Below, in pieces: positions 1-64,000 of a stretch of DNA of 64,000 nucleotides. Each line of letters starts with the position of its first letter. Position 1 is the stretch's first letter. Source of the DNA: Oscillospiraceae bacterium (GTDB taxonomy: Bacteria; Bacillota; Clostridia; Oscillospirales; Oscillospiraceae); contig CACZDN010000014.1 of assembly GCA_902779945.1 (NCBI GenBank), positions 1-64,000 of the forward strand. Reading direction: 5' to 3'. A program made the position numbers and the translations under genes. The notes under the pieces were generated by a model. It was given only the letters and a program-made list of their open reading frames with translations, searched no databases and was not told the origin of the DNA.

Positions 1-201
1 ACAGAGTCAAACGTCCCGCCATAAGCATGGAGGGAGGCACGAATAAACCTATCCTACGGAGCGGCCCGCCCCGCCGCCGTCTGTTTTCGCCTTTGAATAG
101 TTTGTGATATCCTTGATCCGCACTACATGTGAGTGCGGATTTTGTCGTTTAATGCGTTTCACCGTGAAACGCATTTTCTTGAAAGAGGAGAGTGATCGTT
201 T

Positions 202-420
202 GTGATCAACCGGCGTCCTCGGACGCTGCCAGAGATAGAAAGAACAGACAGCGCAGAAAACATTGTTAGTATACTCGGCGTGGATAAGCCCACGCATACC
301 ATATACGCTCAAATAAACGGGTACAAGATTACAGCCGTTTGCCGGGAGAAATCTGACCCAGAGATTTGCGGCAGGATAAAGGATATATTGTTAAGCAGCG
401 CTTTGGAAAAGTTGGCATAA
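202..420 (+). CDS. TnpW-like small transposon protein
   Basis: A 72-residue protein starting at a GTG preceded by GAGGAG about 11 bases upstream. The second half (from HTIYAQINGYKITAV) resembles the short TnpW-type proteins found next to TnpX-like recombinases in Tn4451-family elements: a small beta-strand segment followed by a helix ending in RIKDILLSS. It lies directly upstream of a large serine recombinase in the same direction. Its role in transposition is not established. Family assignment is by resemblance and context; no catalytic motif is visible. Confidence 0.5.
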   Translation: MINRRPRTLPEIERTDSAENIVSILGVDKPTHTIYAQINGYKITAVCREKSDPEICGRIKDILLSSALEKLA

Positions 421-554
421 TCTATCCGCAAAATTTGACATTTTGTGACCCCTATGAGATAATATGAATAGGAAGTATCCACTATGCACCTTGAAAAGTT
501 CATAGAACACTTGTGGAAGTGCCAATATCATCCCGCCGAAAGGATGGTATTGAA

Positions 555-2225
555 ATGAGAAATACAAGCACTGTCCCAAGTTATAGTTTTGATAAAGAAA
601 CGGGCTGGCGTTTGGATTTGCCAACGAGCATTGTTCCCGGCACAAGGGTCTTGTGCCTTTATCGCGTATCTACCACAAAGCAGCTTTATCACGACATGAA
701 CGACGAGGCGGATATCCCCATGCAGAGGCTCCGCTGCCGTGAGTTTGCCCAGCAGAACGGCTGGACAATCGTGTGTGAGCTGCAGGAGGAAGGCATCTCT
801 GGCCATAAGGTCAGGGCAGAAAACCGCGACAAAATCCAAATGATAAAGGATTACGCCGTCAAGCAGAAGTTTGATATTCTTCTTGTCTTCATGTTTGACC
901 GCATAGGCCGCATAGCGGACGAAACACCCTTTGTCGTGGAATGGCTTATCAGCCACGGAATCCGGGTGTGGGCCTCTCAGGAGGGAGAACAGCGCATAGA
1001 CAACCATACCGACAGACTGATGAACTACATCCGCTTCTGGCAGGCCGACGGCGAAAGCCAAAAGACCTCGATCCGTACAGCAAACAGTATGCACATACTC
1101 ACCGAGCAGGGCTATTTTACAGGCGGCACACGTCCCTATGGATATGACCTTGTAAAGTCCGGGCGCATGAATAAGAAAAAGCAGGAAGTCCACGACCTCG
1201 CGATCAATGAGGATGAGGCCGCGCAAATCCGTCTGATGTTTCATTTGGCCTATACATACGGGTACGGCGCACAGAGCATCGTAAACCACATGAACGCAAA
1301 CGGTTATAAAAACCGCTCCGGCAAGAACTGGCACCCCTCAACGGTTCAAGCCATCCTGCGCAATAAAACGTATACGGGCATACTGAAAAGCGGTGATACC
1401 TTCTCTCCTGTACAGGATCAGCTTTGCATCGTTGAGAAGAATGTCTTTGACAGCGTACAGGATATGCTGGAAGTTCGTTCCCGACGATACCAGCAGACGC
1501 GCTCTGCACCGCTGAACACACGCGGCAGCTCCCTTTTGGCCGGAAACATCTTCTGCGGGCATTGCGGCGCTCGTCTGTGCATCACGACCAGCGGCAAGGG
1601 CAGACGCAGGGCGGACGGCACAGACATTGTGCGTACCCGATATTGCTGCCAGACAAAAACCCGCACACACGGAGAATGTGGCGGGCAGACCGGCTATACA
1701 GTTCATAAGGTGGACGAGATCATCGACACCTTTGTACGGAGTGTTCTGGAAAAGGTACGCGCTGTTGACCGCACGGAAATTGTTGAAGCACAGAACAAGA
1801 TCGACATTGAATCCAAAAAGCAGCATATCAGAGAACTGCGGAGGGACGCAGAGAAAGCAGAAAGCGAGCTGCAAAAGCTCCAGAGCGAGATTATACGATC
1901 CTTGACCGGTGAAAGCGCATTTACCCCGCAAATGCTTCGCCCCGCCATCGACGCTCAGGAGCGCAAATTTGCCGATCTGATGCAGACTTTACACGCCGCC
2001 GAGGAAGATATGCACGACAGCGAAAACAATCTCCTCGCCTTGACAGAACGCTTTGACGATGTTTTGCATTGGGCCGCTATGTACAACAATGCGGATATGG
2101 CAGCAAAGAAGATGATCGTTTCCCGCATCATTGAGCGCGTCGATATGTTCCGGGACTATGAGATCAGGATCACGCTGAATATCAGCATTGAGCAGTTTCT
2201 AAACACCATTGACTGCGATCTTTAA
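555..2225 (+). CDS. Large serine recombinase (TnpX/resolvase family)
   Basis: Site-specific recombinase expected to excise and integrate a mobile element. The N-terminal resolvase domain begins with the YRVST motif carrying the catalytic serine and continues through the conserved FMFDRIGR segment. A recombinase domain follows (QGYFTGGTRPYGYDLV and the NKTYTGI region), then a zinc ribbon (CGHCGARL followed by a later Cys pair) and a C-terminal coiled coil rich in E, K and Q. The ATG at 555 is preferred because AGGATGG lies 7 bases upstream; an in-frame GTG at 513 would add 14 residues. Length (556 aa) is normal for large serine recombinases. It sits at the edge of the window, so most of the element it mobilises is probably to the left. 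Confidence 0.9.
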   Translation: MRNTSTVPSYSFDKETGWRLDLPTSIVPGTRVLCLYRVSTTKQLYHDMNDEADIPMQRLRCREFAQQNGWTIVCELQEEGISGHKVRAENRDKIQMIKDYAVKQKFDILLVFMFDRIGRIADETPFVVEWLISHGIRVWASQEGEQRIDNHTDRLMNYIRFWQADGESQKTSIRTANSMHILTEQGYFTGGTRPYGYDLVKSGRMNKKKQEVHDLAINEDEAAQIRLMFHLAYTYGYGAQSIVNHMNANGYKNRSGKNWHPSTVQAILRNKTYTGILKSGDTFSPVQDQLCIVEKNVFDSVQDMLEVRSRRYQQTRSAPLNTRGSSLLAGNIFCGHCGARLCITTSGKGRRRADGTDIVRTRYCCQTKTRTHGECGGQTGYTVHKVDEIIDTFVRSVLEKVRAVDRTEIVEAQNKIDIESKKQHIRELRRDAEKAESELQKLQSEIIRSLTGESAFTPQMLRPAIDAQERKFADLMQTLHAAEEDMHDSENNLLALTERFDDVLHWAAMYNNADMAAKKMIVSRIIERVDMFRDYEIRITLNISIEQFLNTIDCDL

Positions 2226-2428
2226 TTGTGCTTCGACATCAGCGGCTGGTATTACGGGTACGGATTAAAAAAATACACAATATGGACGCCATTAGCTGTA
2301 CAAATTGCACAAATTTTCAAGATTTGTATTGCAAAAAAACTGGTTTATGATACACTAATATACACAACAGATTATAGTTTGTTGTGAATTGATATTAATG
2401 TAGAAAATCACACAAGGACATTTTTGGA

Positions 2429-2875
2429 ATGTGGGAGTATATTCTTAAGTTTGGAATATCCATCACACCGTTTGCCAACATAGCGACAATCATTGCCTTA
2501 TTGATTAGTATCATAACCCTTTGCTTTGCTAGTGGTATTAAAAAGACCATGGTTCGTAAAGTTGAGCGGGAAGATTTCATAAATAGGTCTGAAGCATATA
2601 TTGCAAGTCTGACAGCTTATCGCAGTATTTTTTACGATGACAAGGAAATTGTTTCTGAGAAGCATTATCGGAACATTCTGAAGACTTTGACGGAAATACT
2701 CGATGACTTCAAGAACTTTCTACCATGGAAAGAGAAACGCAAAATAAAGAAACTGCGGAAGCATATTATCAATTATCTAAAAGAAAGCGAAAAGCCTGAC
2801 GCGTTTGACAGTTATTGTGTAGATTCTCTACACTCAATTTCAGCCGACTTAGATAGAGAGAGAAAACTACTATGA
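2429..2875 (+). CDS. Small membrane-anchored protein of unknown function
   Basis: 148 residues, not recognised. One hydrophobic segment near the N-terminus (about residues 8-34, ITPFANIATIIALLISIITL) suggests a single membrane anchor. The rest is charged and helical, rich in Lys and Glu. ATG at 2429 has AAGGA about 10 bases upstream. Its last four bases overlap the start of the next gene (ATGA), so the two form a coupled pair. Base composition is clearly more AT-rich than the genes to the right, pointing to horizontal acquisition, probably as cargo of the neighbouring element. No function can be assigned. Confidence 0.6.
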   Translation: MWEYILKFGISITPFANIATIIALLISIITLCFASGIKKTMVRKVEREDFINRSEAYIASLTAYRSIFYDDKEIVSEKHYRNILKTLTEILDDFKNFLPWKEKRKIKKLRKHIINYLKESEKPDAFDSYCVDSLHSISADLDRERKLL

Positions 2876-3321
2876 TTACAGAGAAAAATGCAACTCGACA
2901 TCAGTTTAGTCCCATTAAGGATCTGATATCAAGAACAAAAGAAGAGGAAATAATATGGATTCAATTGTCAGGATTAAGGGATTACCTTGCAAATGATGAT
3001 ATTTCTCTTCTAGATATTCACCGGTTTCAAAACTTCTTTCGTTCTGCTAGGAGCCTGAATTTTTTCCCAGTCATAGAACATTCATACATTAGTGTTTTTG
3101 AGCGCAAAAGTGTAGTGTATATTTTGTCGCAGGATGCCAGAACAAAAGCAATGTTTCTATCTTATATGCATACAGATAGTCGCTCAACATCTTGGCGTAC
3201 ACTTCTAAGCGATCAAGTGTCTCTCAATCGCCTTTTTAACATTATACGTCTCATTGCTCCTCATGATTCAGTTCAAGAATATGACGAACTTTTATATTCT
3301 ATAAATGATGTTCGTGTCTAA
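2872..3321 (+). CDS. Hypothetical protein paired with the upstream membrane protein
   Basis: 149 residues, soluble, not recognised. It starts at an ATG overlapping the preceding stop codon by four bases, implying translational coupling and a joint function. The protein has alternating aromatic and charged stretches and no signal peptide, membrane segment or nuclease/ATPase motif that I can see. It is AT-rich like its partner. Its 3' end overlaps the convergent 85-residue gene by 23 bases. Confidence 0.55.
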   Translation: MITEKNATRHQFSPIKDLISRTKEEEIIWIQLSGLRDYLANDDISLLDIHRFQNFFRSARSLNFFPVIEHSYISVFERKSVVYILSQDARTKAMFLSYMHTDSRSTSWRTLLSDQVSLNRLFNIIRLIAPHDSVQEYDELLYSINDVRV

Positions 3322-3556
3322 TTGCATCAATTTCCATTGAAAGATACTCAAATTCGGCTCCAATAATCAGAAGCTCATTGATATTGATTCTGTCTTTCTT
3401 TTTCTTAATCAAATTTTTTATTTGCGTCATAGCAGCGATGGCTTTCTCCGATGTTAATATGACATTTAGAATGAAATCGTCTTTTGTTAGTGCGGTTGTT
3501 GACGCTTCTTTTATGAGTTTTTCGACTTGGCTTTCAAAATTGTAATTATTAGACAC
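3299..3556 (-). CDS. Hypothetical 85-aa protein, convergent with the pair
   Basis: A small helical protein (three predicted helices; the middle one rich in Lys) starting at a GTG preceded by GGGGGAAA. It is not recognised. It is transcribed toward the 149-residue gene and overlaps its 3' end, an arrangement sometimes seen for small regulators or antitoxin-like proteins, but no family match supports that. AT-rich like the neighbouring pair. Confidence 0.45.
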   Translation of the reverse strand: MSNNYNFESQVEKLIKEASTTALTKDDFILNVILTSEKAIAAMTQIKNLIKKKKDRININELLIIGAEFEYLSMEIDAIRHEHHL

Positions 3557-3696
3557 GATAGTTTCCCCCTAAATCTTTTTCATAATTTTATCAGTATCCA
3601 GTTTATAAGACAACAGTTTTCTGTCGAAAGTTATAATAATTAAAACATGGATTGTACCAGTCATTATATGTTTTTGCTAATGCTCATACTACGTTT

Positions 3697-3723
3697 CCCA
3701 TAAGCTATTGGAGATAGCTTATG

Positions 3724-3725
<2 letters not shown>
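3697..3725. repeat. Perfect 12-bp inverted repeat beside the tRNA remnant
   Basis: CCCATAAGCTAT and ATAGCTTATGGG are separated by five bases, giving a perfect hairpin or palindrome immediately before the tRNA-Ala-like sequence. Its position at a probable element boundary suggests a recombinase binding site or a terminator-like structure. Confidence 0.6.
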
Positions 3726-3804
<79 letters not shown>

Positions 3805-4350
3805 AACTTACAGGATACATTGTAAGGGTTGAAGTACCGATTTCGTCAAGATTTCGGTACTTTTTCTTTATTTTCGGATTTCACTGTTTTTGAGAGTGTC
3901 AACACAAACTGTCAACAAATCCGATTTTGAGAGGGATTTTTCTCTGTTTTGACGAATCGGCGCGGCGTGCTGCTGTGCATCTTGCCGTCAAGCTGAGTTG
4001 TCCTTGCATCCCCTGTCAAAGCTGGGTGGTGTAACTCACTAGACCTTGCGAGCAAGGTCTTTCGCCAAAGGCGGGCAAGGCCATCCCTTGGAACCCTCCC
4101 GAATACCGGCAAAGTGTGGCCACACTTCATGACACTTTGCATTTTTTGCCGGTATTCCTTTTCGCTCACTATTTCAAAACCTCAAGAAATGAGTTTTGAA
4201 ATAACGAGCGAAAACAAAAAACGGACCGGAGCCGCACATGAAAAATGTGCAAACTCTGATCCGTTTTTTGCGCTGAGGAGATACGATACGAAGGAACGAT
4301 AAGTTGATGAAGGTAATGCGACCCGCACAATTATCAGTGGCGACTGTGTA
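3805..4350. other. Gene-free stretch with hairpins between att remnant and CRISPR array
   Basis: No convincing gene. TGTCAACACAAACTGTCAACA at 3898-3918 is a short direct repeat of the type seen near tyrosine-recombinase attachment sites. Two long imperfect hairpins follow: 4101-4157 (arms GAATACCGGC and GCCGGTATTC, with AAAGTGT/ACACTTT inside) and 4159-4214 (arms TTTTCGCTC..TATTTCAAAAC and GTTTTGAAATA..GAGCGAAAA). An 85-codon minus-strand frame at 3912-4169 looks like a by-product of these repeats. Confidence 0.45.
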
Positions 4351-4351
4351 C

Positions 4352-4814
4352 GGTTCATCCCCACGTGCGTGGGGCTAATGCTTGGCGACGATCACGTTGT
4401 GCAGCCATGCAGACGGTTCATCCCCACGTGCGTGGGGCTAATTCCTTCGAGCGTGTACAGGGCTTCGCATAGGTTCGGTTCATCCCCACGTGCGTGAGGC
4501 TAATAAATGTGCAAGACGATGTTATAATACCCTTGTCGGTTCATCCCCACGTGCGTGGGGCTAATGCGTCGCTGTCCGTCTCCAGCGAGAAGAAGCAAAC
4601 CGGTTCATCCCCACGTGCGTGGGGCTAATGCACCCCTTTCAGAGCAGAGTCATGAACTCCACGGTTCATCCCCACGTGCGTGGGGCTAATCCATGGTACG
4701 TCCGCTATCCTCGCCGTTAATGTCGGTTCATCCCCACGTGCGTGGGGCTAATTCTCCATACTGTCGTATCCGCGCACGTCAATGCTGGTTCATCCCCACG
4801 TGCGTGGGGCTAAT
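4352..4814 (-). CRISPR. Type I-E CRISPR array, 8 repeats and 7 spacers
   Basis: Eight 28-base repeats centred on the palindrome CCCCACGTGCGTGGGG start at 4352, 4415, 4477, 4538, 4602, 4663, 4725 and 4787. Spacers are 33-36 bases, so the period varies between 61 and 64. The third repeat has one substitution (GTGAGG for GTGGGG), and the base before the last repeat is T where the others have C. Read on the minus strand, the repeat runs ATTAGCCCC...GGGGATGAACC, matching the orientation of the E. coli-type I-E repeat. The array is therefore transcribed in the same direction as the cas genes, with 4814 as its leader-proximal end. No leader is present there: the repeat abuts truncated cas1. Confidence 0.97.
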
Positions 4815-4924
4815 GCGCGGATCACGACGATCGAAGAGTCTTCCTGTTCAATGATTGCATGCTCAATATAAAGATAGCTGATACTATCCCTTATCTTTGG
4901 GAGTTCGTGCAGATCCTTAGCCAT
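4790..4924 (-). pseudogene. cas1: Truncated cas1 fused to the CRISPR array
   Basis: Six bases after cas6e, an ATG at 4924 opens a 44-codon frame beginning MAKDLHELPKIRDSISYLY and continuing IEHAIIEQEDSSIVVI. This matches the N-terminus of type I-E Cas1 (LHELPKIRD, YLYxEHAxIEQED). After about 35 residues homology stops and the frame enters the leader-proximal repeat, ending at a TGA inside it. The remaining ~270 residues, including the whole catalytic domain, are missing, as are cas2 and the leader. The join is at about 4815-4820. The gene cannot support spacer acquisition. The deletion places the array directly in the cas transcript. Confidence 0.88.
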
Positions 4925-4930
4925 ACTCTG

Positions 4931-5545
4931 TTACTCTTTCAGCAGCAGCATGCCCAGCCCGTATGACTTTCCGGGACCGATGCCGTTTTGAAGCGCCAGC
5001 CGGAAGCGTTCCACATCCTTGATTTGAAGCATGCCGGAATAACGGTAGGAGTCCAGATACAGCCTGCCGCCCCGTTCTGCCGGGTGAAGCGCACTCTCTT
5101 TTGCGCCGGGAAACTCCTGAACATCAAGGATCATAAAGCCATTCTGTGCCGCCTTTCGATTCAGCCAGGCGAAGCGCTCCTCTTGTGCGCGCAGGACACG
5201 GCGGCGGCTGTTGCGGTTCTCACCACAAGGCACTTTTTTAAAGGGCATAGTCAGCAGGTCGAAGCTCCAAAGCTGCTCTTCCTGCATGGACGCAAGCCAT
5301 CTACTCAGCTCACGCTCTCCGGCAAGGAACATCCACGGGAGAACTCGGCTTCGGCCAATCGGCTGTCCGGCATAGAGATACAGGTTGACCCGTTGCCCCT
5401 GCACCTGCACACGATAAACAAGCGATGCCTCCTGACGAGGAAGCCCATACAGCCCCGCGACAAGCCGGTGCATCTTCTGCGCATCACGGAGAGCGGCGCG
5501 AACGACCGGCTCGGAAAGATTCATCTCAATTTTGGACAGAACCAT
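4931..5545 (-). CDS. cas6e: Cas6e/CasE CRISPR RNA endoribonuclease
   Basis: Cleaves the array transcript within each repeat and stays on the crRNA 3' hairpin as part of Cascade. 204 residues, as expected for CasE. It has a catalytic-histidine region near the N-terminus (QKMHRLVAGL), the conserved NxR/RRRVLRAQEE region in the middle, and the C-terminal glycine-rich loop NGIGPGKSYGLGMLLL. It starts inside the end of cas5 (20-base overlap). With the array lying about 120 bases downstream in the same direction, it probably processes read-through cas transcript. Confidence 0.95.
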   Translation of the reverse strand: MVLSKIEMNLSEPVVRAALRDAQKMHRLVAGLYGLPRQEASLVYRVQVQGQRVNLYLYAGQPIGRSRVLPWMFLAGERELSRWLASMQEEQLWSFDLLTMPFKKVPCGENRNSRRRVLRAQEERFAWLNRKAAQNGFMILDVQEFPGAKESALHPAERGGRLYLDSYRYSGMLQIKDVERFRLALQNGIGPGKSYGLGMLLLKE

Positions 5546-6206
5546 CGGTATCCTCCTTCACAACACCGCGCCAGACACGCCGCAAGGCAAATTCCCGGTT
5601 TCCGCTCACAAGATGATCAGGCCGCAGATAACCGGAAAGCACAGGGGACTCCCGCTCCACCTCGCAGAGCATGGGGAAAACGGTACGCTCCGCCGCCGGG
5701 TACCGGGCAAGCGCATCCTGCAATGAAACGTAATCCGCTGTCACCGCGTCCAGCACCGGACGCGAAGGCACACAGTTTTTCCGTCCCAGATAGAGCGGCC
5801 ATTTGGGCTCTTTAAGTGCAGACACAAGACGCGCACGCCAGGTATCGTCTGTCTCAATGAATACGGTGAAGCAAGCGTCCTGCAAATACGCGCGGCGGGA
5901 GATGATCGTATTACCGCCGCTTTTCGGCTTCCCCTCGGCATTGCGGAGCGGATTTCCGGTCACCGTCTGAAAATCCACAGCCCGCAGGCCGAGGCGATCT
6001 GCCCGCACTGCGACCGTAATCGCCTTGTTCAGATCATAGAGCGCAGGGCTTCCGCGTTCCAGCCCAAGCGCGCAGCCAAGCAGACCGACGATCCCGGACT
6101 TGGTGGGGAAATCGGCGCTGTCCCGGAAATCCCATTTGGACATTTCACCCCAGGCTTGCAAAACGCCCTCCAGCCGCAGGATCAAAAGCGCTTTCTTTTC
6201 GGGCAT
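5526..6206 (-). CDS. cas5e: Cas5e/CasD Cascade subunit
   Basis: Binds the 5' handle of the crRNA in Cascade. 226 residues. The N-terminus (LILRLEGVLQAWGEMSKWDFR, then PTKSGIVGLLGCALGL) is the classic Cas5e signature. It starts 9 bases after cas7 ends and overlaps cas6e by 20 bases. Nothing unusual; appears intact. Confidence 0.95.
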   Translation of the reverse strand: MPEKKALLILRLEGVLQAWGEMSKWDFRDSADFPTKSGIVGLLGCALGLERGSPALYDLNKAITVAVRADRLGLRAVDFQTVTGNPLRNAEGKPKSGGNTIISRRAYLQDACFTVFIETDDTWRARLVSALKEPKWPLYLGRKNCVPSRPVLDAVTADYVSLQDALARYPAAERTVFPMLCEVERESPVLSGYLRPDHLVSGNREFALRRVWRGVVKEDTDGSVQN

Positions 6207-6215
6207 AACAGCACC

Positions 6216-7340
6216 TCACTGCAAGGCTGCCGCAGCAGCCTCAACCAGCTCCGGGAACACCGTAAAGGATTTCGTTGCATATTCGGGCTTCACATCGTAT
6301 TTATCCACGCTGAACCAGAGGCGCTCTTCCACCGGCAGGGCAAAATTCCGAACCATCATGTCAGATTCCGCTGCAAGCCTGCGAATACTTTCTTCAACCG
6401 GGTCAGCCGCCGCGACAGGCTTGACAAAAGCATTGACCAGACTGGTTGGAACCTTTTTCGTTTTGCATTCAACCAGAACAGCGCTTGGCAGCACATGGCC
6501 CGCGAAGCTGTTCTGCTTGCCGCTGGGATCGGTAAAGGCCATCGCTCTCAGCAACGCAGGCAAAGCTTTCTTGACGATCTCGTCCGAATCCTCGGAGTAC
6601 TTGAGGTTTTCCCACAGAGCATCCGTATCCAGAGAAGCGTAAATGTAATAACAGGAGGCATTGAAGTCTGTATCGTTGATATGTCCTGCGCCTTTTTCCT
6701 CTATAGTTTCACCACGGAGAAGATCATCCATCGCCGTGAAATAATCGGATTCCACGCAGACCTTCCCGGTGGAAATCGCCTGCGCCACCTGCATCGCGGC
6801 CTCCACATCCCGGAAGGCGTCACAGGTCACCATACGGCCAAAGAGGGCGATGTCCAGTGTTATCGGCCGCACATCCGCACCTGTGACTGCGTCCTGAAGA
6901 TCCTTGGCTTTCAGCTTTTCCACATCTTTGACATTCTTGCAGGAATCCAGCTTCTCCTTTACGGCAGATGCGGCAGCCTCAATATCCCCCGGCGCAAAGA
7001 AAATGATCTGGGCCGTTGTACCATCCTTGGTTTCCTTCCCGTCTTTGTTGCCAAAGCCGGTAATTTTCGGCGTAACTGCCTCAACATATTCCGGGTTAAC
7101 ACCCATCTCCAGCAGCTTTTGTGCGACCAGAGCGGGCAGCTTGCGCGTGCGAATGCCAAGATTTTCTTCGCCAATCTCGGATTTGAGAAGCTCCGATGTG
7201 CGCCAGCTCCGCTTGAGGCACTGGCTGGAAATGCGCCCGCGTGTGACACCGCCAAATACACAGGTCTTCGGTGCGCCGGTATCGTCCCGGTTCAGATTCG
7301 TGGGAGGGTAATTCTTCAACATATGGATTTCGTAAAGCAT
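6216..7340 (-). CDS. cas7e: Cas7e/CasC Cascade backbone subunit
   Basis: Six copies normally coat the crRNA spacer in Cascade. 374 residues, typical length. The N-terminus HMLKNYPPTNLNRDDTGAPK and GGVTRGRISSQCLKRSWR are the family hallmarks, and a FGRMV motif lies near the centre. It lies 5 bases after casB and 9 bases before cas5e, so the whole operon is tightly packed. Intact. Confidence 0.96.
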   Translation of the reverse strand: MLYEIHMLKNYPPTNLNRDDTGAPKTCVFGGVTRGRISSQCLKRSWRTSELLKSEIGEENLGIRTRKLPALVAQKLLEMGVNPEYVEAVTPKITGFGNKDGKETKDGTTAQIIFFAPGDIEAAASAVKEKLDSCKNVKDVEKLKAKDLQDAVTGADVRPITLDIALFGRMVTCDAFRDVEAAMQVAQAISTGKVCVESDYFTAMDDLLRGETIEEKGAGHINDTDFNASCYYIYASLDTDALWENLKYSEDSDEIVKKALPALLRAMAFTDPSGKQNSFAGHVLPSAVLVECKTKKVPTSLVNAFVKPVAAADPVEESIRRLAAESDMMVRNFALPVEERLWFSVDKYDVKPEYATKSFTVFPELVEAAAAALQ

Positions 7341-7345
7341 TTTTA

Positions 7346-7867
7346 TTACTCCTTATCTTCAATAATCGTGTCTTCGGAGAAAACAGCTCTTGCCCATTTT
7401 CTCTGCACCGTCTGTGAATCGCTGTTCCAGTAAATCAAATCGTCCAGCAGACCGGAGAAATCAATATGACGTCGATCTGATTTCTGACGGATCAATTTCA
7501 CCAGGCGGCTCAACTTCGTCAGCATGTAGCCGTCAGCATCCCACTTCGTATCGAGCAGGATCTCCACGCGATGCGCTGTGCTGTCGGAGAGATCATCGCT
7601 TTTCATAAGGGCTGAAATAACCTGTTCCAGCGGCGTTCCCTCCTGATTGCCCGCGTCCCACAGACAGCGCAGGCAGGCAACCGCAAACCATTTTTCTTCC
7701 TGCCACTTGTCTACTGAAGCCGGAAGGCAACGGTAAAAGGCGGTCAGTGCTGTACCGTCAGCCTCCTGAAGCATGATTCCGGCTTCTCTCCGCAGGGCAG
7801 CCCGTTCGCCATTGTTCAGGCGATCCAGCCGATCGAAAAACTGTTTCTGGTATTCCGTCATAGACAA
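7346..7867 (-). CDS. casB: Cse2/CasB Cascade small subunit
   Basis: Small helical subunit that stabilises the non-target strand in the R-loop. 173 residues. The pattern LNNGERAALRREAG followed by YRCLP and W..EKWFAVACLRC is characteristic of Cse2. It overlaps the end of casA by 10 bases. Intact. Confidence 0.93.
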   Translation of the reverse strand: MSMTEYQKQFFDRLDRLNNGERAALRREAGIMLQEADGTALTAFYRCLPASVDKWQEEKWFAVACLRCLWDAGNQEGTPLEQVISALMKSDDLSDSTAHRVEILLDTKWDADGYMLTKLSRLVKLIRQKSDRRHIDFSGLLDDLIYWNSDSQTVQRKWARAVFSEDTIIEDKE

Positions 7868-9297
7868 GCCTCCTTTTTCAGCTTTTGTATGCTCTTGTAC
7901 AGGATGCCTCTTTGCTGCTCCGCAACGGCAAGCGCCGCTGCACGCAGATTCAGCGACCCGACAGCCGCTGAAAAGGCATTTTCGGCATAATCCCCCGCAT
8001 CATCAAAAAAGGCCGCAAGATCTTCTTTTCCAGGAGCGGTTGTTGCCGCCTGGTCGCAGAAATGCCAGAAGCGTTTCTCACATGCCTGATAATACTGCTG
8101 TAGGGAAAGTGAAGCGGTAGCATCCGGAAAAACCGCAATTTTGGAAAAAGCCTTGCGAAGCGCGTTTGCCAAGGTTTCCGACGTTTGTATGCACAATCGC
8201 AGCATGTCCACAGTATTGCCCTTTTCCGTCAGGGCAAGGGGGAAGGAAAAGCTATGTCGGTATATCCCGAGATAACTCGCTTGACTGGTTTCAACACCAT
8301 AGAGCGTGAGATCGACAGTATCACAATACTGGTGATTTCGATAGAAGGTCAAAAGCTGTGACGCCTGTCCTCCGGGGATATTGACAATATCACATAGATT
8401 GCGCCAGATCGCCTTGTCTGCGCTCGGACGCATCGGGAAGAAACCGTCCTTCCCAAGCCTATAGGTAACATAAGGATCGCGCCAGCTCGGTTTGTTTACA
8501 AAGTTTTCTCCTTGACACAGATAAACAGAAGACACGGTCCCGTCTTCGTTGGGAAGCAAGTGAATTCTTCGCGTTGGAAACAGCATTCCGTGGAGCCATG
8601 AGGTTTTACCGATTTCCTGTTTGGGTATAACCGGAGTGGTTCTTCTCCACAGAACAGGCGGAGAGTCGAACTGTATGCCTATGCTGTCGATGGGAAGCAA
8701 TGTAAATACAAGGCTTTCAAACAGATTATTTCCTTGTATAACACCATAATATGGCGGCGAGGCGTTCACACCGGATGGGTAGCCCTGTGCTGCAGCCGTG
8801 CAGAACAGATATGTTGTCAGCAAGAGTCGCATAGCTTCGTCCGGAGTGATCCTTGCGGTGGATTTGGAGCCGTGGTCAAAATGCGTATGGTTGTTGCCGT
8901 TGGCTCGTGTAAAATCGAGAACTGTTACCGGTTTAGGCTCACCATCAAGTGCAGGATCAAATTTGCTTTGCAGGAACGGTCTTTCTACGTCAAAGAGATC
9001 AAAACTGACTCCCTCGGACCGGCAAAGAGCTATATACTTTTCAATCGCAGTTTCGTCAAAGCTGCCGGCATCCAGCAAGTCTTCGATGTCAGATTCACTT
9101 TCCGGCCGCAACGCATCCATTAAAAACAACCCAAGGAAGCGATACAGGCTATACTCTTCCAACGGAGACGCCGAGAAAATCTCACGCAGTTCATGCGCAT
9201 TAACAAGGGTTTCTCTGATGCCAAGCATTTTTTCCGTACCATCTAAGGTTACAACCGGAATCCATGCTTGATTCAGAACATCAAACGTCGCGCTCAT
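7858..9297 (-). CDS. casA: Cse1/CasA (Cas8e) Cascade large subunit
   Basis: Recognises the PAM and recruits Cas3. 479 residues. It begins FDVLNQAWIPVVTLDG, the standard Cse1 opening, followed by LREIFSASPLEEYSLYRFL. The later GNNHTHFDHG and YLFCTAAAQGYPSGVNASPP segments also fit the family. It overlaps the stop of cas3 by 4 bases (ATGA). Intact, so interference should be possible for the existing spacers. Confidence 0.95.
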   Translation of the reverse strand: MSATFDVLNQAWIPVVTLDGTEKMLGIRETLVNAHELREIFSASPLEEYSLYRFLGLFLMDALRPESESDIEDLLDAGSFDETAIEKYIALCRSEGVSFDLFDVERPFLQSKFDPALDGEPKPVTVLDFTRANGNNHTHFDHGSKSTARITPDEAMRLLLTTYLFCTAAAQGYPSGVNASPPYYGVIQGNNLFESLVFTLLPIDSIGIQFDSPPVLWRRTTPVIPKQEIGKTSWLHGMLFPTRRIHLLPNEDGTVSSVYLCQGENFVNKPSWRDPYVTYRLGKDGFFPMRPSADKAIWRNLCDIVNIPGGQASQLLTFYRNHQYCDTVDLTLYGVETSQASYLGIYRHSFSFPLALTEKGNTVDMLRLCIQTSETLANALRKAFSKIAVFPDATASLSLQQYYQACEKRFWHFCDQAATTAPGKEDLAAFFDDAGDYAENAFSAAVGSLNLRAAALAVAEQQRGILYKSIQKLKKEACL

Positions 9298-11846
9298 AAC
9301 TCACCTTCTTTTATAATCAATCCCAGTTCGGGGTCAAAGCGTAGAATTTTTCCGTTTTCCAGATGGGCTTGTCCTTTTTCATCTGTAGAGACAATCCTGA
9401 TTCCGGATAACAGCATCGCGCCTTTTATACTCCAATCATCAGGCAGTCTTCCCAAACTGCTGATTCTTACAGAAACGCTTTGTCTCATCACTTGTTCAGC
9501 AATATTACGATCCCAGACAGACGCAACTCTACATTCTCCCCGTGCTTTCATAAAAGGCTGTAAGGATGTCATCTCCTCCGACGAAAGGAGCGCGATTCTG
9601 ACCGAAGGTTCTCCAAGGCGCGTTTTCACCGACAGATTGAACGAGTCCTCGTCGTCATCATAAAGTGCAAAACCATCCAATGCGGAGAACAGCTTATCCG
9701 GAGGATTCAGCAGATACTGCTGGCTTGCTCCCGCGTCAAGCTCATCCTGCAAAACTTTCTTCATCCAGCCCCTTATCTCTTCTTCAGGAGCATTCGAGGA
9801 ATCATAGCCCTCCTGCACCATGGGGGCAAGGTCTTTCGGAATCTGAATGCTGGTTCTGGCCAAAAGTATACGCCGTGAGCTGTTCAACAGGCATTCCGGA
9901 TAGACATAAGCGCTTGCGCCATAGTTCCGATCCACGCCCGGCATCAGCACCGTGACCGATGCTGCGTTATGAGAGGCTGGGCGTTCGGTGTTTTCATGGC
10001 GGAACACTCGGCCCATTCGCTGGAGAAGCAAATCTATTGGGGCTATCGCGGTTAACATAACGTCAAAGTCTACATCCAATGACTGCTCGACAACCTGTGT
10101 TGCGACCAGAATGGATTTCTTGGGACGATTGGACTTTTCTTTCCCGTATTTAAGAATACATTCTTTCTCAATTACTGCCCGTTGGCCAGCCGGGAACTGT
10201 GCATGAAACAGAAGCAGATCTCCGTCATACCGTTCCTTGATAGCCGAATAGACAACCTGCGCCTCTTTGACGGTATTCAGCAATACGCAGATGCAGCCAC
10301 CGTCTTCCACTTCGTTGATCGCTGTCTCCGCAATAATATTAGGTTTATCCAATATAGGGCTTAGTTTTGTTGAGATTGTCAAGCGGTGACTTGTTTCGGA
10401 TATCATGCACTCTTGCACATCTCCGCTGTTTCCGAGCAACGTAATGAGCGGATAGGCTCCAGATAATCGCTGGGACGTATAGGGAGCAAGCAGTTTCTCC
10501 TTCAAAGAAGGTGGTAATGTAGCCGACAGCATCACGACCGGGATCTGTAATGCTTTACACCATTCCAACAAGCGGACAAGAATTTCACTCATATACGCAT
10601 CATAAGAGTGTATTTCATCAATGATCAAAACCTTGTTCGACAGCCCTAGCAGGCGAAGCACACCGTACTTTACATTCGTCGCGGCAAACATGGCCTGATC
10701 CACAGTTCCAACGGCGTATTGTCCCAAGAGGCCACGTTTCAAAGGTGCAAGCCAAGTGGCTATTTCACTCTGCTCATCAGGTGAGTTGGACGAATATATC
10801 TGCGGAGTTTCCAACCAGGCCATCGAATGTAGCAGTCGTACTACAGATGATAAATTGTGCATTCCTAAAAGAGCATGTGCCCGTGTTACCATCTGGTTAG
10901 CGGTAGCGGCTGTCGGAAGTGCAATATAGAAACCGTCTTTTCCCCATTGCGACGCCATCTGAACAGCAGCATAGATACCAGCCTCTGTTTTCCCTTCTCC
11001 CATGGGTGCTTCAATCAGGACGGCGAGGGGCTTTATTCTCGCGGAATGTATCTGACGCTCAATTTCGCGCTGCATAGGCCGCTTTCCATTAACAGGAATA
11101 TTGGGCCATAGACCGCAAAAATCCTGCGGCCAAGTGACATGCTTTGGCTTTAAGCCGCTCTCAAGCAGAAACTTTTGTGCTATTGCCTGGATTCTATCAT
11201 CAGCATTGTCGTCCCTGATCCAAGCTTCCGCATCGGAAAAACTGCTTCCGGATGCTATCCAGTCCGAGAGGATCATAACACCAAGCAGCACCGAAGCTAT
11301 GGAGCCCTGCTTTTCTTTCTGGAAGGATGGGAGCCGAATGGCTTGATCTCCGAGAAACTTTTTCTTCAGTTCAGCCTCCAGAGACACGCGGAACGCTTGC
11401 CAAGCAGAGTTCTGATTGTAGCTTCCGTTTCCCGTTTTCCCTTGGTGATGTGCTCCTACAATCTTTGACATTAGAGTGCAGGACTGTCGATTCTCCCCAC
11501 ACTCTTTCCAAAACGTGCGGAGGAAACTCTGCCCTGTTTTTTCATGCCTGATTCCGGGCATGAACACTTCATGCAGTGTCGATTCGCTTTCTATCGCTTG
11601 CCTTATTTCCTCATCTTTTACCTGAAAGCTGTATTCTATTTTCCCGAGGTCATGCAGCGAAACAAGATAACCGACAAAGCCCGTCAATTGATCTCTGTCC
11701 ATTGACAGGTCATCGCATAGCTGCTCTCTAACCCCCGCAGATAACAGTTCGTCCACGAGAACCATGGCAACCATGCCACTGATTTTCGCATGCGTGGGAA
11801 CTGATTGAAATGGTGAAGTTTTTGCCCAAAAATCACTGCTATTCAT
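9294..11846 (-). CDS. cas3: Cas3 helicase-nuclease
   Basis: Degrades target DNA after recruitment by Cascade. 850 residues. An N-terminal HD nuclease domain (HAKISGMVAM; SLHDLGKIEYSFQ; later VGAHHQGK) is followed by an SF2 helicase with Walker A EAPMGEGKTEAG, the DEIH box in VLIIDEIHSYD, motif III MLSATLP and the motif VI segment QRMGRVFRH. All key residues are visible, so the enzyme looks functional. First gene of the minus-strand cas operon. Confidence 0.96.
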   Translation of the reverse strand: MNSSDFWAKTSPFQSVPTHAKISGMVAMVLVDELLSAGVREQLCDDLSMDRDQLTGFVGYLVSLHDLGKIEYSFQVKDEEIRQAIESESTLHEVFMPGIRHEKTGQSFLRTFWKECGENRQSCTLMSKIVGAHHQGKTGNGSYNQNSAWQAFRVSLEAELKKKFLGDQAIRLPSFQKEKQGSIASVLLGVMILSDWIASGSSFSDAEAWIRDDNADDRIQAIAQKFLLESGLKPKHVTWPQDFCGLWPNIPVNGKRPMQREIERQIHSARIKPLAVLIEAPMGEGKTEAGIYAAVQMASQWGKDGFYIALPTAATANQMVTRAHALLGMHNLSSVVRLLHSMAWLETPQIYSSNSPDEQSEIATWLAPLKRGLLGQYAVGTVDQAMFAATNVKYGVLRLLGLSNKVLIIDEIHSYDAYMSEILVRLLEWCKALQIPVVMLSATLPPSLKEKLLAPYTSQRLSGAYPLITLLGNSGDVQECMISETSHRLTISTKLSPILDKPNIIAETAINEVEDGGCICVLLNTVKEAQVVYSAIKERYDGDLLLFHAQFPAGQRAVIEKECILKYGKEKSNRPKKSILVATQVVEQSLDVDFDVMLTAIAPIDLLLQRMGRVFRHENTERPASHNAASVTVLMPGVDRNYGASAYVYPECLLNSSRRILLARTSIQIPKDLAPMVQEGYDSSNAPEEEIRGWMKKVLQDELDAGASQQYLLNPPDKLFSALDGFALYDDDEDSFNLSVKTRLGEPSVRIALLSSEEMTSLQPFMKARGECRVASVWDRNIAEQVMRQSVSVRISSLGRLPDDWSIKGAMLLSGIRIVSTDEKGQAHLENGKILRFDPELGLIIKEGEL

Positions 11847-11921
11847 GACATTTTCAAATTCTTACGTCTTTTGACACTGTCCTTAAGTACATATTTCCTC
11901 GAATACTTCTATAATATCTGT

Positions 11922-11950
11922 ATTCTACACAGCCTCAAGCCGTATTTCAA
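11922..11950 (-). promoter_or_regulatory. Candidate cas operon promoter
   Basis: On the minus strand, TTGAAA (11950-11945) and TAGAAT (11927-11922) are separated by 17 bases, about 75 bases upstream of cas3. With the leader gone, this is the only visible promoter that could also drive the array. Prediction from consensus only. Confidence 0.5.
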
Positions 11951-12010
11951 CACGAATTCAACTGTCATATCCAGAAAACAAGATGTTAAAAACCACTTCA
12001 AACATTCCCG

Positions 12011-12039
12011 TTGTTTTTTATCATTTACCATGCTACAAT
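12011..12039 (+). promoter_or_regulatory. Candidate promoter of the MNT/HEPN pair
   Basis: TTGTTT (12011-12016) and TACAAT (12034-12039) with a 17-base spacer, ending about 24 bases before the MNT start codon. Confidence 0.5.
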
Positions 12040-12062
12040 AATTGCAGAGAGGAGTGATTACC

Positions 12063-12404
12063 ATGCGAAGCCAGCAAGAAGTCAGTGCGATTATCAATCA
12101 GCTTTGTTCCGGTCTAAAGCCGCTGTTCCCGCAGGGCTCCATGGAGGCCATTCTGTTCGGCTCCTATGCGCGTGGAGAGGCGGACGCCGAATCGGATATC
12201 GACGTGATGGTGCTGGTGGATTCCTCTCGTCAGGACATCTCGGAAAAAACTTGGGAAATCAGTAGCGTGGCCGCCGATCTGCTTCTGGATCGCGGTGTGA
12301 TGGTTTCCCCAATCGTGGAGAATCGTCGCTATTTCCAGGATAACATTGGATTTCTGCCTTTCTATCAGAATATCGCGCGGGAAGGAGTGCGTTACAGTGC
12401 TTGA
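12063..12404 (+). CDS. MNT-type nucleotidyltransferase (MntA-like antitoxin)
   Basis: A minimal nucleotidyltransferase of 113 residues, with the Pol-beta signature LFGSYARGEADAESDIDVMV (GSx10DxD). In MNT/HEPN toxin-antitoxin modules this protein AMPylates and silences the HEPN partner. The ATG at 12063 is chosen because AGAGGAGTG lies 8 bases upstream; the ATG at 12042 lacks a ribosome site. The gene overlaps the following HEPN gene by 8 bases. It lies divergently beside cas3; such pairs are common near defence loci, but any link to CRISPR is inference. Confidence 0.85.
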   Translation: MRSQQEVSAIINQLCSGLKPLFPQGSMEAILFGSYARGEADAESDIDVMVLVDSSRQDISEKTWEISSVAADLLLDRGVMVSPIVENRRYFQDNIGFLPFYQNIAREGVRYSA

Positions 12405-12801
12405 CGCTGCAAGAATCGACCTGTCGAAATATCGACTGGAGCGAGCAGGAGAGATGCTCAAAACCGCCCGCCGTGATCTCGACGCGGGGGACTATGCCTC
12501 CGCGAACAATCGCGCTTACTATTGCATTTTTCACGCTATGCGTGCCACGCTGGCGCTGACCGGCGAGGATTACAAAAAGCATTCCGGCGTAATCTCCCGG
12601 TTTTCGGAGCAATATTTGAAAACCAAACTTCTTTCGCCGGAGTTGAGTAAGATTATCTCTATGGCGTCCATCATTCGCAATCGCAGCGATTATGAGGATT
12701 TTTACATCTGCTCTATTTCCGACACCAAGAAACTGGTTTCGGATGCGGCATTGTTTCTGAATACCGTTACGGCGTTCTTGGAAACGCAATATTACAAATA
12801 A
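12397..12801 (+). CDS. HEPN-domain protein (partner of the MNT protein)
   Basis: 134 residues, starting at GTG 12397 with GAAGGAG 9 bases upstream, overlapping the MNT stop. The fold markers are an N-terminal helix pair (LERAGEMLKTARRDLDAGDY), the NRAYYCIFHAMRA segment and a C-terminal helix. The Rx4-6H RNase motif of HepT-type toxins is not seen; the equivalent place reads RNRSDY, typical of the PF05168 HEPN group. RNase activity is therefore doubtful. Together with the MNT gene it could be a toxin-antitoxin pair or a nucleotide-transfer/substrate-binding pair. Confidence 0.82.
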   Translation: MLDAARIDLSKYRLERAGEMLKTARRDLDAGDYASANNRAYYCIFHAMRATLALTGEDYKKHSGVISRFSEQYLKTKLLSPELSKIISMASIIRNRSDYEDFYICSISDTKKLVSDAALFLNTVTAFLETQYYK

Positions 12802-12804
12802 AAA

Positions 12805-12844
12805 ATGGCCAGGGATTTGACGGTACGTCGCCACCCCTAGCCAT
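12805..12844 (-). terminator. Hairpin terminator between convergent genes
   Basis: ATGGCcAGGG and CCCTaGCCAT form a stem. On the minus strand it is followed by a run of six T, so it terminates the leftward DUF6809 remnant and may also serve the HEPN gene. Confidence 0.55.
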
Positions 12845-12853
12845 GTTCATGTA

Positions 12854-13090
12854 TCAGATTTCTTTCATTTTTCCCTCGGTAAGCACATCCATCATGATCT
12901 TTGCACCGAGGCGGAAAGCATATATAAATGACTCACAGTCTGTCAGCACATTGACCTCGTGCTGCGCGGTCATGTAGGCTTCAAACTGCTCCTTCTGCTT
13001 TTCCGTCAGGGTATCGAGCAGGGCATTTCCAGCCTTCACGACCTCATTGAGCGCCTTGGAATACTGGCTATCCTTTTTGAAGCTAAGTAC
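12854..13090 (-). pseudogene. DUF6809-type transposon gene, 5'-truncated
   Basis: The readable frame gives KDSQYSKALNEVVKAGNALL, then LTEKQKEQFEAYMTAQHEV and SFIYAFRLGAKIMMDVL. This matches the C-terminal two thirds of the small DUF6809 proteins found in clostridial mobile elements. The frame stays open upstream to about 13090 with no start or ribosome site, so the N-terminus is lost. Beyond it, the non-coding DNA to about 13320 (minus strand) resembles other mobile-element debris. No function is expected. Confidence 0.6.
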
Positions 13091-13317
13091 AGCAGAGTAA
13101 AAGTGCTGTTTACCGAAACTTGTGGGGAAAAACGTCTCTGTTTGACGGAGACAAACAGCCCACTTTGAGCCAACCGTTTTGCCTTGCCGCCGCGGCTGCT
13201 GTCTTCCTGGTGGATTGTCCCGCTGCTTGCCCGTGGCTTGCCAGTCGTTTGCCCCGTGGGAAATATTTCGGCATGGATTTGTGAGAGGTTACCCCCTCGG
13301 ACAGGCGACATTTTCAA

Positions 13318-13466
13318 AGGTTACTATAAAAGCTGATGCTTATATAGTAATTTTGGAGCGCGCGAAATCCTCGCCGCTCATGCGGCAACCGGATTTCATG
13401 CAAATGTAAGTCCCCATAAATCAGCTTTTATTTATTGTGGCGAGGCTTGCCGCATGGGGATTTATA
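13318..13466 (+). repeat. Structured intergenic repeat, uninterrupted copy
   Basis: Contains TTACTATAAA..TATAGTAA, the block CGAAATCCTCGCCGCTCA (13358), GCGGCAACCGG, an inverted pair ATAAAAGCTGAT/ATCAGCTTTTAT, and a second pair AAGTCCCCATAAAT/ATGGGGATTTAT around GCGAGGCTTGCCGC. The same modules occur in the same order and orientation at 45092-45400, where a MITE is inserted. It lies just upstream of the condensation-fold gene. Confidence 0.75.
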
Positions 13467-13491
13467 TTCAAAAGTATTTATGGAGGTATAC

Positions 13492-14766
13492 ATGGAACAG
13501 AAGCTGTTTACGGAGCTGCGTCCGTTATATGTGACAAGCAGGGAAAGCCCCAATGAGATCCGAATCCGGATCCGTATGCGCGACCTGATTGATCCGACCA
13601 TTCTTCGCCATGCCGTGGATACGACGATGGAGCGTTACCCGTATTTCCTCGTTGAGTTGCGGAAAAAGGATACGCATTATGTTTTCGTGGAAAACCATCG
13701 GCCTGTGGTAATCACCAATTCCCTTCACGGCGTGGCGCTTAATTCCGCGGACTCCAATTTCCATATGATCGCGTTCTGCTGGCAGGACAACTGGATCATC
13801 CTGGATGTATTCCATGGCATGACAGATGGAACAGGCGCGTATGAAGTGCTGAGGACCCTTCTCTTTTACTATTGTTCGGAGCGATATGATATTCAGCTGC
13901 AGGCGGAGGGAATCCGTCTGGTTGGGGATGATATCCCTGCGGAGGAGTGGACTGATCCTGTGGCAAACAGGACCGATCTTCCGGCCCCCAGGCGGAATGA
14001 GCAAATGTCCGATGCGCTGAATCTCATCGCTTCGGCCGGTCTTGAGAAGGATCACCGTCATACCGTATACAGCATTGCCATCTCCGAATCCGAATTCATG
14101 AAATTCAGTCTGGATAACGATGGCAGTCCCGGCACCATGGTCTCCCTGCTGCTGAGCCGGGCCATTGCGAAGCTGTTTCCCTACGCAAAGGACATTATCC
14201 GCATCACCCTTTGCGTAAATCAGCGAAAGGCGCTTCATACGCCGCTGGCACATCAGAGCCTGGTTGGCGGTGCGTTTCTGGAGTATAAGGACAAAATGCG
14301 CGAATGGCCTCTGGACAGGCAGGCGACTGCTTACCGGGGGATGGTTTTCGCCCAAACCGAGGAAGAGAATGTGCTGATGGGCGTGGCCTCAATCAAGGGG
14401 ATCAACGGGCTTCTCCTCTCCAAGGAGAGCGACCAGGAGCGTCTCGGGGTGGCGGGTTATATCAACGCACTGGCGGCCAGAGTCATCACAGCAACCGTAA
14501 GCTATGTGGGAAAGGCGAATTATAAAGAAGCCGAACAGTATATTCGCGATTTCAGAACGTGGACGTCCTCTGCGGCCAACGGTTTAACCGTTGAAATATC
14601 CGCAGTCAACGGCCGGTTCACCCTTGACTTTCTCCAAACGTTTTCAAGTCCCATCTTTGTGAATGCTTTTCTGAAGGAGCTGGAGGAAAATGGGATCGTC
14701 TACGATCTCCAGGATGTAAATGAGCTGGAGCTTCCGAACATAAAGCTCCCATGGACGGAGCAATAA
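13492..14766 (+). CDS. Stand-alone condensation-fold acyltransferase
   Basis: 424 residues, ATG at 13492 after TGGAGG. The protein has the chloramphenicol-acetyltransferase/condensation fold: N-terminal acceptor half (TILRHAVDTTMERYPYFLVEL) and the catalytic motif in DVFHGMTDGTGAYEVL (H-x3-DG, with one His rather than HH). A second half contains ITLCVNQRK and the latch-like region near NAFLKELEENGI. Related proteins act as alcohol or amine acyltransferases or as free condensation domains. No carrier protein or ligase is adjacent; the nearest are the ligases at 22-28 kb and the carrier-protein cluster at 40-44 kb. Substrates unknown. Confidence 0.7.
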   Translation: MEQKLFTELRPLYVTSRESPNEIRIRIRMRDLIDPTILRHAVDTTMERYPYFLVELRKKDTHYVFVENHRPVVITNSLHGVALNSADSNFHMIAFCWQDNWIILDVFHGMTDGTGAYEVLRTLLFYYCSERYDIQLQAEGIRLVGDDIPAEEWTDPVANRTDLPAPRRNEQMSDALNLIASAGLEKDHRHTVYSIAISESEFMKFSLDNDGSPGTMVSLLLSRAIAKLFPYAKDIIRITLCVNQRKALHTPLAHQSLVGGAFLEYKDKMREWPLDRQATAYRGMVFAQTEEENVLMGVASIKGINGLLLSKESDQERLGVAGYINALAARVITATVSYVGKANYKEAEQYIRDFRTWTSSAANGLTVEISAVNGRFTLDFLQTFSSPIFVNAFLKELEENGIVYDLQDVNELELPNIKLPWTEQ

Positions 14767-14797
14767 CTCCAGTTTATCGAATAAAACGGCGAGAAGC

Positions 14798-14846
14798 ATA
14801 ATACCGGCTTACAAAAGCGCATCCCGCTTTTGTAAGCCGGTATTAT
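14798..14846. terminator. Bidirectional hairpin terminator
   Basis: A perfect 22-bp stem (ATAATACCGGCTTAC... / ...GTAAGCCGGTATTAT) with a 5-base loop lies between the convergent condensation gene and the kinase gene. It overlaps the kinase stop codon. Confidence 0.8.
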
Positions 14847-16048
14847 GACGACTGCACGGGGACGAAGATCGTTACTCTTGTTCCGCCCGCCTCCCGCGGT
14901 ACGATTTCCAGCGTTCCGCCGCACATGGAGCTCAGCCGGGACTGTATGCTTTCAAGGGTTGCGTGCGGCTCGCTGTCTTTCGACGGGTCATAGCCTGGGC
15001 CGTTGTCTTCCACAGTGATTCGGACACCCGCTTCCATTCTCTCCGTAACGATGGAGATATGCAGCGGTTCAAGGTTCGGGTCAAGCCCGTGCTTGACGGC
15101 GTTTTCCACAATAGGTTGAAGCGTCAGCGGCGGGAGGCGGAAAGCGGTGAACGGCGTGTCAAACGCTACAGACAGCTGTCCTTCAAACCGGGCCTGCTCC
15201 ACTGCGAGATAGGCGCCTGTGTGTTCCAGCTCCTTTTCGAAGGGAATCGCTTCCTCCTCGACAATCGCGTTGAAATTGCTTTGCAGATAGCGGGAAAAAT
15301 CCCGTATGACCTGCTGAGCCTTTTGTGGATCCAGACCGCAGAGATAATAGATGCTCATCAGCGTGTTGAAGATGAAATGGGGCCGCATTTGCAGCACGGC
15401 AATACGCGCCCGTTGCCGCGCGGCATCTTCCTTCTGCTCCTGGTATCGGCGAACCAGATCGCTCAGCAGAAGCAGCTCTGCAAGAACGCTCTGGGTATAG
15501 GACGGCGTAAGGAAGCTGATGATAAAGCTGAACCGCTGCATGCGGCTCAGCTTTTTCCGTCTTTGGTGCAGGGCAATCAAACGAACCGCCGGCAGGGCGA
15601 AAGCCATGCCCAGATAAAAGACAGGCCAAGGAGCTCCCTCCACAACGTAGTCTGGTGTGACCGTTATGGCGCCGGTCAGCAGATGAAAAAACTCGACCGT
15701 AAGGCTTAGGCCGGTCATCGCGTACAGGATATACATGACCCTGCTCCTGTGCCAGTCCTCCCCGCAGCAATGGAGAAAATATGCCGTCACAAGCATGGGC
15801 AGGATCGGCGTGAGCAGCGTGTCGGCCAGAAACAGCGCACGGCATAAGGGAAGAGGAGCGCGGTAAAAAAAGGCGGCGCTTTCCGCCAGATCAACCGCGG
15901 AAAGCACAAGCACAAAGGACAGGATCGCGATGCCCATGCGCATGGGCCACTTGTCGACACGGCGTGCGATGAAGAGAAAAGCCAGACCGAACAACCCAAA
16001 CAGTATCGCCGCGATTTCTGCCAGGGATGATATGCTTATCCACGCCAT
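14843..16048 (-). CDS. LytS-family membrane sensor histidine kinase
   Basis: 401 residues. The N-terminal ~190 residues form about six membrane segments with short loops. Then comes a short coiled coil (YQEQKEDAARQRARIAVLQ) and the His_kinase box MRPHFIFNTLMSIYYL with the phosphorylated His at about residue 224. A HATPase domain follows (LQPIVENAVKHGL, VEDNGPGY). The ATG at 16048 overlaps the regulator stop as TAATG; the open frame extends upstream but without a start signal. It pairs with the upstream XRE-receiver regulator. Ligand unknown. Confidence 0.88.
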   Translation of the reverse strand: MAWISISSLAEIAAILFGLFGLAFLFIARRVDKWPMRMGIAILSFVLVLSAVDLAESAAFFYRAPLPLCRALFLADTLLTPILPMLVTAYFLHCCGEDWHRSRVMYILYAMTGLSLTVEFFHLLTGAITVTPDYVVEGAPWPVFYLGMAFALPAVRLIALHQRRKKLSRMQRFSFIISFLTPSYTQSVLAELLLLSDLVRRYQEQKEDAARQRARIAVLQMRPHFIFNTLMSIYYLCGLDPQKAQQVIRDFSRYLQSNFNAIVEEEAIPFEKELEHTGAYLAVEQARFEGQLSVAFDTPFTAFRLPPLTLQPIVENAVKHGLDPNLEPLHISIVTERMEAGVRITVEDNGPGYDPSKDSEPHATLESIQSRLSSMCGGTLEIVPREAGGTRVTIFVPVQSS

Positions 16049-16638
16049 TACAGCAGCCCCATTACAGGATAGCGCAGCCGGGAGAGCTCCCTGCGCACCT
16101 CCTCCGCGTCGAACGGCTTGAGCAGGAACCCGCTTGCGCCGACGCTCCACGCGTCGAGGGAATACTCCGGAAATGCGGTGAGAAAAATCACATTGGTATG
16201 GGGACGCAACTCAAGCATCTGACGGCACAGCTCCAGCCCGCTGGATCGCCCCAACTCGATGTCCAGAAAAACAAGCGCTACCGGGTTTTCCCGAAAAAAG
16301 GCCAGAGCCTCCAGGGACTTCGTAAAGCCGACAACATTAGCGTTGGGCATCAGCTCGCGCAAAACGGGTAGCGCTCCGTCAAGGGTGATGGGGTCGTCGT
16401 CCAGCAGCAGAACACTGGGAATCTCACTGCGCTCGCCCGCAGCTGCCATCAGCGCTGTGGTGTCCACGCCCAAAGCCTCGGCAATTTTGTAGAGCATATC
16501 GATGCTTGGGACACGGCGGCCCGCCTCCCAGTTTGTGACGCTGCCGCGCTCTACATGCAGACGGTCTGCCAACTGCTTCTGAGACAGGCCCTTTTCGGTT
16601 CTCAGGCGGCGCAGAGTTTCACCAATAAGTAGAGCCAT
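16048..16638 (-). CDS. XRE helix-turn-helix plus receiver-domain response regulator
   Basis: 196 residues in an unusual order: an XRE/Cro helix-turn-helix at residues 5-62 (LRRLRTEKGLSQKQLADRLH, SVTNWEAGRRVPS), then a receiver domain from about residue 72. The receiver has acidic pocket LLLDDD, phospho-Asp in LVFLDIE, Thr in FLTAF and Lys in LLKPF. There is no C-terminal output domain, so the HTH is the DNA-binding part. It is the first gene of a two-gene operon with the kinase. The divergent intergenic region holds repeated GGATTCATTC motifs that are plausible binding sites. Confidence 0.88.
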   Translation of the reverse strand: MALLIGETLRRLRTEKGLSQKQLADRLHVERGSVTNWEAGRRVPSIDMLYKIAEALGVDTTALMAAAGERSEIPSVLLLDDDPITLDGALPVLRELMPNANVVGFTKSLEALAFFRENPVALVFLDIELGRSSGLELCRQMLELRPHTNVIFLTAFPEYSLDAWSVGASGFLLKPFDAEEVRRELSRLRYPVMGLL

Positions 16639-16732
16639 GACGTATCTCGTTCCTTTCTTCTATCTGAATAAAAGAATAAACAATCCGGGGAAAAAGCGCA
16701 AGAGGCGAAAACAAGAATCGGGGGATTCATTC

Positions 16733-16830
16733 TGAAGCCTCCCCCCTTGTTTTTTTATGCTTTTTCTGGTATATTAAAAAATCCAAAGACGTTGCAGTGG
16801 ATAACAGAATGAATCCCAACGGATTCATTC
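16733..16830. promoter_or_regulatory. Candidate operators of the XRE-receiver regulator
   Basis: GAATGAATCC (16807-16816), four bases, then GGATTCATTC (16821-16830) form a perfect 10-bp inverted repeat 33 bases before the next gene. A third half-site, GGATTCATTC, lies at 16733-16742. All are in the region between the divergent regulator and the 142-residue membrane protein. Confidence 0.6.
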
Positions 16831-16862
16831 ACGAAGAAAATCAATTTTAAGAGGAAAAAATC

Positions 16863-17291
16863 ATGAGTCTTGAAAAGAGTCAGAAAATCGTCAAGGTGTT
16901 GGGTATCCTCAGTATTATCGCGGCTGTCCTGGGCATAATCGCCGCAATCGGCATGTTTGGCCTCACCGGCCTCGGCGCCGCGTCTCTGGATACCGCTGCG
17001 ATCGACGATGAGACCGCCGGCGGCCTGGTTGGCCTGGGCCTGATCGGGATCGTCGTTCTCGTGAGCGCGATCGTAGAGCTGCTCCAGGGCATCTTTTCCC
17101 TGCGCGCCGCAAAGGACGCCTCAAAGGCTACGCCCCTCTGGGTCATCTCGATCATCAGCGTTGTGTTTAGCGTGATCTCTCTCATCAACAGCTTCGGCAG
17201 CGGTACGCAGGAGATTTTCTCCGCCATCTTCGGCCTCGCCATCAGCTGCGGCATTTTCTATCTGGCCAACAACATCAGGAAGAACGCGTGA
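16863..17291 (+). CDS. Small four-helix membrane protein
   Basis: 142 residues, ATG after AAGAGGAAAAAATC. Four hydrophobic segments: about 10-35, 53-72, 90-112 and 118-137. The loops are short and charged. No family is recognised; Gly/Ala/Ile-rich segments with KDASK between helices 2 and 3 resemble DUF4064-like small membrane proteins, which I cannot confirm. The inverted repeat in its promoter region suggests control by the divergent two-component system, possibly as an envelope-stress target. Confidence 0.75.
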   Translation: MSLEKSQKIVKVLGILSIIAAVLGIIAAIGMFGLTGLGAASLDTAAIDDETAGGLVGLGLIGIVVLVSAIVELLQGIFSLRAAKDASKATPLWVISIISVVFSVISLINSFGSGTQEIFSAIFGLAISCGIFYLANNIRKNA

Positions 17292-17355
17292 ACATAGCGT
17301 CTTTATCAGAATCCCCGTTTCTCGGAAGCGACTACCAGTAAGGAGCGTGATCCAT

Positions 17356-18120
17356 GTGACAAAAAACAAGATCCTGCTGGCCGTGCAGTCTCTCCTGTGC
17401 GTGATACTGGTCGTGATGCTGGCTGTCTCGGCTGTCGGTATCTACCGTTCCGGTATCGCCGAAAAACAGGAAAACCCGCTGGCCTGGGTCTATACCCGTG
17501 AAAAAGCTGCCGCCGCGCTGAAGCCCGTATTGCCGGTTTTCCTGCTTGCCGTGGGCGTGACAGTTGTTTGTGCGATACTGAATGTCCGGGACGAAAATGA
17601 AAACAAGCCCGTAAAGGACATGGAGCTTAACCGCAATCTGCTGCGCACGCGTGTTGCGCAGCCGGATGACGCCATGAAAAAAGAGCAGGCCATACAGAAA
17701 AAACTTCTGTACGGCGGCTGGGGCGGCTTCGGGCTGTGTATGCTGCCTGTCCTGATCTACATGACAAACGGAGACCATTTCCCCAACGGCGACCTGGAGC
17801 AGGTGATGGGCGCGTTTGCCGTCCATGTGTTCCCCTGGATCATTGTGGGCATGGCCGTCCTGATCGTCTCGGCCATCTTGCAGGGCAAGAGCATACAGCG
17901 CGAATATGACGCGATCATGGCGCGCATCAAAGAAGAAAAGGCAGCCGGAATTAAGGCCGAGCCGCAGACGGAAAAGCCCACACGGAATGTGAATGCTCTG
18001 CGTTGGGTCATCCTGGCAATCGCGGTAGTATTTATCATTGTCGGCATCCGCAACGGCAGCATGATGGCGGTCGTCAACAAGGCGATCAGAATTTGTACGG
18101 AGTGTGTTGGCCTTGGATAA
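17356..18120 (+). CDS. Membrane protein ending in a CD1871A-type CXXC domain
   Basis: 254 residues, GTG at 17356 with AAGGAG 10 bases upstream; an earlier GTG at 17347 is too close to that site. Three to four membrane segments in the first 190 residues, then a linker (PQTEKPTRN). The last ~43 residues (LRWVILAIAVVFIIVGIRNG and KAIRICTECVGLG) match the small CD1871A proteins that carry a C-x2-C motif. CD1871A proteins are normally encoded alone beside polyferredoxin/thioredoxin genes, as here, so this looks like a fusion. The next gene starts 17 bases before its stop. Confidence 0.72.
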   Translation: MTKNKILLAVQSLLCVILVVMLAVSAVGIYRSGIAEKQENPLAWVYTREKAAAALKPVLPVFLLAVGVTVVCAILNVRDENENKPVKDMELNRNLLRTRVAQPDDAMKKEQAIQKKLLYGGWGGFGLCMLPVLIYMTNGDHFPNGDLEQVMGAFAVHVFPWIIVGMAVLIVSAILQGKSIQREYDAIMARIKEEKAAGIKAEPQTEKPTRNVNALRWVILAIAVVFIIVGIRNGSMMAVVNKAIRICTECVGLG

Positions 18121-20152
18121 TGTAAAAACTTCCTGGTGGGCCTCCCACCGCCCGTCCAGGAGACGGCTTGTGCAGCTCTACTGCGCGCTCTTGTACAACG
18201 CCCATGTCAAGGGATTCGTCGAGGGCGAAATCTACAAGAGCAAAACCCCCACGACAAAGGGGATCTGCGTCCCCGGCTTCAACTGCTATTCCTGCCCCGG
18301 CGCTGTCGGCGCCTGCCCGCTGGGCTCGCTGCAAAACGCCATCGGCACCACGAACAAGCAGATCGGCTTCTATGTCTTCGGCATCCTCATGCTCTACGGC
18401 CTGATTCTGGGCCGTACCATCTGCGGCTGGCTCTGTCCGCTGGGACTCATTCAGGAGCTGCTGCATAAGCTGCCCACGCCGAAGCTCAAAAAGAACCGCG
18501 CAACGAGAGCGCTGTCGTATCTGAAATATGTGATCCTCGCGGTCTTTGCCGTCGGCATCACAGCGTGGTACGGTATCGCCCACGGCGTGGCCCTGCCCGC
18601 TTTCTGCAAGTACATATGCCCGGCCGGCACCTTTGAGGGGGCGGGCTTCCTGCTGATAAATCCCGCGAACGCCGGTGATTTCGGCATGCTGAACATCCTC
18701 TTTACACGCAAGTTTGTCATCATGCTCGTCATCGGCCTTGCCTGTGTGTTCTGCTACCGCAGCTTCTGCCGCTTTCTCTGCCCCCTGGGCGCAATCTACG
18801 GCTTTTTCAGCAAGGTCGCGCTTGTGGGCGTGAAAGTGGACGCCACGCGCTGCAACCACTGCGGCTCCTGTGTGAGAAACTGCGGCATGGATGTGCGCCA
18901 TGTGGGCGATCATGAGTGCATCCACTGTGCCAAGTGCATGGACGTGTGCAGCCAGAAGGCCATCAGCCTCAAGGCCGGCAGCTTTACGCTCAAAGCGCCT
19001 TCCGGCGGCTGCGCGGACGACAAGCCCGATTCCGAGGCAAAGCGCAAAAAGCTCGGAAAGATCGCCTGGGGTATTGCCCTTGCGGTTCTGTGCGCGGCGC
19101 TGGTGTACTATAATTTCCTTGACCCCAACATCAAGAAGGCGGAAACACCTGCCGCTGAGCCCGCCGTCGTGGAAGCTGAAATACCCGTGCAGGAAGCGGC
19201 TCCGGCGGACTGGTCAAGCTCCGCGCCTCTCGGCTGCGAGGTCGGACAGCAGCTCCCGGACTTCACGATCACCTGCCTGGACGGCAGTGAGTTCCATCTT
19301 GCCGACTATCGCGGCAAGCCCGTGTTCATCAACCTCTGGGCGACCTACTGCGGCCCCTGCGTGAAGGAGCTGCCGCACTTCAGCGAGCTGTACAAGGCCC
19401 ATGAGGGCGATATCGCCATGCTGGCCCTGCATTCGGATATCGTGGCGGACGATCCGCAGGAGTATCTGGATGAGTTCGGCAAGGACTGGGTCATGCCCTT
19501 CGCCATTGAAAACGAAGACGAGGCGATCTGGAATCTCGTGGGAGGCACCACCGCCATGCCGCAGACCATCGTCCTCAACCGCCACGGCGAAGTGGTCTTC
19601 AACCAGCGCGGCTCCGTGACGCCGGAGATGCTGGCAGCACTGTATGAGCAGGCGTCCGAAGGGGGAGAAGCAGCGGCCCCGGCAGCTCCTGCGGTCGACT
19701 ACACAAGCTCCGCGCCCCTCGGCAATGAGGTCGGGCAGCAGCTCCCGGATTTCACAATCACCTGTCTCGACGGAAGCGAGTTCCATCTTGCCGACTATCG
19801 CGGAAAGCCCGTGTTCATCAACCTCTGGGCCACCTACTGCGGCCCGTGTGTGAAGGAGCTTCCGCATTTCAGCGAGCTCTACAAGCAGCACGAGGGCGAC
19901 ATCGCCATGCTGGCCCTGCACTCCGACATCGTGGCGGACGATCCGCAGGAGTATCTGGATGAGTTCGGCAAGGACTGGGTCATGCCCTTCGCCGTTGAAA
20001 ACGACGACGAGGCGATCTGGGATCTCGTGGGCGGCACCACCGCCATGCCGCAGACCATCGTCCTCAACCGCCGCGGCGAAGTGGTCTTCAACCAGCGCGG
20101 CTCCGTGACGCCGGAAATGCTCGCAACTTTGTACGAGCAGGCGTCCGCGTAA
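18104..20152 (+). CDS. Membrane polyferredoxin with two tandem TlpA thioredoxin domains
   Basis: 682 residues. Residues 1-330 are a NapH/CcdA-like membrane ferredoxin: CxxCPGAVGACP, GRTICGWLCPLGLIQ, FCRFLCPLGAIYG and two 4Fe-4S sites (CNHCGSCVRNC and CIHCAKCMDVC). A membrane helix near 310 and an Ala/Pro/Glu linker lead to two thioredoxin domains, each with WATYCGPCVKELPHF. The two are nearly identical over 163 residues. The likely role is to pass electrons from cytoplasmic ferredoxin through the membrane to extracytoplasmic thiols, with the secreted TlpA protein downstream as a partner. Start GTG 18104 overlaps the preceding gene; start position is uncertain. Confidence 0.88.
   Translation: MLALDNVKTSWWASHRPSRRRLVQLYCALLYNAHVKGFVEGEIYKSKTPTTKGICVPGFNCYSCPGAVGACPLGSLQNAIGTTNKQIGFYVFGILMLYGLILGRTICGWLCPLGLIQELLHKLPTPKLKKNRATRALSYLKYVILAVFAVGITAWYGIAHGVALPAFCKYICPAGTFEGAGFLLINPANAGDFGMLNILFTRKFVIMLVIGLACVFCYRSFCRFLCPLGAIYGFFSKVALVGVKVDATRCNHCGSCVRNCGMDVRHVGDHECIHCAKCMDVCSQKAISLKAGSFTLKAPSGGCADDKPDSEAKRKKLGKIAWGIALAVLCAALVYYNFLDPNIKKAETPAAEPAVVEAEIPVQEAAPADWSSSAPLGCEVGQQLPDFTITCLDGSEFHLADYRGKPVFINLWATYCGPCVKELPHFSELYKAHEGDIAMLALHSDIVADDPQEYLDEFGKDWVMPFAIENEDEAIWNLVGGTTAMPQTIVLNRHGEVVFNQRGSVTPEMLAALYEQASEGGEAAAPAAPAVDYTSSAPLGNEVGQQLPDFTITCLDGSEFHLADYRGKPVFINLWATYCGPCVKELPHFSELYKQHEGDIAMLALHSDIVADDPQEYLDEFGKDWVMPFAVENDDEAIWDLVGGTTAMPQTIVLNRRGEVVFNQRGSVTPEMLATLYEQASA
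19217..20146 (+). repeat. In-frame 489-bp tandem duplication (TlpA domains)
   Basis: The DNA from 19217 recurs from 19706 with an exact 489-base (163-codon) offset, for example GCGTCC at 19652 and 20141. Differences are scattered third-position changes and a few amino acids, mainly in the interdomain linker. The copies are far more alike than two independent domains would be, indicating recent duplication or gene conversion. Confidence 0.9.
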
Positions 20153-20224
20153 GCCTTCCGATCCCTATGTGATGAAAGGCTTGTATACAGGCCATCAATC
20201 AAAATTTATAAAGGAGTATTGACA

Positions 20225-21559
20225 ATGAAGAAAACAATCGCAATGATCCTGACGCTTTGCCTGACGATCACAGTTCTCAGCACTGGCGCCTTTGCCGACG
20301 GCGGCTATCAGATTCAGGTAGTCGACCCCGACGGCAACCCCGTCGAGGGCGTGATGGTACAGTTCTGCTCCGATACCCAGTGCCTGGTCGGCAAGACCGG
20401 CGCTGACGGCATCGCCGCTTTTGATGAACCCGCCGGCACTTATACGGTTCATCTGCTCAAGGTTCCCGCCGGCTACGAGAAAGACACCACCGAGTATCCC
20501 ATTCCCGAGACTCCCGACACCGTGGTTCTCACCGTCAAGCCGGAAGGCGCCGCCGCTGAAGAGGATGATGCTGACGTCATCGACGCGCCCCAGATCGGTG
20601 TGTACTACAAGACGCCCGAAGCTCTCGCAAACATGAATGGCCAGGCTAATTTGAACTACAACTTCCTCGATGACGGCGTACTGGATATTCCCGTGACGTT
20701 TCTTGCTGTTTCCAAGGCTGACATGGATGCCTATATGACCCTCTACAGGGCCGCCGTGGCAGCTTCCACCAACGGCGAAGAGATGCCCACCGACCCCGAT
20801 CACCCTACCTGGCTGAGCGGCTATGAGAGCCTCCCGCTTTATGATATTTTCATCATCAATGACAACCGCGGTGAGACTGAGCTGCGTGAGCTGCTGAAGG
20901 GCTTTGGACTCGGTGACGAGGCGTTCTGCAACTTCACCGAGATCGGCTCCGACGCAGATTGCCACTTCTTCCTCACCCAGTATGCCGGGATCATGGATTC
21001 TGCGGATGAACTGAAGCCTCTCATGGGCGAGTTCTTCGACGAATATGAAAAGCTCTTTAACGATCCGTCCCTCTACCTCTCCGGCCTGAAGCTCTCGGCT
21101 CCCGAGTGGCCCAATACCAAGAAAGCCGGCGATGTGTTCACCTTCAAGACCACCGACCTTGACGGCAATGCCGTCGACAGCGCGGAGCTCTTCTCCAAGG
21201 CTAAGGTCACCGTGGTAAACTGCTGGGGAACGTGGTGCAACCCCTGCAAGGCAGAGCTGCCCGAGCTTGGCAAGATGGCCAGGGAGTTTGAGGAGCAGGG
21301 CTGCCAGCTCGTCGGCATCTGCACGGATGCGTTCGATGACGAAGTCGCCGCGACTGCCAGGCAGCTCCTGAGTGACGCTGACGCTTCCTACCTGAACCTG
21401 CGCTGCACCGAAGAGATCGAGGAGGATATCTCTCTTACGGCGTGGCCCACCACCTATTTTGTGGACAGCGAAGGCAAGCTGCTGACCGACCCCTTTGAAG
21501 GCGCGAACCCCGCCACTTACCGCGCAATGCTCGCCGATTGCCTGGCTCAGCTGGGATAA
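20225..21559 (+). CDS. Secreted TlpA-like thioredoxin protein
   Basis: 444 residues, ATG at 20225 after AAGGAGTATT. A signal peptide (KKTIAMILTLCLTITVL, cleavage near AFADGG) is followed by a small Ig-like prealbumin/Cna-B type domain (VVDPDGNPVEGVMVQF, then GTYTVHLLKVPAGYEKD). A middle region of unknown fold and a C-terminal TlpA domain with NCWGTWCNPCKAELPEL and the cis-Pro region AWPTTYFVD follow. It probably acts outside the membrane as a thiol-disulfide oxidoreductase, fed by the upstream membrane ferredoxin protein. Confidence 0.87.
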   Translation: MKKTIAMILTLCLTITVLSTGAFADGGYQIQVVDPDGNPVEGVMVQFCSDTQCLVGKTGADGIAAFDEPAGTYTVHLLKVPAGYEKDTTEYPIPETPDTVVLTVKPEGAAAEEDDADVIDAPQIGVYYKTPEALANMNGQANLNYNFLDDGVLDIPVTFLAVSKADMDAYMTLYRAAVAASTNGEEMPTDPDHPTWLSGYESLPLYDIFIINDNRGETELRELLKGFGLGDEAFCNFTEIGSDADCHFFLTQYAGIMDSADELKPLMGEFFDEYEKLFNDPSLYLSGLKLSAPEWPNTKKAGDVFTFKTTDLDGNAVDSAELFSKAKVTVVNCWGTWCNPCKAELPELGKMAREFEEQGCQLVGICTDAFDDEVAATARQLLSDADASYLNLRCTEEIEEDISLTAWPTTYFVDSEGKLLTDPFEGANPATYRAMLADCLAQLG

Positions 21560-21596
21560 TCAAACCAAAGACGCAATCAATAACAGTGTCCAATGC

Positions 21597-21640
21597 AAAG
21601 CACCGGTCAGATCCGAATGGATCTGACCGGTGCTTTTGTT
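21597..21640 (+). terminator. Rho-independent terminator
   Basis: AAAGCACCGGTCAGATCC, loop GAAT, then the exact complement and TTTTGTTTG. This strong perfect 18-bp stem closes the redox operon. Confidence 0.92.
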
Positions 21641-21669
21641 TGCTTTTGATGCTGCCTTTCCTTTCTGCT

Positions 21670-21891
21670 TCAATAAAGACTGTGATTATATTCTGTCAGC
21701 GCCTCACGGTCATAGAAATGCTCATGGTTGTTGATGACATGGTCAGAATCCACACCTTGATCAATGTCGTAGAAACCGCCGTTTTTCAGGACGCTCATGC
21801 AGCAAGGGCCGGAAATCAGGAACAGGACGCCGTCCGTCGTCACCATACAGCGTAAAAGCGGGCCGCAAAAAGCAGAAAAGCCAAAATACAC
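21670..21891 (-). CDS. Doubtful 73-aa reading frame
   Basis: A GTG-started frame without a clear ribosome site. The C-terminal half (DIDQGVDSDHVINNHEHFYD) looks protein-like, but I recognise nothing. It may be the tail of a degraded gene. The stretch 21892-22228 to its right holds no gene that I can see. Confidence 0.2.
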   Translation of the reverse strand: MYFGFSAFCGPLLRCMVTTDGVLFLISGPCCMSVLKNGGFYDIDQGVDSDHVINNHEHFYDREALTEYNHSLY

Positions 21892-22228
21892 TATTTAGAT
21901 GGTAATTCGCCGACAGGTAATATTGACTTTCCTATAATACAGGTATAAAACTATACAAATACATATGTATGGGGTTCGGCTTTCGTCAGCAAACCGTCAA
22001 AGTGCGCATTTCATTGGGGTCGATCCCCTGATCGACCTGAACCTCAGTTCCTTGCACAAGCGATAAGGTTTCGGGCTGATGAGGGTATCAGCCTCTGCGG
22101 AGCAGTTTTTTCGCTTTCAGTATGAATCCTGCCTTTATTGCCGAGCTAAGCAGATACGCATAATTATCATGTTGAATTGTGTGTTATAAGGCGCTTCTGA
22201 CCATGACAAGTGCATCACAGGTTATTAT

Positions 22229-22398
22229 GGCAAAACCGCACAATCCGCTATCGGCGCCTCCCGGGAAAATTGTGCCCTGATTTTGCCATTTTTTCTTGCG
22301 ATACCCAAAGTATTCCTGCAAAAAACTGCCTTCATCAAAACCCGGTTTTTCTCAGGATTCGCTCTCGATTCGCTCTCGCCGAATTATGCGGTATTGCC
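22229..22398 (-). mobile_element. MITE-like element, copy A
   Basis: Ends GGCAAAACCGCACAATCCGC and GCGGTATTGCC, with TTA at the right flank. A 12-base internal duplication (GATTCGCTCTC twice) is present. Its right end lies 20 bases from the start codon of the following ligase, whose AAAGGAG ribosome site starts at the flanking TTA. Confidence 0.75.
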
Positions 22399-22418
22399 TT
22401 AAAGGAGACTGAAACAAG

Positions 22419-24620
22419 ATGGAACAGACAAACGACCGCAGCGCGCTGGCCGCCAGAGTGCGCATACGCCGCGCCCAGAAGGCGTGGAAATTTTTACGGG
22501 ATGTCAACAACACCTCCCTGTGCGACCTGAACCGGGTCGCGCTGGAGGATGGCGCGCACAGCTACACCTACGGCCTGATGTTCCGGGAGTGGGAGCGGTA
22601 TGCCTCCGTGTTCTCCGCCCTGGGGATGACGGGGGAGGGGCATTCCCGGGTAGGTTTGCTGGGTTCCACCTGCGTTGAGACGATCTTCGCCCTCTACGGG
22701 CTGAACATGGTGGGCGCGGACGTGTCGGTAGTGCCGACCTACAGCGCGCTGATGCCGAAGCGGATCATTCAGACCATCCGCGACGAGCACCTGACGGACT
22801 TCATCGTCACCGACGACTTCGCACAGGCCAATCTCATCAACGAATTGTTCCTGCGCCAGAAGGAGCTGGGGCTGGAGCACATCATACTGCTCCATGTGCC
22901 AGTGAACGGTGTGACGGTACATCCCATGCTGACCGCCGCTCAGGAGGCCAAATATCACCAGATCAAGGGGTTCTACAAGCCCATCTGCATGGACGAGCTG
23001 CTCGCGGCACGCGGGAACCACCCTGTCCGCTACGCCACGGAGGACAGCGGCGACACCGCATTCATCCTCCACACCTCCGGCACCACCACCGGCGCGGGGA
23101 AGCCCGTAGCCCTCTCTGACGCTGCCTGCAACGCCGCAGCGGCGGTCTTCTACCATATGGAGGAGCTGCAGCTGCCCATGGATCGTCTGGTGACCGCGGT
23201 GATCGTCGACCTGAGCAACGCCTACAGCATGATCGACCAGGTCCACCTTCCCCTCGCCATGGGGGCAAAGGTGGTGCTGGCCCCTGGCGGAATCCTGAAT
23301 CCGTGGTTCTACAGGGCCGTGCCGAAGTATGAGATTTCCGTGCTCTTCACCATCAGCGCCATGTTCGAGCGGTGGATGAAGCTGCCGGAGGGGACGGACT
23401 TTGACTTCTCCAGCCTGCGCCTGGTGGTGCTCGGCGGGGCGGCGGTCTCCGCGGCGGACAAGCGCCGATTTGACGCCTTTCTCCGCGCCCACGGGGCTGG
23501 GGAGATCACCCTGCTCAACGGCTACGGCATCTCCGAGCTGGGCGGGGCCTGCTGCCTGTCCTCCCCGGAGCTGGACGACGAGTCCATCGGCTATCCCATT
23601 CCGGGGGTGAATGTCCGCCTCTTTGATGACGAGAGCGGCAAATTCCTCACTGCCAGAAACACCCCATGCGAGGGCGTGCTGTATCTCAATTCCTCCTCGA
23701 TGGCCACGCCGGAGCTGGATGGGGAGACAGTTTTGAAATATGAGGTGCTGAACAACAGGCGCTTTGTCTGCACGAACGACCTGGTGCGCATGGACCCGGA
23801 CGGCAGGCTGACCTTCCTCGGCCGGGCCAACCGCTACTTCATCAACGAGGAGGGCAGGCGCTTCGAGTCCGGTCGGGTGGAGGCGGAGATCGCCAGGCAG
23901 GAGGGCATCGAGAGCTGCTGCATCATGCCGGTCTATGTGAAGACCACCCACGAAAACATCCCCCAGCTCTGCGTCGCCACCTTGCCCGATGCCGGGGCAG
24001 CGCAGGAGGTCGTTCTTCGGGCACTGAAACAGGTCTATGTGACGAAGCGGACACTGGGCCCGGACCAGCTCCCCAGCCGGGTGATGCTGGCCATACGACT
24101 GCCCCGCAACGGCAACGGCAAGATCGACCTCTTCCAGATCGGCCGGGGCGAGGTCGAGGGCGGGGTATTTACCCTTGAACCTGTGTGTGTCGATGGCGAG
24201 ATCACTGATTTCCGGCTGGTTCCCTGCACCGAAGGCCCGGCGGATATGATTCAGGAGGTATTTGACGGCATATCTGCGGAACTGAAGGGCAGTACGCCGT
24301 TCCATTCATTCAAGATAGAGAACAATAATAAGGAGGTACCTGATATGAAATGTGCAAAGATGGCTTATGAGAGCTTCAACGCCATGAATCGCATGGGCAT
24401 GCAGATGATGAGCAATATGATGGGCCGTATGGGCCAGACGCCCTGCGGCGCGACGTCCGACGAAAACCCGATGGGCAAGATGCTCAAACACATGGCCCGG
24501 ATGAACCTGAGCGCCCTGTCCACGCTGCGGCAGATGAATGATCAACATCAGAAGATGGTAAACCTGTTTTTCGACTCCGTTCAGAAGATAAACGAGAACC
24601 TCAGCGCAGAGCAGAAGTAA
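22419..24620 (+). CDS. AMP-forming acyl/aryl ligase with Met-rich C-terminal tail
   Basis: 733 residues. An ANL-superfamily adenylating enzyme: A3 loop HTSGTTTGAGKPV, A5 LNGYGISELGG, A7 region VCTNDLVRMDPDGRL with TND in place of the usual TGD, and A10 RNGNGKID with the catalytic Lys. It presumably activates a carboxylate as the adenylate; substrate unknown. After about residue 640 comes an extra ~95 residues rich in Met (NAMNRMGMQMMSNMMGRMG), then helical segment STLRQMNDQHQKMVNLFF. This tail resembles the Met-rich protein encoded next. ATG 22419 after AAAGGAG contributed at a MITE border. Confidence 0.83.
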   Translation: MEQTNDRSALAARVRIRRAQKAWKFLRDVNNTSLCDLNRVALEDGAHSYTYGLMFREWERYASVFSALGMTGEGHSRVGLLGSTCVETIFALYGLNMVGADVSVVPTYSALMPKRIIQTIRDEHLTDFIVTDDFAQANLINELFLRQKELGLEHIILLHVPVNGVTVHPMLTAAQEAKYHQIKGFYKPICMDELLAARGNHPVRYATEDSGDTAFILHTSGTTTGAGKPVALSDAACNAAAAVFYHMEELQLPMDRLVTAVIVDLSNAYSMIDQVHLPLAMGAKVVLAPGGILNPWFYRAVPKYEISVLFTISAMFERWMKLPEGTDFDFSSLRLVVLGGAAVSAADKRRFDAFLRAHGAGEITLLNGYGISELGGACCLSSPELDDESIGYPIPGVNVRLFDDESGKFLTARNTPCEGVLYLNSSSMATPELDGETVLKYEVLNNRRFVCTNDLVRMDPDGRLTFLGRANRYFINEEGRRFESGRVEAEIARQEGIESCCIMPVYVKTTHENIPQLCVATLPDAGAAQEVVLRALKQVYVTKRTLGPDQLPSRVMLAIRLPRNGNGKIDLFQIGRGEVEGGVFTLEPVCVDGEITDFRLVPCTEGPADMIQEVFDGISAELKGSTPFHSFKIENNNKEVPDMKCAKMAYESFNAMNRMGMQMMSNMMGRMGQTPCGATSDENPMGKMLKHMARMNLSALSTLRQMNDQHQKMVNLFFDSVQKINENLSAEQK

Positions 24621-24722
24621 TACTCCTCTCGGTCTGTTCCGGCAATTCATCGGGCGCCTTTTCCGTCCCGTTCCTCTCTCCCACGCGGGCTTCTCAAAAT
24701 ACCTGACAAGGAGCAAATAGAG

Positions 24723-25166
24723 ATGATTGATTTCTTTGACCCGAATAAGAACCCCTTTATATCCATGATGAACCCGCAAGGCTCCTACGGCGCGCAGGAG
24801 GGCCAGAGCGCCTGGATGCCCCAGATGCCATGGATGGCGCAGGGCATGGAGGAGGCGATGCAGATGATGACACAGATGTTCCAGATGCAGATGCAGCTCG
24901 CCCAGATGATGTGGATGATGCCCATGCACATCATGCAGGGCATGGCCGGCATGGGCCAAATGGGCGCGGCGGCACAGAAGGATAGCGCGGCGCAGCCGGG
25001 AGGCTTCCAGCTCGGCGGAATGACGATCCCCCCGGAGCTGCTGCAAAAGCTGCTGCAGATGGAAATGTCACCCGAGAATCTGGAAAAGCTGCAGAAGGTT
25101 CTGAATTTCCTGTTTGCGGCCATCCCGGAAAACAAGGACAAGCAAGGCGACGCGGGGGAGGATTGA
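24723..25166 (+). CDS. Met-rich small protein in the ligase cluster
   Basis: 147 residues, of which 25 are methionine (17 percent). Residues 30-80 are dominated by Met, Gln and Trp in a heptad-like helix (MEEAMQMMTQMFQMQMQLA). A Gly/Ala linker follows, then a helical C-terminus with PPELLQKLLQMEMSPENLEK. No signal peptide or metal site is evident. It sits between two ligases and shares composition with the tail of the first. I infer a scaffold, oligomerisation or surface-coating (phasin-like) role, or Met-based metal or redox buffering; none is proven. It ends 1 base before the next gene's start. Confidence 0.75.
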   Translation: MIDFFDPNKNPFISMMNPQGSYGAQEGQSAWMPQMPWMAQGMEEAMQMMTQMFQMQMQLAQMMWMMPMHIMQGMAGMGQMGAAAQKDSAAQPGGFQLGGMTIPPELLQKLLQMEMSPENLEKLQKVLNFLFAAIPENKDKQGDAGED

Positions 25167-25167
25167 A

Positions 25168-28100
25168 ATGGAAAAAAAGAGTGGAATCGGAAGCGTCGTC
25201 AAGCGTGAGTTCATGCGGGCCGCGATGGAGCGGTCCCAGAGTATGGATTTGAAACAGGTCATGACCGCCTTTGGCGCGGTGGAGCCGACGGTCTACGACG
25301 ACGTGGAGGAGCAGCTCAATATCGCCTACGTCAACCGGGACGAGGCGGCGCTGGCCATGGACATGTTCAAGCCGAAGGCGCCAGAAGGTACAGAGCTGCC
25401 GGTCATCCTCCTCATCCATGGCGGCGGGCTGTTCATGGGCGACCGGGGCCTGGACCGCCCTTATTCCCGCCTGCTTGCCCACAAGGGATATATGGTCTTC
25501 TCTCTGGAATACCGCCTCGCGCCGAAGGCCAACATCTGCCAGCAGCTCGACGATGTCTGCGCCGGTATGGACCGCGTGGGAGAGATGTTGGTGGACTACG
25601 ATGTGGATTTCTCCCGCATCTTCCTCGTGGCGGACAGCGCCGGGGCCTATCTGGCCTGCTACGTATCCGCCATGCACGAGTCCGTCAAGCTGCAAAAAGC
25701 CATCGGCTACAAGCCCTCCAGGATAGTCTACGCCGCCGTGGGCTTTATCAGCGGGATGTTTTACACAGAGAAAGCTCTGCAGGATCAGGTCTATGACGAC
25801 AAGCGGACGGATGAACGGTTCCTGAAGTTTATGAACGTGGAACACCCCGATATCCTCGGCAATCTCCCGCCGGCCTTCATGGTGACCAGCTGCGGCGACA
25901 TGATCAATAACTACACCCTCAAGTTCCACAAGGCCCTGAAGAAGGCCGGACGGCCCTGCAAGCTGGTCTATTTCGGCGACGAGGAATTGCGGCACATCTT
26001 TCCCATCATGAACCCGGAGCACCCGAAGAGCATCGAGGCCACGGACAAGATGCTGGAATGGTTCGAGCACTGGGCGCAGGTGCGTCGGGAGAGCCGGAAG
26101 AGCAGCCCGGAGCTCGAGCAGCAGAAGGCGGCCCTGCAGGCGCGCATCGACGACGGCAGCCTCGCCCGGCAAAAGGTATGGTCCAGCCTGAAGAAGCGCG
26201 TCCTTGTGAACAAGTCGAACCTGGACCGCCTCGCCATCATCGACTGCGCCCGAAACTACACCTATGCGGATATGTTCGCCGAGTGGGACCGCTATGCCAG
26301 GCTCTTCTCCGGTCTCGGCATTTGCGCGGAGAACCAGTCCCGGGCGGCGCTGTGCGGGGTTATCACGGCTGAGCCGCTGTTTGCCCTCTACGCGCTGAAT
26401 ATGACCGGGGCGGAGGTGTCCCTGTTTTCCTATCCGGATTTCCTGCCCGGCGGGATGTGGCGGACCATGCTGGAAAAGGAGCACATCACCGACCTCATCA
26501 TCAGCGATATCATGGTTACGCCGGAGGTGTGGACGGAGATCTGCGAGGCCAGGGAGTCTCTCGGCCTGCGCCATGTGATCCTGCTCCATTCCCTTATGGG
26601 CGGCGCGGCGACGGGCCCGGCGGAGCTGGTCTACAACGAATTTAACTATCATTCTCTCAGGCGCCGGGCGGACACCGTGTTTATGGAGGACCTGCTGAAG
26701 CAGTATAAGGACACCCCCATCCGCTACGACGACTCCAAGGGAGAGCGGACGGCCTTCATCACCCACACCTCCGGTACCTCCGGTAGCCGAAAGCTGCTGC
26801 CCTTCACGGACATGGTGTTCAACAGGACCCTGGAGATGATGCCGAAGGGCATACACACCTTTCTGCCGGGCTACGACAACAGGAAACCCCTGCGCTGCGT
26901 CCAGGTGTTCGACATCAGCTCAATCATGTCCCTCTCCGGGCAGGTCCACACGGTGTTCGCGCAGGCCGATACGCTGGTGGTGACCTTCTTCGGCTTCATC
27001 CACCCGAAATTCGTCCGGGCGCTGGACTTCTATAATGTCGATGTCATGTCGATCACCGGCTTTATGGTGGACAGCTGGATGAAGCGCACCGACTTGGACG
27101 ATCTCGACCTGTGTACGCTGAAGGTGGTGGGCATGTCCGGCGGCTATATCCCCCCGGAGAAGATGGAACGCTACCGCGCCTTCTTCCGGGCGCACGGCTG
27201 CACCTGCGATATCATGTCCGCTTACGGGATGAGCGAGGCCGGCGGCAAGCCAATGTTTGCCCCGCACGACAACAAGCGGGATATTCTCGGCTTCGCGGAG
27301 GACAGCGACAGCTTCCGGATCAAGGATGAGCAGGACGGTAAGTTCTACCGGCCGGAGGACGGCCCGCGCACAGGCATTCTGTACATGTACTCCGATGTCC
27401 GCTCCGGCAACGAGCTGTACGGCGAGGTGATCTTCGAGTACACGCAGATCGACGGCAGGCAATATGTCTGCACGAACGATCTCATACAGGTGAACGAGGA
27501 CGGCAGTCTCTCCTTCGCCGGGCGGACGGACCAGTTCTTTGAAAACAACAAGGGCCGGAAATTCGACGCCGGCATCGTGAACCGGTGCCTCTGCGCCCAT
27601 AGCGCCGTGGAAAACTGCGCCGTGGTGCCGGTGATGGAGAAGCGAATCAACGACACTGTTCCCGTGCTCTTCGTGGTGCCCTCCGAAAAGGGCCCCGGGG
27701 CGGCGGAGTCCATCCGCAAGGCCTTGGTGGACGTGTATGTGAAGGAGAAGCAGATCGGGGCCGACAACCTGCCCACCCAATTCATGCTGGTGAATGACAT
27801 CCCGCTGAACGCCAATGGCAAGCTGGACACCTTCCGCATCACCCGCCAGCGTCTGACCGGAGATGCCTATGATATCGTTCCCGTCATGGAGAACGAGGCA
27901 TTGACCGACATCCGGGCAAAGCACGTTGAGCAGGTCAACAGCTTCACGGCGGGGACGCTCCCGGCGGGCATGGAGAACCATTCGGCCTACAACTTCTTTG
28001 ACCTCTTCCAGACGGAGGGCACGGGCGAACGCTCCGGAGGCTGGAGTCCGCTGCCGCCAATCTGGCCCTTCTCCGGCGCGGACAAGCGGAAGAAGCAGAT

Positions 28101-28209
28101 GCTGCCGAAGATGCCGGAGGAACTGTGGAAGGCGGCACTGAAATACGGCAACAGGCTTGTCGGATTGTCCACCGAGCGCAAGAGTTATGACTTCGATTTC
28201 GAGGACTGA
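25168..28209 (+). CDS. Alpha/beta hydrolase fused to an AMP-forming ligase
   Basis: 1013 residues, ATG at 25168 after GGGGGAGGATTGAA. Residues ~50-310 are an HSL-type esterase domain: oxyanion HGGGLFMGD, nucleophile elbow VADSAGAYLA, and a C-terminal acid/His region ending HIFPIMNPEH. Residues ~340-950 are an ANL ligase: ITHTSGTSGSRKLLPF, MSAYGMSEAGG, VCTNDLIQVNEDGSL, and catalytic Lys in LNANGKLDTFR. A C-terminal tail of ~60 residues follows. It is probably co-expressed with the first ligase and the Met-rich protein. The hydrolase may release or edit the acyl product. Substrate unknown. Confidence 0.85.
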   Translation: MEKKSGIGSVVKREFMRAAMERSQSMDLKQVMTAFGAVEPTVYDDVEEQLNIAYVNRDEAALAMDMFKPKAPEGTELPVILLIHGGGLFMGDRGLDRPYSRLLAHKGYMVFSLEYRLAPKANICQQLDDVCAGMDRVGEMLVDYDVDFSRIFLVADSAGAYLACYVSAMHESVKLQKAIGYKPSRIVYAAVGFISGMFYTEKALQDQVYDDKRTDERFLKFMNVEHPDILGNLPPAFMVTSCGDMINNYTLKFHKALKKAGRPCKLVYFGDEELRHIFPIMNPEHPKSIEATDKMLEWFEHWAQVRRESRKSSPELEQQKAALQARIDDGSLARQKVWSSLKKRVLVNKSNLDRLAIIDCARNYTYADMFAEWDRYARLFSGLGICAENQSRAALCGVITAEPLFALYALNMTGAEVSLFSYPDFLPGGMWRTMLEKEHITDLIISDIMVTPEVWTEICEARESLGLRHVILLHSLMGGAATGPAELVYNEFNYHSLRRRADTVFMEDLLKQYKDTPIRYDDSKGERTAFITHTSGTSGSRKLLPFTDMVFNRTLEMMPKGIHTFLPGYDNRKPLRCVQVFDISSIMSLSGQVHTVFAQADTLVVTFFGFIHPKFVRALDFYNVDVMSITGFMVDSWMKRTDLDDLDLCTLKVVGMSGGYIPPEKMERYRAFFRAHGCTCDIMSAYGMSEAGGKPMFAPHDNKRDILGFAEDSDSFRIKDEQDGKFYRPEDGPRTGILYMYSDVRSGNELYGEVIFEYTQIDGRQYVCTNDLIQVNEDGSLSFAGRTDQFFENNKGRKFDAGIVNRCLCAHSAVENCAVVPVMEKRINDTVPVLFVVPSEKGPGAAESIRKALVDVYVKEKQIGADNLPTQFMLVNDIPLNANGKLDTFRITRQRLTGDAYDIVPVMENEALTDIRAKHVEQVNSFTAGTLPAGMENHSAYNFFDLFQTEGTGERSGGWSPLPPIWPFSGADKRKKQMLPKMPEELWKAALKYGNRLVGLSTERKSYDFDFED

Positions 28210-28215
28210 TCCTAA

Positions 28216-28364
28216 GGCAACACCGCGCAATTCGCCTGCGGCATCTCCTGGAAAATTTGCGCCCTGATTTCGAGCCTTTTTCTTGAGGTACACAAAGTAC
28301 ATCTGCGAAAACAGAACCCGAATATTCTCAGGATCTGCTCTTGCCGAATTATGCGGTATTGCCC
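28216..28364 (-). mobile_element. MITE-like element, copy B
   Basis: Starts GGCAACACCGCGCAATTCGC and ends GCGGTATTGCCC, flanked on both sides by TAA (28213 and 28365), consistent with a 3-bp target duplication. It lies just after the hydrolase-ligase stop. Confidence 0.85.
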
Positions 28365-28367
28365 TAA

Positions 28368-28733
28368 ACGACCTTTCTGCGGAGCAGTTTTTTCGTCCTG
28401 GGCGCAGATATAGTAAACGATGCGACCCATGTGCGCAGCCTTCCGGACACCGGAGATGAGGATAACAGCTCATACAGGAAGCTGATCTGACGAGAAGGAT
28501 GATCCGCCCTCCGGTTCCCTGACTCAATGCCGTCCCAGACGGACGGGGATGATCCTTCAGCAGAACGGCGCGCTGCTTTTCCGCCTCGCACGGCACCCAA
28601 TCGAGCGCTTTATTATCCGGCTCATAGCTATGTCAGCATTGCGCGTGAAGGCTCTGGTATTGCGGAAAGCCTCATCTGTCCACGATGGTGATCCTGGCAG
28701 ATCTCCGGTTTCCAAATAGAACAAAAAAATATA
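28368..28733. other. Gene-poor stretch, possibly decayed DNA
   Basis: No gene is supported. CTGCGGAGCAGTTTTTTCG near 28377 also occurs near 22095, suggesting a shared degraded sequence. Short frames on the minus strand lack ribosome sites. Confidence 0.4.
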
Positions 28734-28781
28734 TTGACACAATGTCAGAACACTGTTATACTATGTTTTGACATTGTGTCA
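28734..28781 (+). promoter_or_regulatory. Strong promoter with two flanking operators
   Basis: TTGACA (28734-28739), 17 bases, TATACT (28757-28762). Palindrome TGACAcaaTGTCA (28735-28747) covers the -35 and TGACAttgTGTCA (28769-28781) lies downstream of the -10. This is the arrangement of an autoregulated TetR/MarR-type promoter. Confidence 0.75.
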
Positions 28782-28808
28782 ATATTGTTTCTGAGAGGGA
28801 GCATTGAC

Positions 28809-28874
28809 ATGAAAGAGAATACGGGAGCGCAGCCGGAGCGCCGGGAGACGAAAAGTCGAAGCGGACGCTGTTGA
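28809..28874 (+). pseudogene. Truncated regulator, N-terminal 21 codons
   Basis: ATG at 28809 with a good ribosome site (GAGAGGGAG) after the operator-promoter region. The 21 residues include ERRETKSR, like the start of a TetR-type repressor before its first helix, then a TGA. The DNA-binding and ligand domains are absent. The operators suggest the lost gene regulated itself. Confidence 0.45.
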
Positions 28875-28964
28875 CGCACCGTGATTTGATGCTCATTGCT
28901 ATGTATATTTGAGTACCCGTAACATGGCGTATGTCTTTCTTCGCGCGCTTTTGGGAGGCTTGCA

Positions 28965-29141
28965 ATGATCACGGTCAATCTCTTCATCGACCAGTGGCGG
29001 GATCAGACGTCCATTGACGCGCACCATGCTTCCCCGATGATGGCGCAGATCGCAGCTCTGCGGGAAAAATATGACCTTCACATGAAGACAGAGCGCTTTG
29101 CGAGCTGTGATGCGCTGCCGCAAAAAAGACATGGAGTATAA
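28965..29141 (+). pseudogene. Internally deleted antibiotic-biosynthesis-monooxygenase-like gene
   Basis: 58 codons. The first six residues (MITVNL) match the usual opening of small ABM/YgiN-type proteins. The sequence then jumps to the C-terminal half: DQWRDQTSIDAHHASPMM, AALREKYDLHMKTERF. About 40 central residues are missing, so the dimeric alpha-beta barrel cannot form. GGGAGG upstream is retained. It sits just before the DUF362 gene as part of a decayed operon. Confidence 0.65.
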
Positions 29142-29166
29142 TAAAAAAGTTAAAGGAGTATATACC

Positions 29167-30204
29167 ATGAACAACAAAGCTGTTCCCGGAAAAGACGGCA
29201 ATCACTATGTCCCCTATGAGGCGCGTACGGGTGAGAGTTCTGCGGTATTCTTTACCCGGGATCTGTCTGAGAAAGGGCTGAAGAAGATCTATGACAAGGT
29301 ATCCTCTGTCCTGACCGGCAAAGTAGCCATCAAGCTGCACACCGGAGAGGCGGAAGGCCCCAACATTATCCCACGCCCCTGGGTGAAGGAGCTGATTGAC
29401 ACCCGTCTGCCGGATGCCGCCATCATTGAGACCAATACCTATTACGAGGGAAGCCGCTACACCACCGAGGCACACCGCAAAACGCTGGAGATCAACGGCT
29501 GGAATTTCTGCCCGGTGGATATTACCGACGCCGAGGGCGTGGCGGTGCTGCCGGTCAAGGGAGGCAAGTGGTTTACCGAGATGCACGTCGGCAAGTCCAT
29601 GCTCAACTATGATTCACTTCTGGTGCTGACACACTTCAAGGGCCATACCATGGGCGGCTTCGGCGGCTCCAACAAGAATATCGGCATTGGCTGCGCTGAC
29701 GGCAGGATCGGTAAAAAGGAAATCCATGCACATCCCGGTGCGGGTATGTGGAGCATCTCCGAAGAAGAGCTCATGGAGCGCATCTCCGAGAGCACCAAAG
29801 CGACCGTCGATCACTTTGCTCCGCACGTCTGCTTCATCAACACCATGCGCAACATGTCAGTCTCCTGCGACTGTGAAGGCCCCCAGGCAGAGCCGGTCGT
29901 GACGCCGGATGTGGGCATCCTCGCATCACTGGACATTCTGGCGGTGGACAACGCCTGCATTGATCTGCTCTATCATCTGCCGGAAAAGGGCGGCAAAGCG
30001 ATGATTGAGAGGGTGGAGTCCCGCCATGGTCTGCGTCAGCTCAGCTATATGAAGGAGCTCGGTATGGGTCATGACCGCTATACACTCATTGACATCGATC
30101 ATGACGACGCCGTTATTACTGCTGCGGAGGCTGTGAAGGATGTAAAGCCCGGTTGGGAACCTGATCGCTACAACACCTTCTGGGGCCGCAATAAGCACAG
30201 ATAA
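29167..30204 (+). CDS. DUF362-family protein
   Basis: 345 residues, ATG at 29167 after AAAGGAG. It contains the DUF362 signature blocks VAIKLHTGEAEGPNIIPRPW, THFKGHTMGGFGGSNKNIG and CADGRIGKKEIHAHPG. The usual version carries ferredoxin-type CxxCxxC motifs; here no complete 4Fe-4S motif is visible (only scattered Cys such as VSCDCEG), so it may bind no cluster. Function in the family is poorly defined and often redox-linked. It is the only intact gene between a monooxygenase-like pseudogene and a flavodoxin remnant. Confidence 0.8.
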   Translation: MNNKAVPGKDGNHYVPYEARTGESSAVFFTRDLSEKGLKKIYDKVSSVLTGKVAIKLHTGEAEGPNIIPRPWVKELIDTRLPDAAIIETNTYYEGSRYTTEAHRKTLEINGWNFCPVDITDAEGVAVLPVKGGKWFTEMHVGKSMLNYDSLLVLTHFKGHTMGGFGGSNKNIGIGCADGRIGKKEIHAHPGAGMWSISEEELMERISESTKATVDHFAPHVCFINTMRNMSVSCDCEGPQAEPVVTPDVGILASLDILAVDNACIDLLYHLPEKGGKAMIERVESRHGLRQLSYMKELGMGHDRYTLIDIDHDDAVITAAEAVKDVKPGWEPDRYNTFWGRNKHR

Positions 30205-30252
30205 GAACCGGAAACAAGAGACTTCCTCAGAGACCGAGCAGGAAAACAAGAG

Positions 30253-30513
30253 CCTGCCGTCGTCTTCTCCTGCACAGGCACCACGAAGGGCACCGCCGAG
30301 AAGATCGCGGCCCTCACCGGCGCAGAGCTTGTGGATCTCGTCCCGGCGCAGCCCTACACGGCGGAGGATATGAACTGCAACGACCGTTCGACCCGCGCCA
30401 CCGGGGAGACCGCGGGCGAGCAGGCGGGGACCGGCACCTTCCTCACTTCTGCACGCTTCAGCTCCGGCGTTTCCAATGCGGAGCTGCAAGAGTGGAGCGA
30501 CAGCCACAAATGA
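30253..30513 (+). pseudogene. Flavodoxin gene remnant
   Basis: The frame gives AVVFSCTGTTKGTAEKIAAL (FMN phosphate loop TGTTKGTAEKIA), then ELVDLVPAQPYTAEDMNCND and, after a gap, the C-terminal RFSSGVSNAELQEW. The central ~90 residues of a short-chain flavodoxin are deleted and no start codon with ribosome site precedes it. Confidence 0.7.
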
Positions 30514-30691
30514 GCAACATGCAGAGCAAAAAACGGGACGGTCTGCGCAAGCTCGTGGATGCCTGTATGCATGTCCTCCTGCTGTGTCTGTGATCTATTG
30601 GTCACGGGAAAAGGGAAGCACGAGTGGCCCTCCACGGATTAAGTGACGCCGCCCTCGGCGTCTCGCGCAGAAAAAGCGAATACCATGCAGA

Positions 30692-30735
30692 AATCCCCGG
30701 CAAATCCGTAGTATCACACGAATTTGCCGGGGATT
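30692..30735. terminator. Hairpin downstream of the AI-2E-family permease
   Basis: AAATCCCCGGCAAAT and ATTTGCCGGGGATT form a 14-bp stem around a 16-base loop. It lies between the flavodoxin remnant and the convergent permease. T runs are weak on both sides. Confidence 0.5.
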
Positions 30736-30809
30736 CGTTTGCTTTCTCAGACTGTTCCGCCGTTCCGACGGGGCTTGTTCAGCCTCTCCTGCTTGATGGG
30801 CATACTGGT

Positions 30810-31925
30810 TCAGGACCGGGAACGGCGCTTCTCGAGCCTTGCGAGAAAGTAGTCCTGATAGATAAAGCTCAGGATGGCCGCCGCGGGGATCGACAGCAGC
30901 ATACCCAGCACGCCGAAGACGTCCCCCAGTACGATGCCGGCGATCAGAATCAGCAGGCCGGAGACGCCGAGAGAGTTGGAAAACAGCTTGGGCGCGAGAA
31001 TATAGCCGTCAACGAACTGGAGCACGATGCAGAAGATGACAAACATCAGGGCATGGACAGGATTGACGAGCAGCAGGATAAAGCCGCCGATCACGCTGCC
31101 GATGATGGGGCCGAAGTTCGGAATCAGATTCGTCACGGCGACAACCACCGAAATGAGGCCGACATACTGCATACCGCACGCAAGCATGAAGATGGCGTTG
31201 ACAACGGCGACGATCAGAGATTCCAGCAGGCTCTGCCCGAGATAGCTCATCAGGATCGCGTTGCAGCGCCGGACAAAGTCCATCACGCCGTCCGCCGTCT
31301 CCTTGCGCATTGCCGCGTTTAAAAAGCGCCACCAGGCGTTCAGGACGCCTTCCTTGTCGACGAGGAAGTAGACCGCCACGATCAGTGAGATCACCGTGGA
31401 GAGGATACCCTTGCCGGAGTCGGCGGCGGCGGTCAGGATTCTGCCGGCGTTGCCGCGGACAAAATCGGATATTGTGGTCATGGCGTTCTGTGAGATAATC
31501 TGCAGCTTCTCGGCGTCGATGAGCGAGGAGAGCGGGCTGTTCTCCAGCAGCTTGACCAGCGTGACGGCGTAAGTGTCAAAGCTTTCGGCAAAGCTGGAAA
31601 CGCTCTGCACCAGCTGCGGGATCAGCGTTCCGATCAGCAGAACCAGGGCCAGCAGCGCCGTCAGGATGCCGAGCGTCACAGAGAGATACCAGCGCGTATT
31701 GCCAGGCTTCATCCTGCTGAAGACCTTTCTCTCAAAGAAGACGGCCAGCGGGTTGAGAATGTACGCGAAGATCACACCCAGAACAATGGAATTGAAGCTG
31801 CTCAGGAAGAAGCCGACAGAGGAAATCACCGTGCTCAGATTCATCAGGAGCGCGTAGAACGCCACGCCGATGCAGGCGATCACTGCGCCGTTGTACCATT
31901 TCTGTTCCGAAAGCTTGTTTTTCAC
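30810..31925 (-). CDS. AI-2E/PerM-family membrane transporter
   Basis: 371 residues. GTG at 31925 is chosen because AAGGAG lies 8 bases upstream; an in-frame ATG at 31955 overlaps that site. Seven to eight membrane segments. The C-terminal family signature is present: VVAVTNLIPNFGPIIGSVIG, then ILAPKLFSNSLGVSGLLILI and VLGMLLSIPAAAILS. Family members export diverse small molecules or act in ion and autoinducer transport; the specific substrate is unknown. Confidence 0.88.
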   Translation of the reverse strand: MKNKLSEQKWYNGAVIACIGVAFYALLMNLSTVISSVGFFLSSFNSIVLGVIFAYILNPLAVFFERKVFSRMKPGNTRWYLSVTLGILTALLALVLLIGTLIPQLVQSVSSFAESFDTYAVTLVKLLENSPLSSLIDAEKLQIISQNAMTTISDFVRGNAGRILTAAADSGKGILSTVISLIVAVYFLVDKEGVLNAWWRFLNAAMRKETADGVMDFVRRCNAILMSYLGQSLLESLIVAVVNAIFMLACGMQYVGLISVVVAVTNLIPNFGPIIGSVIGGFILLLVNPVHALMFVIFCIVLQFVDGYILAPKLFSNSLGVSGLLILIAGIVLGDVFGVLGMLLSIPAAAILSFIYQDYFLARLEKRRSRS

Positions 31926-32014
31926 GTTGTTTACTCCTTGTATGATATGTTTCAAAAAAACGCTTGGCGGATGTTGCCGCCGGGGGAAAATCAGACATTC
32001 GCGGGATGAAGGAA

Positions 32015-32043
32015 TTCACAAGACGGGCAAACTATGGTATAAT
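32015..32043 (+). promoter_or_regulatory. Promoter of the PRPP synthetase paralog with long leader
   Basis: TTCACA (32015-32020), 17 bases, TATAAT (32038-32043). The transcript would have a ~195-base leader containing several GC-rich hairpins such as CCCGGCcatcatGCCGG near 32158. I do not recognise a known riboswitch. Confidence 0.6.
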
Positions 32044-32246
32044 CAACATAGTCTGTCAGGACTGCTTTAGACCCCGGACCGAACTGACGGATTCCCGCGG
32101 AGGTCTTCGGAGAGAAAAGCCCGGAAAGCATGGCGGCGAGAGCGCCGTCGAAGCTCTGCCCGGCCATCATGCCGGACGCTGCCGCGGGTATGCGAAGCTG
32201 CAAAGAAGAAGGAAAACCTTTGCCGAAGCGAAGGAGGAGGTAAAAA

Positions 32247-33338
32247 ATGCACGGAAACCTGTGCCTGATCGCTCTCGAATCCATGGCGCACATGGGCGGG
32301 CGGATCGACTGTATCCTGTCCGATTGGCGCGGCGGCGATCATTTTCTGACGGCGGTGGACTGCCCGCGTTTCAGCAGCGGAGAGGGCAAGTGCATCATCC
32401 ATGATTCTGTCCGGGACCGCGATGTGTACATTCTGGTGGATGTGTGCAACCCGTCCCTGACCTATGAGATGTTCGGGCACACGAATCACATGTCCCCGGA
32501 CGATCACTATCAGGATCTCAAGCGGGTCATCTCGGCATGCAACGGCAAGGCCGGCCGCATCACGGTCATCATGCCCTTCCTCTACGAGGGCCGTCAGCAC
32601 CGCAGGATCCTGCGCGAGTCGCTGGACTGCGCCGTGATGCTGCAGGAGCTCGAGCACATGGGCGTACACAGCATCCTGACCTTCGACGCGCACGACAGCC
32701 GTATGCATAACGTCGTGCCGCTGATGGGCCTGGAGAACGTCTCTCCCGCGCTGCAGTTCACGCAGGCGCTTTTGACCGAGTACGAGGATCTCAGGCTCGA
32801 CGACGGGCATATGATGTTCATCGCACCCGACGAGGGCGCGACCGAGCGCGTTGTGTTCCTCGCGTCGCTCTTCGGTGTGAATATCGGCATGTTCTACAAG
32901 CGACGGGACTACACCCGCATCGTGAACGGCTCGAATCCCGTGATCGCCCATGATTTCTGCGGCGTCTCGGTCGAGGGGATGGACGTCGTCGTGGTCGACG
33001 ACATGATCGCCTCCGGCGGCAGTATGCTCGATACGGCGCGGCAGCTCAAGGAGATGGGTGCGAAGCGCGTGTTCCTCTTTTCCACCTTCGGCCTCTTTAC
33101 AAACGGACTCGAGAAGTTCGACAAAGCCTACGCCGCGGGCTGGTTTGACCGCGTATTCACGACAAATCTGATCTACCAGAGCCCGGAGCTCAAGGAACGC
33201 GGGTACTATCTCACCGTGAACATGGACCGCTATATCGCTGCGCTCATCGACACGCTCAACCGCGGCGATACCATCCAGGATCTCGTCAAGCCGGCCCAAC
33301 GCATCAAGCAGATGATCGAGCTGTACCGAAACAGGTAA
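32247..33338 (+). CDS. Ribose-phosphate pyrophosphokinase family protein
   Basis: 363 residues, ATG after GGAGGAGG. Likely makes PRPP from ribose 5-phosphate and ATP. Key motifs: ATP/Mg region LTFDAHDSRMHN, APDEGATERVVFLA, and the PRPP-binding loop VVVVDDMIASGGSMLDTA. It is longer than the ~315-residue standard enzyme and diverges at the N-terminus (SSGEGKCIIHDSVRDRDVYI), so it is probably the paralog common in Clostridia rather than the main Prs. A regulatory role cannot be excluded. Confidence 0.85.
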   Translation: MHGNLCLIALESMAHMGGRIDCILSDWRGGDHFLTAVDCPRFSSGEGKCIIHDSVRDRDVYILVDVCNPSLTYEMFGHTNHMSPDDHYQDLKRVISACNGKAGRITVIMPFLYEGRQHRRILRESLDCAVMLQELEHMGVHSILTFDAHDSRMHNVVPLMGLENVSPALQFTQALLTEYEDLRLDDGHMMFIAPDEGATERVVFLASLFGVNIGMFYKRRDYTRIVNGSNPVIAHDFCGVSVEGMDVVVVDDMIASGGSMLDTARQLKEMGAKRVFLFSTFGLFTNGLEKFDKAYAAGWFDRVFTTNLIYQSPELKERGYYLTVNMDRYIAALIDTLNRGDTIQDLVKPAQRIKQMIELYRNR

Positions 33339-33367
33339 AGACCGACAAGGCCCGGAGAGAGGGCTTA

Positions 33368-33527
33368 GGGCAGCACCGCACAATTCGGCGAGAGCGAATC
33401 CTGAGAAAAATTGGGTTCTGGCGATGGCAGTTTTTCGCAGGAATACTTTGTGTATTGCGAGAAAAAGTGACGAAGTCAGGGCACTATTTTTCCAGGAGGC
33501 GCCGATGGCGGATTGTGCGGTGTTGCC
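33368..33527 (+). mobile_element. MITE-like element, copy C
   Basis: Full copy from GGGCAGCACCGCACAATTCG to GCGGTGTTGCC, flanked by TTA at 33365 and 33528. The right-hand TTA is the stop codon (TAA on the minus strand) of the S66 peptidase gene. Confidence 0.9.
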
Positions 33528-34967
33528 TTAGCCTTTTGCCGCGTCGGAGCCCCTGACGGTGTATGTCATCATCCGCGCTTCTGTCTCGGAGGCATTTCGC
33601 CCGGCGTTGCCTTCGTGTGTGCCGCCGGCGTTCGACTGCGCGCCCGCGGTGTCCGGCCAGGAGAGCGTGAAGCTGTCCGCGCTTACGTCCAGCTTTGCCT
33701 TTGCGCCGAGCAGAAGGGGATAGTTGATATCTCCGTGCCCTGCCGGAAAGCCGAAGGCGACCGGAATATTCAGCCCGTCGAGAAACTGTCTCGAGATCAT
33801 GTCCGAGACGGATTCAAAAAGGCCGCCTCTGCTCTCACCGTAGTTGCCTCTGCCGTCTGCGGGAAGCTCCGTCCATTCGCCAAAGACGATGCCGGCGGCC
33901 CCGTCCAGGATCCCCTCGTGCCGGAGCATCGTGAGAAAGCGGTGGATGTGCTGCATATTCTCGCCCACCTCTTCGAGAAAGAGAATATACGGCTGATCCA
34001 GCGTCGCACTGTCATACGCCGTGTCGAGCGACGCGGTAAAGCTGGCAAGATTGCCGCCGATGAGGATGCCCTCCGCGGTGCCTTCCCGGCAGTACGCGTC
34101 TGCCTCGCAGCGATAGACGGGAAGCTCGCCCCGCATCATGCGGCGCTCCGCCTCCGCACATGCTTCGGGAAAGTCCTCAAACGCGCCGCTCATGCTCGCA
34201 TGAATGGAGGGGAGACCCGCGCGGGTCCATGCCCCGTGATAGACCGCGATGTCGCTGTAGCCGATGATCGGCTTGCCTGCGCCCGCGATCAGAGCGGGGT
34301 CGAGCGCGTCCATGACCTCCGTCGCACCGTAGCCGCCGCGGATACAGAAGATCGCCTTGATCTCCGGGTCCTCAAGCGCCCATTTCAGATCCTCGATGCA
34401 TTGTTCAAGCGTCCGCACCTCCGCGACGGCGTGCTTTCCCAGAACCGGCTCATAGCCCCAGCTCCGCAGGCCTTCGATTGTCTCCTCCGTCTGTGCCCAG
34501 CCGGGCAGGGCCGAGGGCGAGATCACGGCAATTTTGTCCCCTGCGGACAGGAAGCGGAAGGCGGGGTCCCCGCGGTATTCCGTGAAGCCGATGATCTCGG
34601 TTTTCGTATCGACGCCCTCGTCATAATACGCGTCCTCAACGGCGCTTCCGCCGCTCTCAGCAACGACCGGCGTGAGACCGGCCGCCTGACTCTCCCGCGC
34701 CGGATAGATCCGGACATACCCGGGGCCGACGGGCCAGGAATCCTTCGCCCAGCGTCCCCGGACGCGAATCTCCGACTGACCGGCTTGGACGGCGCTCTGC
34801 GTATAGGTACCGTCGTCGAATATGCAGAGGACCGTCGTCCCGCCTCCCGTCTCCTGCGTTTCCGGAGAGACGTAGACCGCGACGAGCTCCGGCGTCTGCG
34901 CAGACACCGAAGGCACCGTGAACGCGGCCAGAGAGATCAGCAGGATGATTGTGAACAGTCGTTTCAT
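33528..34967 (-). CDS. Secreted S66 LD-carboxypeptidase-like protein
   Basis: 479 residues. A signal peptide (KRLFTIILLISLAAF, cleavage near VSAQ), then ~130 residues of unknown domain, then an S66 peptidase domain: DKIAVISPSALPG, nucleophile region IFCIRGGYGATEVMD, SDIAVYHG, and FGFPAGHGDINYPLLLG with the catalytic His. S66 enzymes cut LD-peptide bonds in murein tetrapeptides or act on microcin-like adducts. Long for LdcA (~300 aa) because of the N-terminal extension and export signal. Its stop codon is supplied at the border of MITE copy C, so the original C-terminus may have been altered. Confidence 0.85.
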   Translation of the reverse strand: MKRLFTIILLISLAAFTVPSVSAQTPELVAVYVSPETQETGGGTTVLCIFDDGTYTQSAVQAGQSEIRVRGRWAKDSWPVGPGYVRIYPARESQAAGLTPVVAESGGSAVEDAYYDEGVDTKTEIIGFTEYRGDPAFRFLSAGDKIAVISPSALPGWAQTEETIEGLRSWGYEPVLGKHAVAEVRTLEQCIEDLKWALEDPEIKAIFCIRGGYGATEVMDALDPALIAGAGKPIIGYSDIAVYHGAWTRAGLPSIHASMSGAFEDFPEACAEAERRMMRGELPVYRCEADAYCREGTAEGILIGGNLASFTASLDTAYDSATLDQPYILFLEEVGENMQHIHRFLTMLRHEGILDGAAGIVFGEWTELPADGRGNYGESRGGLFESVSDMISRQFLDGLNIPVAFGFPAGHGDINYPLLLGAKAKLDVSADSFTLSWPDTAGAQSNAGGTHEGNAGRNASETEARMMTYTVRGSDAAKG

Positions 34968-35041
34968 GCAAGAATACTCCCATACATGCCGGACTTGCGC
35001 TCCGGTATTTTTTTATTCCCGCGCACAAGGCGGACGAAAGG

Positions 35042-36832
35042 CTATTCGCCGTCGTGCAGCGGCGTGACGCCGTTGTTCGCAAGGATCACATCACAGAGCG
35101 GGGTGCCGAAGAAATCGAAGAGTCGCCGCGCGGGGCTGTTTTCCGGCTCGTCGCTGCGGATGACCGTATAGCCCTGCGTGCCGAGGGGGTAGCGCCCTGC
35201 CGCGACATTTTCCGGCGTTGCGGCAAAGCCCTCCAGCGAGAAGGCGAACAGGTCCTCTTTGCCATAGACGTCATGCAGATAAGTCATAATGCTGTAGCCC
35301 ACGGCATAGGGGTCGCGCAGGCACTCGGAGACGATGGAGCTCATGTCGTCCAGACGTTCAAAGCCGAGAGCCTCAAAATCCGGGACGGGCTCATCCTTCC
35401 ACAGCATCCGCTCAAACAGGCGCTGGCTGCCCGACTGATCGTCGCGGTAGAGGACGCGGATTTCGTGATCCGCGCCGCCGAGCTGCGACCAGTTTGTGAT
35501 CTCTCCGCGGTAGATTGCGCGAACCTGCGCAAGGCTCAGATCCTCCACGCCGCAGGCGCGGTTGCCGATGAATACAAGACCGTCGCCCCCGTACAGTTTC
35601 ATCTCGACCGTCACGCCGCGCTCATCCAGATAGTCCTGCTCTTCCTGCGTGGGGGCGGCCAGCAGCGCAAGATCGGCGGCGCCGTCGGCAATATTGAGCC
35701 ACGCCCCGTGCGTCGTGGAGCACAGCGGCAGGCTCCCGCCCGCACCGGTACTCTCGCAGAAGAAGGCGTAGAGCTCCGCGGTGACGGGCTTTCTCGCCGT
35801 GGAGGAGTCCAGAACGGGGAAGTCCCCGCCGGCAAAGAGCGCGCCGTACTGTCCGCTGACCGGGAAATCACTGAACGTGCCGCTTTCCATGTCGAGCAGC
35901 TTGTACCCCTCGATCCTGTACCAGACGTTTTCCCCGGCGGCGCTCTGCCCATATGTGTTGTAATGCAGCAGGGCCTTGCCGTCCAGGATATCCGCAAGAG
36001 AGAAGAATTCGGGCAGGCCCTCGTCCATCTGCCGCCGCCCGCTGCCGTCGATGAAATAATACCGGTAATCGTCGTTCCAGTTGCCCTGGACGAGAGCGTT
36101 CCCGCCGCAGCTGGCGATCAGCTCACAGTCGGTCTCGGCGAGGGGAATATCCACCGGGACCAGAGCGCAGGCGTCCTCGTCGAGACGGCAGAGCAGCCCG
36201 CTGTTCGGAAAAAAGCAGAGAATGCCGTCCGCATCGCGCACAAGCTCCACGGAGGAATCCACCGGGATCTCCCACAGCCTCTCAAGGCTCTCCGGATCGA
36301 AGGCGGCGAGGCGGCTGCCGTTTTCGTTGTCATAGACGCGGGAATAGATGTATTTCCCGACGGTGCAGCACATGAGCATCGGCTCGCCCTCAAAGAGCGC
36401 GACCGGCGTCTGCGCGCCGCTGCGATAGAGATCGTAGCCGGCCCCGTCGAGGAATGAGTAGTACACGCCGATCACACCGCCGTCGTAGGGAATGAGCTCA
36501 CGATAAGTGCGGCTGCCCGCCGGTACAAGCTCTGCGGCCTCCAGCCCGTCGGCACGGAAACGCCAGATGCTGCCGTCTTCAAACGCGGCATAGAGCCAGT
36601 CCCCCCAACGTGCGGTGCACAGCGTGCTGCTGTCCGCCACAAGGTGGGCTGCGGAGCCGTCGACCGGCGCAAAGTACAGGCGGTCATATTCCAATGTGAG
36701 AAAGAACCCGGCCGATGCGGGGGGAGCAGAAGCCGCGCCCGCAGCCTGCGTGCAGCCTGAAAGCGCGGGAGCCAGTGCAAAGACAAGAAGCAGGCAGAGA
36801 AGCCGTCGATTTCGCATCAATTTCATGGACAT
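35042..36832 (-). CDS. Lipoprotein with C-terminal PstS-like substrate-binding domain
   Basis: 596 residues, ATG at 36832 after GGAGGTGCGAT. A lipoprotein signal ends in LAPALSGC. Residues ~30-330 form a repetitive beta-rich region (GDWLYAAFEDGSIWRF, YYFIDGSG) like a propeller of DUF5050/WD type. The C-terminal ~230 residues are a phosphate-binding-protein-like domain: DLSLAQVRAIYRGEITNWSQLGG, then RDDQSGSQRLFERML and PYAVGYSIMTYL. It may sense phosphate or another anion at the surface. No Pst permease genes are adjacent. Confidence 0.8.
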   Translation of the reverse strand: MSMKLMRNRRLLCLLLVFALAPALSGCTQAAGAASAPPASAGFFLTLEYDRLYFAPVDGSAAHLVADSSTLCTARWGDWLYAAFEDGSIWRFRADGLEAAELVPAGSRTYRELIPYDGGVIGVYYSFLDGAGYDLYRSGAQTPVALFEGEPMLMCCTVGKYIYSRVYDNENGSRLAAFDPESLERLWEIPVDSSVELVRDADGILCFFPNSGLLCRLDEDACALVPVDIPLAETDCELIASCGGNALVQGNWNDDYRYYFIDGSGRRQMDEGLPEFFSLADILDGKALLHYNTYGQSAAGENVWYRIEGYKLLDMESGTFSDFPVSGQYGALFAGGDFPVLDSSTARKPVTAELYAFFCESTGAGGSLPLCSTTHGAWLNIADGAADLALLAAPTQEEQDYLDERGVTVEMKLYGGDGLVFIGNRACGVEDLSLAQVRAIYRGEITNWSQLGGADHEIRVLYRDDQSGSQRLFERMLWKDEPVPDFEALGFERLDDMSSIVSECLRDPYAVGYSIMTYLHDVYGKEDLFAFSLEGFAATPENVAAGRYPLGTQGYTVIRSDEPENSPARRLFDFFGTPLCDVILANNGVTPLHDGE

Positions 36833-36917
36833 ATCGCACCTCCGTACAGGTTCGTTTCTCCGCTGTCGCCTTAGTTTAACATGAGAACAGCAGCCTGACA
36901 AGTGGAAAGACTGTATA

Positions 36918-37016
36918 GGCAATACCGCATAATTCGGCAAGAGCAGATCCTGAGAAAAATTGGGTTCTGATAAAGGCACTTTTTCGCAGATGTACTTTGT
37001 GTACCTCAAGAAAAAA
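36918..37016 (+). mobile_element. MITE-like element, copy D (half)
   Basis: Begins GGCAATACCGCATAATTCGG and matches the other copies through the central GTACTTTGTGTACCTCAAG block, then stops. The distal half is missing. Confidence 0.7.
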
Positions 37017-37188
37017 TATAACAGGGCAGAAAAAACACGCTGTCACGTCTTCGCGAAGCAAAGCAGAGTCGAAGGATCTCTCTCCGGAAGTTTTCGAAAA
37101 CCTCAGGAGAAAGATCCTTCGTCACTTCGTTTCTTGGAATAACAGGACGGGCCGCGTTTTGAGACGCCCCCCCCTGCGCCGTCCGTGC

Positions 37189-38895
37189 TCAGCGGAAGCT
37201 GTTGGCCCAATTGACCAGGGAGTTGTGCCAGATGTTTTCAATCACGTCCTGGCGCATACGCTCGGTAACGGGGCCGTTTTTCGCCATCTTGGCGAGGATC
37301 ACGGCCTGAAGCTGCTCTACCGTCATGAGGTCGTAGGGAATGTCGGGGATCGTGACGTCTTCCGGCCTCGTCCCGGCCTTCGGCTCCTCCTCCAGTTTCG
37401 TCTCAGCCTTCGGCTCCTCCTGCGGGCGCGCGATCTCCGCCGTCTCTTCCGGCGCGGTCTCTATCTCCGCGGGGCTGACGGGCTCGACCCCGGTCGCAGG
37501 CGTCTCCTTCACAGGCTCCTCCGCTGCGGGCGCCTCCTCGCAGACGGGCGGCTCCGGCACCGCCTGACCATCGTCGGGAGCGAAGATGTCGCCGCCCGCG
37601 CCGGGGAGATTGAAGTTGAGCCGCCCTCCGCCGCCCTCGATGCGTCTGCCGGACAGCAGACCGATGTAGGCGGGGGCGCCCGCCTCCACGTTGAGCCAGG
37701 TCTCGCCGTCGGCGTTGTTCACCGCGACGATGAGTCTGCCGCGGGTGAAGACATACTGCTGGTTGGTCAGGCAGAGCTGGCGGTAATCCCCCCGGACCAG
37801 GTCCTGCCTGTACCGGCTGTGGATTGCCCCCAGGGAGGCGATGAGCGCGGTGCAGGGGTTTTTCGTGTAATCTTCCCGGTGCTCGTCCAGGCTGATATAC
37901 GGGCGCAGGGAATCGTCGGAGCCGCGCTCCTTGCGGCCTTCGATACCGAACTCGCTGCCGTAGTAGACCGACGGGATGCCGGGCAGGGTATAGAGCAGGA
38001 TATGGACAGGCAAGAAGTGCGCCTTGTTCATGAGCTTGGTGATGATGCGTTCCACGTCGTGGTTGTCCACAAAGTTGTAGAGCTTGATATGGGCGGGGAC
38101 CATGCCGTTGGTGCGCTGGACGGTATGGGCGATCTCAAAATAGTTATGGTCGTTGTGGCCGCTGTAGAGGGCCTTGTGCAGGGTGTAGTTGGTGACGCTG
38201 TGCAGGGTGTTCTCGTTGGCCCAGCGGGAGTAGTCGCCGTGGATGACCTCGCCCATGAGCCAGAAGTCGGGCTTGACCTCGTCGGCGGTGCGGCGCAGGG
38301 CCTTCATGAAATCGAAGTCCAGCACGTCGGCGGCGTCGAGGCGTATGCCGTCCACGTCAAACTCGCTGACCCAGAAGCGGATCACGTCGCAGATATAATC
38401 CCGGACGGCGGGGTTGCGCTGGTTGAGCTTCACAAGCAGGTTATAGCCGCCCCAGTTGTCGTAGGAGAAGCCGTCGTTGTATTCGTTGTTGCCGCAGAAG
38501 TTGACGTTGCAGTACCAGTCCCGATAGGCCGAGCCCTCGCGGTTTTTCTGAATATCCCGGAAGGCGAAGAAATCGCGGCCCGTGTGGTTGAACACGCCGT
38601 CGAAGATGACCCTGAGTCCCGCTTCGTGGCAGGCGGCGACAAAGCCCTTCAGATCCTCATTCGTGCCGAGACGGCTGTCCATCACGCGGTAATCGGTGGT
38701 CTCGTACCCGTGGCCGACGGACTGGAACAGGGGGCCTATGTAGAGGGCCGTAAAGCCCAGGCGTTTGAGATGGTCGATCCAGGGCAGCAACGTATTGAGC
38801 CGATGCACCGGCTCGCCGTAGTCATTCTGTCTGGGTGCGCCGGTCAGCCCCAGCGGGTAAATGTGATAGAATACCGCTTCATCATACCATGCCAT
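37189..38895 (-). CDS. GH13 alpha-amylase family glycosidase
   Basis: 568 residues, ATG at 38895 after GGGAGGAATTCAA. All GH13 regions are visible: region I VIFDGVFNHTG, region II DGIRLDAADVLDF with the nucleophile Asp, region III FWLMGEVIHGD with the acid Glu, region IV FVDNHDVERI. There is no signal peptide, so it is cytoplasmic and probably acts on imported maltodextrin-type oligosaccharides. After the beta-sandwich domain, a Pro/Glu/Ala-rich linker (~80 residues) leads to a ~55-residue helical tail, an unusual extension. Promoter carries a cre-like site. Confidence 0.92.
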   Translation of the reverse strand: MAWYDEAVFYHIYPLGLTGAPRQNDYGEPVHRLNTLLPWIDHLKRLGFTALYIGPLFQSVGHGYETTDYRVMDSRLGTNEDLKGFVAACHEAGLRVIFDGVFNHTGRDFFAFRDIQKNREGSAYRDWYCNVNFCGNNEYNDGFSYDNWGGYNLLVKLNQRNPAVRDYICDVIRFWVSEFDVDGIRLDAADVLDFDFMKALRRTADEVKPDFWLMGEVIHGDYSRWANENTLHSVTNYTLHKALYSGHNDHNYFEIAHTVQRTNGMVPAHIKLYNFVDNHDVERIITKLMNKAHFLPVHILLYTLPGIPSVYYGSEFGIEGRKERGSDDSLRPYISLDEHREDYTKNPCTALIASLGAIHSRYRQDLVRGDYRQLCLTNQQYVFTRGRLIVAVNNADGETWLNVEAGAPAYIGLLSGRRIEGGGGRLNFNLPGAGGDIFAPDDGQAVPEPPVCEEAPAAEEPVKETPATGVEPVSPAEIETAPEETAEIARPQEEPKAETKLEEEPKAGTRPEDVTIPDIPYDLMTVEQLQAVILAKMAKNGPVTERMRQDVIENIWHNSLVNWANSFR

Positions 38896-38935
38896 TTGAA
38901 TTCCTCCCAATGATTCAAGCTTGGGTCAAGCAAAT

Positions 38936-38977
38936 AAAAAGCGCTTGCATTATAGCAAGACAGGGACGCTATTTCAA
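38936..38977 (-). promoter_or_regulatory. Amylase promoter with CcpA (cre) site
   Basis: Minus strand: TTGAAA (38977-38972), 17 bases, TATAAT (38954-38949). ATGCAAGCGCTTTTT (38950-38936) overlaps the -10 and start point and matches the cre consensus WTGNAANCGNWNNCW at all but one position. Glucose repression by CcpA is inferred. Confidence 0.75.
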
Positions 38978-38988
38978 GTTATTTCTAA

Positions 38989-39100
38989 GGCAATACCACA
39001 TAATTCGGTAAGAACAGATCCTGAGAAAATTTGGGTTCTGATAAAGGCGCTTTTTCGCAGATGTACTTTGTGTACCTCAAGAAAAAGGCTCGAAATCGTC
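38989..39100 (+). mobile_element. MITE-like element, copy E (partial)
   Basis: GGCAATACCACATAATTCGG after TAA (38986-38988), continuing through the GTACTTTGTGTACC core and into CTCGAAATC; the distal end is lost. Confidence 0.7.
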
Positions 39101-39196
39101 AGCCGATTTCATGGTTGCGCAGACGGGCCTTATCGCGTATAATAACAGCGGCCGATTTTTGATCGTCCACCATACGAAAGCAGGGGGAAAACAGAC

Positions 39197-39544
39197 ATGA
39201 AATTTGCAAATATCCTGAAAAAAGCCCGGGCTCTGGCAGCCGAAGCCGACATCTCCGGAGTGGATTTTCTCGCGGTGCAGATCAACATCGAGGGCGAGGA
39301 GAGCGGTGTCTTTTATGTGGAGGTCAAGGACGGCCGCATTTCCGTGGAGCCCTATGAGTACTACGACCGCCAGTGCGCCATCACCATCAGCGACGCCGAT
39401 TTTTCTAGGCTCATGCGCGGAAAGCTGGACGCCGTCAAGGCCTATGACGAGGGCAGGCTCCGCGTAGAGGGCGATGCCGGCAGGGCGCTGCAGTTTTCCG
39501 AGCTTCTGAACAGCGGGATCCAGACAGAGAAACCGCAGGCATAA
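39197..39544 (+). CDS. SCP2-like sterol-carrier/lipid-binding protein
   Basis: 115 residues, ATG after AGGGGGAAAACAG. It fits the SCP-2 fold: a beta sheet with GVFYVEVKDGRISVEP, then CAITISDADFSRLMRGKLDAVKAY, where family members have the conserved LMxGKLD segment, and RVEGDAGRALQFSEL. Such proteins hold a fatty acyl or other lipid in a cavity. Placed before a hydrolase, condensation protein, carrier protein and acyl ligase, it may present lipid substrates, although the hydrolase has its own promoter. Confidence 0.8.
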   Translation: MKFANILKKARALAAEADISGVDFLAVQINIEGEESGVFYVEVKDGRISVEPYEYYDRQCAITISDADFSRLMRGKLDAVKAYDEGRLRVEGDAGRALQFSELLNSGIQTEKPQA

Positions 39545-39548
39545 ACAG

Positions 39549-39586
39549 AGAAAGCGCTTGCCATCCTGAGCATTTCAGTATATAAT
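39549..39586 (+). promoter_or_regulatory. Promoter of the hydrolase-ACP-ligase operon with cre-like site
   Basis: TTGCCA (39558-39563), 17 bases, TATAAT (39581-39586). AGAAAGCGCTTGCCA (39549-39563) covers the -35; on the minus strand it is a cre match with one mismatch. Carbon catabolite control is inferred. Confidence 0.6.
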
Positions 39587-39601
39587 TATTTCATGAAACG
39601 C

Positions 39602-39697
39602 AGAGAGCGCTGAAGCAAACGCCGTGTGCGCCGCCCGCCTGTCAGGCTCCGCCGGTAAAGCCGTCAGCCGTATACGGCTGTTGCTTCAGCGCTCTCT
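39602..39697 (+). terminator. Long-looped hairpin in the operon leader
   Basis: AGAGAGCGCTGAAGCAA (39602-39618) pairs perfectly with TTGCTTCAGCGCTCTCT (39681-39697), and TTTC follows. It lies between the promoter and the hydrolase start codon, so it could act as an attenuator; alternatively it is a terminator for the SCP2 gene. Confidence 0.5.
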
Positions 39698-39739
39698 TTC
39701 TGCAGACAGGAAATCAAAACCGATCGGAGGAATGACCGT

Positions 39740-40702
39740 ATGAATCAAAACACGAAAGCCTGGCTTCTGACCGGGGGCGCGCTCGGCGCGGCAGGCATCG
39801 GGACGGGGATCGCCTCGACCATCCTGCTCAACAAGACGCTGCCGCGCCCCAAGGAGACCAGCCAGGAGATCATCAACGAATTTGCCGACCCCGTAAAGAT
39901 GGAGGAATACAAGGTCAAAATGGCCCCCGTGGGCGAGTGGATGCAGAAGCAGACCATGGAGGACGTCCATATCCGCGCCCGCGACGGGATCATGCTCCAT
40001 GCCTTTTATCTGGCCGCGGAGGCCCCGTCCAAAAAGCTGGCGATCCTCCACCATGGCTACACCAGCAAGGCCATGGACAACGCGGCCCACGCCAAATTCT
40101 TCCACGAGCAGGGCTTCGCGGTCCTGCTGCTGGACCTGCGCGCCCACGGGCAGAGCGAGGGGAAGTATGTGGGCTTCGGCATCCTGGACCGCTATGACAC
40201 CCTCGCCTGGGTTAACTACGCGCGCGAGCGCTTCGGGACGGATATCAAAATCGTCCTGCACGGCGTCTCCATGGGCGGCGCGACGGTGCTGATGGCCCTG
40301 GGCCTGCCGGAGATCCAGGAGACGGTCTCCGCCGTCATCGCCGACTGCGGCTACACTTCGCCCGCCGACATCTTTGCGCATGTGATCGAGAAGGACTACC
40401 ACATCCCCGGTACTCCGGTCATCAAGCTCACCGCCGTCACGTCCCAGAAGCTGGCGGGCTACCGCTATGACGAATACTCCACACTGGACGCGCTGCGCGG
40501 AAACCGGGTGCCCGTCCTGTTCATTCACGGAAAGGAGGACAAATTCGTCCCCACCTGGATGAGTCAGAAAAACTACGACGCCTGCACCTCGAAAAAGCGG
40601 CTGCTGATGGTGGACAACGCGGGCCACGGCTCGAGCGTGTTTGAAAACCTCCCCCTCTACGAGCAGACCGAGAAGGACTTCCTGGCCGACGCGCTGGGAT
40701 AA
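39740..40702 (+). CDS. Alpha/beta hydrolase, membrane-anchored
   Basis: 320 residues, ATG after GGAGGAATGACCGT. An N-terminal hydrophobic stretch (WLLTGGALGAAGIGTGIAST) probably anchors it. The catalytic domain shows oxyanion HHGYTSKAMDN, nucleophile elbow LHGVSMGGATVLM (Ser), Asp in FIHGKEDKFV and His in NAGHGSS. It resembles YqkD/BAAT-type esterases or thioesterases. It heads the operon with the condensation protein, ACP and ligase, so release or transfer of an acyl product is plausible. Confidence 0.88.
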   Translation: MNQNTKAWLLTGGALGAAGIGTGIASTILLNKTLPRPKETSQEIINEFADPVKMEEYKVKMAPVGEWMQKQTMEDVHIRARDGIMLHAFYLAAEAPSKKLAILHHGYTSKAMDNAAHAKFFHEQGFAVLLLDLRAHGQSEGKYVGFGILDRYDTLAWVNYARERFGTDIKIVLHGVSMGGATVLMALGLPEIQETVSAVIADCGYTSPADIFAHVIEKDYHIPGTPVIKLTAVTSQKLAGYRYDEYSTLDALRGNRVPVLFIHGKEDKFVPTWMSQKNYDACTSKKRLLMVDNAGHGSSVFENLPLYEQTEKDFLADALG

Positions 40703-40732
40703 CATGACAGTTTACAAAGGAGGAGTGATCCG

Positions 40733-42145
40733 ATGAAGGAGCTCAATGTTAACGGCGCCGTCGTGCAGGCCTATCCGCTGACCGCGGCGCAGCGCATCCA
40801 TTTCTACACCGTATCCGCCTGCCAGAGACACGAGCTTCTGAATATTGCCACCGGCTTTTATATCGAGTTTGCGGATGTGGATTTCGACACCCTGCGCGAG
40901 TGTATCATGGACGGTTACCGGAAGTTTGAGGCCATGCGCCTGCGTATCGTCATGGACGGGGAGACCCCGCTCCAGTACCTGGTGCCCACCGAGGACCGGG
41001 AGATCCGGCTTGTGGACTTTTCGTCCTGGCGGGAGGAGGACGCACACGCGGAGATGACGCGCTGGAGCAAGATCCCCCTGCATATGGACGGCACCCCGCT
41101 GAACGAGATCGTCATGATCCGGCTGCCCAATAATTTCAATGGCCTGTATATGAAGGTCCACCACATGACCATGGACTCCACGGCCATCATCAGCTTTTAC
41201 AGCTATGTGCTGAACCTCTACTGCTGCAGGAAGTTCGAGAACATTGAAGAGCCGAAGCCGCCGAAGAGCTATCTCGCCCAGCTCAAGCTGGACCTGGCCT
41301 ACGAGGACAACAGCCCCGCCATGCAGCGGGACGAGAAGTTCTGGATGGAAAAGCTCAGCGAACCGGAGCCCATCTATACCCCGTTCAGTCCCCGCAACCG
41401 CCTTCTGGAACTGCGTGAGCAGACGGGCAACCCAAATCTCCGGGCCTGCTACGGTACCGGCGACATCGAGGCGGACATCAAGGTCTACGAGCTGGAGGAT
41501 GAGCCTTCAAAGGCTCTGCTGCGTTTCAGCAGGGAGTATCACATCCCCATCGCGTCGATCCTGCTGCTGGGCCTGCGCACCACCTTCTCTCACTTTGCCG
41601 GCGGCGAAAAGGACGTGAGCGTGAAAAACGCCGTGGCCCGCCGCGGCACGCTGCTGGAGAGCCAGTCCGGCGGCACGCGCATCCACTTCTGGCCCCTGCG
41701 CACGGTTATCGAGCCGGAGACCAGCTTCCTCGACGCGCTGAAAATCGTCCAGGCCAAGGAAAACGCTCTTCTGCGCCACGCAAATTACGACCCCATCCGC
41801 TACATGGGCGCGGTCGGCGCACACTATGGCGCGCCCCGTGGCACGGGCTACGAGTGCACGACCCTGACCTATCAGCCGGTGTCCGCCGCCTCGCTCAAGG
41901 GCCGCGCAATCCCCGACATGAACTTCATGAGCAAGTGGTACACCAACGGCGTGGCCATGCAGCTCATCTACATCACAGTCATGCACCGCCCCACCGACAA
42001 CGGCTTCAGCTTCCACTTCGAATATGAGAAGAACTCCGTCTCGCTGGATGAGATCGAGAAGCTCTACTTCTACCTCTGTCGCGCCATCTTCCGCGGCATC
42101 GAGGATCCGAACCGCACCATCGGCGAGATCCTGGAGTGGATGTAA
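40733..42145 (+). CDS. Stand-alone condensation-domain protein
   Basis: 470 residues, ATG after AAAGGAGGAGTGATCCG. NRPS-type condensation fold: YPLTAAQRIHFYT at the N-terminus and the catalytic motif in MKVHHMTMDSTAI (HHxxxDS, where DG is usual). The second half contains the NAVARRGT and TYQPVSA segments. It would join an acyl group carried on the nearby ACP to an amine or alcohol. It has no fused carrier or adenylation domain; both are separate genes immediately downstream, so the three make a dissociated NRPS-like or acyl-transfer module. Confidence 0.87.
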   Translation: MKELNVNGAVVQAYPLTAAQRIHFYTVSACQRHELLNIATGFYIEFADVDFDTLRECIMDGYRKFEAMRLRIVMDGETPLQYLVPTEDREIRLVDFSSWREEDAHAEMTRWSKIPLHMDGTPLNEIVMIRLPNNFNGLYMKVHHMTMDSTAIISFYSYVLNLYCCRKFENIEEPKPPKSYLAQLKLDLAYEDNSPAMQRDEKFWMEKLSEPEPIYTPFSPRNRLLELREQTGNPNLRACYGTGDIEADIKVYELEDEPSKALLRFSREYHIPIASILLLGLRTTFSHFAGGEKDVSVKNAVARRGTLLESQSGGTRIHFWPLRTVIEPETSFLDALKIVQAKENALLRHANYDPIRYMGAVGAHYGAPRGTGYECTTLTYQPVSAASLKGRAIPDMNFMSKWYTNGVAMQLIYITVMHRPTDNGFSFHFEYEKNSVSLDEIEKLYFYLCRAIFRGIEDPNRTIGEILEWM

Positions 42146-42227
42146 AACAGGCGCCCGCGTATGGCAAGACCGCGCAGGGCTGTCACCGGCACGCATACGA
42201 TGAGAATCAAAAGGAGGATACAGAAAC

Positions 42228-42461
42228 ATGTTGGAACAAGTCAGAGAGATCATGACCCGCTATGTCGAGCTGGAGCCGGAGCAGATCGTGCCGGACTCGA
42301 AGCTGGCCGAAGAGCTGGGGCTCACCTCCTTCGCCGTCATGAGCATGATGGGCGACTTTGAGGAGGAGTTCGGTATCACGGTGGACGAAAACGAGCTCAC
42401 CGATATCCATACCGTGGGCGACATCATCGCCTATCTGGAGAAAAAGCAGGCCGAGGGATGA
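42228..42461 (+). CDS. Acyl carrier protein
   Basis: 77 residues, ATG after AAGGAGG. The phosphopantetheine site is in EELGLTSFAVMSMMGDFEEEF (Ser of LTSF; family usually DSL). Acidic helices as expected. It overlaps the following ligase gene by four bases (ATGA), so carrier and loading enzyme are coupled. It is more likely dedicated to this cluster than the fatty-acid-synthase ACP. Confidence 0.93.
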   Translation: MLEQVREIMTRYVELEPEQIVPDSKLAEELGLTSFAVMSMMGDFEEEFGITVDENELTDIHTVGDIIAYLEKKQAEG

Positions 42462-43996
42462 AAACAGAAGAACTGCACAGCCTCCGGGACCTGGTAGTCC
42501 TGGCCGCGAAGGAGCGGCCCGATAAGGTCTGGCTGCGGGAGAAGGCGAACAGGGACATCGCGGAGAAGACCTTCGGCGGATTCCTGGAGGACTGCCGTAA
42601 AGTCGCCGCCTTCCTGGAAAAGCAGGGGCCGGCCCCGGTCCACGCGGGCCTCGTCGGCAGCTCGGGCATCGCCTATATCACCTGTCTTCTGGGGACCGCG
42701 GCCTCCGGGAATCTGGCCGTGCCCATCGACCCGCAACTCGCTCCGGAGGAGATCACGGACAACCTCAACCGGGCCGACGTGACGGTGCTCTTCTACGACC
42801 GGCGCTTCCGGAGCCTCGCGGACGCGGTGCGGGACGCCTGCCCGCAGATCACCGCCGCCGTGTGCTTCACCGCCGAAGAGGGCTGCTTTTCTCTCCCGGA
42901 GCTGCTGGAAGGGGAGCCCCCCGCGGAGCTTCCGCCCGTCGATCCCCAAAGCTGCGCCTGTATCCTCTATACCTCCGGCACCACGGGCAAGAGCAAGGGC
43001 GTGATGCTCTCCCACGCAAACCTCATCGACAACGCCACCTGCTGCGACAATGAGGGCAGCGACCGCGACGTACTGCTCTCCGTGCTGCCAATCCATCATG
43101 CCTACTGTCTCACCTGCGACGTGCTGCTATCCCTGCGCTACGGGGCGACCCTTTGCATCAACGACTCGCCCATGCGTCTTGTGCAGAACATCAGGCTCTT
43201 TAAGCCCACCAAGCTCCTGCTGGTGCCCCTGATCGCGGAGACCATCTACCGCCGCATCATGGCGGAGAAGAAAAAGAACCCGCTGATCCCCCTGAAGCTG
43301 GCGGGCCGCGCGGTCTTCGGCAGGGAGCTTGAGGTTATCTTCTGCGGCGGGGCCTACCTCTCACCGGAGCTCAGCCGGGCCTATGAGAAGATGGGCTACC
43401 CGATCCTCCAGGGCTACGGGATGACCGAGTGCTCCCCGCGCATCACCTCCTCGAGCCAGGCCGACCCCTCCACCGGCGAGGACGTGGGCCGCGTCGTCAA
43501 AAACTGCGAGGTCAGGATCGAGGACGGGGAAATACTGGCAAAGAGCCCGTCGGTCATGCTGGGCTACTACAAAAACCCGGAGGCCACCGCGGAGATGTTT
43601 ACGGAGGACGGCTGGCTCAAAACCGGGGACCTGGGCTATGTAAAGGACCAGCGCATTTATATTACCGGGCGGAAAAAGAACCTTATTATCCTCTCCAACG
43701 GCGAGAACGTCTCCCCTGAGGAACTGGAAAACCGCTTTGCCGGCAGCGAGTGGATGAGCGAGATCATGGTCTACTCCGAGGAGGAGCAGATCACCGCCGA
43801 GGTCTATCCCTTCCCCGAGTACGCGGACAGGGCCGAGACGCTGTTTCGGAAGAAGGTGGAGGAGATCAACAAAAAAGTCCCGCCCGCAAAGCGCATCGTC
43901 CGTCTGCGCCTGCGCGACCGGGAATTTGAGAAGACCACCTCCCGTAAGGTCAAGCGCAACCAGACCGGTGAAAAGGGCCGGCTGCTGATGAATTAA
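42458..43996 (+). CDS. AMP-dependent acyl ligase (acyl-ACP/CoA synthetase)
   Basis: 512 residues. ANL enzyme with canonical motifs: LYTSGTTGKSKGVMLSHANL, GYGMTECSP, LKTGDLGYV, YITGRKKNLIILSNGENVSP, and C-terminal TTSRKVKRNQ with the likely catalytic Lys. Most similar to long-chain fatty acyl ligases. The translational coupling to the ACP gene suggests that it loads a fatty acid onto that carrier. Ends at a double-hairpin terminator facing the RiPP precursor. Confidence 0.9.
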   Translation: MKTEELHSLRDLVVLAAKERPDKVWLREKANRDIAEKTFGGFLEDCRKVAAFLEKQGPAPVHAGLVGSSGIAYITCLLGTAASGNLAVPIDPQLAPEEITDNLNRADVTVLFYDRRFRSLADAVRDACPQITAAVCFTAEEGCFSLPELLEGEPPAELPPVDPQSCACILYTSGTTGKSKGVMLSHANLIDNATCCDNEGSDRDVLLSVLPIHHAYCLTCDVLLSLRYGATLCINDSPMRLVQNIRLFKPTKLLLVPLIAETIYRRIMAEKKKNPLIPLKLAGRAVFGRELEVIFCGGAYLSPELSRAYEKMGYPILQGYGMTECSPRITSSSQADPSTGEDVGRVVKNCEVRIEDGEILAKSPSVMLGYYKNPEATAEMFTEDGWLKTGDLGYVKDQRIYITGRKKNLIILSNGENVSPEELENRFAGSEWMSEIMVYSEEEQITAEVYPFPEYADRAETLFRKKVEEINKKVPPAKRIVRLRLRDREFEKTTSRKVKRNQTGEKGRLLMN

Positions 43997-44001
43997 TACT
44001 G

Positions 44002-44113
44002 TTCCCTGACAGAGAGAAGACAAGAAAATTTTTTCCGGAAGGGCTTCCGGGGTTCTGTCAGGGAAGAGAATAAACCGGGAAGACCGCACAATGCTGCGGT
44101 CTTCCCGGTTTTT
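44002..44113. terminator. Two hairpins forming a bidirectional terminator
   Basis: TTCCCTGACAGA/TCTGTCAGGGAA (44002-44065) encloses a small CCGGAA hairpin. It is followed by ACCGGGAAGACCGCA/TGCGGTCTTCCCGGT (44074-44109) with TTTT on the right and an AT-rich run on the left. It separates the convergent ligase and precursor genes. Confidence 0.85.
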
Positions 44114-44162
44114 GACGCCTCTGATGCGCTGGCTGCTTTCCGGAAGTGCTTCCGGCTGCGCT

Positions 44163-45068
44163 TTAACCTGCGCTGCCAAACGACGCTCCGCCGAGGGGAT
44201 TGCCGCCGGATGCGTTTCCTTCGGGGCCCGAATAGGACAGGCAGCCCTCTGCCTTGCAGCCCTCTGCCACGCAGCCGGCGAAAGCCGTGCAGAAGTCGGC
44301 GGCGCAGCCCTTTGCAATACAGCCCGCGTGGCCGACGCAGGCGTCGCCGCCGCAGCCCTTCGCGATACAGGCGACATTGCCGCCGCAGGCGTCGCCGCCG
44401 CAGACGTTGTTCACGCAGCCGGCCTGAGCGCCGCAGGCATCGGCGGTACAGCCTTTCATCAGGCAGCCGGCCTGAGCGCCGCAGGCGTCTGCCACACAGC
44501 CTGCGGTAAGGCAGCCCGCGTAACCCCCGCAGGCGTCGGCTGTGCAGCCCTTCAAGACGCAGCCGGCCTCGCCGCCGCAGGCCTGCCCGCCGCAGGCTTC
44601 TCCGGCACATGCGGCATGCCCGCCGCAGCCCTTGCCGCCGCAGGCCTGCCCGCCGCATCCGGCGTCCGCCGGGCAGCCTGCCGCGCCGCAGGCGTCTGCA
44701 CCGCAGGATGCAGCGCTGACGGCGGCGGCGCAGGCGGAGATGATCACCACCACCGAGACGCCGAGATTGGGGTCTTTCGGGTCTCTTTTCCCGTTGAGGG
44801 TCCTCTCGTTTTTCCCGCCGGCGATCGCATCCAGCTCACGCGGGTCGAGCTCTTCCCCGACAAAGTCCGGCAGCACGTAGGTTTCGCCGTAGCCCTCGTC
44901 CTGCTCAATGAAGTTCAGGCGAAAGCCCTCCTCCAGCGGCCTTCCGGCCAGCTCCTCCACGGCGGCTTTGGCGTCCTTGTGCGCCTTCTCCCGAAAGTCG
45001 GGGTCCTCTGCCAGCGCCTTGTTGATCTTCAGGTACAGCTCCTCCAGTTCCTTCTGTGTCCAGCTCAT
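44163..45068 (-). CDS. NHLP-leader RiPP precursor with giant Cys-repeat core
   Basis: 301 residues, ATG 45068 after AAGGAGGAACGCGT. Residues 1-85 are a nitrile-hydratase-like leader: NKALAEDPDFREKAHKDAKA, YVLPDFVGEEL and ELDAIAGG, the expected cleavage site. The core (~216 residues) begins with a charged stretch and a hydrophobic VSVVVIISAC. It then consists of repeats with Cys every 5-6 residues, as in KGCTADACGAQAGC, 31 Cys in all, plus Gly, Ala and few other residues. Context implies modification by the radical SAM enzymes and export by the NHLM transporter. Alternatively it may be a Cys-rich surface or metal-binding protein. Confidence 0.88.
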   Translation of the reverse strand: MSWTQKELEELYLKINKALAEDPDFREKAHKDAKAAVEELAGRPLEEGFRLNFIEQDEGYGETYVLPDFVGEELDPRELDAIAGGKNERTLNGKRDPKDPNLGVSVVVIISACAAAVSAASCGADACGAAGCPADAGCGGQACGGKGCGGHAACAGEACGGQACGGEAGCVLKGCTADACGGYAGCLTAGCVADACGAQAGCLMKGCTADACGAQAGCVNNVCGGDACGGNVACIAKGCGGDACVGHAGCIAKGCAADFCTAFAGCVAEGCKAEGCLSYSGPEGNASGGNPLGGASFGSAG

Positions 45069-45091
45069 ACGCGTTCCTCCTTATGATCGGG

Positions 45092-45400
45092 TTTACGATA
45101 AAAGCTGAGCCCTTTATCGTAATTTTTGAGTGTGCGAAATCCTCGCCGCTCACGCGGCAACCGGTTTTATGCACATCTAAGGCAACACCGCACAATCCGC
45201 CATCGGCGCCTCCTGGAAAAATAGTGCCCTGACTTCGAGCCTTTTTCTTGCAATACACAAAGTATTCCTGCGAAACTGCCATCGCCAGAACCCAATTTTT
45301 CTCAGGATTCGCTCTCGCCGAATTGTGTGGTGCTGCCCTAAATCCCCATGAATCTACTTGTATTCATTGCGGCAAGGTTTGCCGCATGGGGATTTACGGT
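45092..45400 (+). repeat. Structured intergenic repeat, interrupted by a MITE
   Basis: Same module order as 13318-13466: TTACGATAAA..TTTATCGTAA (45093-45122), CGAAATCCTCGCCGCTCA, GCGGCAACCGG, then, after the inserted element, AAATCCCCATGAAT...CGGCAAGGTTTGCCGCATGGGG. It lies upstream of the giant precursor and may hold its promoter or a transcript-processing hairpin. Confidence 0.8.
45181..45338 (-). mobile_element. MITE-like element, copy F
   Basis: Complete copy from GGCAACACCGCACAATCCGC to GTGTGGTGCTGCCC, flanked by TAA at 45178 and 45339. The uninterrupted homologous site near 13405 has a single TAA-like position, so this is a filled site against an empty one. Confidence 0.92.
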
Positions 45401-45426
45401 ATAACAACGACTTGATGCGGCCGGCT

Positions 45427-46764
45427 TCAGGCGGCAAGCCTGAGATAGCCGCGGATAAACAGTTGATTCATCAGCCTGTAGTACGCCTCCCGCCCTTCGG
45501 AGGGCAGACGGATCGCCTCCTGAAGCCGCTCCAGCGTGAGACCGGAATCCAGCAGCTCTAATGTCCGCAGCGTATAGGCGTTCGCGGAGATGCGGTAGCC
45601 GACTCCGTCCCCGAGAAAGAGGACGGCGTTTTCCTCCGGGACAACGTTGCAGCTTCTGTTCAGCGCCAACGGGCGGCCGAGGGGCAGCAGGCCGACAGCC
45701 CAGGTCTCCGTCAGATACCGGAGCTTGCTTCGAAAGTCCGCTGCGCCGTCAAAGCGCAGCGTCTCCCGGACGCGCACGCCCAGCGGAAAAACACTGTCCG
45801 GCAGCTCCGGCTCCACAAACTGCATTGTACGCTCTGCCATGTTCACCCGCATGCCCGCGATGCAGCAGATGCTGTAAGGCAGCCCTGCCGGCTTGCCGCT
45901 CCTGCCGTCTCTGGCCCGCCCGGAGGCGGCATACTGATTCAGCGACTCCGGGTTGTTGGACAGAAGCTCCACATCCGCCAGCTCCTCCGGGGAGAAGGCC
46001 TCTGCGATGCGATGAAACTGAGCCCTTGTGCGGATGCTGAAGCGGAGCGCGGCCTGCCGGCGCAGACGGTCCGCCCCGATCCGGCACATCAGACGGCGCA
46101 CCCGCTCTGTGTCCCGCTCTGCTATGGCGGTGGTCGTCTGCGGAAGCTGCCCGGTGACGTCCTCAAAATCCGCGAGAAAGCGCTCGTAATCCGGGTTATC
46201 CAGCGGCTCGGTCGCGAGGTAACAGGGCGAGCTTCCGGCGACCGGCCCCAGCAGCTCGACGCTGCTTTGCAGCACCCCCCGCCAGAGCACGGCGTTTTCC
46301 GGCGTGTACCGGAAATCCGCCTGCCAGCGCGGGGCGTCCAGCCCGCAGAAGGGACACTGGACCGAGCAGCCCAGACTCAGCTCAAAACAGAGAGGGAAAT
46401 AGCGGATGTTGTCGTGAAAGCGCAGAAGCCCGCTCTCCATCCGGCAGCGGTTGCGGGTCGTGTCGGAAAAACGGAAAAGCGCTTCGTTCGCGAAGGCCGC
46501 CCTGCCGTGAGAGTGCGCGACAAACTCACTCACAACGCGGTTGCGGCGCATGTATTCGGCAACATAGGGGTTTTCGGCTTCACCAGCCGCGCAGCCGCGG
46601 GCGATGACCGTGAACCCCCGCAGCGCGAGGGCAGGATCACCGAGCGTGAAGCCGAGACTCCCGGCAGCGCCGGCGGGGTCCTCCGCCGCGTGCCGCCGGA
46701 AATCGGGATCGACGCGGTAGAAGTCCGCCGCACGTTTGAAGCGGGCGTATTCTGAGTCGTTCAC
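45427..46764 (-). CDS. PoyD-like radical SAM peptide epimerase (putative)
   Basis: 445 residues. Radical SAM cluster motif C-x3-C-x2-C in LSLGCSVQCPFCGLDAPRW, the wording typical of the RiPP maturation amino-acid epimerases related to PoyD/OspD. An N-terminal ~40-residue segment (YRVDPDFRRHAAEDPAGA) resembles Nif11/NHLP-like leader-binding or leader-like sequences. Such enzymes invert L- to D-residues in proteusin cores. It overlaps the SPASM enzyme gene by four bases and is the last modifying enzyme before the precursor. The assignment rests on motif and context. Confidence 0.68.
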   Translation of the reverse strand: MNDSEYARFKRAADFYRVDPDFRRHAAEDPAGAAGSLGFTLGDPALALRGFTVIARGCAAGEAENPYVAEYMRRNRVVSEFVAHSHGRAAFANEALFRFSDTTRNRCRMESGLLRFHDNIRYFPLCFELSLGCSVQCPFCGLDAPRWQADFRYTPENAVLWRGVLQSSVELLGPVAGSSPCYLATEPLDNPDYERFLADFEDVTGQLPQTTTAIAERDTERVRRLMCRIGADRLRRQAALRFSIRTRAQFHRIAEAFSPEELADVELLSNNPESLNQYAASGRARDGRSGKPAGLPYSICCIAGMRVNMAERTMQFVEPELPDSVFPLGVRVRETLRFDGAADFRSKLRYLTETWAVGLLPLGRPLALNRSCNVVPEENAVLFLGDGVGYRISANAYTLRTLELLDSGLTLERLQEAIRLPSEGREAYYRLMNQLFIRGYLRLAA

Positions 46765-48116
46765 GGCTTTTGCTCCCGCTTTTGCCGCGCAAGCTCCTTC
46801 TTCCGCTCAAAGTGCAGCTCCAGCAGGTTTTCCAGATTCTCCTTGAAATAGGAGCAGGAGCTCTGCGGCTGCGTGCTGTGCAGATTGTTCTGACGGATCC
46901 GGTGGCAGCCGCCGTCGCAGATGGGGAAATAGAAGCACTCCCGGCACTCCTGCGAGTCGAGGTAGCTGCAGCCCGTCATGCCCTCGGCAATGAGCGCCAT
47001 GTTCCAGTCTCTGAGATTGTCCACATTGCCGACCACGCGCTCCGGGATGCCCACATCGTCCCAGCACTTGTATACCTCGCCCTCCGGCCCAATGACGAAG
47101 GCGTTGCGCCGCGTCAGGATGCAGCCCTGCATCCGTCTCTCGGGGAAGAGGGAGAACGGGGCGATCTGGTATTTCTCCATCATATGGGTCAGAAACTCGC
47201 CCTGCTGCACCGGATCGAAGAAGCAGCTGTGGTCCGGGTGATCGTCGCCCTTTACAAAGCCGGGATATACGGTGATGCGCTTTCCGAAGTCCGCAGGGTA
47301 GCGCTCGCGGATCAGATTGTAGACCTGCGCAAACTCATCCTCGTTGCGGCTGTCCACATTCACGCGGACGTGGAGCGTCCCGCGGAAATCGGAGGCCATG
47401 ACACCGTCGATATTCTCCAGGATGCGGTCATAGGTTTCGCCGCCGCCGCGCAGAAAGCGGCGGGAATTGTGCGTCTCCCGCGCCCCGTCCAGCGTGATCT
47501 GCAGATAGCTGACCCGCAGCTCGTTGAGGCGGTCCGCCTTGTCCCGCGTCAGGAGATAGCCGTTGGTGATCATGGAGGCGCTGTAGTTTTTGCCCATGTC
47601 CTGGAGCCTGCGGTTGATGCTCACGATGCGGTCAAAGGCCAGCAGCGGCTCCCCGCCGTACCAGGTGATGGACAGATTATCCGCCTTGAATTTCTGGATG
47701 AAGCGCATGACCCTGTCCTCGGTCTCCTGCGTCATGACGGGGCCGCTGTGGCTGCTCTCGAAGCAATAGCTGCAATCAAAGTTGCAGGCCAGGGACAGCG
47801 CGAAGGTGATCATCAGGCTCCGGTTGCCGTACAGGAAGGACAGCGTGCGCATCTTGTGTATGTTGTAAAAATCGTCGTCCTTGGAGTCCTCCACAAGAAA
47901 GCCCAGAGAACGAAGCTGCATATACAGCATGGGGAAGGGAGAATAGTCAAAGCCCTCCGGATCGGCCATGATGGCGCGGATGGCGGGCAGCTGCGCCTCC
48001 CCCACGGTCAGGAACGATCTGGACACCGTGTTGAACAGCAGCCAGCCGTTGCGTTTGGATTCAAACAGAATGCTGTATCTGGACCATTTCATGAAGCAAG
48101 CCCCCAGCTCTGTCAT
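46761..48116 (-). CDS. Radical SAM/SPASM peptide-modifying enzyme
   Basis: 451 residues, ATG at 48116 overlapping the precursor-B stop (ATGA). An N-terminal ~95-residue region may recognise leaders. Radical SAM motif LACNFDCSYCFE (Cx3Cx2C), TWYGGEPLL, and a SPASM/twitch C-terminus with many Cys: QGCILTRRNA, YKCWDDVG, SQECRECFYFPICDGGCH and a final SSCSYF. Related enzymes (anaerobic sulfatase maturase-like, AlbA/PqqE type) form thioether or C-C crosslinks. With Cys-rich substrates encoded on both sides, thioether formation is the natural inference. Confidence 0.9.
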   Translation of the reverse strand: MTELGACFMKWSRYSILFESKRNGWLLFNTVSRSFLTVGEAQLPAIRAIMADPEGFDYSPFPMLYMQLRSLGFLVEDSKDDDFYNIHKMRTLSFLYGNRSLMITFALSLACNFDCSYCFESSHSGPVMTQETEDRVMRFIQKFKADNLSITWYGGEPLLAFDRIVSINRRLQDMGKNYSASMITNGYLLTRDKADRLNELRVSYLQITLDGARETHNSRRFLRGGGETYDRILENIDGVMASDFRGTLHVRVNVDSRNEDEFAQVYNLIRERYPADFGKRITVYPGFVKGDDHPDHSCFFDPVQQGEFLTHMMEKYQIAPFSLFPERRMQGCILTRRNAFVIGPEGEVYKCWDDVGIPERVVGNVDNLRDWNMALIAEGMTGCSYLDSQECRECFYFPICDGGCHRIRQNNLHSTQPQSSCSYFKENLENLLELHFERKKELARQKREQKP

Positions 48117-48613
48117 ATCCCAAAGCCGGAACCGCCGGTGCTGGCAAGCGCGGCGCAGCCGACGTCGGAGGGGCAGGGGTTGTATGGATTGCACGGCACA
48201 AACACGGAGCAGCCGGAATCGTAGGGACAGCCGCCGTAGGCACCGCATGGGGTACCGTAAACGGCACACGGGGAGCTGTCGGCGCCGCAGGGGGTCGAAT
48301 AGGCTCCGCACGAGAGCCTGGCTGCGCAGGTGTTCGCGGAGACAGTCCTCACGTTCCTGCCGCCGGCGATCGTGTCCAGCTCGTGCAGCTCGAGCTCCTG
48401 TCCGACAAAGTCGGGCAGCACATACGTTTCACCGTAACGCGCGTCCTGCTCGATGAAATCCAGGCGGAAGCCCTCCTCCAGCGGCCTGCCGGCCAGCTCT
48501 TCCACAGCGGCTCTCGCGTCCTTTTGCACCTTCTCACGGAAGGCGGGGTCCTCGGCCAGCGCTTTGTTTATCTTCTGATAAAGCGCTTCCAGTTCCTTTT
48601 GTGTACGACTCAT
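48113..48613 (-). CDS. NHLP-leader RiPP precursor with 10-Cys core
   Basis: 166 residues. The 85-residue leader is about 82 percent identical to the leader of the larger precursor and ends LDTIAGG. The ~81-residue core has 10 Cys spaced 4-6 residues apart, in contexts such as STPCGADSSPC and PCNPYNPCPSDVGC. It is richer in Pro, Tyr and Ser than the giant core and ends Gly-rich. It lies inside the operon between the export and modification genes, overlapping both by four bases, so its supply is tied to the machinery. Confidence 0.88.
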   Translation of the reverse strand: MSRTQKELEALYQKINKALAEDPAFREKVQKDARAAVEELAGRPLEEGFRLDFIEQDARYGETYVLPDFVGQELELHELDTIAGGRNVRTVSANTCAARLSCGAYSTPCGADSSPCAVYGTPCGAYGGCPYDSGCSVFVPCNPYNPCPSDVGCAALASTGGSGFGI

Positions 48614-50856
48614 GTGTATTCCTCCTTTTTTAGTGCCCCATTCTCCTGTGCCAGCTCTGCGATCTGGCGGGTGGCCATCTGCCAGAAGAGGCCCCTTTTC
48701 TCCATAAGATTCTCATAGCTGCCCTCCTCCGCGATCTGCCCCCGGTCCATCACCAGAATGCGGTCGCAATGCCGCACCGTGGACAGGCGATGGGCGACCA
48801 CGATGCGCGTGGCCCGCAGCCCGGCGAGGTTTTGTACGATCCTGTCCTGCAGAAGGTTATCCAGCGAGCTGGTAGCCTCGTCCAGAAACAGGACGGAGGG
48901 GCGGTTCACAACCGCCCTGGCCAGCAGGATACGCTGCTTCTGGCCGCCGGAGACGGTCTGTCTCTCCTCGGATACGATCGTATGCAGACCCATGGGCATG
49001 GCGCTTACGTCGTCCGTCAGACAGGCGTTGTCAACGGCCTCCCACACGCGTTCCGGCGAAATATCCGGCGCGCCGATGCTGATGTTTTTATAGATCGTGC
49101 CAGAGAACAGACACCCGTCCTGCAGCACCGTGCCGATTTTTCTTCTCAGCTCCGGCATGTTCAGCTGCTTGATGGGGATGCCGTCGTAGCAGATCACACC
49201 GCTTTTGGGGGCGTCAAAGCCCAGAAGGAGACGCAGCAGTGTGGATTTCCCGCTGCCGGAATGCCCGACGATACCAATATACTCGCCGGGATGGATGTGT
49301 ACGGAAATGTCCTTCAAAGCGGTTTGGCTCTGGCCGCTGTAGGCGAAGGAGACGTTGGAGAGCAGAATATCGCCCTTGAGATTTTGCAGGACAGTCCCGC
49401 CCTGACTTCTCTCCTCCCTGCTCTGGAGAACGTCGGAGGAATAGCGCAGGACCGGAATCATGGAGATCAGATCGGCGCAGGAGGAGGCCGTCTGGAGCAT
49501 GGCGGCGGCAAAGAAGCTGAAGGCGGTCAGAAAGCTCATAAACGTGCCGAGCGTGATCCCCGCCGTTCCGCTGCCCATCTGATGGTACAGCAGGAGTATC
49601 GCGACAGAGTTGCCCAGGGCCATTGCTTGGGTGCCGAAAAGCGAAGCGGTGCTGTTTTTTCGGTCGTTCCGGCTCAGTGCCGCCTCCTGCTGCATATACC
49701 GGTCGAGCACCACATCCTCAGCCCCGGCGGTCCGCACGGTGGCGATGCCGCCGAAGATCTGAAACAGGAAGGATTGTACCCGTCCGGTCAGCCGTGCGCG
49801 TTTGGACGAGTAGGAGCGCATGACCATGCTCATGACGACGGTCGCTGCCATCTCCAGCGCCACGACCGAAAAGCCGATTCTGGATAGAGCGGGGGAGAGC
49901 GCCAGCATTCGGCCGCAGTAGAAGAGGGAAAACCCGCTCTGCAGCACGGCCGTGAGAGCGTTTTGAAACATGCCGACAAAGGTCCCGGACAGGTTCGAAG
50001 CCTGAAAAGCCAGCACGCCGCTCTCCTTACCGGCGGTAAAGCTCTCCTCCAGATGGAACAGCCGGTCATATACGGCGGCCTGCAGCGCGTAGCGCAGCCG
50101 GTCGGTCAGACCCTGCTGGGACAGCCTCTGAATGAGTGTGAACAGAATATTTGCCAGAAGCACCGCCAGAAACAGCCCGCCCACCTCGTACATCACAAGG
50201 GCGTTGCCCATGGGGATGATCTTGTCATAGATGGCCTTGCTCAGCGCGGAGATCGCAAGCCCCACCTGGGAGACAAGGAGCATGGCTGTGAGCATCAGCA
50301 GGACGTGCCCCGGGGACAGCTCCCGCAGCGAAAAACCGAGCAGCTCCCGGGGACCTATCCGGGAGGATGTGAAGGAGCGGCACACGACCCAGGCCTGTCT
50401 GCCGAGCTTTTTGCGCTCGGCTTCCGACATGGGCCGGATAGACTCGTCCCTTGGATCAAAGACGGACAGACGGCCCGGGAAGCTCCAGAAGCACACCACC
50501 GGGGTTTCGATCACGCTGCCGGCGGAGTCCGTATCTCTGAGAAACGCCAGCACCGGCTCATATCGCCGGGAGGGCCAGGCGTCGGGAAGGGTGACCTCCC
50601 GGCAGGTAAAGCCGGACAGGCGCGCGATGTCCGAAAACCTGCGATGCTCAGGACAGGCGCGCTTCAGACGCTCATAGCGGCAGATCGGGATACCGCGCTT
50701 CTGGCATAGAAACTGGGCGGCGTCGAACAGTGGGTCGCCCGTCCACTGGCCAGGGTCGAGACTCTTGTTCCGCTCCGAGACGAAGACTGTCTGAAACCAT
50801 GCCGAGAGCCGTGCGGTCTGCCGAGCTCTCTCCGGGGATAGATTTTTGGTTATCAC
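48610..50856 (-). CDS. NHLM-system ABC transporter, ATP-binding/permease without peptidase
   Basis: 748 residues. An N-terminal ~180-residue domain lacks the Cys of C39 peptidases. Six membrane helices follow (from about LLMLTAMLLVSQVGLAISAL), then an ATPase: GHSGSGKSTLLRLL, VSGGQKQRI, VLFLDEATSSLD. It matches the second transporter of NHLM bacteriocin systems, which partners with the peptidase-containing one. It overlaps neighbours by four bases on both sides. Confidence 0.92.
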   Translation of the reverse strand: MITKNLSPERARQTARLSAWFQTVFVSERNKSLDPGQWTGDPLFDAAQFLCQKRGIPICRYERLKRACPEHRRFSDIARLSGFTCREVTLPDAWPSRRYEPVLAFLRDTDSAGSVIETPVVCFWSFPGRLSVFDPRDESIRPMSEAERKKLGRQAWVVCRSFTSSRIGPRELLGFSLRELSPGHVLLMLTAMLLVSQVGLAISALSKAIYDKIIPMGNALVMYEVGGLFLAVLLANILFTLIQRLSQQGLTDRLRYALQAAVYDRLFHLEESFTAGKESGVLAFQASNLSGTFVGMFQNALTAVLQSGFSLFYCGRMLALSPALSRIGFSVVALEMAATVVMSMVMRSYSSKRARLTGRVQSFLFQIFGGIATVRTAGAEDVVLDRYMQQEAALSRNDRKNSTASLFGTQAMALGNSVAILLLYHQMGSGTAGITLGTFMSFLTAFSFFAAAMLQTASSCADLISMIPVLRYSSDVLQSREERSQGGTVLQNLKGDILLSNVSFAYSGQSQTALKDISVHIHPGEYIGIVGHSGSGKSTLLRLLLGFDAPKSGVICYDGIPIKQLNMPELRRKIGTVLQDGCLFSGTIYKNISIGAPDISPERVWEAVDNACLTDDVSAMPMGLHTIVSEERQTVSGGQKQRILLARAVVNRPSVLFLDEATSSLDNLLQDRIVQNLAGLRATRIVVAHRLSTVRHCDRILVMDRGQIAEEGSYENLMEKRGLFWQMATRQIAELAQENGALKKEEYT

Positions 50857-53042
50857 GGCAGCGTGCTCCCTCCTCCCGCAGAGCTGTACATGCCAGCGTA
50901 CAGCCCGTTTCGTGCCATCAGGCTCTCATGTGTGCCGGCCTCCGCGATGCGCCCGTGATCCAGAACCAGGATCAGATCGCAGTCCCGGACGGCGGACAGC
51001 CTGTGTGCGACGATCAGACAGGTGCAGGATCTCCGGCGCAGCTTGTCCATGACGGCCTTCTCCGTCAGCGGGTCCATGGCGCTGGTGGCCTCGTCCAGAA
51101 ACAGGAGCGCGGGTTCCTGCAGCAGGGCGCGGGCAATGGCCAGCTGCTGCCGCTGACCGCCGGAGAGGTTTTTGCCGCCCTCTGTCAGCTCATAGTCCAG
51201 CGTACCCGGAAGCGAGCTGACAAGCTCAAGCGCGCCCGCATCCTCCAGAGCCCGGAGCACGAGCCCCTCGCTGACGTTCCGGTTCCAGAGCGTCAGATTG
51301 TTTTCCACGGTATCGGCAAAAAACGCCTCGCTTTGATTCACCATCGCCACGGCGCGCGTCAGAACCGGCCCGGGCAGGGAGGAGAGCGGGATGCCGTCCA
51401 ACAGGATCTCTCCCTGCCGGGGAACGAGCAGACCGGCGGCAAGCTTCAAAAGCGTGCTCTTCCCGCAGCCGGAGGTCCCGACGATCGCGACGCGGGCGCC
51501 CGGCTCGATCAGGGCGGAAATGCCCTGAATCACAGGCGCGGCAAGACGGTCGTACCCGAACACAAGATCGCGCAGCTCCAGCTTTCCCGAGCAGGAGAGC
51601 CCGGTATGACCGCTGTCCTCCGGAATCGTGAAGCGCGGATCGGGGGCGGCCTCCTCCACGTCCATCACGTTCATCATGTCCGCGCGCATGATCTGCGTCT
51701 GCTGCTCCATGGAGATCAGCGTGTTGATCGGGGAGGTGAAGCTGTTGTAGATCTGGCAGAAGGCAGTGAGCACGCCGACGGAAAAGCGGCCCCGGATCAC
51801 CTGGGCGCTGCCGATGATCAGCATCAGCGTTGTGAAGAGGGAGCTGATCGCGTCGGGGATGGAGGAGAGGACCTGCTGGAGTCGGGTCAGGCGCAGGTCG
51901 CTGTCCGCATAGTTTACATAATATCCAAGCAGCTCGGCGGTATAGTCGTTTTCCGTTCCGCCGGCCTTGATCGACGAAAACACGGAGAGGCCGGCGCACA
52001 GCCTGCCGTACAGCCAGTTTTCGTCCAGCTGGTGCTTCATGGAGAGGTTTTTCAGCGGCTCCAGCGTCAGCCGCAGCGCAAGCAGAGAGGCGGCCACGCC
52101 CACAAGACCCAACAGGGTCAGCAGGGGGCTGTACAGCAGCATCAGGCCGAGATAGAACACACTGATCACCAGGTTCATCAGCGTCATGAGATAGCTGCCC
52201 GCCAGATGCGCGTTGACGGCGTTGCTGCTTTGCTCGCGCTGCGAGAGCTCCCCCGCGTAGCGCTGTTCAAAAAAGGCGATGGGCAGCCGCAGCATCCGGC
52301 CGACAAGCTTGTAGTTCTCCGACAGATTCAGCTTCAGCCGGAGCCTTGCGAGAAGCTGGGAGCGCAGCACGTTCATCAAAAAGGTCGATGCGTAGACCAC
52401 GCCCATCGCGAGCAGGACGAGACTCAGCCATTCCGAATTTCTCGCGGTCATGACGTTGTCCATGAAAATCTGCGTCAGGATCGGCGCCGAAAGACTGGCC
52501 GCCAGCAGCAGAACACTGAGCAGCAGGAGATAGAGCATCAGGCTTTTTTCGGGCCTGAGCCGTTCCGAGGCCATGGAAAAAAGGCTCTCCCTCCGGCCGC
52601 GGGGCTGAAAGTCCCTGCCGGGCTCCATGCAGAGCATGACGCCGGAGTAGCAGGCTTCCAGCTCCGCCTCACTGATACGCCGATGCCCGATGATGGGGTC
52701 GTTGATCAGAACCCTGTTTTTCCGAAAGCCCTCAAGCACGACAAAGTGGTCGTCGTTCCAGAAGAGGATGCAGGGCAGCGGGGCCTTTCTGAGCTTTTGC
52801 GCCGTGGTCCGATAGCCGCCTCCCTTGAGCCCGTACTGCCTCGCGGCCGCAAGGACCCCGGACGCGGTACAGCCGTTGCGGGAGACGCCGCAGGCCTGGC
52901 GCAGTTCCTCCAGCGAGACCCGGCAGCCGTAATAGCGCAGGATCATGGAGAGGGAGGCGGCTCCGCATTCGGCGGCCTCCATCTGCAAAACCTCCGGTGT
53001 GCGTACAACGCGCTTTTTCTCAGCGCTTCCGACAGTCGTCAT
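50853..53042 (-). CDS. NHLM-system peptidase-containing ABC transporter
   Basis: 729 residues. The N-terminal C39 peptidase has catalytic Cys in MEAAECGAASLSMILRYYG and the His/Asp pair in NDDHFVVLEGF and LINDPIIG. The membrane domain follows, then the ATPase: GTSGCGKSTLLKL, LSGGQRQQLAIA, LLFLDEATSAMD. It would cleave the precursors after Gly-Gly and export the cores. All catalytic residues are present. Confidence 0.95.
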   Translation of the reverse strand: MTTVGSAEKKRVVRTPEVLQMEAAECGAASLSMILRYYGCRVSLEELRQACGVSRNGCTASGVLAAARQYGLKGGGYRTTAQKLRKAPLPCILFWNDDHFVVLEGFRKNRVLINDPIIGHRRISEAELEACYSGVMLCMEPGRDFQPRGRRESLFSMASERLRPEKSLMLYLLLLSVLLLAASLSAPILTQIFMDNVMTARNSEWLSLVLLAMGVVYASTFLMNVLRSQLLARLRLKLNLSENYKLVGRMLRLPIAFFEQRYAGELSQREQSSNAVNAHLAGSYLMTLMNLVISVFYLGLMLLYSPLLTLLGLVGVAASLLALRLTLEPLKNLSMKHQLDENWLYGRLCAGLSVFSSIKAGGTENDYTAELLGYYVNYADSDLRLTRLQQVLSSIPDAISSLFTTLMLIIGSAQVIRGRFSVGVLTAFCQIYNSFTSPINTLISMEQQTQIMRADMMNVMDVEEAAPDPRFTIPEDSGHTGLSCSGKLELRDLVFGYDRLAAPVIQGISALIEPGARVAIVGTSGCGKSTLLKLAAGLLVPRQGEILLDGIPLSSLPGPVLTRAVAMVNQSEAFFADTVENNLTLWNRNVSEGLVLRALEDAGALELVSSLPGTLDYELTEGGKNLSGGQRQQLAIARALLQEPALLFLDEATSAMDPLTEKAVMDKLRRRSCTCLIVAHRLSAVRDCDLILVLDHGRIAEAGTHESLMARNGLYAGMYSSAGGGSTLP

Positions 53043-53644
53043 GACGCAAAAAACCTGCTCAGCTGGGGGATACCCAGCGTGATGGGGTGTACGGTCTCCT
53101 GAATGATGGTGAGCGAGGCCCAGGTCCCGTCGTGGAGCTTCAGTGTCCTGCCCTTTTCGTTGGTCCAGAAGAAGCCGTTTTCCGATTCCGCGTCCTCCTT
53201 CAGCTTGCAGATCACCGTCACGCAGGGGCCGTTCGCCGCGAAGGCGTTGACGATGAGATCATCGCTGAAGAGCTTCTGCATACTGTCGACGGAGGCGGTA
53301 TACGGATCAATATAGGTAATGCTTCCGCGCATGTTTCCGTACTCTTCGAGGTTGTAGCCTGTCAGGTTCACGACTACGTCCATGCCGGTATCCAGCGTTT
53401 TCCCCGTGGTCAGGGGGACGAGCGCGATGATCTCGCCGCAGTTGGAGCTGCCGGGATGGTAGAGGGCGGTCGCGCTGACGGTGCGGCTGAGACTGCCGAA
53501 GCAGGCCCAGACCGTAAAGCCGACAAAAACGAGAAACAGACCCGTCAGCATGAGCCAGTGAACCGGCGCCGTGACGGCGAACATCCGGTCGATCCGGTCC
53601 GATTCGTTCTCGCGGGAAATTCCGTTTGGAAGATCCTGTGCCAT
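53039..53644 (-). CDS. NHLM-system secretion (HlyD-like) protein, short form
   Basis: 201 residues. One membrane helix (WLMLTGLFLVFVGFTVWACF) is followed by a beta-rich extracytoplasmic part (ALYHPGSSNCGEIIALVP, TGMDVVVNLTGY, SITYIDPY). The long coiled-coil hairpin of usual HlyD/NHLM adaptors is missing, suitable for a Gram-positive envelope. It overlaps the peptidase transporter by four bases and starts 11 bases after the methyltransferase gene. Confidence 0.78.
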   Translation of the reverse strand: MAQDLPNGISRENESDRIDRMFAVTAPVHWLMLTGLFLVFVGFTVWACFGSLSRTVSATALYHPGSSNCGEIIALVPLTTGKTLDTGMDVVVNLTGYNLEEYGNMRGSITYIDPYTASVDSMQKLFSDDLIVNAFAANGPCVTVICKLKEDAESENGFFWTNEKGRTLKLHDGTWASLTIIQETVHPITLGIPQLSRFFAS

Positions 53645-53655
53645 TTCGCGTCTCC

Positions 53656-55554
53656 TTATTGTTCACTCCCGTCCCTGCCCGGCAGGGCCACAAGAAGGTA
53701 TTTTCCGCTGAGACAGATCAGAAAGCCGCGCTGCGTGAGCCAGTCCAGGGCGCGGTGAAGCCTCGCTTCCGACCAGGCGCCGGAAAGGCTTTCCGTAATA
53801 TGAGCCGGGGAGACGGGGCGAACGCACGCCCTGCACAGCGCGGCTTCCGCCCCGCTGAGAAAGGACACGGAGCTCACTCTGCATGGCCGCGAATCGAGCA
53901 TCATGATATACTCGCCCCGGTCCAGCATGACGAGCCGCGCAGGCTCACCGCGCTTCCAGCTGTCAAGCCAGTCCTGAACGACGCGCCTGAGCTTTTCGTA
54001 CAGGGGAAGATGCGCCTGAAACGCTTCAAAGGCTTCGCCGCCTGTCAGGTCGTAATAGAGGGCCGTGTCACGGATCAGATCCTGACTGTTCCCATACAGG
54101 AAGGGGTAGAGGGCGTTGGGACGCAGAACGAGGCCGTAGCGCTCCGGGTCCGTCAGATAGCGGCTGTATCGCTGAAAGGCGATCCGCGTGGCAATCTGCG
54201 GCGGCGGCAGGTGCGCGAGCTTCGGCAGAAGGGCCAACAGCTCCTCATAATCGGCGGCGCTCTCTCCGGGAATGGCGTAGAGGATGTTCCACATGAGGGA
54301 CACATCGTTTTGCGCGCAGGAGATCATGAACGCCACATTCTGAACCGCGCTGCCGCCCTTTCCCATGAGCTGCAGCAGATGATCCTGCAGGCTCTCGACG
54401 CCGGCCTGTACGCTGACAAAGCCGGCCCTGCGCAGGGCGGCGAGCTCCGCGTCTGTCAGATTGGTCTTCACCTCGGCCACAAAACGGTACGGCGTATGCT
54501 CCGACTCCAGGAGGGCGGGCAGCTCGCGCACCACATTGCGGCTCAGCACGTTGTCTGTCAGCTCAAAGAGGGTCGAGCCGGTCTTCCTGGAGATCTCATG
54601 AAGCTCCGCCAGCAGGCGCTGCGGCGTCTTGGCCCGGTATTTGTTCTTCTCCCCGTTGAGGCCGCAAAAGCTGCACGGGTGCTTTTCGCCCCACCAGCAC
54701 CCGCGGGAGCCCTCCACGAGAAGCAGCGGCTCCAGATCCGGCCCGTAAAAGGGACTGTTGCGCAGCAGCTCCGGCAGCTCCGGCGTCATGGCCTGCGCGA
54801 GCTGAGAGCTGAAATCGCTGAAATCAGGGACCGGCACCCGATTCATGTCCCGCGTCATGGCGTAGGGCAGCGGGTCGGGCAGGGGAGTGCCCCGACAAAT
54901 GACCCCGCAGGGCAGCGCATCCGCATCACCTGCGGCCAGGGCGCGGCAGGCCTGGGCCATGCCCTCGTCCCCCTCGCCGAGATACACGGCGTCGACCTGC
55001 GGACAAAAGCGCAGGATGGCGGCCCCGGCGCTGCCGGAACAGTTGGGCCCGCCCATCAGCGTGCGGATCTCCGGCGCCAGCTCCTTCACTCTGCGGAGGA
55101 TGGCCAGCGTTCCGTTGTTCTGGGTAAAAACGGAGCTTGCCGCGAGGACTGAAGGCCGCAGCGCCGCGATCTCACGGGCGGTCTCCTCCGTACAGAGCCC
55201 GGCGGCCCGCATCGCCCGGCGGATCAGCCCGGCAAAGACCGCAGGGTCCAGAAAAGGGTCCCGTTCGGCGGCGAGAGCGGCGTATTCGTCCACGCTCCGG
55301 GGCTCCCCGATCCCGGTCAGATGGGAAAAAATGAACTCCTCATACAGCGACATGCTCTGCAGGTTGTTCAGCCGCAGACAGAGCTCCGCCCCCATGAGCC
55401 GCACCATCCGCAGCATGGGATACAAAACCACCGAGGAAATGCCCTCCTGTGCAAGGCAGGACTTGAAGATGGACAGGGCGAGCGACTGCCGGGGAGGAAA
55501 GACATAGGGCGCGGAAAGAAAGACGACCTCCGGCCGCCGATTTGCGCTTGGCAT
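53656..55554 (-). CDS. B12-binding radical SAM RiPP C-methyltransferase-like enzyme
   Basis: 632 residues, ATG at 55554 after GGGGGAAGGAAAC. The N-terminal half is a cobalamin-binding domain (VVFLSAPYVFPP, TLMGGPNCSGSAG, AVYLGEGDEG). The radical SAM motif in GCWWGEKHPCSFCGLNGE (C-x7-C-x2-C) is the signature of RiPP maturation radical SAM proteins, the group of PoyB/PoyC-type C-methyltransferases. A ~180-residue C-terminal region ends in a winged-helix-like domain. First gene of the operon; probably methylates carbon atoms of core residues. Confidence 0.85.
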   Translation of the reverse strand: MPSANRRPEVVFLSAPYVFPPRQSLALSIFKSCLAQEGISSVVLYPMLRMVRLMGAELCLRLNNLQSMSLYEEFIFSHLTGIGEPRSVDEYAALAAERDPFLDPAVFAGLIRRAMRAAGLCTEETAREIAALRPSVLAASSVFTQNNGTLAILRRVKELAPEIRTLMGGPNCSGSAGAAILRFCPQVDAVYLGEGDEGMAQACRALAAGDADALPCGVICRGTPLPDPLPYAMTRDMNRVPVPDFSDFSSQLAQAMTPELPELLRNSPFYGPDLEPLLLVEGSRGCWWGEKHPCSFCGLNGEKNKYRAKTPQRLLAELHEISRKTGSTLFELTDNVLSRNVVRELPALLESEHTPYRFVAEVKTNLTDAELAALRRAGFVSVQAGVESLQDHLLQLMGKGGSAVQNVAFMISCAQNDVSLMWNILYAIPGESAADYEELLALLPKLAHLPPPQIATRIAFQRYSRYLTDPERYGLVLRPNALYPFLYGNSQDLIRDTALYYDLTGGEAFEAFQAHLPLYEKLRRVVQDWLDSWKRGEPARLVMLDRGEYIMMLDSRPCRVSSVSFLSGAEAALCRACVRPVSPAHITESLSGAWSEARLHRALDWLTQRGFLICLSGKYLLVALPGRDGSEQ

Positions 55555-55649
55555 GTTTCCTTCCCCCATAGGTAAGGGCCTCTCTTTCCGGACTACATAG
55601 ACCGTTTCGGGCCGGACAGGATGTGGCCCAAAATTGACTGCTTTATTCC

Positions 55650-55678
55650 AGTATAAACCGAAACAAACTGAATTGCAA
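55650..55678 (-). promoter_or_regulatory. Candidate RiPP operon promoter
   Basis: Minus strand: TTGCAA (55678-55673), 17 bases, TATACT (55655-55650), about 95 bases before the first operon gene. Confidence 0.6.
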
Positions 55679-55758
55679 TGTTATTCGATGCGCGATTTCC
55701 TCAACCGATTTTCCGACACGCTGCGGGGTTTCCCGCACGGTCTTCGCTCGAACCAGCC

Positions 55759-56580
55759 TCAGACCTGCGCGTCCCGGTCCAGGGATTTCCGGAGCTCATC
55801 CCGCAAAACGCGCAGCTGCGCACACTGCTTTTCGCTCCACAGGGGCTTGCCGTCGCCTCCGCGCTCTTCCAGCAGGCGGTCGAGATAGCCCTGCTCCTTT
55901 GCGATGCGCCGGCTCTCCGGAAAGACCAGCTCAAAGGCCATGCAGCAGTGGGCGATATGTCCTTCAAAGCGGGTCTTTCGGAGCCGGCTCGGCACGCAGC
56001 GGTGTGCGCGCACGCAGTCCATCACCGCCTCGTTCGCCTCGTCCCCCTCGACAATCAGGGCCAGGCTTGTGCCGATGCGCTGCTCGAAAGGCAGCTCCGA
56101 GACAACACGGAAGATGTCGAGCTTGTCCGCATCCCGGATGAGCTCACAGAAGCGGCGTGTGCGGGCGTCCTGATCCGCGGGCAGCGTGAGCTTGTTGTGC
56201 AGGCGTATCGCTGTCTCCAGCAGGAGCAGTTCCTCCGGCGGGAGTGATTCGGCGGGAAAGGCGTCGATCAGCTTTTCCCGAAACAGCAGATCGGCGCCGA
56301 ATTCGGCGTGATCCACGGAGGCGGAGTCGATGAAGGTGCCGTAGCGCTTCACCTGCTCAAAGCGCCCGATGTCGTGCAGCAGGCCGAGAAACCAGGCAAA
56401 CGTCACGTCGCCGCTGCCCATCCCGAGGCTCTCGGCGATCCGCTCGCAGTTTTCGGCGACGCGCAGCGTGTGCTCCACCTTGTGCCGGATCATGATGTTG
56501 CCGGTATCGTAATGTGCGGTATATGCATAGAACGCCGCTTCGGCTTGCTTTTTGTCCACCACGGTCATCTCCCATTTCAT
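55759..56580 (-). CDS. HD-domain phosphohydrolase
   Basis: 273 residues. HD motif set: H in KVEHTLRVAEN, HD in LGLLHDIGRFEQ, a following His in DHAEFGADLL, and D in LIRDADKLDIF. Metal-dependent hydrolase, likely acting on nucleotides or signalling phosphodiesters. The start is uncertain: ATG 56580 has no clear ribosome site, whereas GTG 56562 has GGGAG 7 bases upstream. It stands alone, reading leftward. Confidence 0.85.
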   Translation of the reverse strand: MKWEMTVVDKKQAEAAFYAYTAHYDTGNIMIRHKVEHTLRVAENCERIAESLGMGSGDVTFAWFLGLLHDIGRFEQVKRYGTFIDSASVDHAEFGADLLFREKLIDAFPAESLPPEELLLLETAIRLHNKLTLPADQDARTRRFCELIRDADKLDIFRVVSELPFEQRIGTSLALIVEGDEANEAVMDCVRAHRCVPSRLRKTRFEGHIAHCCMAFELVFPESRRIAKEQGYLDRLLEERGGDGKPLWSEKQCAQLRVLRDELRKSLDRDAQV

Positions 56581-56707
56581 ACTATAACACTTACTATATC
56601 ACAGACTCTCGCATAGTTCCATCACAAAACGAGAAAAACGGAAAATCAGGGGCTTTCCGCGCTTATGAAAGGGAGAGGCGGTAAGAGCAAAATTGCATGT
56701 CTGCGGC

Positions 56708-56736
56708 TTGCATGAACGCGGCGCTTGACGTATAAT
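56708..56736 (+). promoter_or_regulatory. Promoter of the serine dehydratase operon
   Basis: TTGCAT (56708-56713), 17 bases, TATAAT (56731-56736). A leader of about 205 bases precedes the first start codon; it is GC-rich with possible hairpins (GGCCGGC..GCCGGCC near 56840-56878). No riboswitch class is recognised. Confidence 0.65.
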
Positions 56737-56948
56737 CAGATTGCCGACGCGGTCGGTTTTACCGCCGCGGACACGGACGGCGAAGCGGAAGCAGAAGATA
56801 AGAGATGGCGTATGAGTTCGACGTGTGCTGAAACGAGGGGCCGGCGTGATTCCCGGGACAGGCAGCTATATGGCCGGCCGGGATGAAGTCCTTCCCCTGC
56901 GCGCACGGCGCCCGGGCTGGCGGAGCAAGACCGCATAAGGAGAAGAGC

Positions 56949-57617
56949 ATGAACGTATTTGACATCATCGGGCCTGTCATGATCGGCCCGTCGAGTTCCC
57001 ATACGGCGGGCGCCGTGCGCATCGGCCGTGTGGTCAATAAGCTAATGGACGGGCAGACGCCGGAAAAGCTGGAGATCACCCTCTCCGGCTCCTTCGCCGA
57101 GACCTATCGCGGGCATGGCACGGATCGGGCGCTGCTGGCCGGGATCATGGGCTATCACAGCTATTCAGAGGAGATCCGCGACGCGCTGGAGATCGCAAGA
57201 GGCAGGGGCATTGAATATGCCTTTATCAAGAAGAACCTGCCCGGCGCGCACCCCAACACTGCCCGCATCCTGTACACCCTGGCCGACGGCTCCACCGGAT
57301 CGGTCCAGGGGGCCAGCATCGGCGGCGGCAATATCCGCGTCGATCTGATCAACGACATGCGTGTGGATTTCAGCGGCGAGAGCAACACTCTGCTGGTCAT
57401 GCATCTGGACCGCCCCGGCGTCATCGCCGCGGTCACGACGCTGATGCGCTGGGAATACGCGGACCTGAATATCTGCAACTTCCACCTGTCCCGCGAGCGG
57501 CGCGGCGGAAACGCCATCATGACGATCGAGATCGACAATATGCCCCCCTCGACGCTGATCCACGACATCCGCGAGCTGGAGCATGTCACCAACGCGCTGC
57601 TGATCCGGCGCCTGTAA
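56949..57617 (+). CDS. sdaAB: L-serine dehydratase, beta subunit
   Basis: 222 residues. The ATG at 56949 follows AAGGAGAAGAGC; the open frame extends upstream without support. It has the signature MNVFDIIGPVMIGPSSSHTA, then GHGTDRALLAGIMG, and a C-terminal ACT-like regulatory domain (LLVMHLDRPGVIAAVTTLM). With the alpha subunit it converts L-serine to pyruvate and ammonia using a 4Fe-4S cluster. Confidence 0.95.
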   Translation: MNVFDIIGPVMIGPSSSHTAGAVRIGRVVNKLMDGQTPEKLEITLSGSFAETYRGHGTDRALLAGIMGYHSYSEEIRDALEIARGRGIEYAFIKKNLPGAHPNTARILYTLADGSTGSVQGASIGGGNIRVDLINDMRVDFSGESNTLLVMHLDRPGVIAAVTTLMRWEYADLNICNFHLSRERRGGNAIMTIEIDNMPPSTLIHDIRELEHVTNALLIRRL

Positions 57618-57632
57618 GAGAGGGAAAACAAA

Positions 57633-58556
57633 ATGCTGAAATACGAATCCATACACGAGCTTGTGAGCGCCGCCGGGGAGCGGGGCCTCAAAATCAGCGA
57701 GCTGGTGCTTCAGGACCAGGCCGAGGCCATGGAGAAGACGCCGGAGGAGCTCTATGAGCGGATGCGCAGGAGCTTCGAGGTCATGCGCGAGTCCGTTGCC
57801 GCAGGACAGAAGGAGGAGCAGCGCTCCATGTCCGGTCTCACCGGCGGTGAGGGCTATAAAATGAAGCGGTATGCGGACGAGCAGGGCGGCCTTTGCGGTA
57901 CGTTCCTGTCTCACGCCATCGCCCGCGCCCTGGCCGTGGCGGGCTGCAATGCCTCCATGGGCCGCATCGTCGCCGCCCCCACCGCCGGAAGCTGCGGCAT
58001 CCTGCCCGGCTGCCTGGTTTCCCTCTACGAAGACCGCGGTTTGCCGGAGAAGGACATCGTCATGTCCATCTTTACCGCAGGCGCTTTCGGCATGGTCATC
58101 GCCGCAAACGCCGGCATCGCCGGGGCACAGGGCGGCTGCCAGGCCGAGTGCGGCAGCGCTGCCGGCATGGCTGCGGCATCCCTGGTCGAGCTGATAGGCG
58201 GCACGCCCGCTCAGTGTGCCGACGCCTGCGCCATCGCCATCGCAAACCAGCTCGGGCTGGTGTGCGACCCTGTGGCGGGTCTGGTGGAGATCCCCTGCAT
58301 CAAAAGAAACGTCTCCGGCCTGGTAATTGCTTTCTCCAGCGCCGATCTGGCTCTGGCGGGCATCGGGCCGAAGATCCCCGCGGACGAATGCATCGACGCC
58401 ATGCGTGAGGTCGGAAATGCCATGCCTGCCGCCCTTCGGGAGACGGCGGGCGGCGGTCTCGCTGCGACGCCGACAGGCCTGAAGCTGCGCGAGCAGGTGT
58501 TCGGAAAGCAGAACGGCCGCGGCGATTCCGCGCCGTCCGCGCTTTCTCAGAGGTGA
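57633..58556 (+). CDS. sdaAA: L-serine dehydratase, iron-sulfur alpha subunit
   Basis: 307 residues, 15 bases after sdaAB. Key segments: SMSGLTGGEGYKM, APTAGSCGILPG, GGCQAECGSAAGMAAA and VCDPVAGLVEIPCIKRN, which carry the conserved Cys ligands of the cluster. Full length. Oxygen-sensitive enzyme, consistent with an anaerobic host. Confidence 0.96.
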   Translation: MLKYESIHELVSAAGERGLKISELVLQDQAEAMEKTPEELYERMRRSFEVMRESVAAGQKEEQRSMSGLTGGEGYKMKRYADEQGGLCGTFLSHAIARALAVAGCNASMGRIVAAPTAGSCGILPGCLVSLYEDRGLPEKDIVMSIFTAGAFGMVIAANAGIAGAQGGCQAECGSAAGMAAASLVELIGGTPAQCADACAIAIANQLGLVCDPVAGLVEIPCIKRNVSGLVIAFSSADLALAGIGPKIPADECIDAMREVGNAMPAALRETAGGGLAATPTGLKLREQVFGKQNGRGDSAPSALSQR

Positions 58557-58880
58557 CTGAAGCCGCATGTGCGAGCAGGCGGCCTTTCGGAAAATGCCTG
58601 AAAAAGCTCCGGCATACGCAAACCGGCTCTTGCCGTGTCCTGCTGACGCTGATATACTGTAAATATAAGCAAACATGAGATGACGTTGAGGCCTGCCTGA
58701 TCTGCCTTGTGATCACGCTCCTGCGAAAACCGCGCCCCGCCATGAGACACAGATTCGGATTTGACAGGACGGGAGAGCGCGTCCTTCGGCGGATATACCA
58801 CCGCAGCGTTCTTTACACGTTCTCGAGCGCCTTTACCGTGATGAGGAACACGGCTGTCGTAAGAGCTGTATGTTTTTGTT
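58557..58880. other. Intergenic stretch without a visible gene
   Basis: Between sdaAA and MITE copy G. I see no gene, RNA or clear terminator; short frames lack ribosome sites. Confidence 0.5.
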
Positions 58881-59040
58881 AGGGCAACACCGCATAATTC
58901 GGCGAGAGCGAATCCTGAGAAAATTTGGGTTCTGATGAAGGCTTTTTTTGCAGGAATACTTTGTGTATTTCAAGAAAAAGTGACAAAATCAGAGCGCGAA
59001 TTTTCCAGGAGGTGCCGAAGGCGAATTGCGCGGTGTTGCC
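58881..59040 (+). mobile_element. MITE-like element, copy G
   Basis: Complete: GGGCAACACCGCATAATTCG to GCGCGGTGTTGCC, flanked by TTA at 58878 and 59041. Its right end is 22 bases from the start codon of the transporter gene, just before the ribosome site AGAGAGGAG. Confidence 0.92.
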
Positions 59041-59062
59041 TTAGAGAGAGGAGTAGAAATAA

Positions 59063-60361
59063 ATGAGTTTGTTCAACGGCGTAATCCAGATCACCGGGAT
59101 CACTTATCAGCTTTTTGTCGTTTTCGCGGTCATTCTCGTCGGGTATCTGATCGGAAGGATCGAGGTCAAGGGCGTCAGTCTGGGGACGGCGGGCGTGTTC
59201 ATTGCAGCGCTCATATTCGGCGCACTGTTCAGCGCGGAGCTCCATAAGACCATGACCCTGAGCGGGGACGACATCACCTCCAACGCTTTCAAGATCATCG
59301 AAAACGCGGGCCTGATCCTGTTCGTGGGCTCTGTCGGCATGATCGCCGGGCCGAGCTTTTTCAGAAATCTGAAAAAGAACTACAAATCCTACATCCTGAT
59401 CGGGGTCGTCATCATCCTCGGCGGCGCGCTCGCGTCGATCGCGTGCTACTATGTGGGCCTCGGCGCTGCGGAGCTTCCCGCCGAGATCGCCGAGCTCGGG
59501 ATCACGAAAAAGCAGTATATGATCTCCGTGATCACGGGCATCATGTCCGGCGCGCTCACCTCCACGCCGGCGTTTTCCGCCGCGCAGGCCACCGCAGCCT
59601 CGCTCGTTGCCCCGGAGGCGGCGGACGCCATTCAGGACATCATCACCATCGGACACGCTATCGCCTATATCTTCGGTGTTATCGGCGTCGTGCTGTTCAT
59701 TCAGCTCGTCCCCAGGTTCCTCAAGGCCGACATGGCGAAGGAGCGGGAGCTGATCGCCATGGTAGACACCGGAGTGCGCGCGGACGAGAAAAAGAGCAGA
59801 TTCCGGATAGACCCAAGCGGCTACGCTGCCTTCGGCTTTGTCGTGGTCGCCGGGATCTTCCTCGGCATGATCCGGGTGCCGCTGTCCTCAAAGGGACTCT
59901 CGGGCACCTCGTTCAGCCTGACGACCACGGGCGGCGTCCTGCTCTCGGGTCTCATCCTCTCCCACTTCGGGCATATCGGGCCTGTCAGCCTGTCGGCGGA
60001 CCGGCGTATGATGGAGGTCTTTCAGGAGTTCGGCCTTATCCTGTTTCTTATCGGCGCGGGCATCCCCGGCGGCGCTTCCTTCGTGAAGTATTTCCACGCG
60101 GTCTATTTCCTGTACGGCGTAATCATCACTGTGATCCCGATGATCATCGGCTACTTTGTCGCAAAGCATCTGCTCAGGCTCCCGCTTCTGAACACACTCG
60201 GCTCCATTACGGGCGGGATGACGTCTACGCCGGCCCTCGGCGCGCTCATCAAAACGGCCGGGTCTGACGACGTCGCGTCCTCCTATGCCTCCACCTATCC
60301 GATCGCGCTCATCTGCGTGGTGCTGGCGTCCCAGTTTCTGCTGCTGCTTTTTGGATCGTGA
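59063..60361 (+). CDS. AspT/YidE-family antiporter-like membrane protein
   Basis: 432 residues, ATG after AGAGAGGAGTAGAAATAA. Ten to twelve membrane helices in two homologous halves, each with the family motif: ITGIMSGALTSTPAFSAAQA and SITGGMTSTPALGALIKT, plus GLILFVGSVGMIAGP and GLILFLIGAGIPGG. AspT exchanges aspartate for alanine, and relatives carry other dicarboxylates. The usual central TrkA-C domains are absent; only a short loop (VDTGVRADEKKSRF) joins the halves. Possibly imports or exports amino acids related to the adjacent serine catabolism. Confidence 0.85.
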   Translation: MSLFNGVIQITGITYQLFVVFAVILVGYLIGRIEVKGVSLGTAGVFIAALIFGALFSAELHKTMTLSGDDITSNAFKIIENAGLILFVGSVGMIAGPSFFRNLKKNYKSYILIGVVIILGGALASIACYYVGLGAAELPAEIAELGITKKQYMISVITGIMSGALTSTPAFSAAQATAASLVAPEAADAIQDIITIGHAIAYIFGVIGVVLFIQLVPRFLKADMAKERELIAMVDTGVRADEKKSRFRIDPSGYAAFGFVVVAGIFLGMIRVPLSSKGLSGTSFSLTTTGGVLLSGLILSHFGHIGPVSLSADRRMMEVFQEFGLILFLIGAGIPGGASFVKYFHAVYFLYGVIITVIPMIIGYFVAKHLLRLPLLNTLGSITGGMTSTPALGALIKTAGSDDVASSYASTYPIALICVVLASQFLLLLFGS

Positions 60362-60428
60362 GACTCTGTCCCCCGATCAAAAGCGTGTCTTTTGCCTGAA
60401 CCGGAATCGAGTACAAGGAGAGTAAACC

Positions 60429-62213
60429 ATGAGCATGGAAACAACGCCGCGCATATCCTCAGACCTCGGACTGCAAACGAAGATTTACTTCCGCCTGCTG
60501 CCCTATCAGATCCTTCTGGCCGTGATCAACGCGATCAACGGCATCGTCGACGGCCTCTATGCCAGCAACGCCATCGGCGTGACGGCGATGAGTGCCATCG
60601 GGCTCTTTAACCCCTTCAACCTTTTCCTGTACGCGGCGAGCATGATGCTGGTCAGCGGCTCGCAGATCCTGTACGGGCGCTATCTGGCAAAGGAGCGCGA
60701 GCGTATCCACAGTGTGTTCAGCGTGGACCTCGTCCTCTCGACCGGGCTCTCGGTCCTGACGGCTCTGGTGCTGGCGCTGGGTGCACTGACCGGCGCGACG
60801 CGTGTGATGATCGCGGAAGAAGCGGTCCTGCCGGTCTTCAACCAATATCTTCTGGGGCAGTCGGTCGGCATCCCGGCGCTGGTGCTGGGCCAGCAGCTCT
60901 TTGCTTTCCTGTCCCTCGAAAACCAGACGAAGCGGACCATGGCCGCCAGCCTCGTCTGCATCGCTGCGAAAGCAGCCATGAACCAGGTGCTTGTCGTCTT
61001 CTTCAACATGGGGAGCTTCGGCCTGGGCCTTGCCTCCTCGGTTGCGATGTGGCTGTTTCTCATTATTCAGGCCATGTATTATCTGCGGGGCAGATCGGAG
61101 TGGCACTTCTCCCTTCGGGCCTGCCGGTGGAAGGATGCGCTCCAGATCGTCGGCCTTGGCTACCCCGGGGCGATGCCCCGCTTTTTCGAGATGCTTCGCG
61201 GCTTCATTGTGAACGTGGTGGTGCTCAGGTATGTGGGCAGCGTGGGGCTGTCGGCCTTCGCGGCGTCCGGCTCGCTGCTGGGTGTTGTCTGGGCCTATCC
61301 CTTCGGCCTGATGGCGGTCGAGCGTATCCTCTACAGCATCAGCTGGGGTGAGGAGGACCGGAGAAGCGTGACGGACACCATGCGCATCACGCTCACACGC
61401 GGCGTGCTCATCATGTTCGGCATCGCGGCTCTCCTGGTCCTCGCGGCGGTGCCGCTGACGCACCTTTTCTATCGGGACCCCTCGGATCCGGTCTACACCA
61501 TGACTGTCATGGGCTTTCGCCTGCTGCCGTGCTGTATGCCGCTGTCCGTGTTCAGCCTGAGCTACAGCTGCTATGCCCAGGTCGCGGAGAAACGGCTGAT
61601 GGCCAATCTCCTCCCGATCGTGGACGGCGCGCTGGGCGTCGTCAGCTGCAGCGTGGTCCTGATCCCGCTTATCGGGATGAATGGCCTGTATATCGCGAAC
61701 ATCCTCAACGGCGTGATTTGTCTTCTGATGGTCGTCATCTGCGTCTGGATCTCAAAGAAGCGCTTCCCTCGTACGCTGGAGGATCTGATGGCGTATCCGG
61801 ACAGCTTCGGCGTGGACGAGAAGAAACGGCTTGACGTGACGGTGCGCAGTGTGGAGGACGTGCTGGCCGTTTCCGAGAGCGTGATGGCCTTCTGCGAGGC
61901 GAGGGGCGTCGACCGGCGCCGCTCGGCCCTGTCGGGGCTGTGTCTGGAGGAGATGGCGGGCAATGTGGTGCAGCACGGCTTTACAAAGGATCACAAGCCG
62001 CACTCACTGGATATCCGCGTCTCGCTCAAGGATGACGACGTGATCCTACGCCTCCGGGACGACTGCATCGCTTTTGACCCCGTCTCGCGCGCCAAGGCGA
62101 ACGAATCCGACGACGGGATCCGAAACCTGGGTATCGGCCTGGTAAACGCCATCGCAAAGGAGGAGCAGTACCAGAACCTCCTGGGCCTCAATGTTCTGAT
62201 GATCCGCATTTGA
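60429..62213 (+). CDS. MATE-family transporter fused to a SpoIIAB-like ATPase domain
   Basis: 594 residues, ATG after CAAGGAG. Residues 1-450 are a MATE multidrug/metabolite exporter with 12 helices (INAINGIVDGLYASNAIGVT, LGQQLFAFLSLENQTKR, GYPGAMPRFFEMLRG). After WISKKRFP the protein becomes soluble and the last ~130 residues form a GHKL ATPase of anti-sigma type: LCLEEMAGNVVQHGF, LRLRDDCIAFDP and NLGIGLVNAIA. The fused kinase-like domain suggests coupling of transport to a phosphorelay or anti-sigma circuit; no partner is encoded nearby. Confidence 0.88.
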   Translation: MSMETTPRISSDLGLQTKIYFRLLPYQILLAVINAINGIVDGLYASNAIGVTAMSAIGLFNPFNLFLYAASMMLVSGSQILYGRYLAKERERIHSVFSVDLVLSTGLSVLTALVLALGALTGATRVMIAEEAVLPVFNQYLLGQSVGIPALVLGQQLFAFLSLENQTKRTMAASLVCIAAKAAMNQVLVVFFNMGSFGLGLASSVAMWLFLIIQAMYYLRGRSEWHFSLRACRWKDALQIVGLGYPGAMPRFFEMLRGFIVNVVVLRYVGSVGLSAFAASGSLLGVVWAYPFGLMAVERILYSISWGEEDRRSVTDTMRITLTRGVLIMFGIAALLVLAAVPLTHLFYRDPSDPVYTMTVMGFRLLPCCMPLSVFSLSYSCYAQVAEKRLMANLLPIVDGALGVVSCSVVLIPLIGMNGLYIANILNGVICLLMVVICVWISKKRFPRTLEDLMAYPDSFGVDEKKRLDVTVRSVEDVLAVSESVMAFCEARGVDRRRSALSGLCLEEMAGNVVQHGFTKDHKPHSLDIRVSLKDDDVILRLRDDCIAFDPVSRAKANESDDGIRNLGIGLVNAIAKEEQYQNLLGLNVLMIRI

Positions 62214-62290
62214 ACTTCGCGCCCGGCCCTGCGGGATCGCTTGAGAGAGAGGGCCGCTCCTGAAACCGGAATGCGAGGGAGGAAAGAAAA

Positions 62291-62710
62291 ATGGTACCCT
62301 ATATTCGGACAGTCCAGTACTATGAGACAGATATGATGGGTGTGACCCATCATGCAAACTATATCCGCTGGATGGAGGAGGCGAGAGTCGACTTCATGGT
62401 CCAGCTCGGGTTCCCGTATACCCGGATGGAGGCCGAGGGCGTCAGCTCTCCTGTCATCGCCGTATCGTGCGAATATAAGAAACCGTGTACCTTCGGCGAC
62501 GAGATCACCATCACGGTTGCGGTGGAGTCGTTCAGCAATGTGCGGCTTGCGATCGCGTATGAGATGCGAAAGCAGACGGGCGAGCTCGTTTGCATTGCAC
62601 GGTCCGAGCATACGTTTCTGAACCGCGAAGGCCGCATCGTGAGCATCAAACGCACGTTGCCGGAATTCTGCAAAGCCGTTGAGAAAGCCATGGGAGAGAA
62701 AGACGGATGA
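62291..62710 (+). CDS. YbgC/FadM-type acyl-CoA thioesterase
   Basis: 139 residues, ATG after GAGGGAGG. Hot-dog fold with the catalytic signature YYETDMMGVTHHANYIRWMEEAR (Asp in ETDxxGVTHHANY). Hydrolyses acyl-CoA or related thioesters. Overlaps the next gene by four bases. Confidence 0.93.
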   Translation: MVPYIRTVQYYETDMMGVTHHANYIRWMEEARVDFMVQLGFPYTRMEAEGVSSPVIAVSCEYKKPCTFGDEITITVAVESFSNVRLAIAYEMRKQTGELVCIARSEHTFLNREGRIVSIKRTLPEFCKAVEKAMGEKDG

Positions 62711-63333
62711 AGATCATCCTGATACGGCAGGCGGAGCCGGATATAATGCGGGAAGAGAGCTGTGACGCGGAAGGATTTTCCCGCGCGCTCGCGAGTGCAA
62801 AAAATCGGAGCACAGTGGTTAAACCGCTCCGCCGCAGCGACGCCGCGGCCTATCGCGTCTATACCGGCACGTCCCGGGCTGCAGCGGAGACGGCGGAACT
62901 GCTGTTTGAGCTGGCTGAGCCGCCTGTGAAAACGCCCTCAATCGACGATGTGAAGCTGCGCCCCTGTCGGGATACGGACAAAAAGTATCCGCTATGGCAA
63001 TGGCGGACAATGGGCTGCATACAGTGGGCTTTCGGCAGCGACAGACAGGCGGAATCGGGGAGGGAAACGCTGGCGCGTCTGAGAGGATTTCTGGACCGGC
63101 TTGAAGCGGAAAACCAGGATTGCATCGTGATCTGCGGCGGCCTGATCCTGATACTATTGAAAATGATCCTTCGATTCCGCGGCTACTGTCTCGAGGGCGG
63201 AGAACTGGTGCCGAGGCCGCTGGACCGTATCCGGGCCACAAAGCAATCGCTTCACTGCGGCGGCTGCCATCACAACTGCCTGCTGTCTGCGCCTAAATGC
63301 CGGATCGGACAGAACAAGGCGGTGAACAGATAA
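62707..63333 (+). CDS. Histidine-phosphatase-like protein with Cys-rich tail
   Basis: 208 residues. The N-terminal MKIILIRQAEPD occupies the place of the phosphoglycerate-mutase motif LIRHGE, but the catalytic RHG is changed to RQA. Activity of the usual kind is therefore doubtful. Remaining features (TSRAAAETAELLF; VICGGLILILL in place of the second His motif) keep the fold. The C-terminal ~25 residues contain CGGCHHNCLLSAPKCRIG, a probable metal site also seen in small clostridial proteins. Coupled to the thioesterase by ATGA. Confidence 0.65.
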   Translation: MKIILIRQAEPDIMREESCDAEGFSRALASAKNRSTVVKPLRRSDAAAYRVYTGTSRAAAETAELLFELAEPPVKTPSIDDVKLRPCRDTDKKYPLWQWRTMGCIQWAFGSDRQAESGRETLARLRGFLDRLEAENQDCIVICGGLILILLKMILRFRGYCLEGGELVPRPLDRIRATKQSLHCGGCHHNCLLSAPKCRIGQNKAVNR

Positions 63334-63454
63334 AGAGCAGAACTTAAGTAGTTTGCCCATGCCTGCAATCCCATCCTGTTTCACGATAATGTCTTCAGGG
63401 CATTTTCGCGAAACGACCGTGAGGTAAACAAAGCGGCATTGCAGCGATGAAAGG

Positions 63455-64000
63455 GTGAGAATCATAATCAAAAGATATTTAACAACGAAAGAAAAAACGG
63501 CCACCGTTCTTCTTCTGTTTGCAAATGTGGTGTTATTGCTTACGCTCTGGTTAGACCATACCTATGACCAGATCAGCTTTGACCAACTCCTGTTTCAGAT
63601 GAAATCCACTTCTAAAGGTGTGAATCCAGACCTTTTAAACAACGCCGTTTTGTACGTGGGGTTATTCTCCATGATCATCACAATCATCGAAGGTTGGATT
63701 TATCATCTGATTACCGAAAAACAAAGCATCAGAAACTGTTCGCTTTTCAGGCGTCGCCTTTGCTCTGATTCGCATGTATCCCTGTTGATCAGAAAGCATG
63801 TTTTATCCATTGTATCCGTCGTGCTGGCAGTATCCCTTCTTATCTGCGGTACAAATACCCGCGTCTTTGCCTTTATGAAGGTAGATGCCATGAAATCTGA
63901 GTTCATACGCCATAACTATGTGAAGCCGGATCAGGCACTCCTCAGCTTCCCGGAGCAAAAGCGAAATCTGATCTATATTTTTCTGGAGTCCATGGAGAGC
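63455..64000 (+). CDS. LTA synthase/sulfatase-family membrane protein, N-terminal part
   Basis: Open to the end of the window: 182 codons from GTG 63455. Three hydrophobic segments (TATVLLLFANVVLLLTLW, NNAVLYVGLFSMIITIIEG, LSIVSVVLAVSLLICG), then a periplasmic stretch reaching PEQKRNLIYIFLESMES. This is the start of the sulfatase-type catalytic domain (NLIxIxLESxE, just before the catalytic Thr). Such enzymes polymerise glycerol phosphate or add phospho-groups to envelope glycolipids. The start codon is uncertain; AAAGG is very close. Confidence 0.8.
   Translation, partial: MRIIIKRYLTTKEKTATVLLLFANVVLLLTLWLDHTYDQISFDQLLFQMKSTSKGVNPDLLNNAVLYVGLFSMIITIIEGWIYHLITEKQSIRNCSLFRRRLCSDSHVSLLIRKHVLSIVSVVLAVSLLICGTNTRVFAFMKVDAMKSEFIRHNYVKPDQALLSFPEQKRNLIYIFLESMES

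Follow-up and report, generated by a model that had tools for sequence, protein, structure and literature searches.

A cysteine-array RiPP precursor behind an NHLP leader in an Oscillospiraceae genome, probably an enlarged representative of a small undescribed family

The window analysed here, a 64,000-nucleotide stretch of contig CACZDN010000014.1 from an Oscillospiraceae bacterium (assembly GCA_902779945.1), carries on its minus strand a gene for a RiPP precursor, termed precursor A, in which 30 of 31 cysteines follow one 5-5-6 register behind an NHLP leader. Precursor A is probably a strongly expanded RiPP of a small, undescribed family that combines NHLP leaders with a cysteine module, matured along the route proposed below. 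Read from the DNA, the gene, its leader, the register and conservation of its cysteines, its neighbours and their joint occurrence in relatives are established. A sequence-only reading that had drawn attention to this core is partly supported; it had missed the epimerase, the hydrophobic head of the core, the ten cysteines of a second precursor (precursor B) and the CefA family of cysteine-array peptides.

The precursor gene and its cysteine register

Precursor A (44163..45068, minus strand) is a 301-residue NHLP-leader RiPP precursor with an ATG start and 31 cysteines. Upstream of the ATG lies a Shine-Dalgarno sequence, AAGGAGG (45076..45082, minus strand), and a terminator-like hairpin of 17 pairs (44072..44111, minus strand) separates the gene from a convergent plus-strand operon, the hairpin scan having returned two such structures against 1.4 expected by shuffling. 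The leader, residues 1-85 (44814..45068, minus strand), ends in AIAGG with the GG at residues 84-85, and the 216-residue core after it carries all 31 cysteines. The leader matches TIGR03793 at E 9.7e-6 (25.4 bits, under the cut-off of 50.9, which four of five scanned relative precursors exceed) and the solved NHLP leader PDB 9cjx at 3.1e-11. The claim of a 216-residue, 31-cysteine core behind an NHLP leader is thus borne out by the reading frame, the GG, the structural match and the ribosome site. GC content by codon position is 0.67/0.58/0.81 in the precursor A frame and 0.77/0.59/0.67 in the overlapping plus-strand open reading frame 44091-45086, and GC3 is 0.85 in the leader and 0.79 in the core, with a range of 0.75-0.84 in six other cluster genes. 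That 44163-45068 is a genuine gene is confirmed.

The core consists, in order, of a 16-residue polar linker, a hydrophobic head, the cysteine array and a 25-residue Gly/Ser-rich tail. The head, LGVSVVVIISACAAAVSAAS (44706..44765, minus strand), has a mean hydropathy of 2.3 over 19 residues and is kept in relatives. The array (44241..44705, minus strand) runs from the second cysteine to the last and comprises nine full 16-residue units and a remainder. AlphaFold2 returned no confident fold for the unmodified core alone (mean pLDDT 42.1), and no fold is therefore claimed for precursor A.

The spacing between the first two cysteines is 9, and from there it runs 5, 5, 6 unbroken to the last cysteine, which makes the repeat unit 16 residues long with three cysteines. 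The earlier description of a cysteine every five to six residues stands, and the short motifs it gave, DACGxxAGC and KGC, are refined to this 5-5-6 unit. A single such frame takes 30 of the 31 cysteines, while 20,000 shuffles of the core gave a mean of 9.4 and a maximum of 17. Outside the cysteine columns the nine full units share a mean nucleotide identity of 57%, yet all 27 cysteines are retained, which speaks against a recent or artefactual expansion of the array. Over the 36 unit pairs, the cysteine codons (TGC, TGT) show no non-synonymous and 32 synonymous differences, and the remaining columns 300 non-synonymous and 61 synonymous; the pattern at the cysteine codons is what selection for cysteine looks like.

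A second regularity concerns the residue three places after each cysteine. Excluding the first cysteine of each A core, which sits in the hydrophobic head, D, E, N, Q, H, K, R or Y is found at +3 in 61 of 68 places, compared with 3, 3 and 1 of 68 at +1, +2 and +4. The count is made up of 27/30 in precursor A, 8/10 in precursor B, and 16/18 and 10/10 in representative relatives (five of eight relative A cores and four of nine relative B cores, near-identical ones having been dropped). Gly or Ala precedes the cysteine in 27 of the 30 places in precursor A. We read the cysteine module from these sequences as C-x-small-polar-small, in which the polar residue may be either the acceptor of a crosslink or a residue displayed outwards.

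Neighbouring genes and predicted chemistry

The cluster is transcribed on the minus strand towards precursor A, beginning with a B12-binding radical SAM RiPP C-methyltransferase (53656..55569; TIGR03975, 490 bits, cut-off 282), which also matches PF04055 and, below its cut-off, PF02310. It is followed by a short HlyD-like secretion protein (53039..53644; TIGR03794, 106 bits, cut-off 156) that covers only the C-terminal part of its model (positions 295-420 of 421), by an NHLM exporter subunit with a C39 peptidase (50853..53042; TIGR03796, 790 bits, cut-off 853; PF03412, 129 bits), which is expected to cleave after GG, and by the permease/ATPase subunit of the NHLM exporter (48610..50856; TIGR03797, 616 bits, cut-off 709). 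Then come precursor B, a second NHLP precursor whose 81-residue core has 10 cysteines spaced 6 or 7 apart (48113..48613), a CefB-like SPASM radical SAM maturase (46761..48116; NF038107, 208 bits, cut-off 600), a PoyD-type radical SAM peptide epimerase with CxxxCxxC at 133-140 (45427..46764; TIGR04517, 310 bits, cut-off 325) and, after a gap of 358 bp, precursor A. The SPASM maturase starts at 48116 or, as in its relatives, at 48092; given the longer form, five adjacent gene pairs overlap by four bases. The epimerase, the leader, both exporter genes and the HlyD-like protein score below their NCBIfam cut-offs, the E-values of the exporter, HlyD-like protein and epimerase being strong. The SPASM enzyme, methyltransferase and NHLM exporter that the sequence-only reading had named are all present as profile matches on the same strand.

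The gap between precursor A and the epimerase contains a MITE-like repeat of about 165 bp (45177-45341) with inverted ends, recognised by eye, of CTAAGGCAACACCGC...GCGGTGTTGCCCTAA. The repeat has six further matches in the window (33365-33531, 58879-59045, 22226-22367, 28212-28368, 38986-39097 and 36918-37015), two of them short. Positions 13321-13410 and 13407-13464 match the two flanks of the repeat (outer region 45093-45396), and 13321-13464 looks like the outer element without the insertion at 45177-45341. Convergent to precursor A, a stand-alone condensation domain, an acyl carrier protein and an AMP-binding ligase stand in a row on the plus strand (40733-43996); these genes, which could be a small acyl-peptide pathway, were not found in the relative loci.

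Farther off in the window, a Cas3 nuclease/helicase (9294-11846, minus strand; PF18019, PF22590) was found, and a direct-repeat scan of 7000-18000 returned no repeat array. Single open reading frames encode a MatE-family transporter fused with a histidine-kinase-like ATPase domain (60429-62213, plus strand) and a ferredoxin-like domain together with two redoxin/AhpC-like matches (18104-20152, plus strand). A large serine recombinase (513-2225, plus strand) and a nearby tRNA (3726-3801, plus strand) lie in a stretch of lower GC, possibly an integrated element.

The SPASM maturase reaches 208, 198 and 192 bits against CefB, TIGR04463 and Clo7bot, whose cut-offs are 600, 525 and 600. It also matches the thioether-forming PapB and SCIFF enzyme families, with cyclophane makers scoring much lower, and it stays far below the cut-off of each named thioether family. 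The maturase of the relative L042 scores 214 bits against NF038107. Being so far under the CefB, TIGR04463 and Clo7bot cut-offs, the window maturase seems, with its relatives, to form a group of its own. The SPASM domain model TIGR04085 matches at 52.8 bits (cut-off 27), and the CxxxCxxC at 111-118 and the SPASM cysteines are invariant in the eight aligned sequences. The best solved relative is 5wgg, which we take to be the SCIFF maturase CteB. A SPASM radical SAM enzyme thus lies in one cluster with cysteine-rich precursors, the gene content by which ranthipeptides and sactipeptides are recognised. SPASM enzymes can also form bonds other than thioethers; judging from the family company of the enzyme and the selection on cysteine, Cys-to-carbon thioether crosslinks would be the likeliest chemistry.

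TIGR04517 is matched above its cut-off of 325 by the epimerases of the relatives L042 and L072 (340 and 345 bits). A search for a solved relative of the epimerase found none. Cys372 of the epimerase is invariant in 8 of 8 aligned cluster epimerases, as one of seven invariant cysteine columns; PoyD itself stands outside this alignment, and its Cys372 is matched by number. A review reports that Cys372 of PoyD is retained without exception across close to 70 homologues and is essential for catalysis, and that PoyD epimerises every second residue without need of a leader (PMC8326336). The presence of the epimerase suggests D-residues in the product.

Relatives and the CefA model

Close relatives of the system are rare. 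A precursor A search of 60 near genomes recovered its own genome alone, and with the SPASM protein no match other than its own exceeded 33% identity at E 1e-30 among 394 genomes of the order. The best other match in 400 genomes of the family reached 201 bits, and two further SPASM matches scored 230 and 212 bits. Within 1.5 kb flanks of the order and family SPASM loci, no NHLP-type cysteine-core precursor came through the filters. The SPASM search gave three loci among viral contigs, at 30% identity over residues 103-236, and 173 plasmid records, all below 60% identity, of which three were inspected; tblastn of the precursor A core against plasmids, with the low-complexity filter on, found no match. 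A scan of the genome collection yielded one SPASM relative, 58% identical, in an uncultured Lachnospiraceae bacterium (L042). The gene is present in 7 of 47 genomes of the genus of L042 and in 2 of 348 genomes drawn from its family, one of them new (G933).

In all eight relative loci fetched, the SPASM gene shares one stretch with NHLP precursors of types A and B and with an epimerase. Since these loci were mostly found by their SPASM gene, its presence in them is by selection, and only precursor-first searches test the link the other way. A C-methyltransferase accompanies the cluster in seven of the eight, no match having been found in the 19.9 kb of L072. Full-length exporter pairs occur in L064, L065, L069 and L072, and L042 has a pair in which one gene is truncated where the stretch ends; the 8 kb contig of L066 shows no exporter, and L067 and L068 have partial matches only.

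The relatives have their A and B genes adjacent to each other and next to the SPASM gene, and both precursors carry the C-x-x-polar module. The relative A cores are 31-46 residues long (31 in L072) and begin with a hydrophobic head as in the window, VSVVLIVSACALAVGVGG in L072 and LSMLLIVSACAAAVGVG in L042, followed by few cysteines. Seven loci have five-cysteine A cores with the spacing 13, 5, 6, 5 (recounted in six), and the A core of L072 has three cysteines spaced 9, 5, precursor A beginning 9, 5, 5, 6. The relative B cores contain two cysteines (seven loci) or three (both B precursors of L072). The number of cysteines varies among homologous precursors, being 3, 5 or 31 in A cores; variation in repeat number was a check that the sequence-only reading had proposed. 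A 5-6-5 step, like an initial spacing of 9, already exists among the short relative A cores, and with a shared head and a compatible register the window precursors look like greatly lengthened versions of them. As the relatives pair similar enzymes with few-cysteine peptides, precursor A has the appearance of a greatly enlarged representative of an undescribed peptide family.

A precursor-first search of the 47 genomes found full-length cysteine-core precursors in exactly the seven genomes that carry the SPASM gene (SPASM E 1e-60). Homologues lacking any radical SAM or NHLM gene had been named as a finding that would speak against crosslinking, and among these genomes full-length cysteine-core precursors occur only together with the SPASM gene, which favours a link between the cysteine core and the radical SAM enzyme. 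Leader-only paralogues in the same genus were found at three loci, with 0, 0 and 1 cysteines in their cores, and one of these loci belongs to a genome that lacks the SPASM gene. These precursors (L085 1306-1737, minus strand; L086 1465-1899, plus strand; L084 1471-1800, minus strand) have leaders near the A leader and unrelated cores, and suggest leader reuse with core swapping.

The precursor A core also matches the CefA model NF038108 at 48 bits, above the cut-off of 30, although its spacing of 5, 5, 6 departs from the 'Cys every fifth' description of that model. The model matches simple repeats and antisense repeats as well. Among 394 genomes of the order, 24 matched at E 0.01 and five lay above the cut-off, the window genome belonging to both sets, and the follow-up covered 33 loci, several of which yielded no row through the cysteine filter. 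One match above the cut-off (G071, L012) proved to be the antisense of a pentapeptide-repeat gene, and the remaining inspected matches, judged by eye, were simple repeats. The only convincing CefA outside the window among the inspected loci is that of genome G121, with a polar residue at +3 in 9 of 11 places. No SPASM gene lies within the 17.5 kb read around it, which counts against a strict link between cysteine cores and SPASM enzymes; elsewhere G121 has a partial CefB-like frame, which covers part of the model and scores 470 bits, below the cut-off.

A Methylomagnum plasmid encodes a 679-residue CefA with a 28-cysteine array, less strict at +3 (17/28); its gene neighbours include a TIGR04463 SPASM enzyme and a radical SAM C-methyltransferase. 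Given this peptide and a named NCBI family, long cysteine arrays as such are already known. Among titles and abstract beginnings of the open-access literature, no earlier description was found of a cysteine array that is combined with both an NHLP leader and an epimerase, nor any paper on CefA/CefB or a proteusin with a cysteine-repeat core, and 'Cys-every-fifth' occurred in no paper. The Methylomagnum CefA (L057 3894-5933, plus strand) has a long N-terminal part, with a lectin match of 34 bits against a cut-off of 100, joined to its array; cysteine arrays may thus also serve as surface modules.

Proposed maturation, alternatives and known systems

Each chemical step proposed for precursor A, like the function of its product, is a prediction from gene content. 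The NHLP leader would offer the core to the modifying enzymes. The PoyD-type epimerase would introduce D-residues, the hydrophobic head being their likeliest place; the CefB-like SPASM enzyme would crosslink the cysteines, most likely as thioethers and one per C-x-x-polar-small module, and the B12 radical SAM enzyme would add C-methyl groups. After cleavage behind GG, the C39 exporter would secrete the product, whose mass without modifications is about 19.5 kDa. The presence of two precursors, a hydrophobic head and an exporter would suit a secreted peptide active on membranes, and our best guess for the function is that the exported peptide inserts a foot into the membrane and bears a stapled rod, acting either on the cell surface or against other bacteria. 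The fullest form of this proposal is possible but doubtful: a stapled nanorod exceeding 200 residues, locked by about 30 thioether staples and headed by an epimerised segment that inserts into membranes, the +3 residue serving as acceptor or display, grown from a short ancestral peptide by tandem duplication of the 16-residue three-crosslink unit.

The alternative that survives best, though unlikely, is that the action of the SPASM enzyme is confined to precursor B or to a portion of A, and that the thiols of the array form disulfides after export, giving a repeat protein filled with disulfides. The SPASM gene does lie directly behind precursor B and away from A, and pairing between coils is conceivable for 31 cysteines in regular register; in the relatives, however, both A and B adjoin the SPASM gene and share the C-x-x-polar module, and no disulfide-forming enzyme was recognised among the scanned cluster genes. 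It is less probable again that the SPASM enzyme makes another modification, such as a C-C or C-O crosslink at +3, with the cysteines free or used for recognition. The +3 position matches the cysteine in regularity, and SPASM enzymes that make cyclophanes also appear in the family scan, but residues of varied chemistry (D, K, Q, E, H, Y, N) occupy +3 where the cysteine is constant, and the cyclophane makers score much lower than the Cys-peptide maturases.

Metal binding by free thiols, the outcome that the sequence-only reading had set against crosslinking, would make the array metallothionein-like and leave the radical SAM enzymes to serve the other precursor. The very high cysteine content and the D, E, H and K at +3 would suit such a role, but CC, CxC and CxxC are each absent among the 31 cysteines, which weighs against a metallothionein-like binder while leaving it a small probability; with the leader, exporter and epimerase present and short relatives having 2 to 5 cysteines, metal binding is improbable to a marked degree. 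That the array is an artefact of low complexity, or lies antisense to some other repeat gene, and has no real product is scarcely credible, for although it is a GC-rich repeat with a long plus-strand open reading frame and the CefA model also matches an antisense pentapeptide repeat in another genome, it has a ribosome site, leader homology, GC3 like its neighbours, cysteines kept while the units diverge, a homologous head in relatives and a 16-residue period.

On the preferred reading, the expanded RiPP, three radical SAM enzymes (epimerase, SPASM maturase and C-methyltransferase) would act on one leader. The family offers a natural size series in a shared register, with 3, 5 and 31 cysteines in A cores and 2, 3 and 10 in B cores, with which one could ask how a RiPP maturase deals with a repeat, whether it works processively and at which residue the crosslink is accepted. 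Stapling along the whole array, if it occurs, would make this a covalently locked peptide rod that can be programmed genetically.

Among known systems, polytheonamide-type proteusins share with the cluster the NHLP leader with GG, the PoyD-type epimerase and the radical SAM C-methyltransferase, and differ from it in the SPASM enzyme, the cysteine array and the 216-residue core, which are features of the window. The polytheonamide core has about 50 residues, and the Val/Ile/Ala-rich start of the window core presumably resembles it. The features by which proteusins are recognised are found here as an NHLP leader with GG, sub-cut-off for TIGR03793, and a PoyD-type epimerase in the cluster. CefA/CefB (NF038108/NF038107) and TIGR04463 systems are alike in that the core scores above the CefA cut-off and in the C-x-x-polar module. 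The CefA examples, however, are spaced by 5 (some by 6 or 10) and not by 5-5-6, they lack an NHLP leader, and no epimerase match lies near the two loci read, whereas the window has one of PoyD type.

Ranthipeptides (SCIFF, freyrasin, PapB) share a SPASM enzyme and a cysteine-rich core, but unlike the window system they have short cores, other leaders and no epimerase. Freyrasin is described with six Cys-Asp thioethers (PMC8326336), and PapB is reported to act on another motif than the window module (PMC9413430). A Bacillus bacteriocin of repeated Cys-Xaa-Xaa units is likewise a RiPP core built from a repeated cysteine unit of varying number, and differs in its three-residue unit, its putative thiazole chemistry and a precursor encoded far from the enzymes (Haft 2009, PMC2674419). 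By its leader, epimerase and exporter, precursor A groups with the proteusins, and by its core with the CefA peptides; on these sequence grounds we file it as a proteusin with a Cys-array core.
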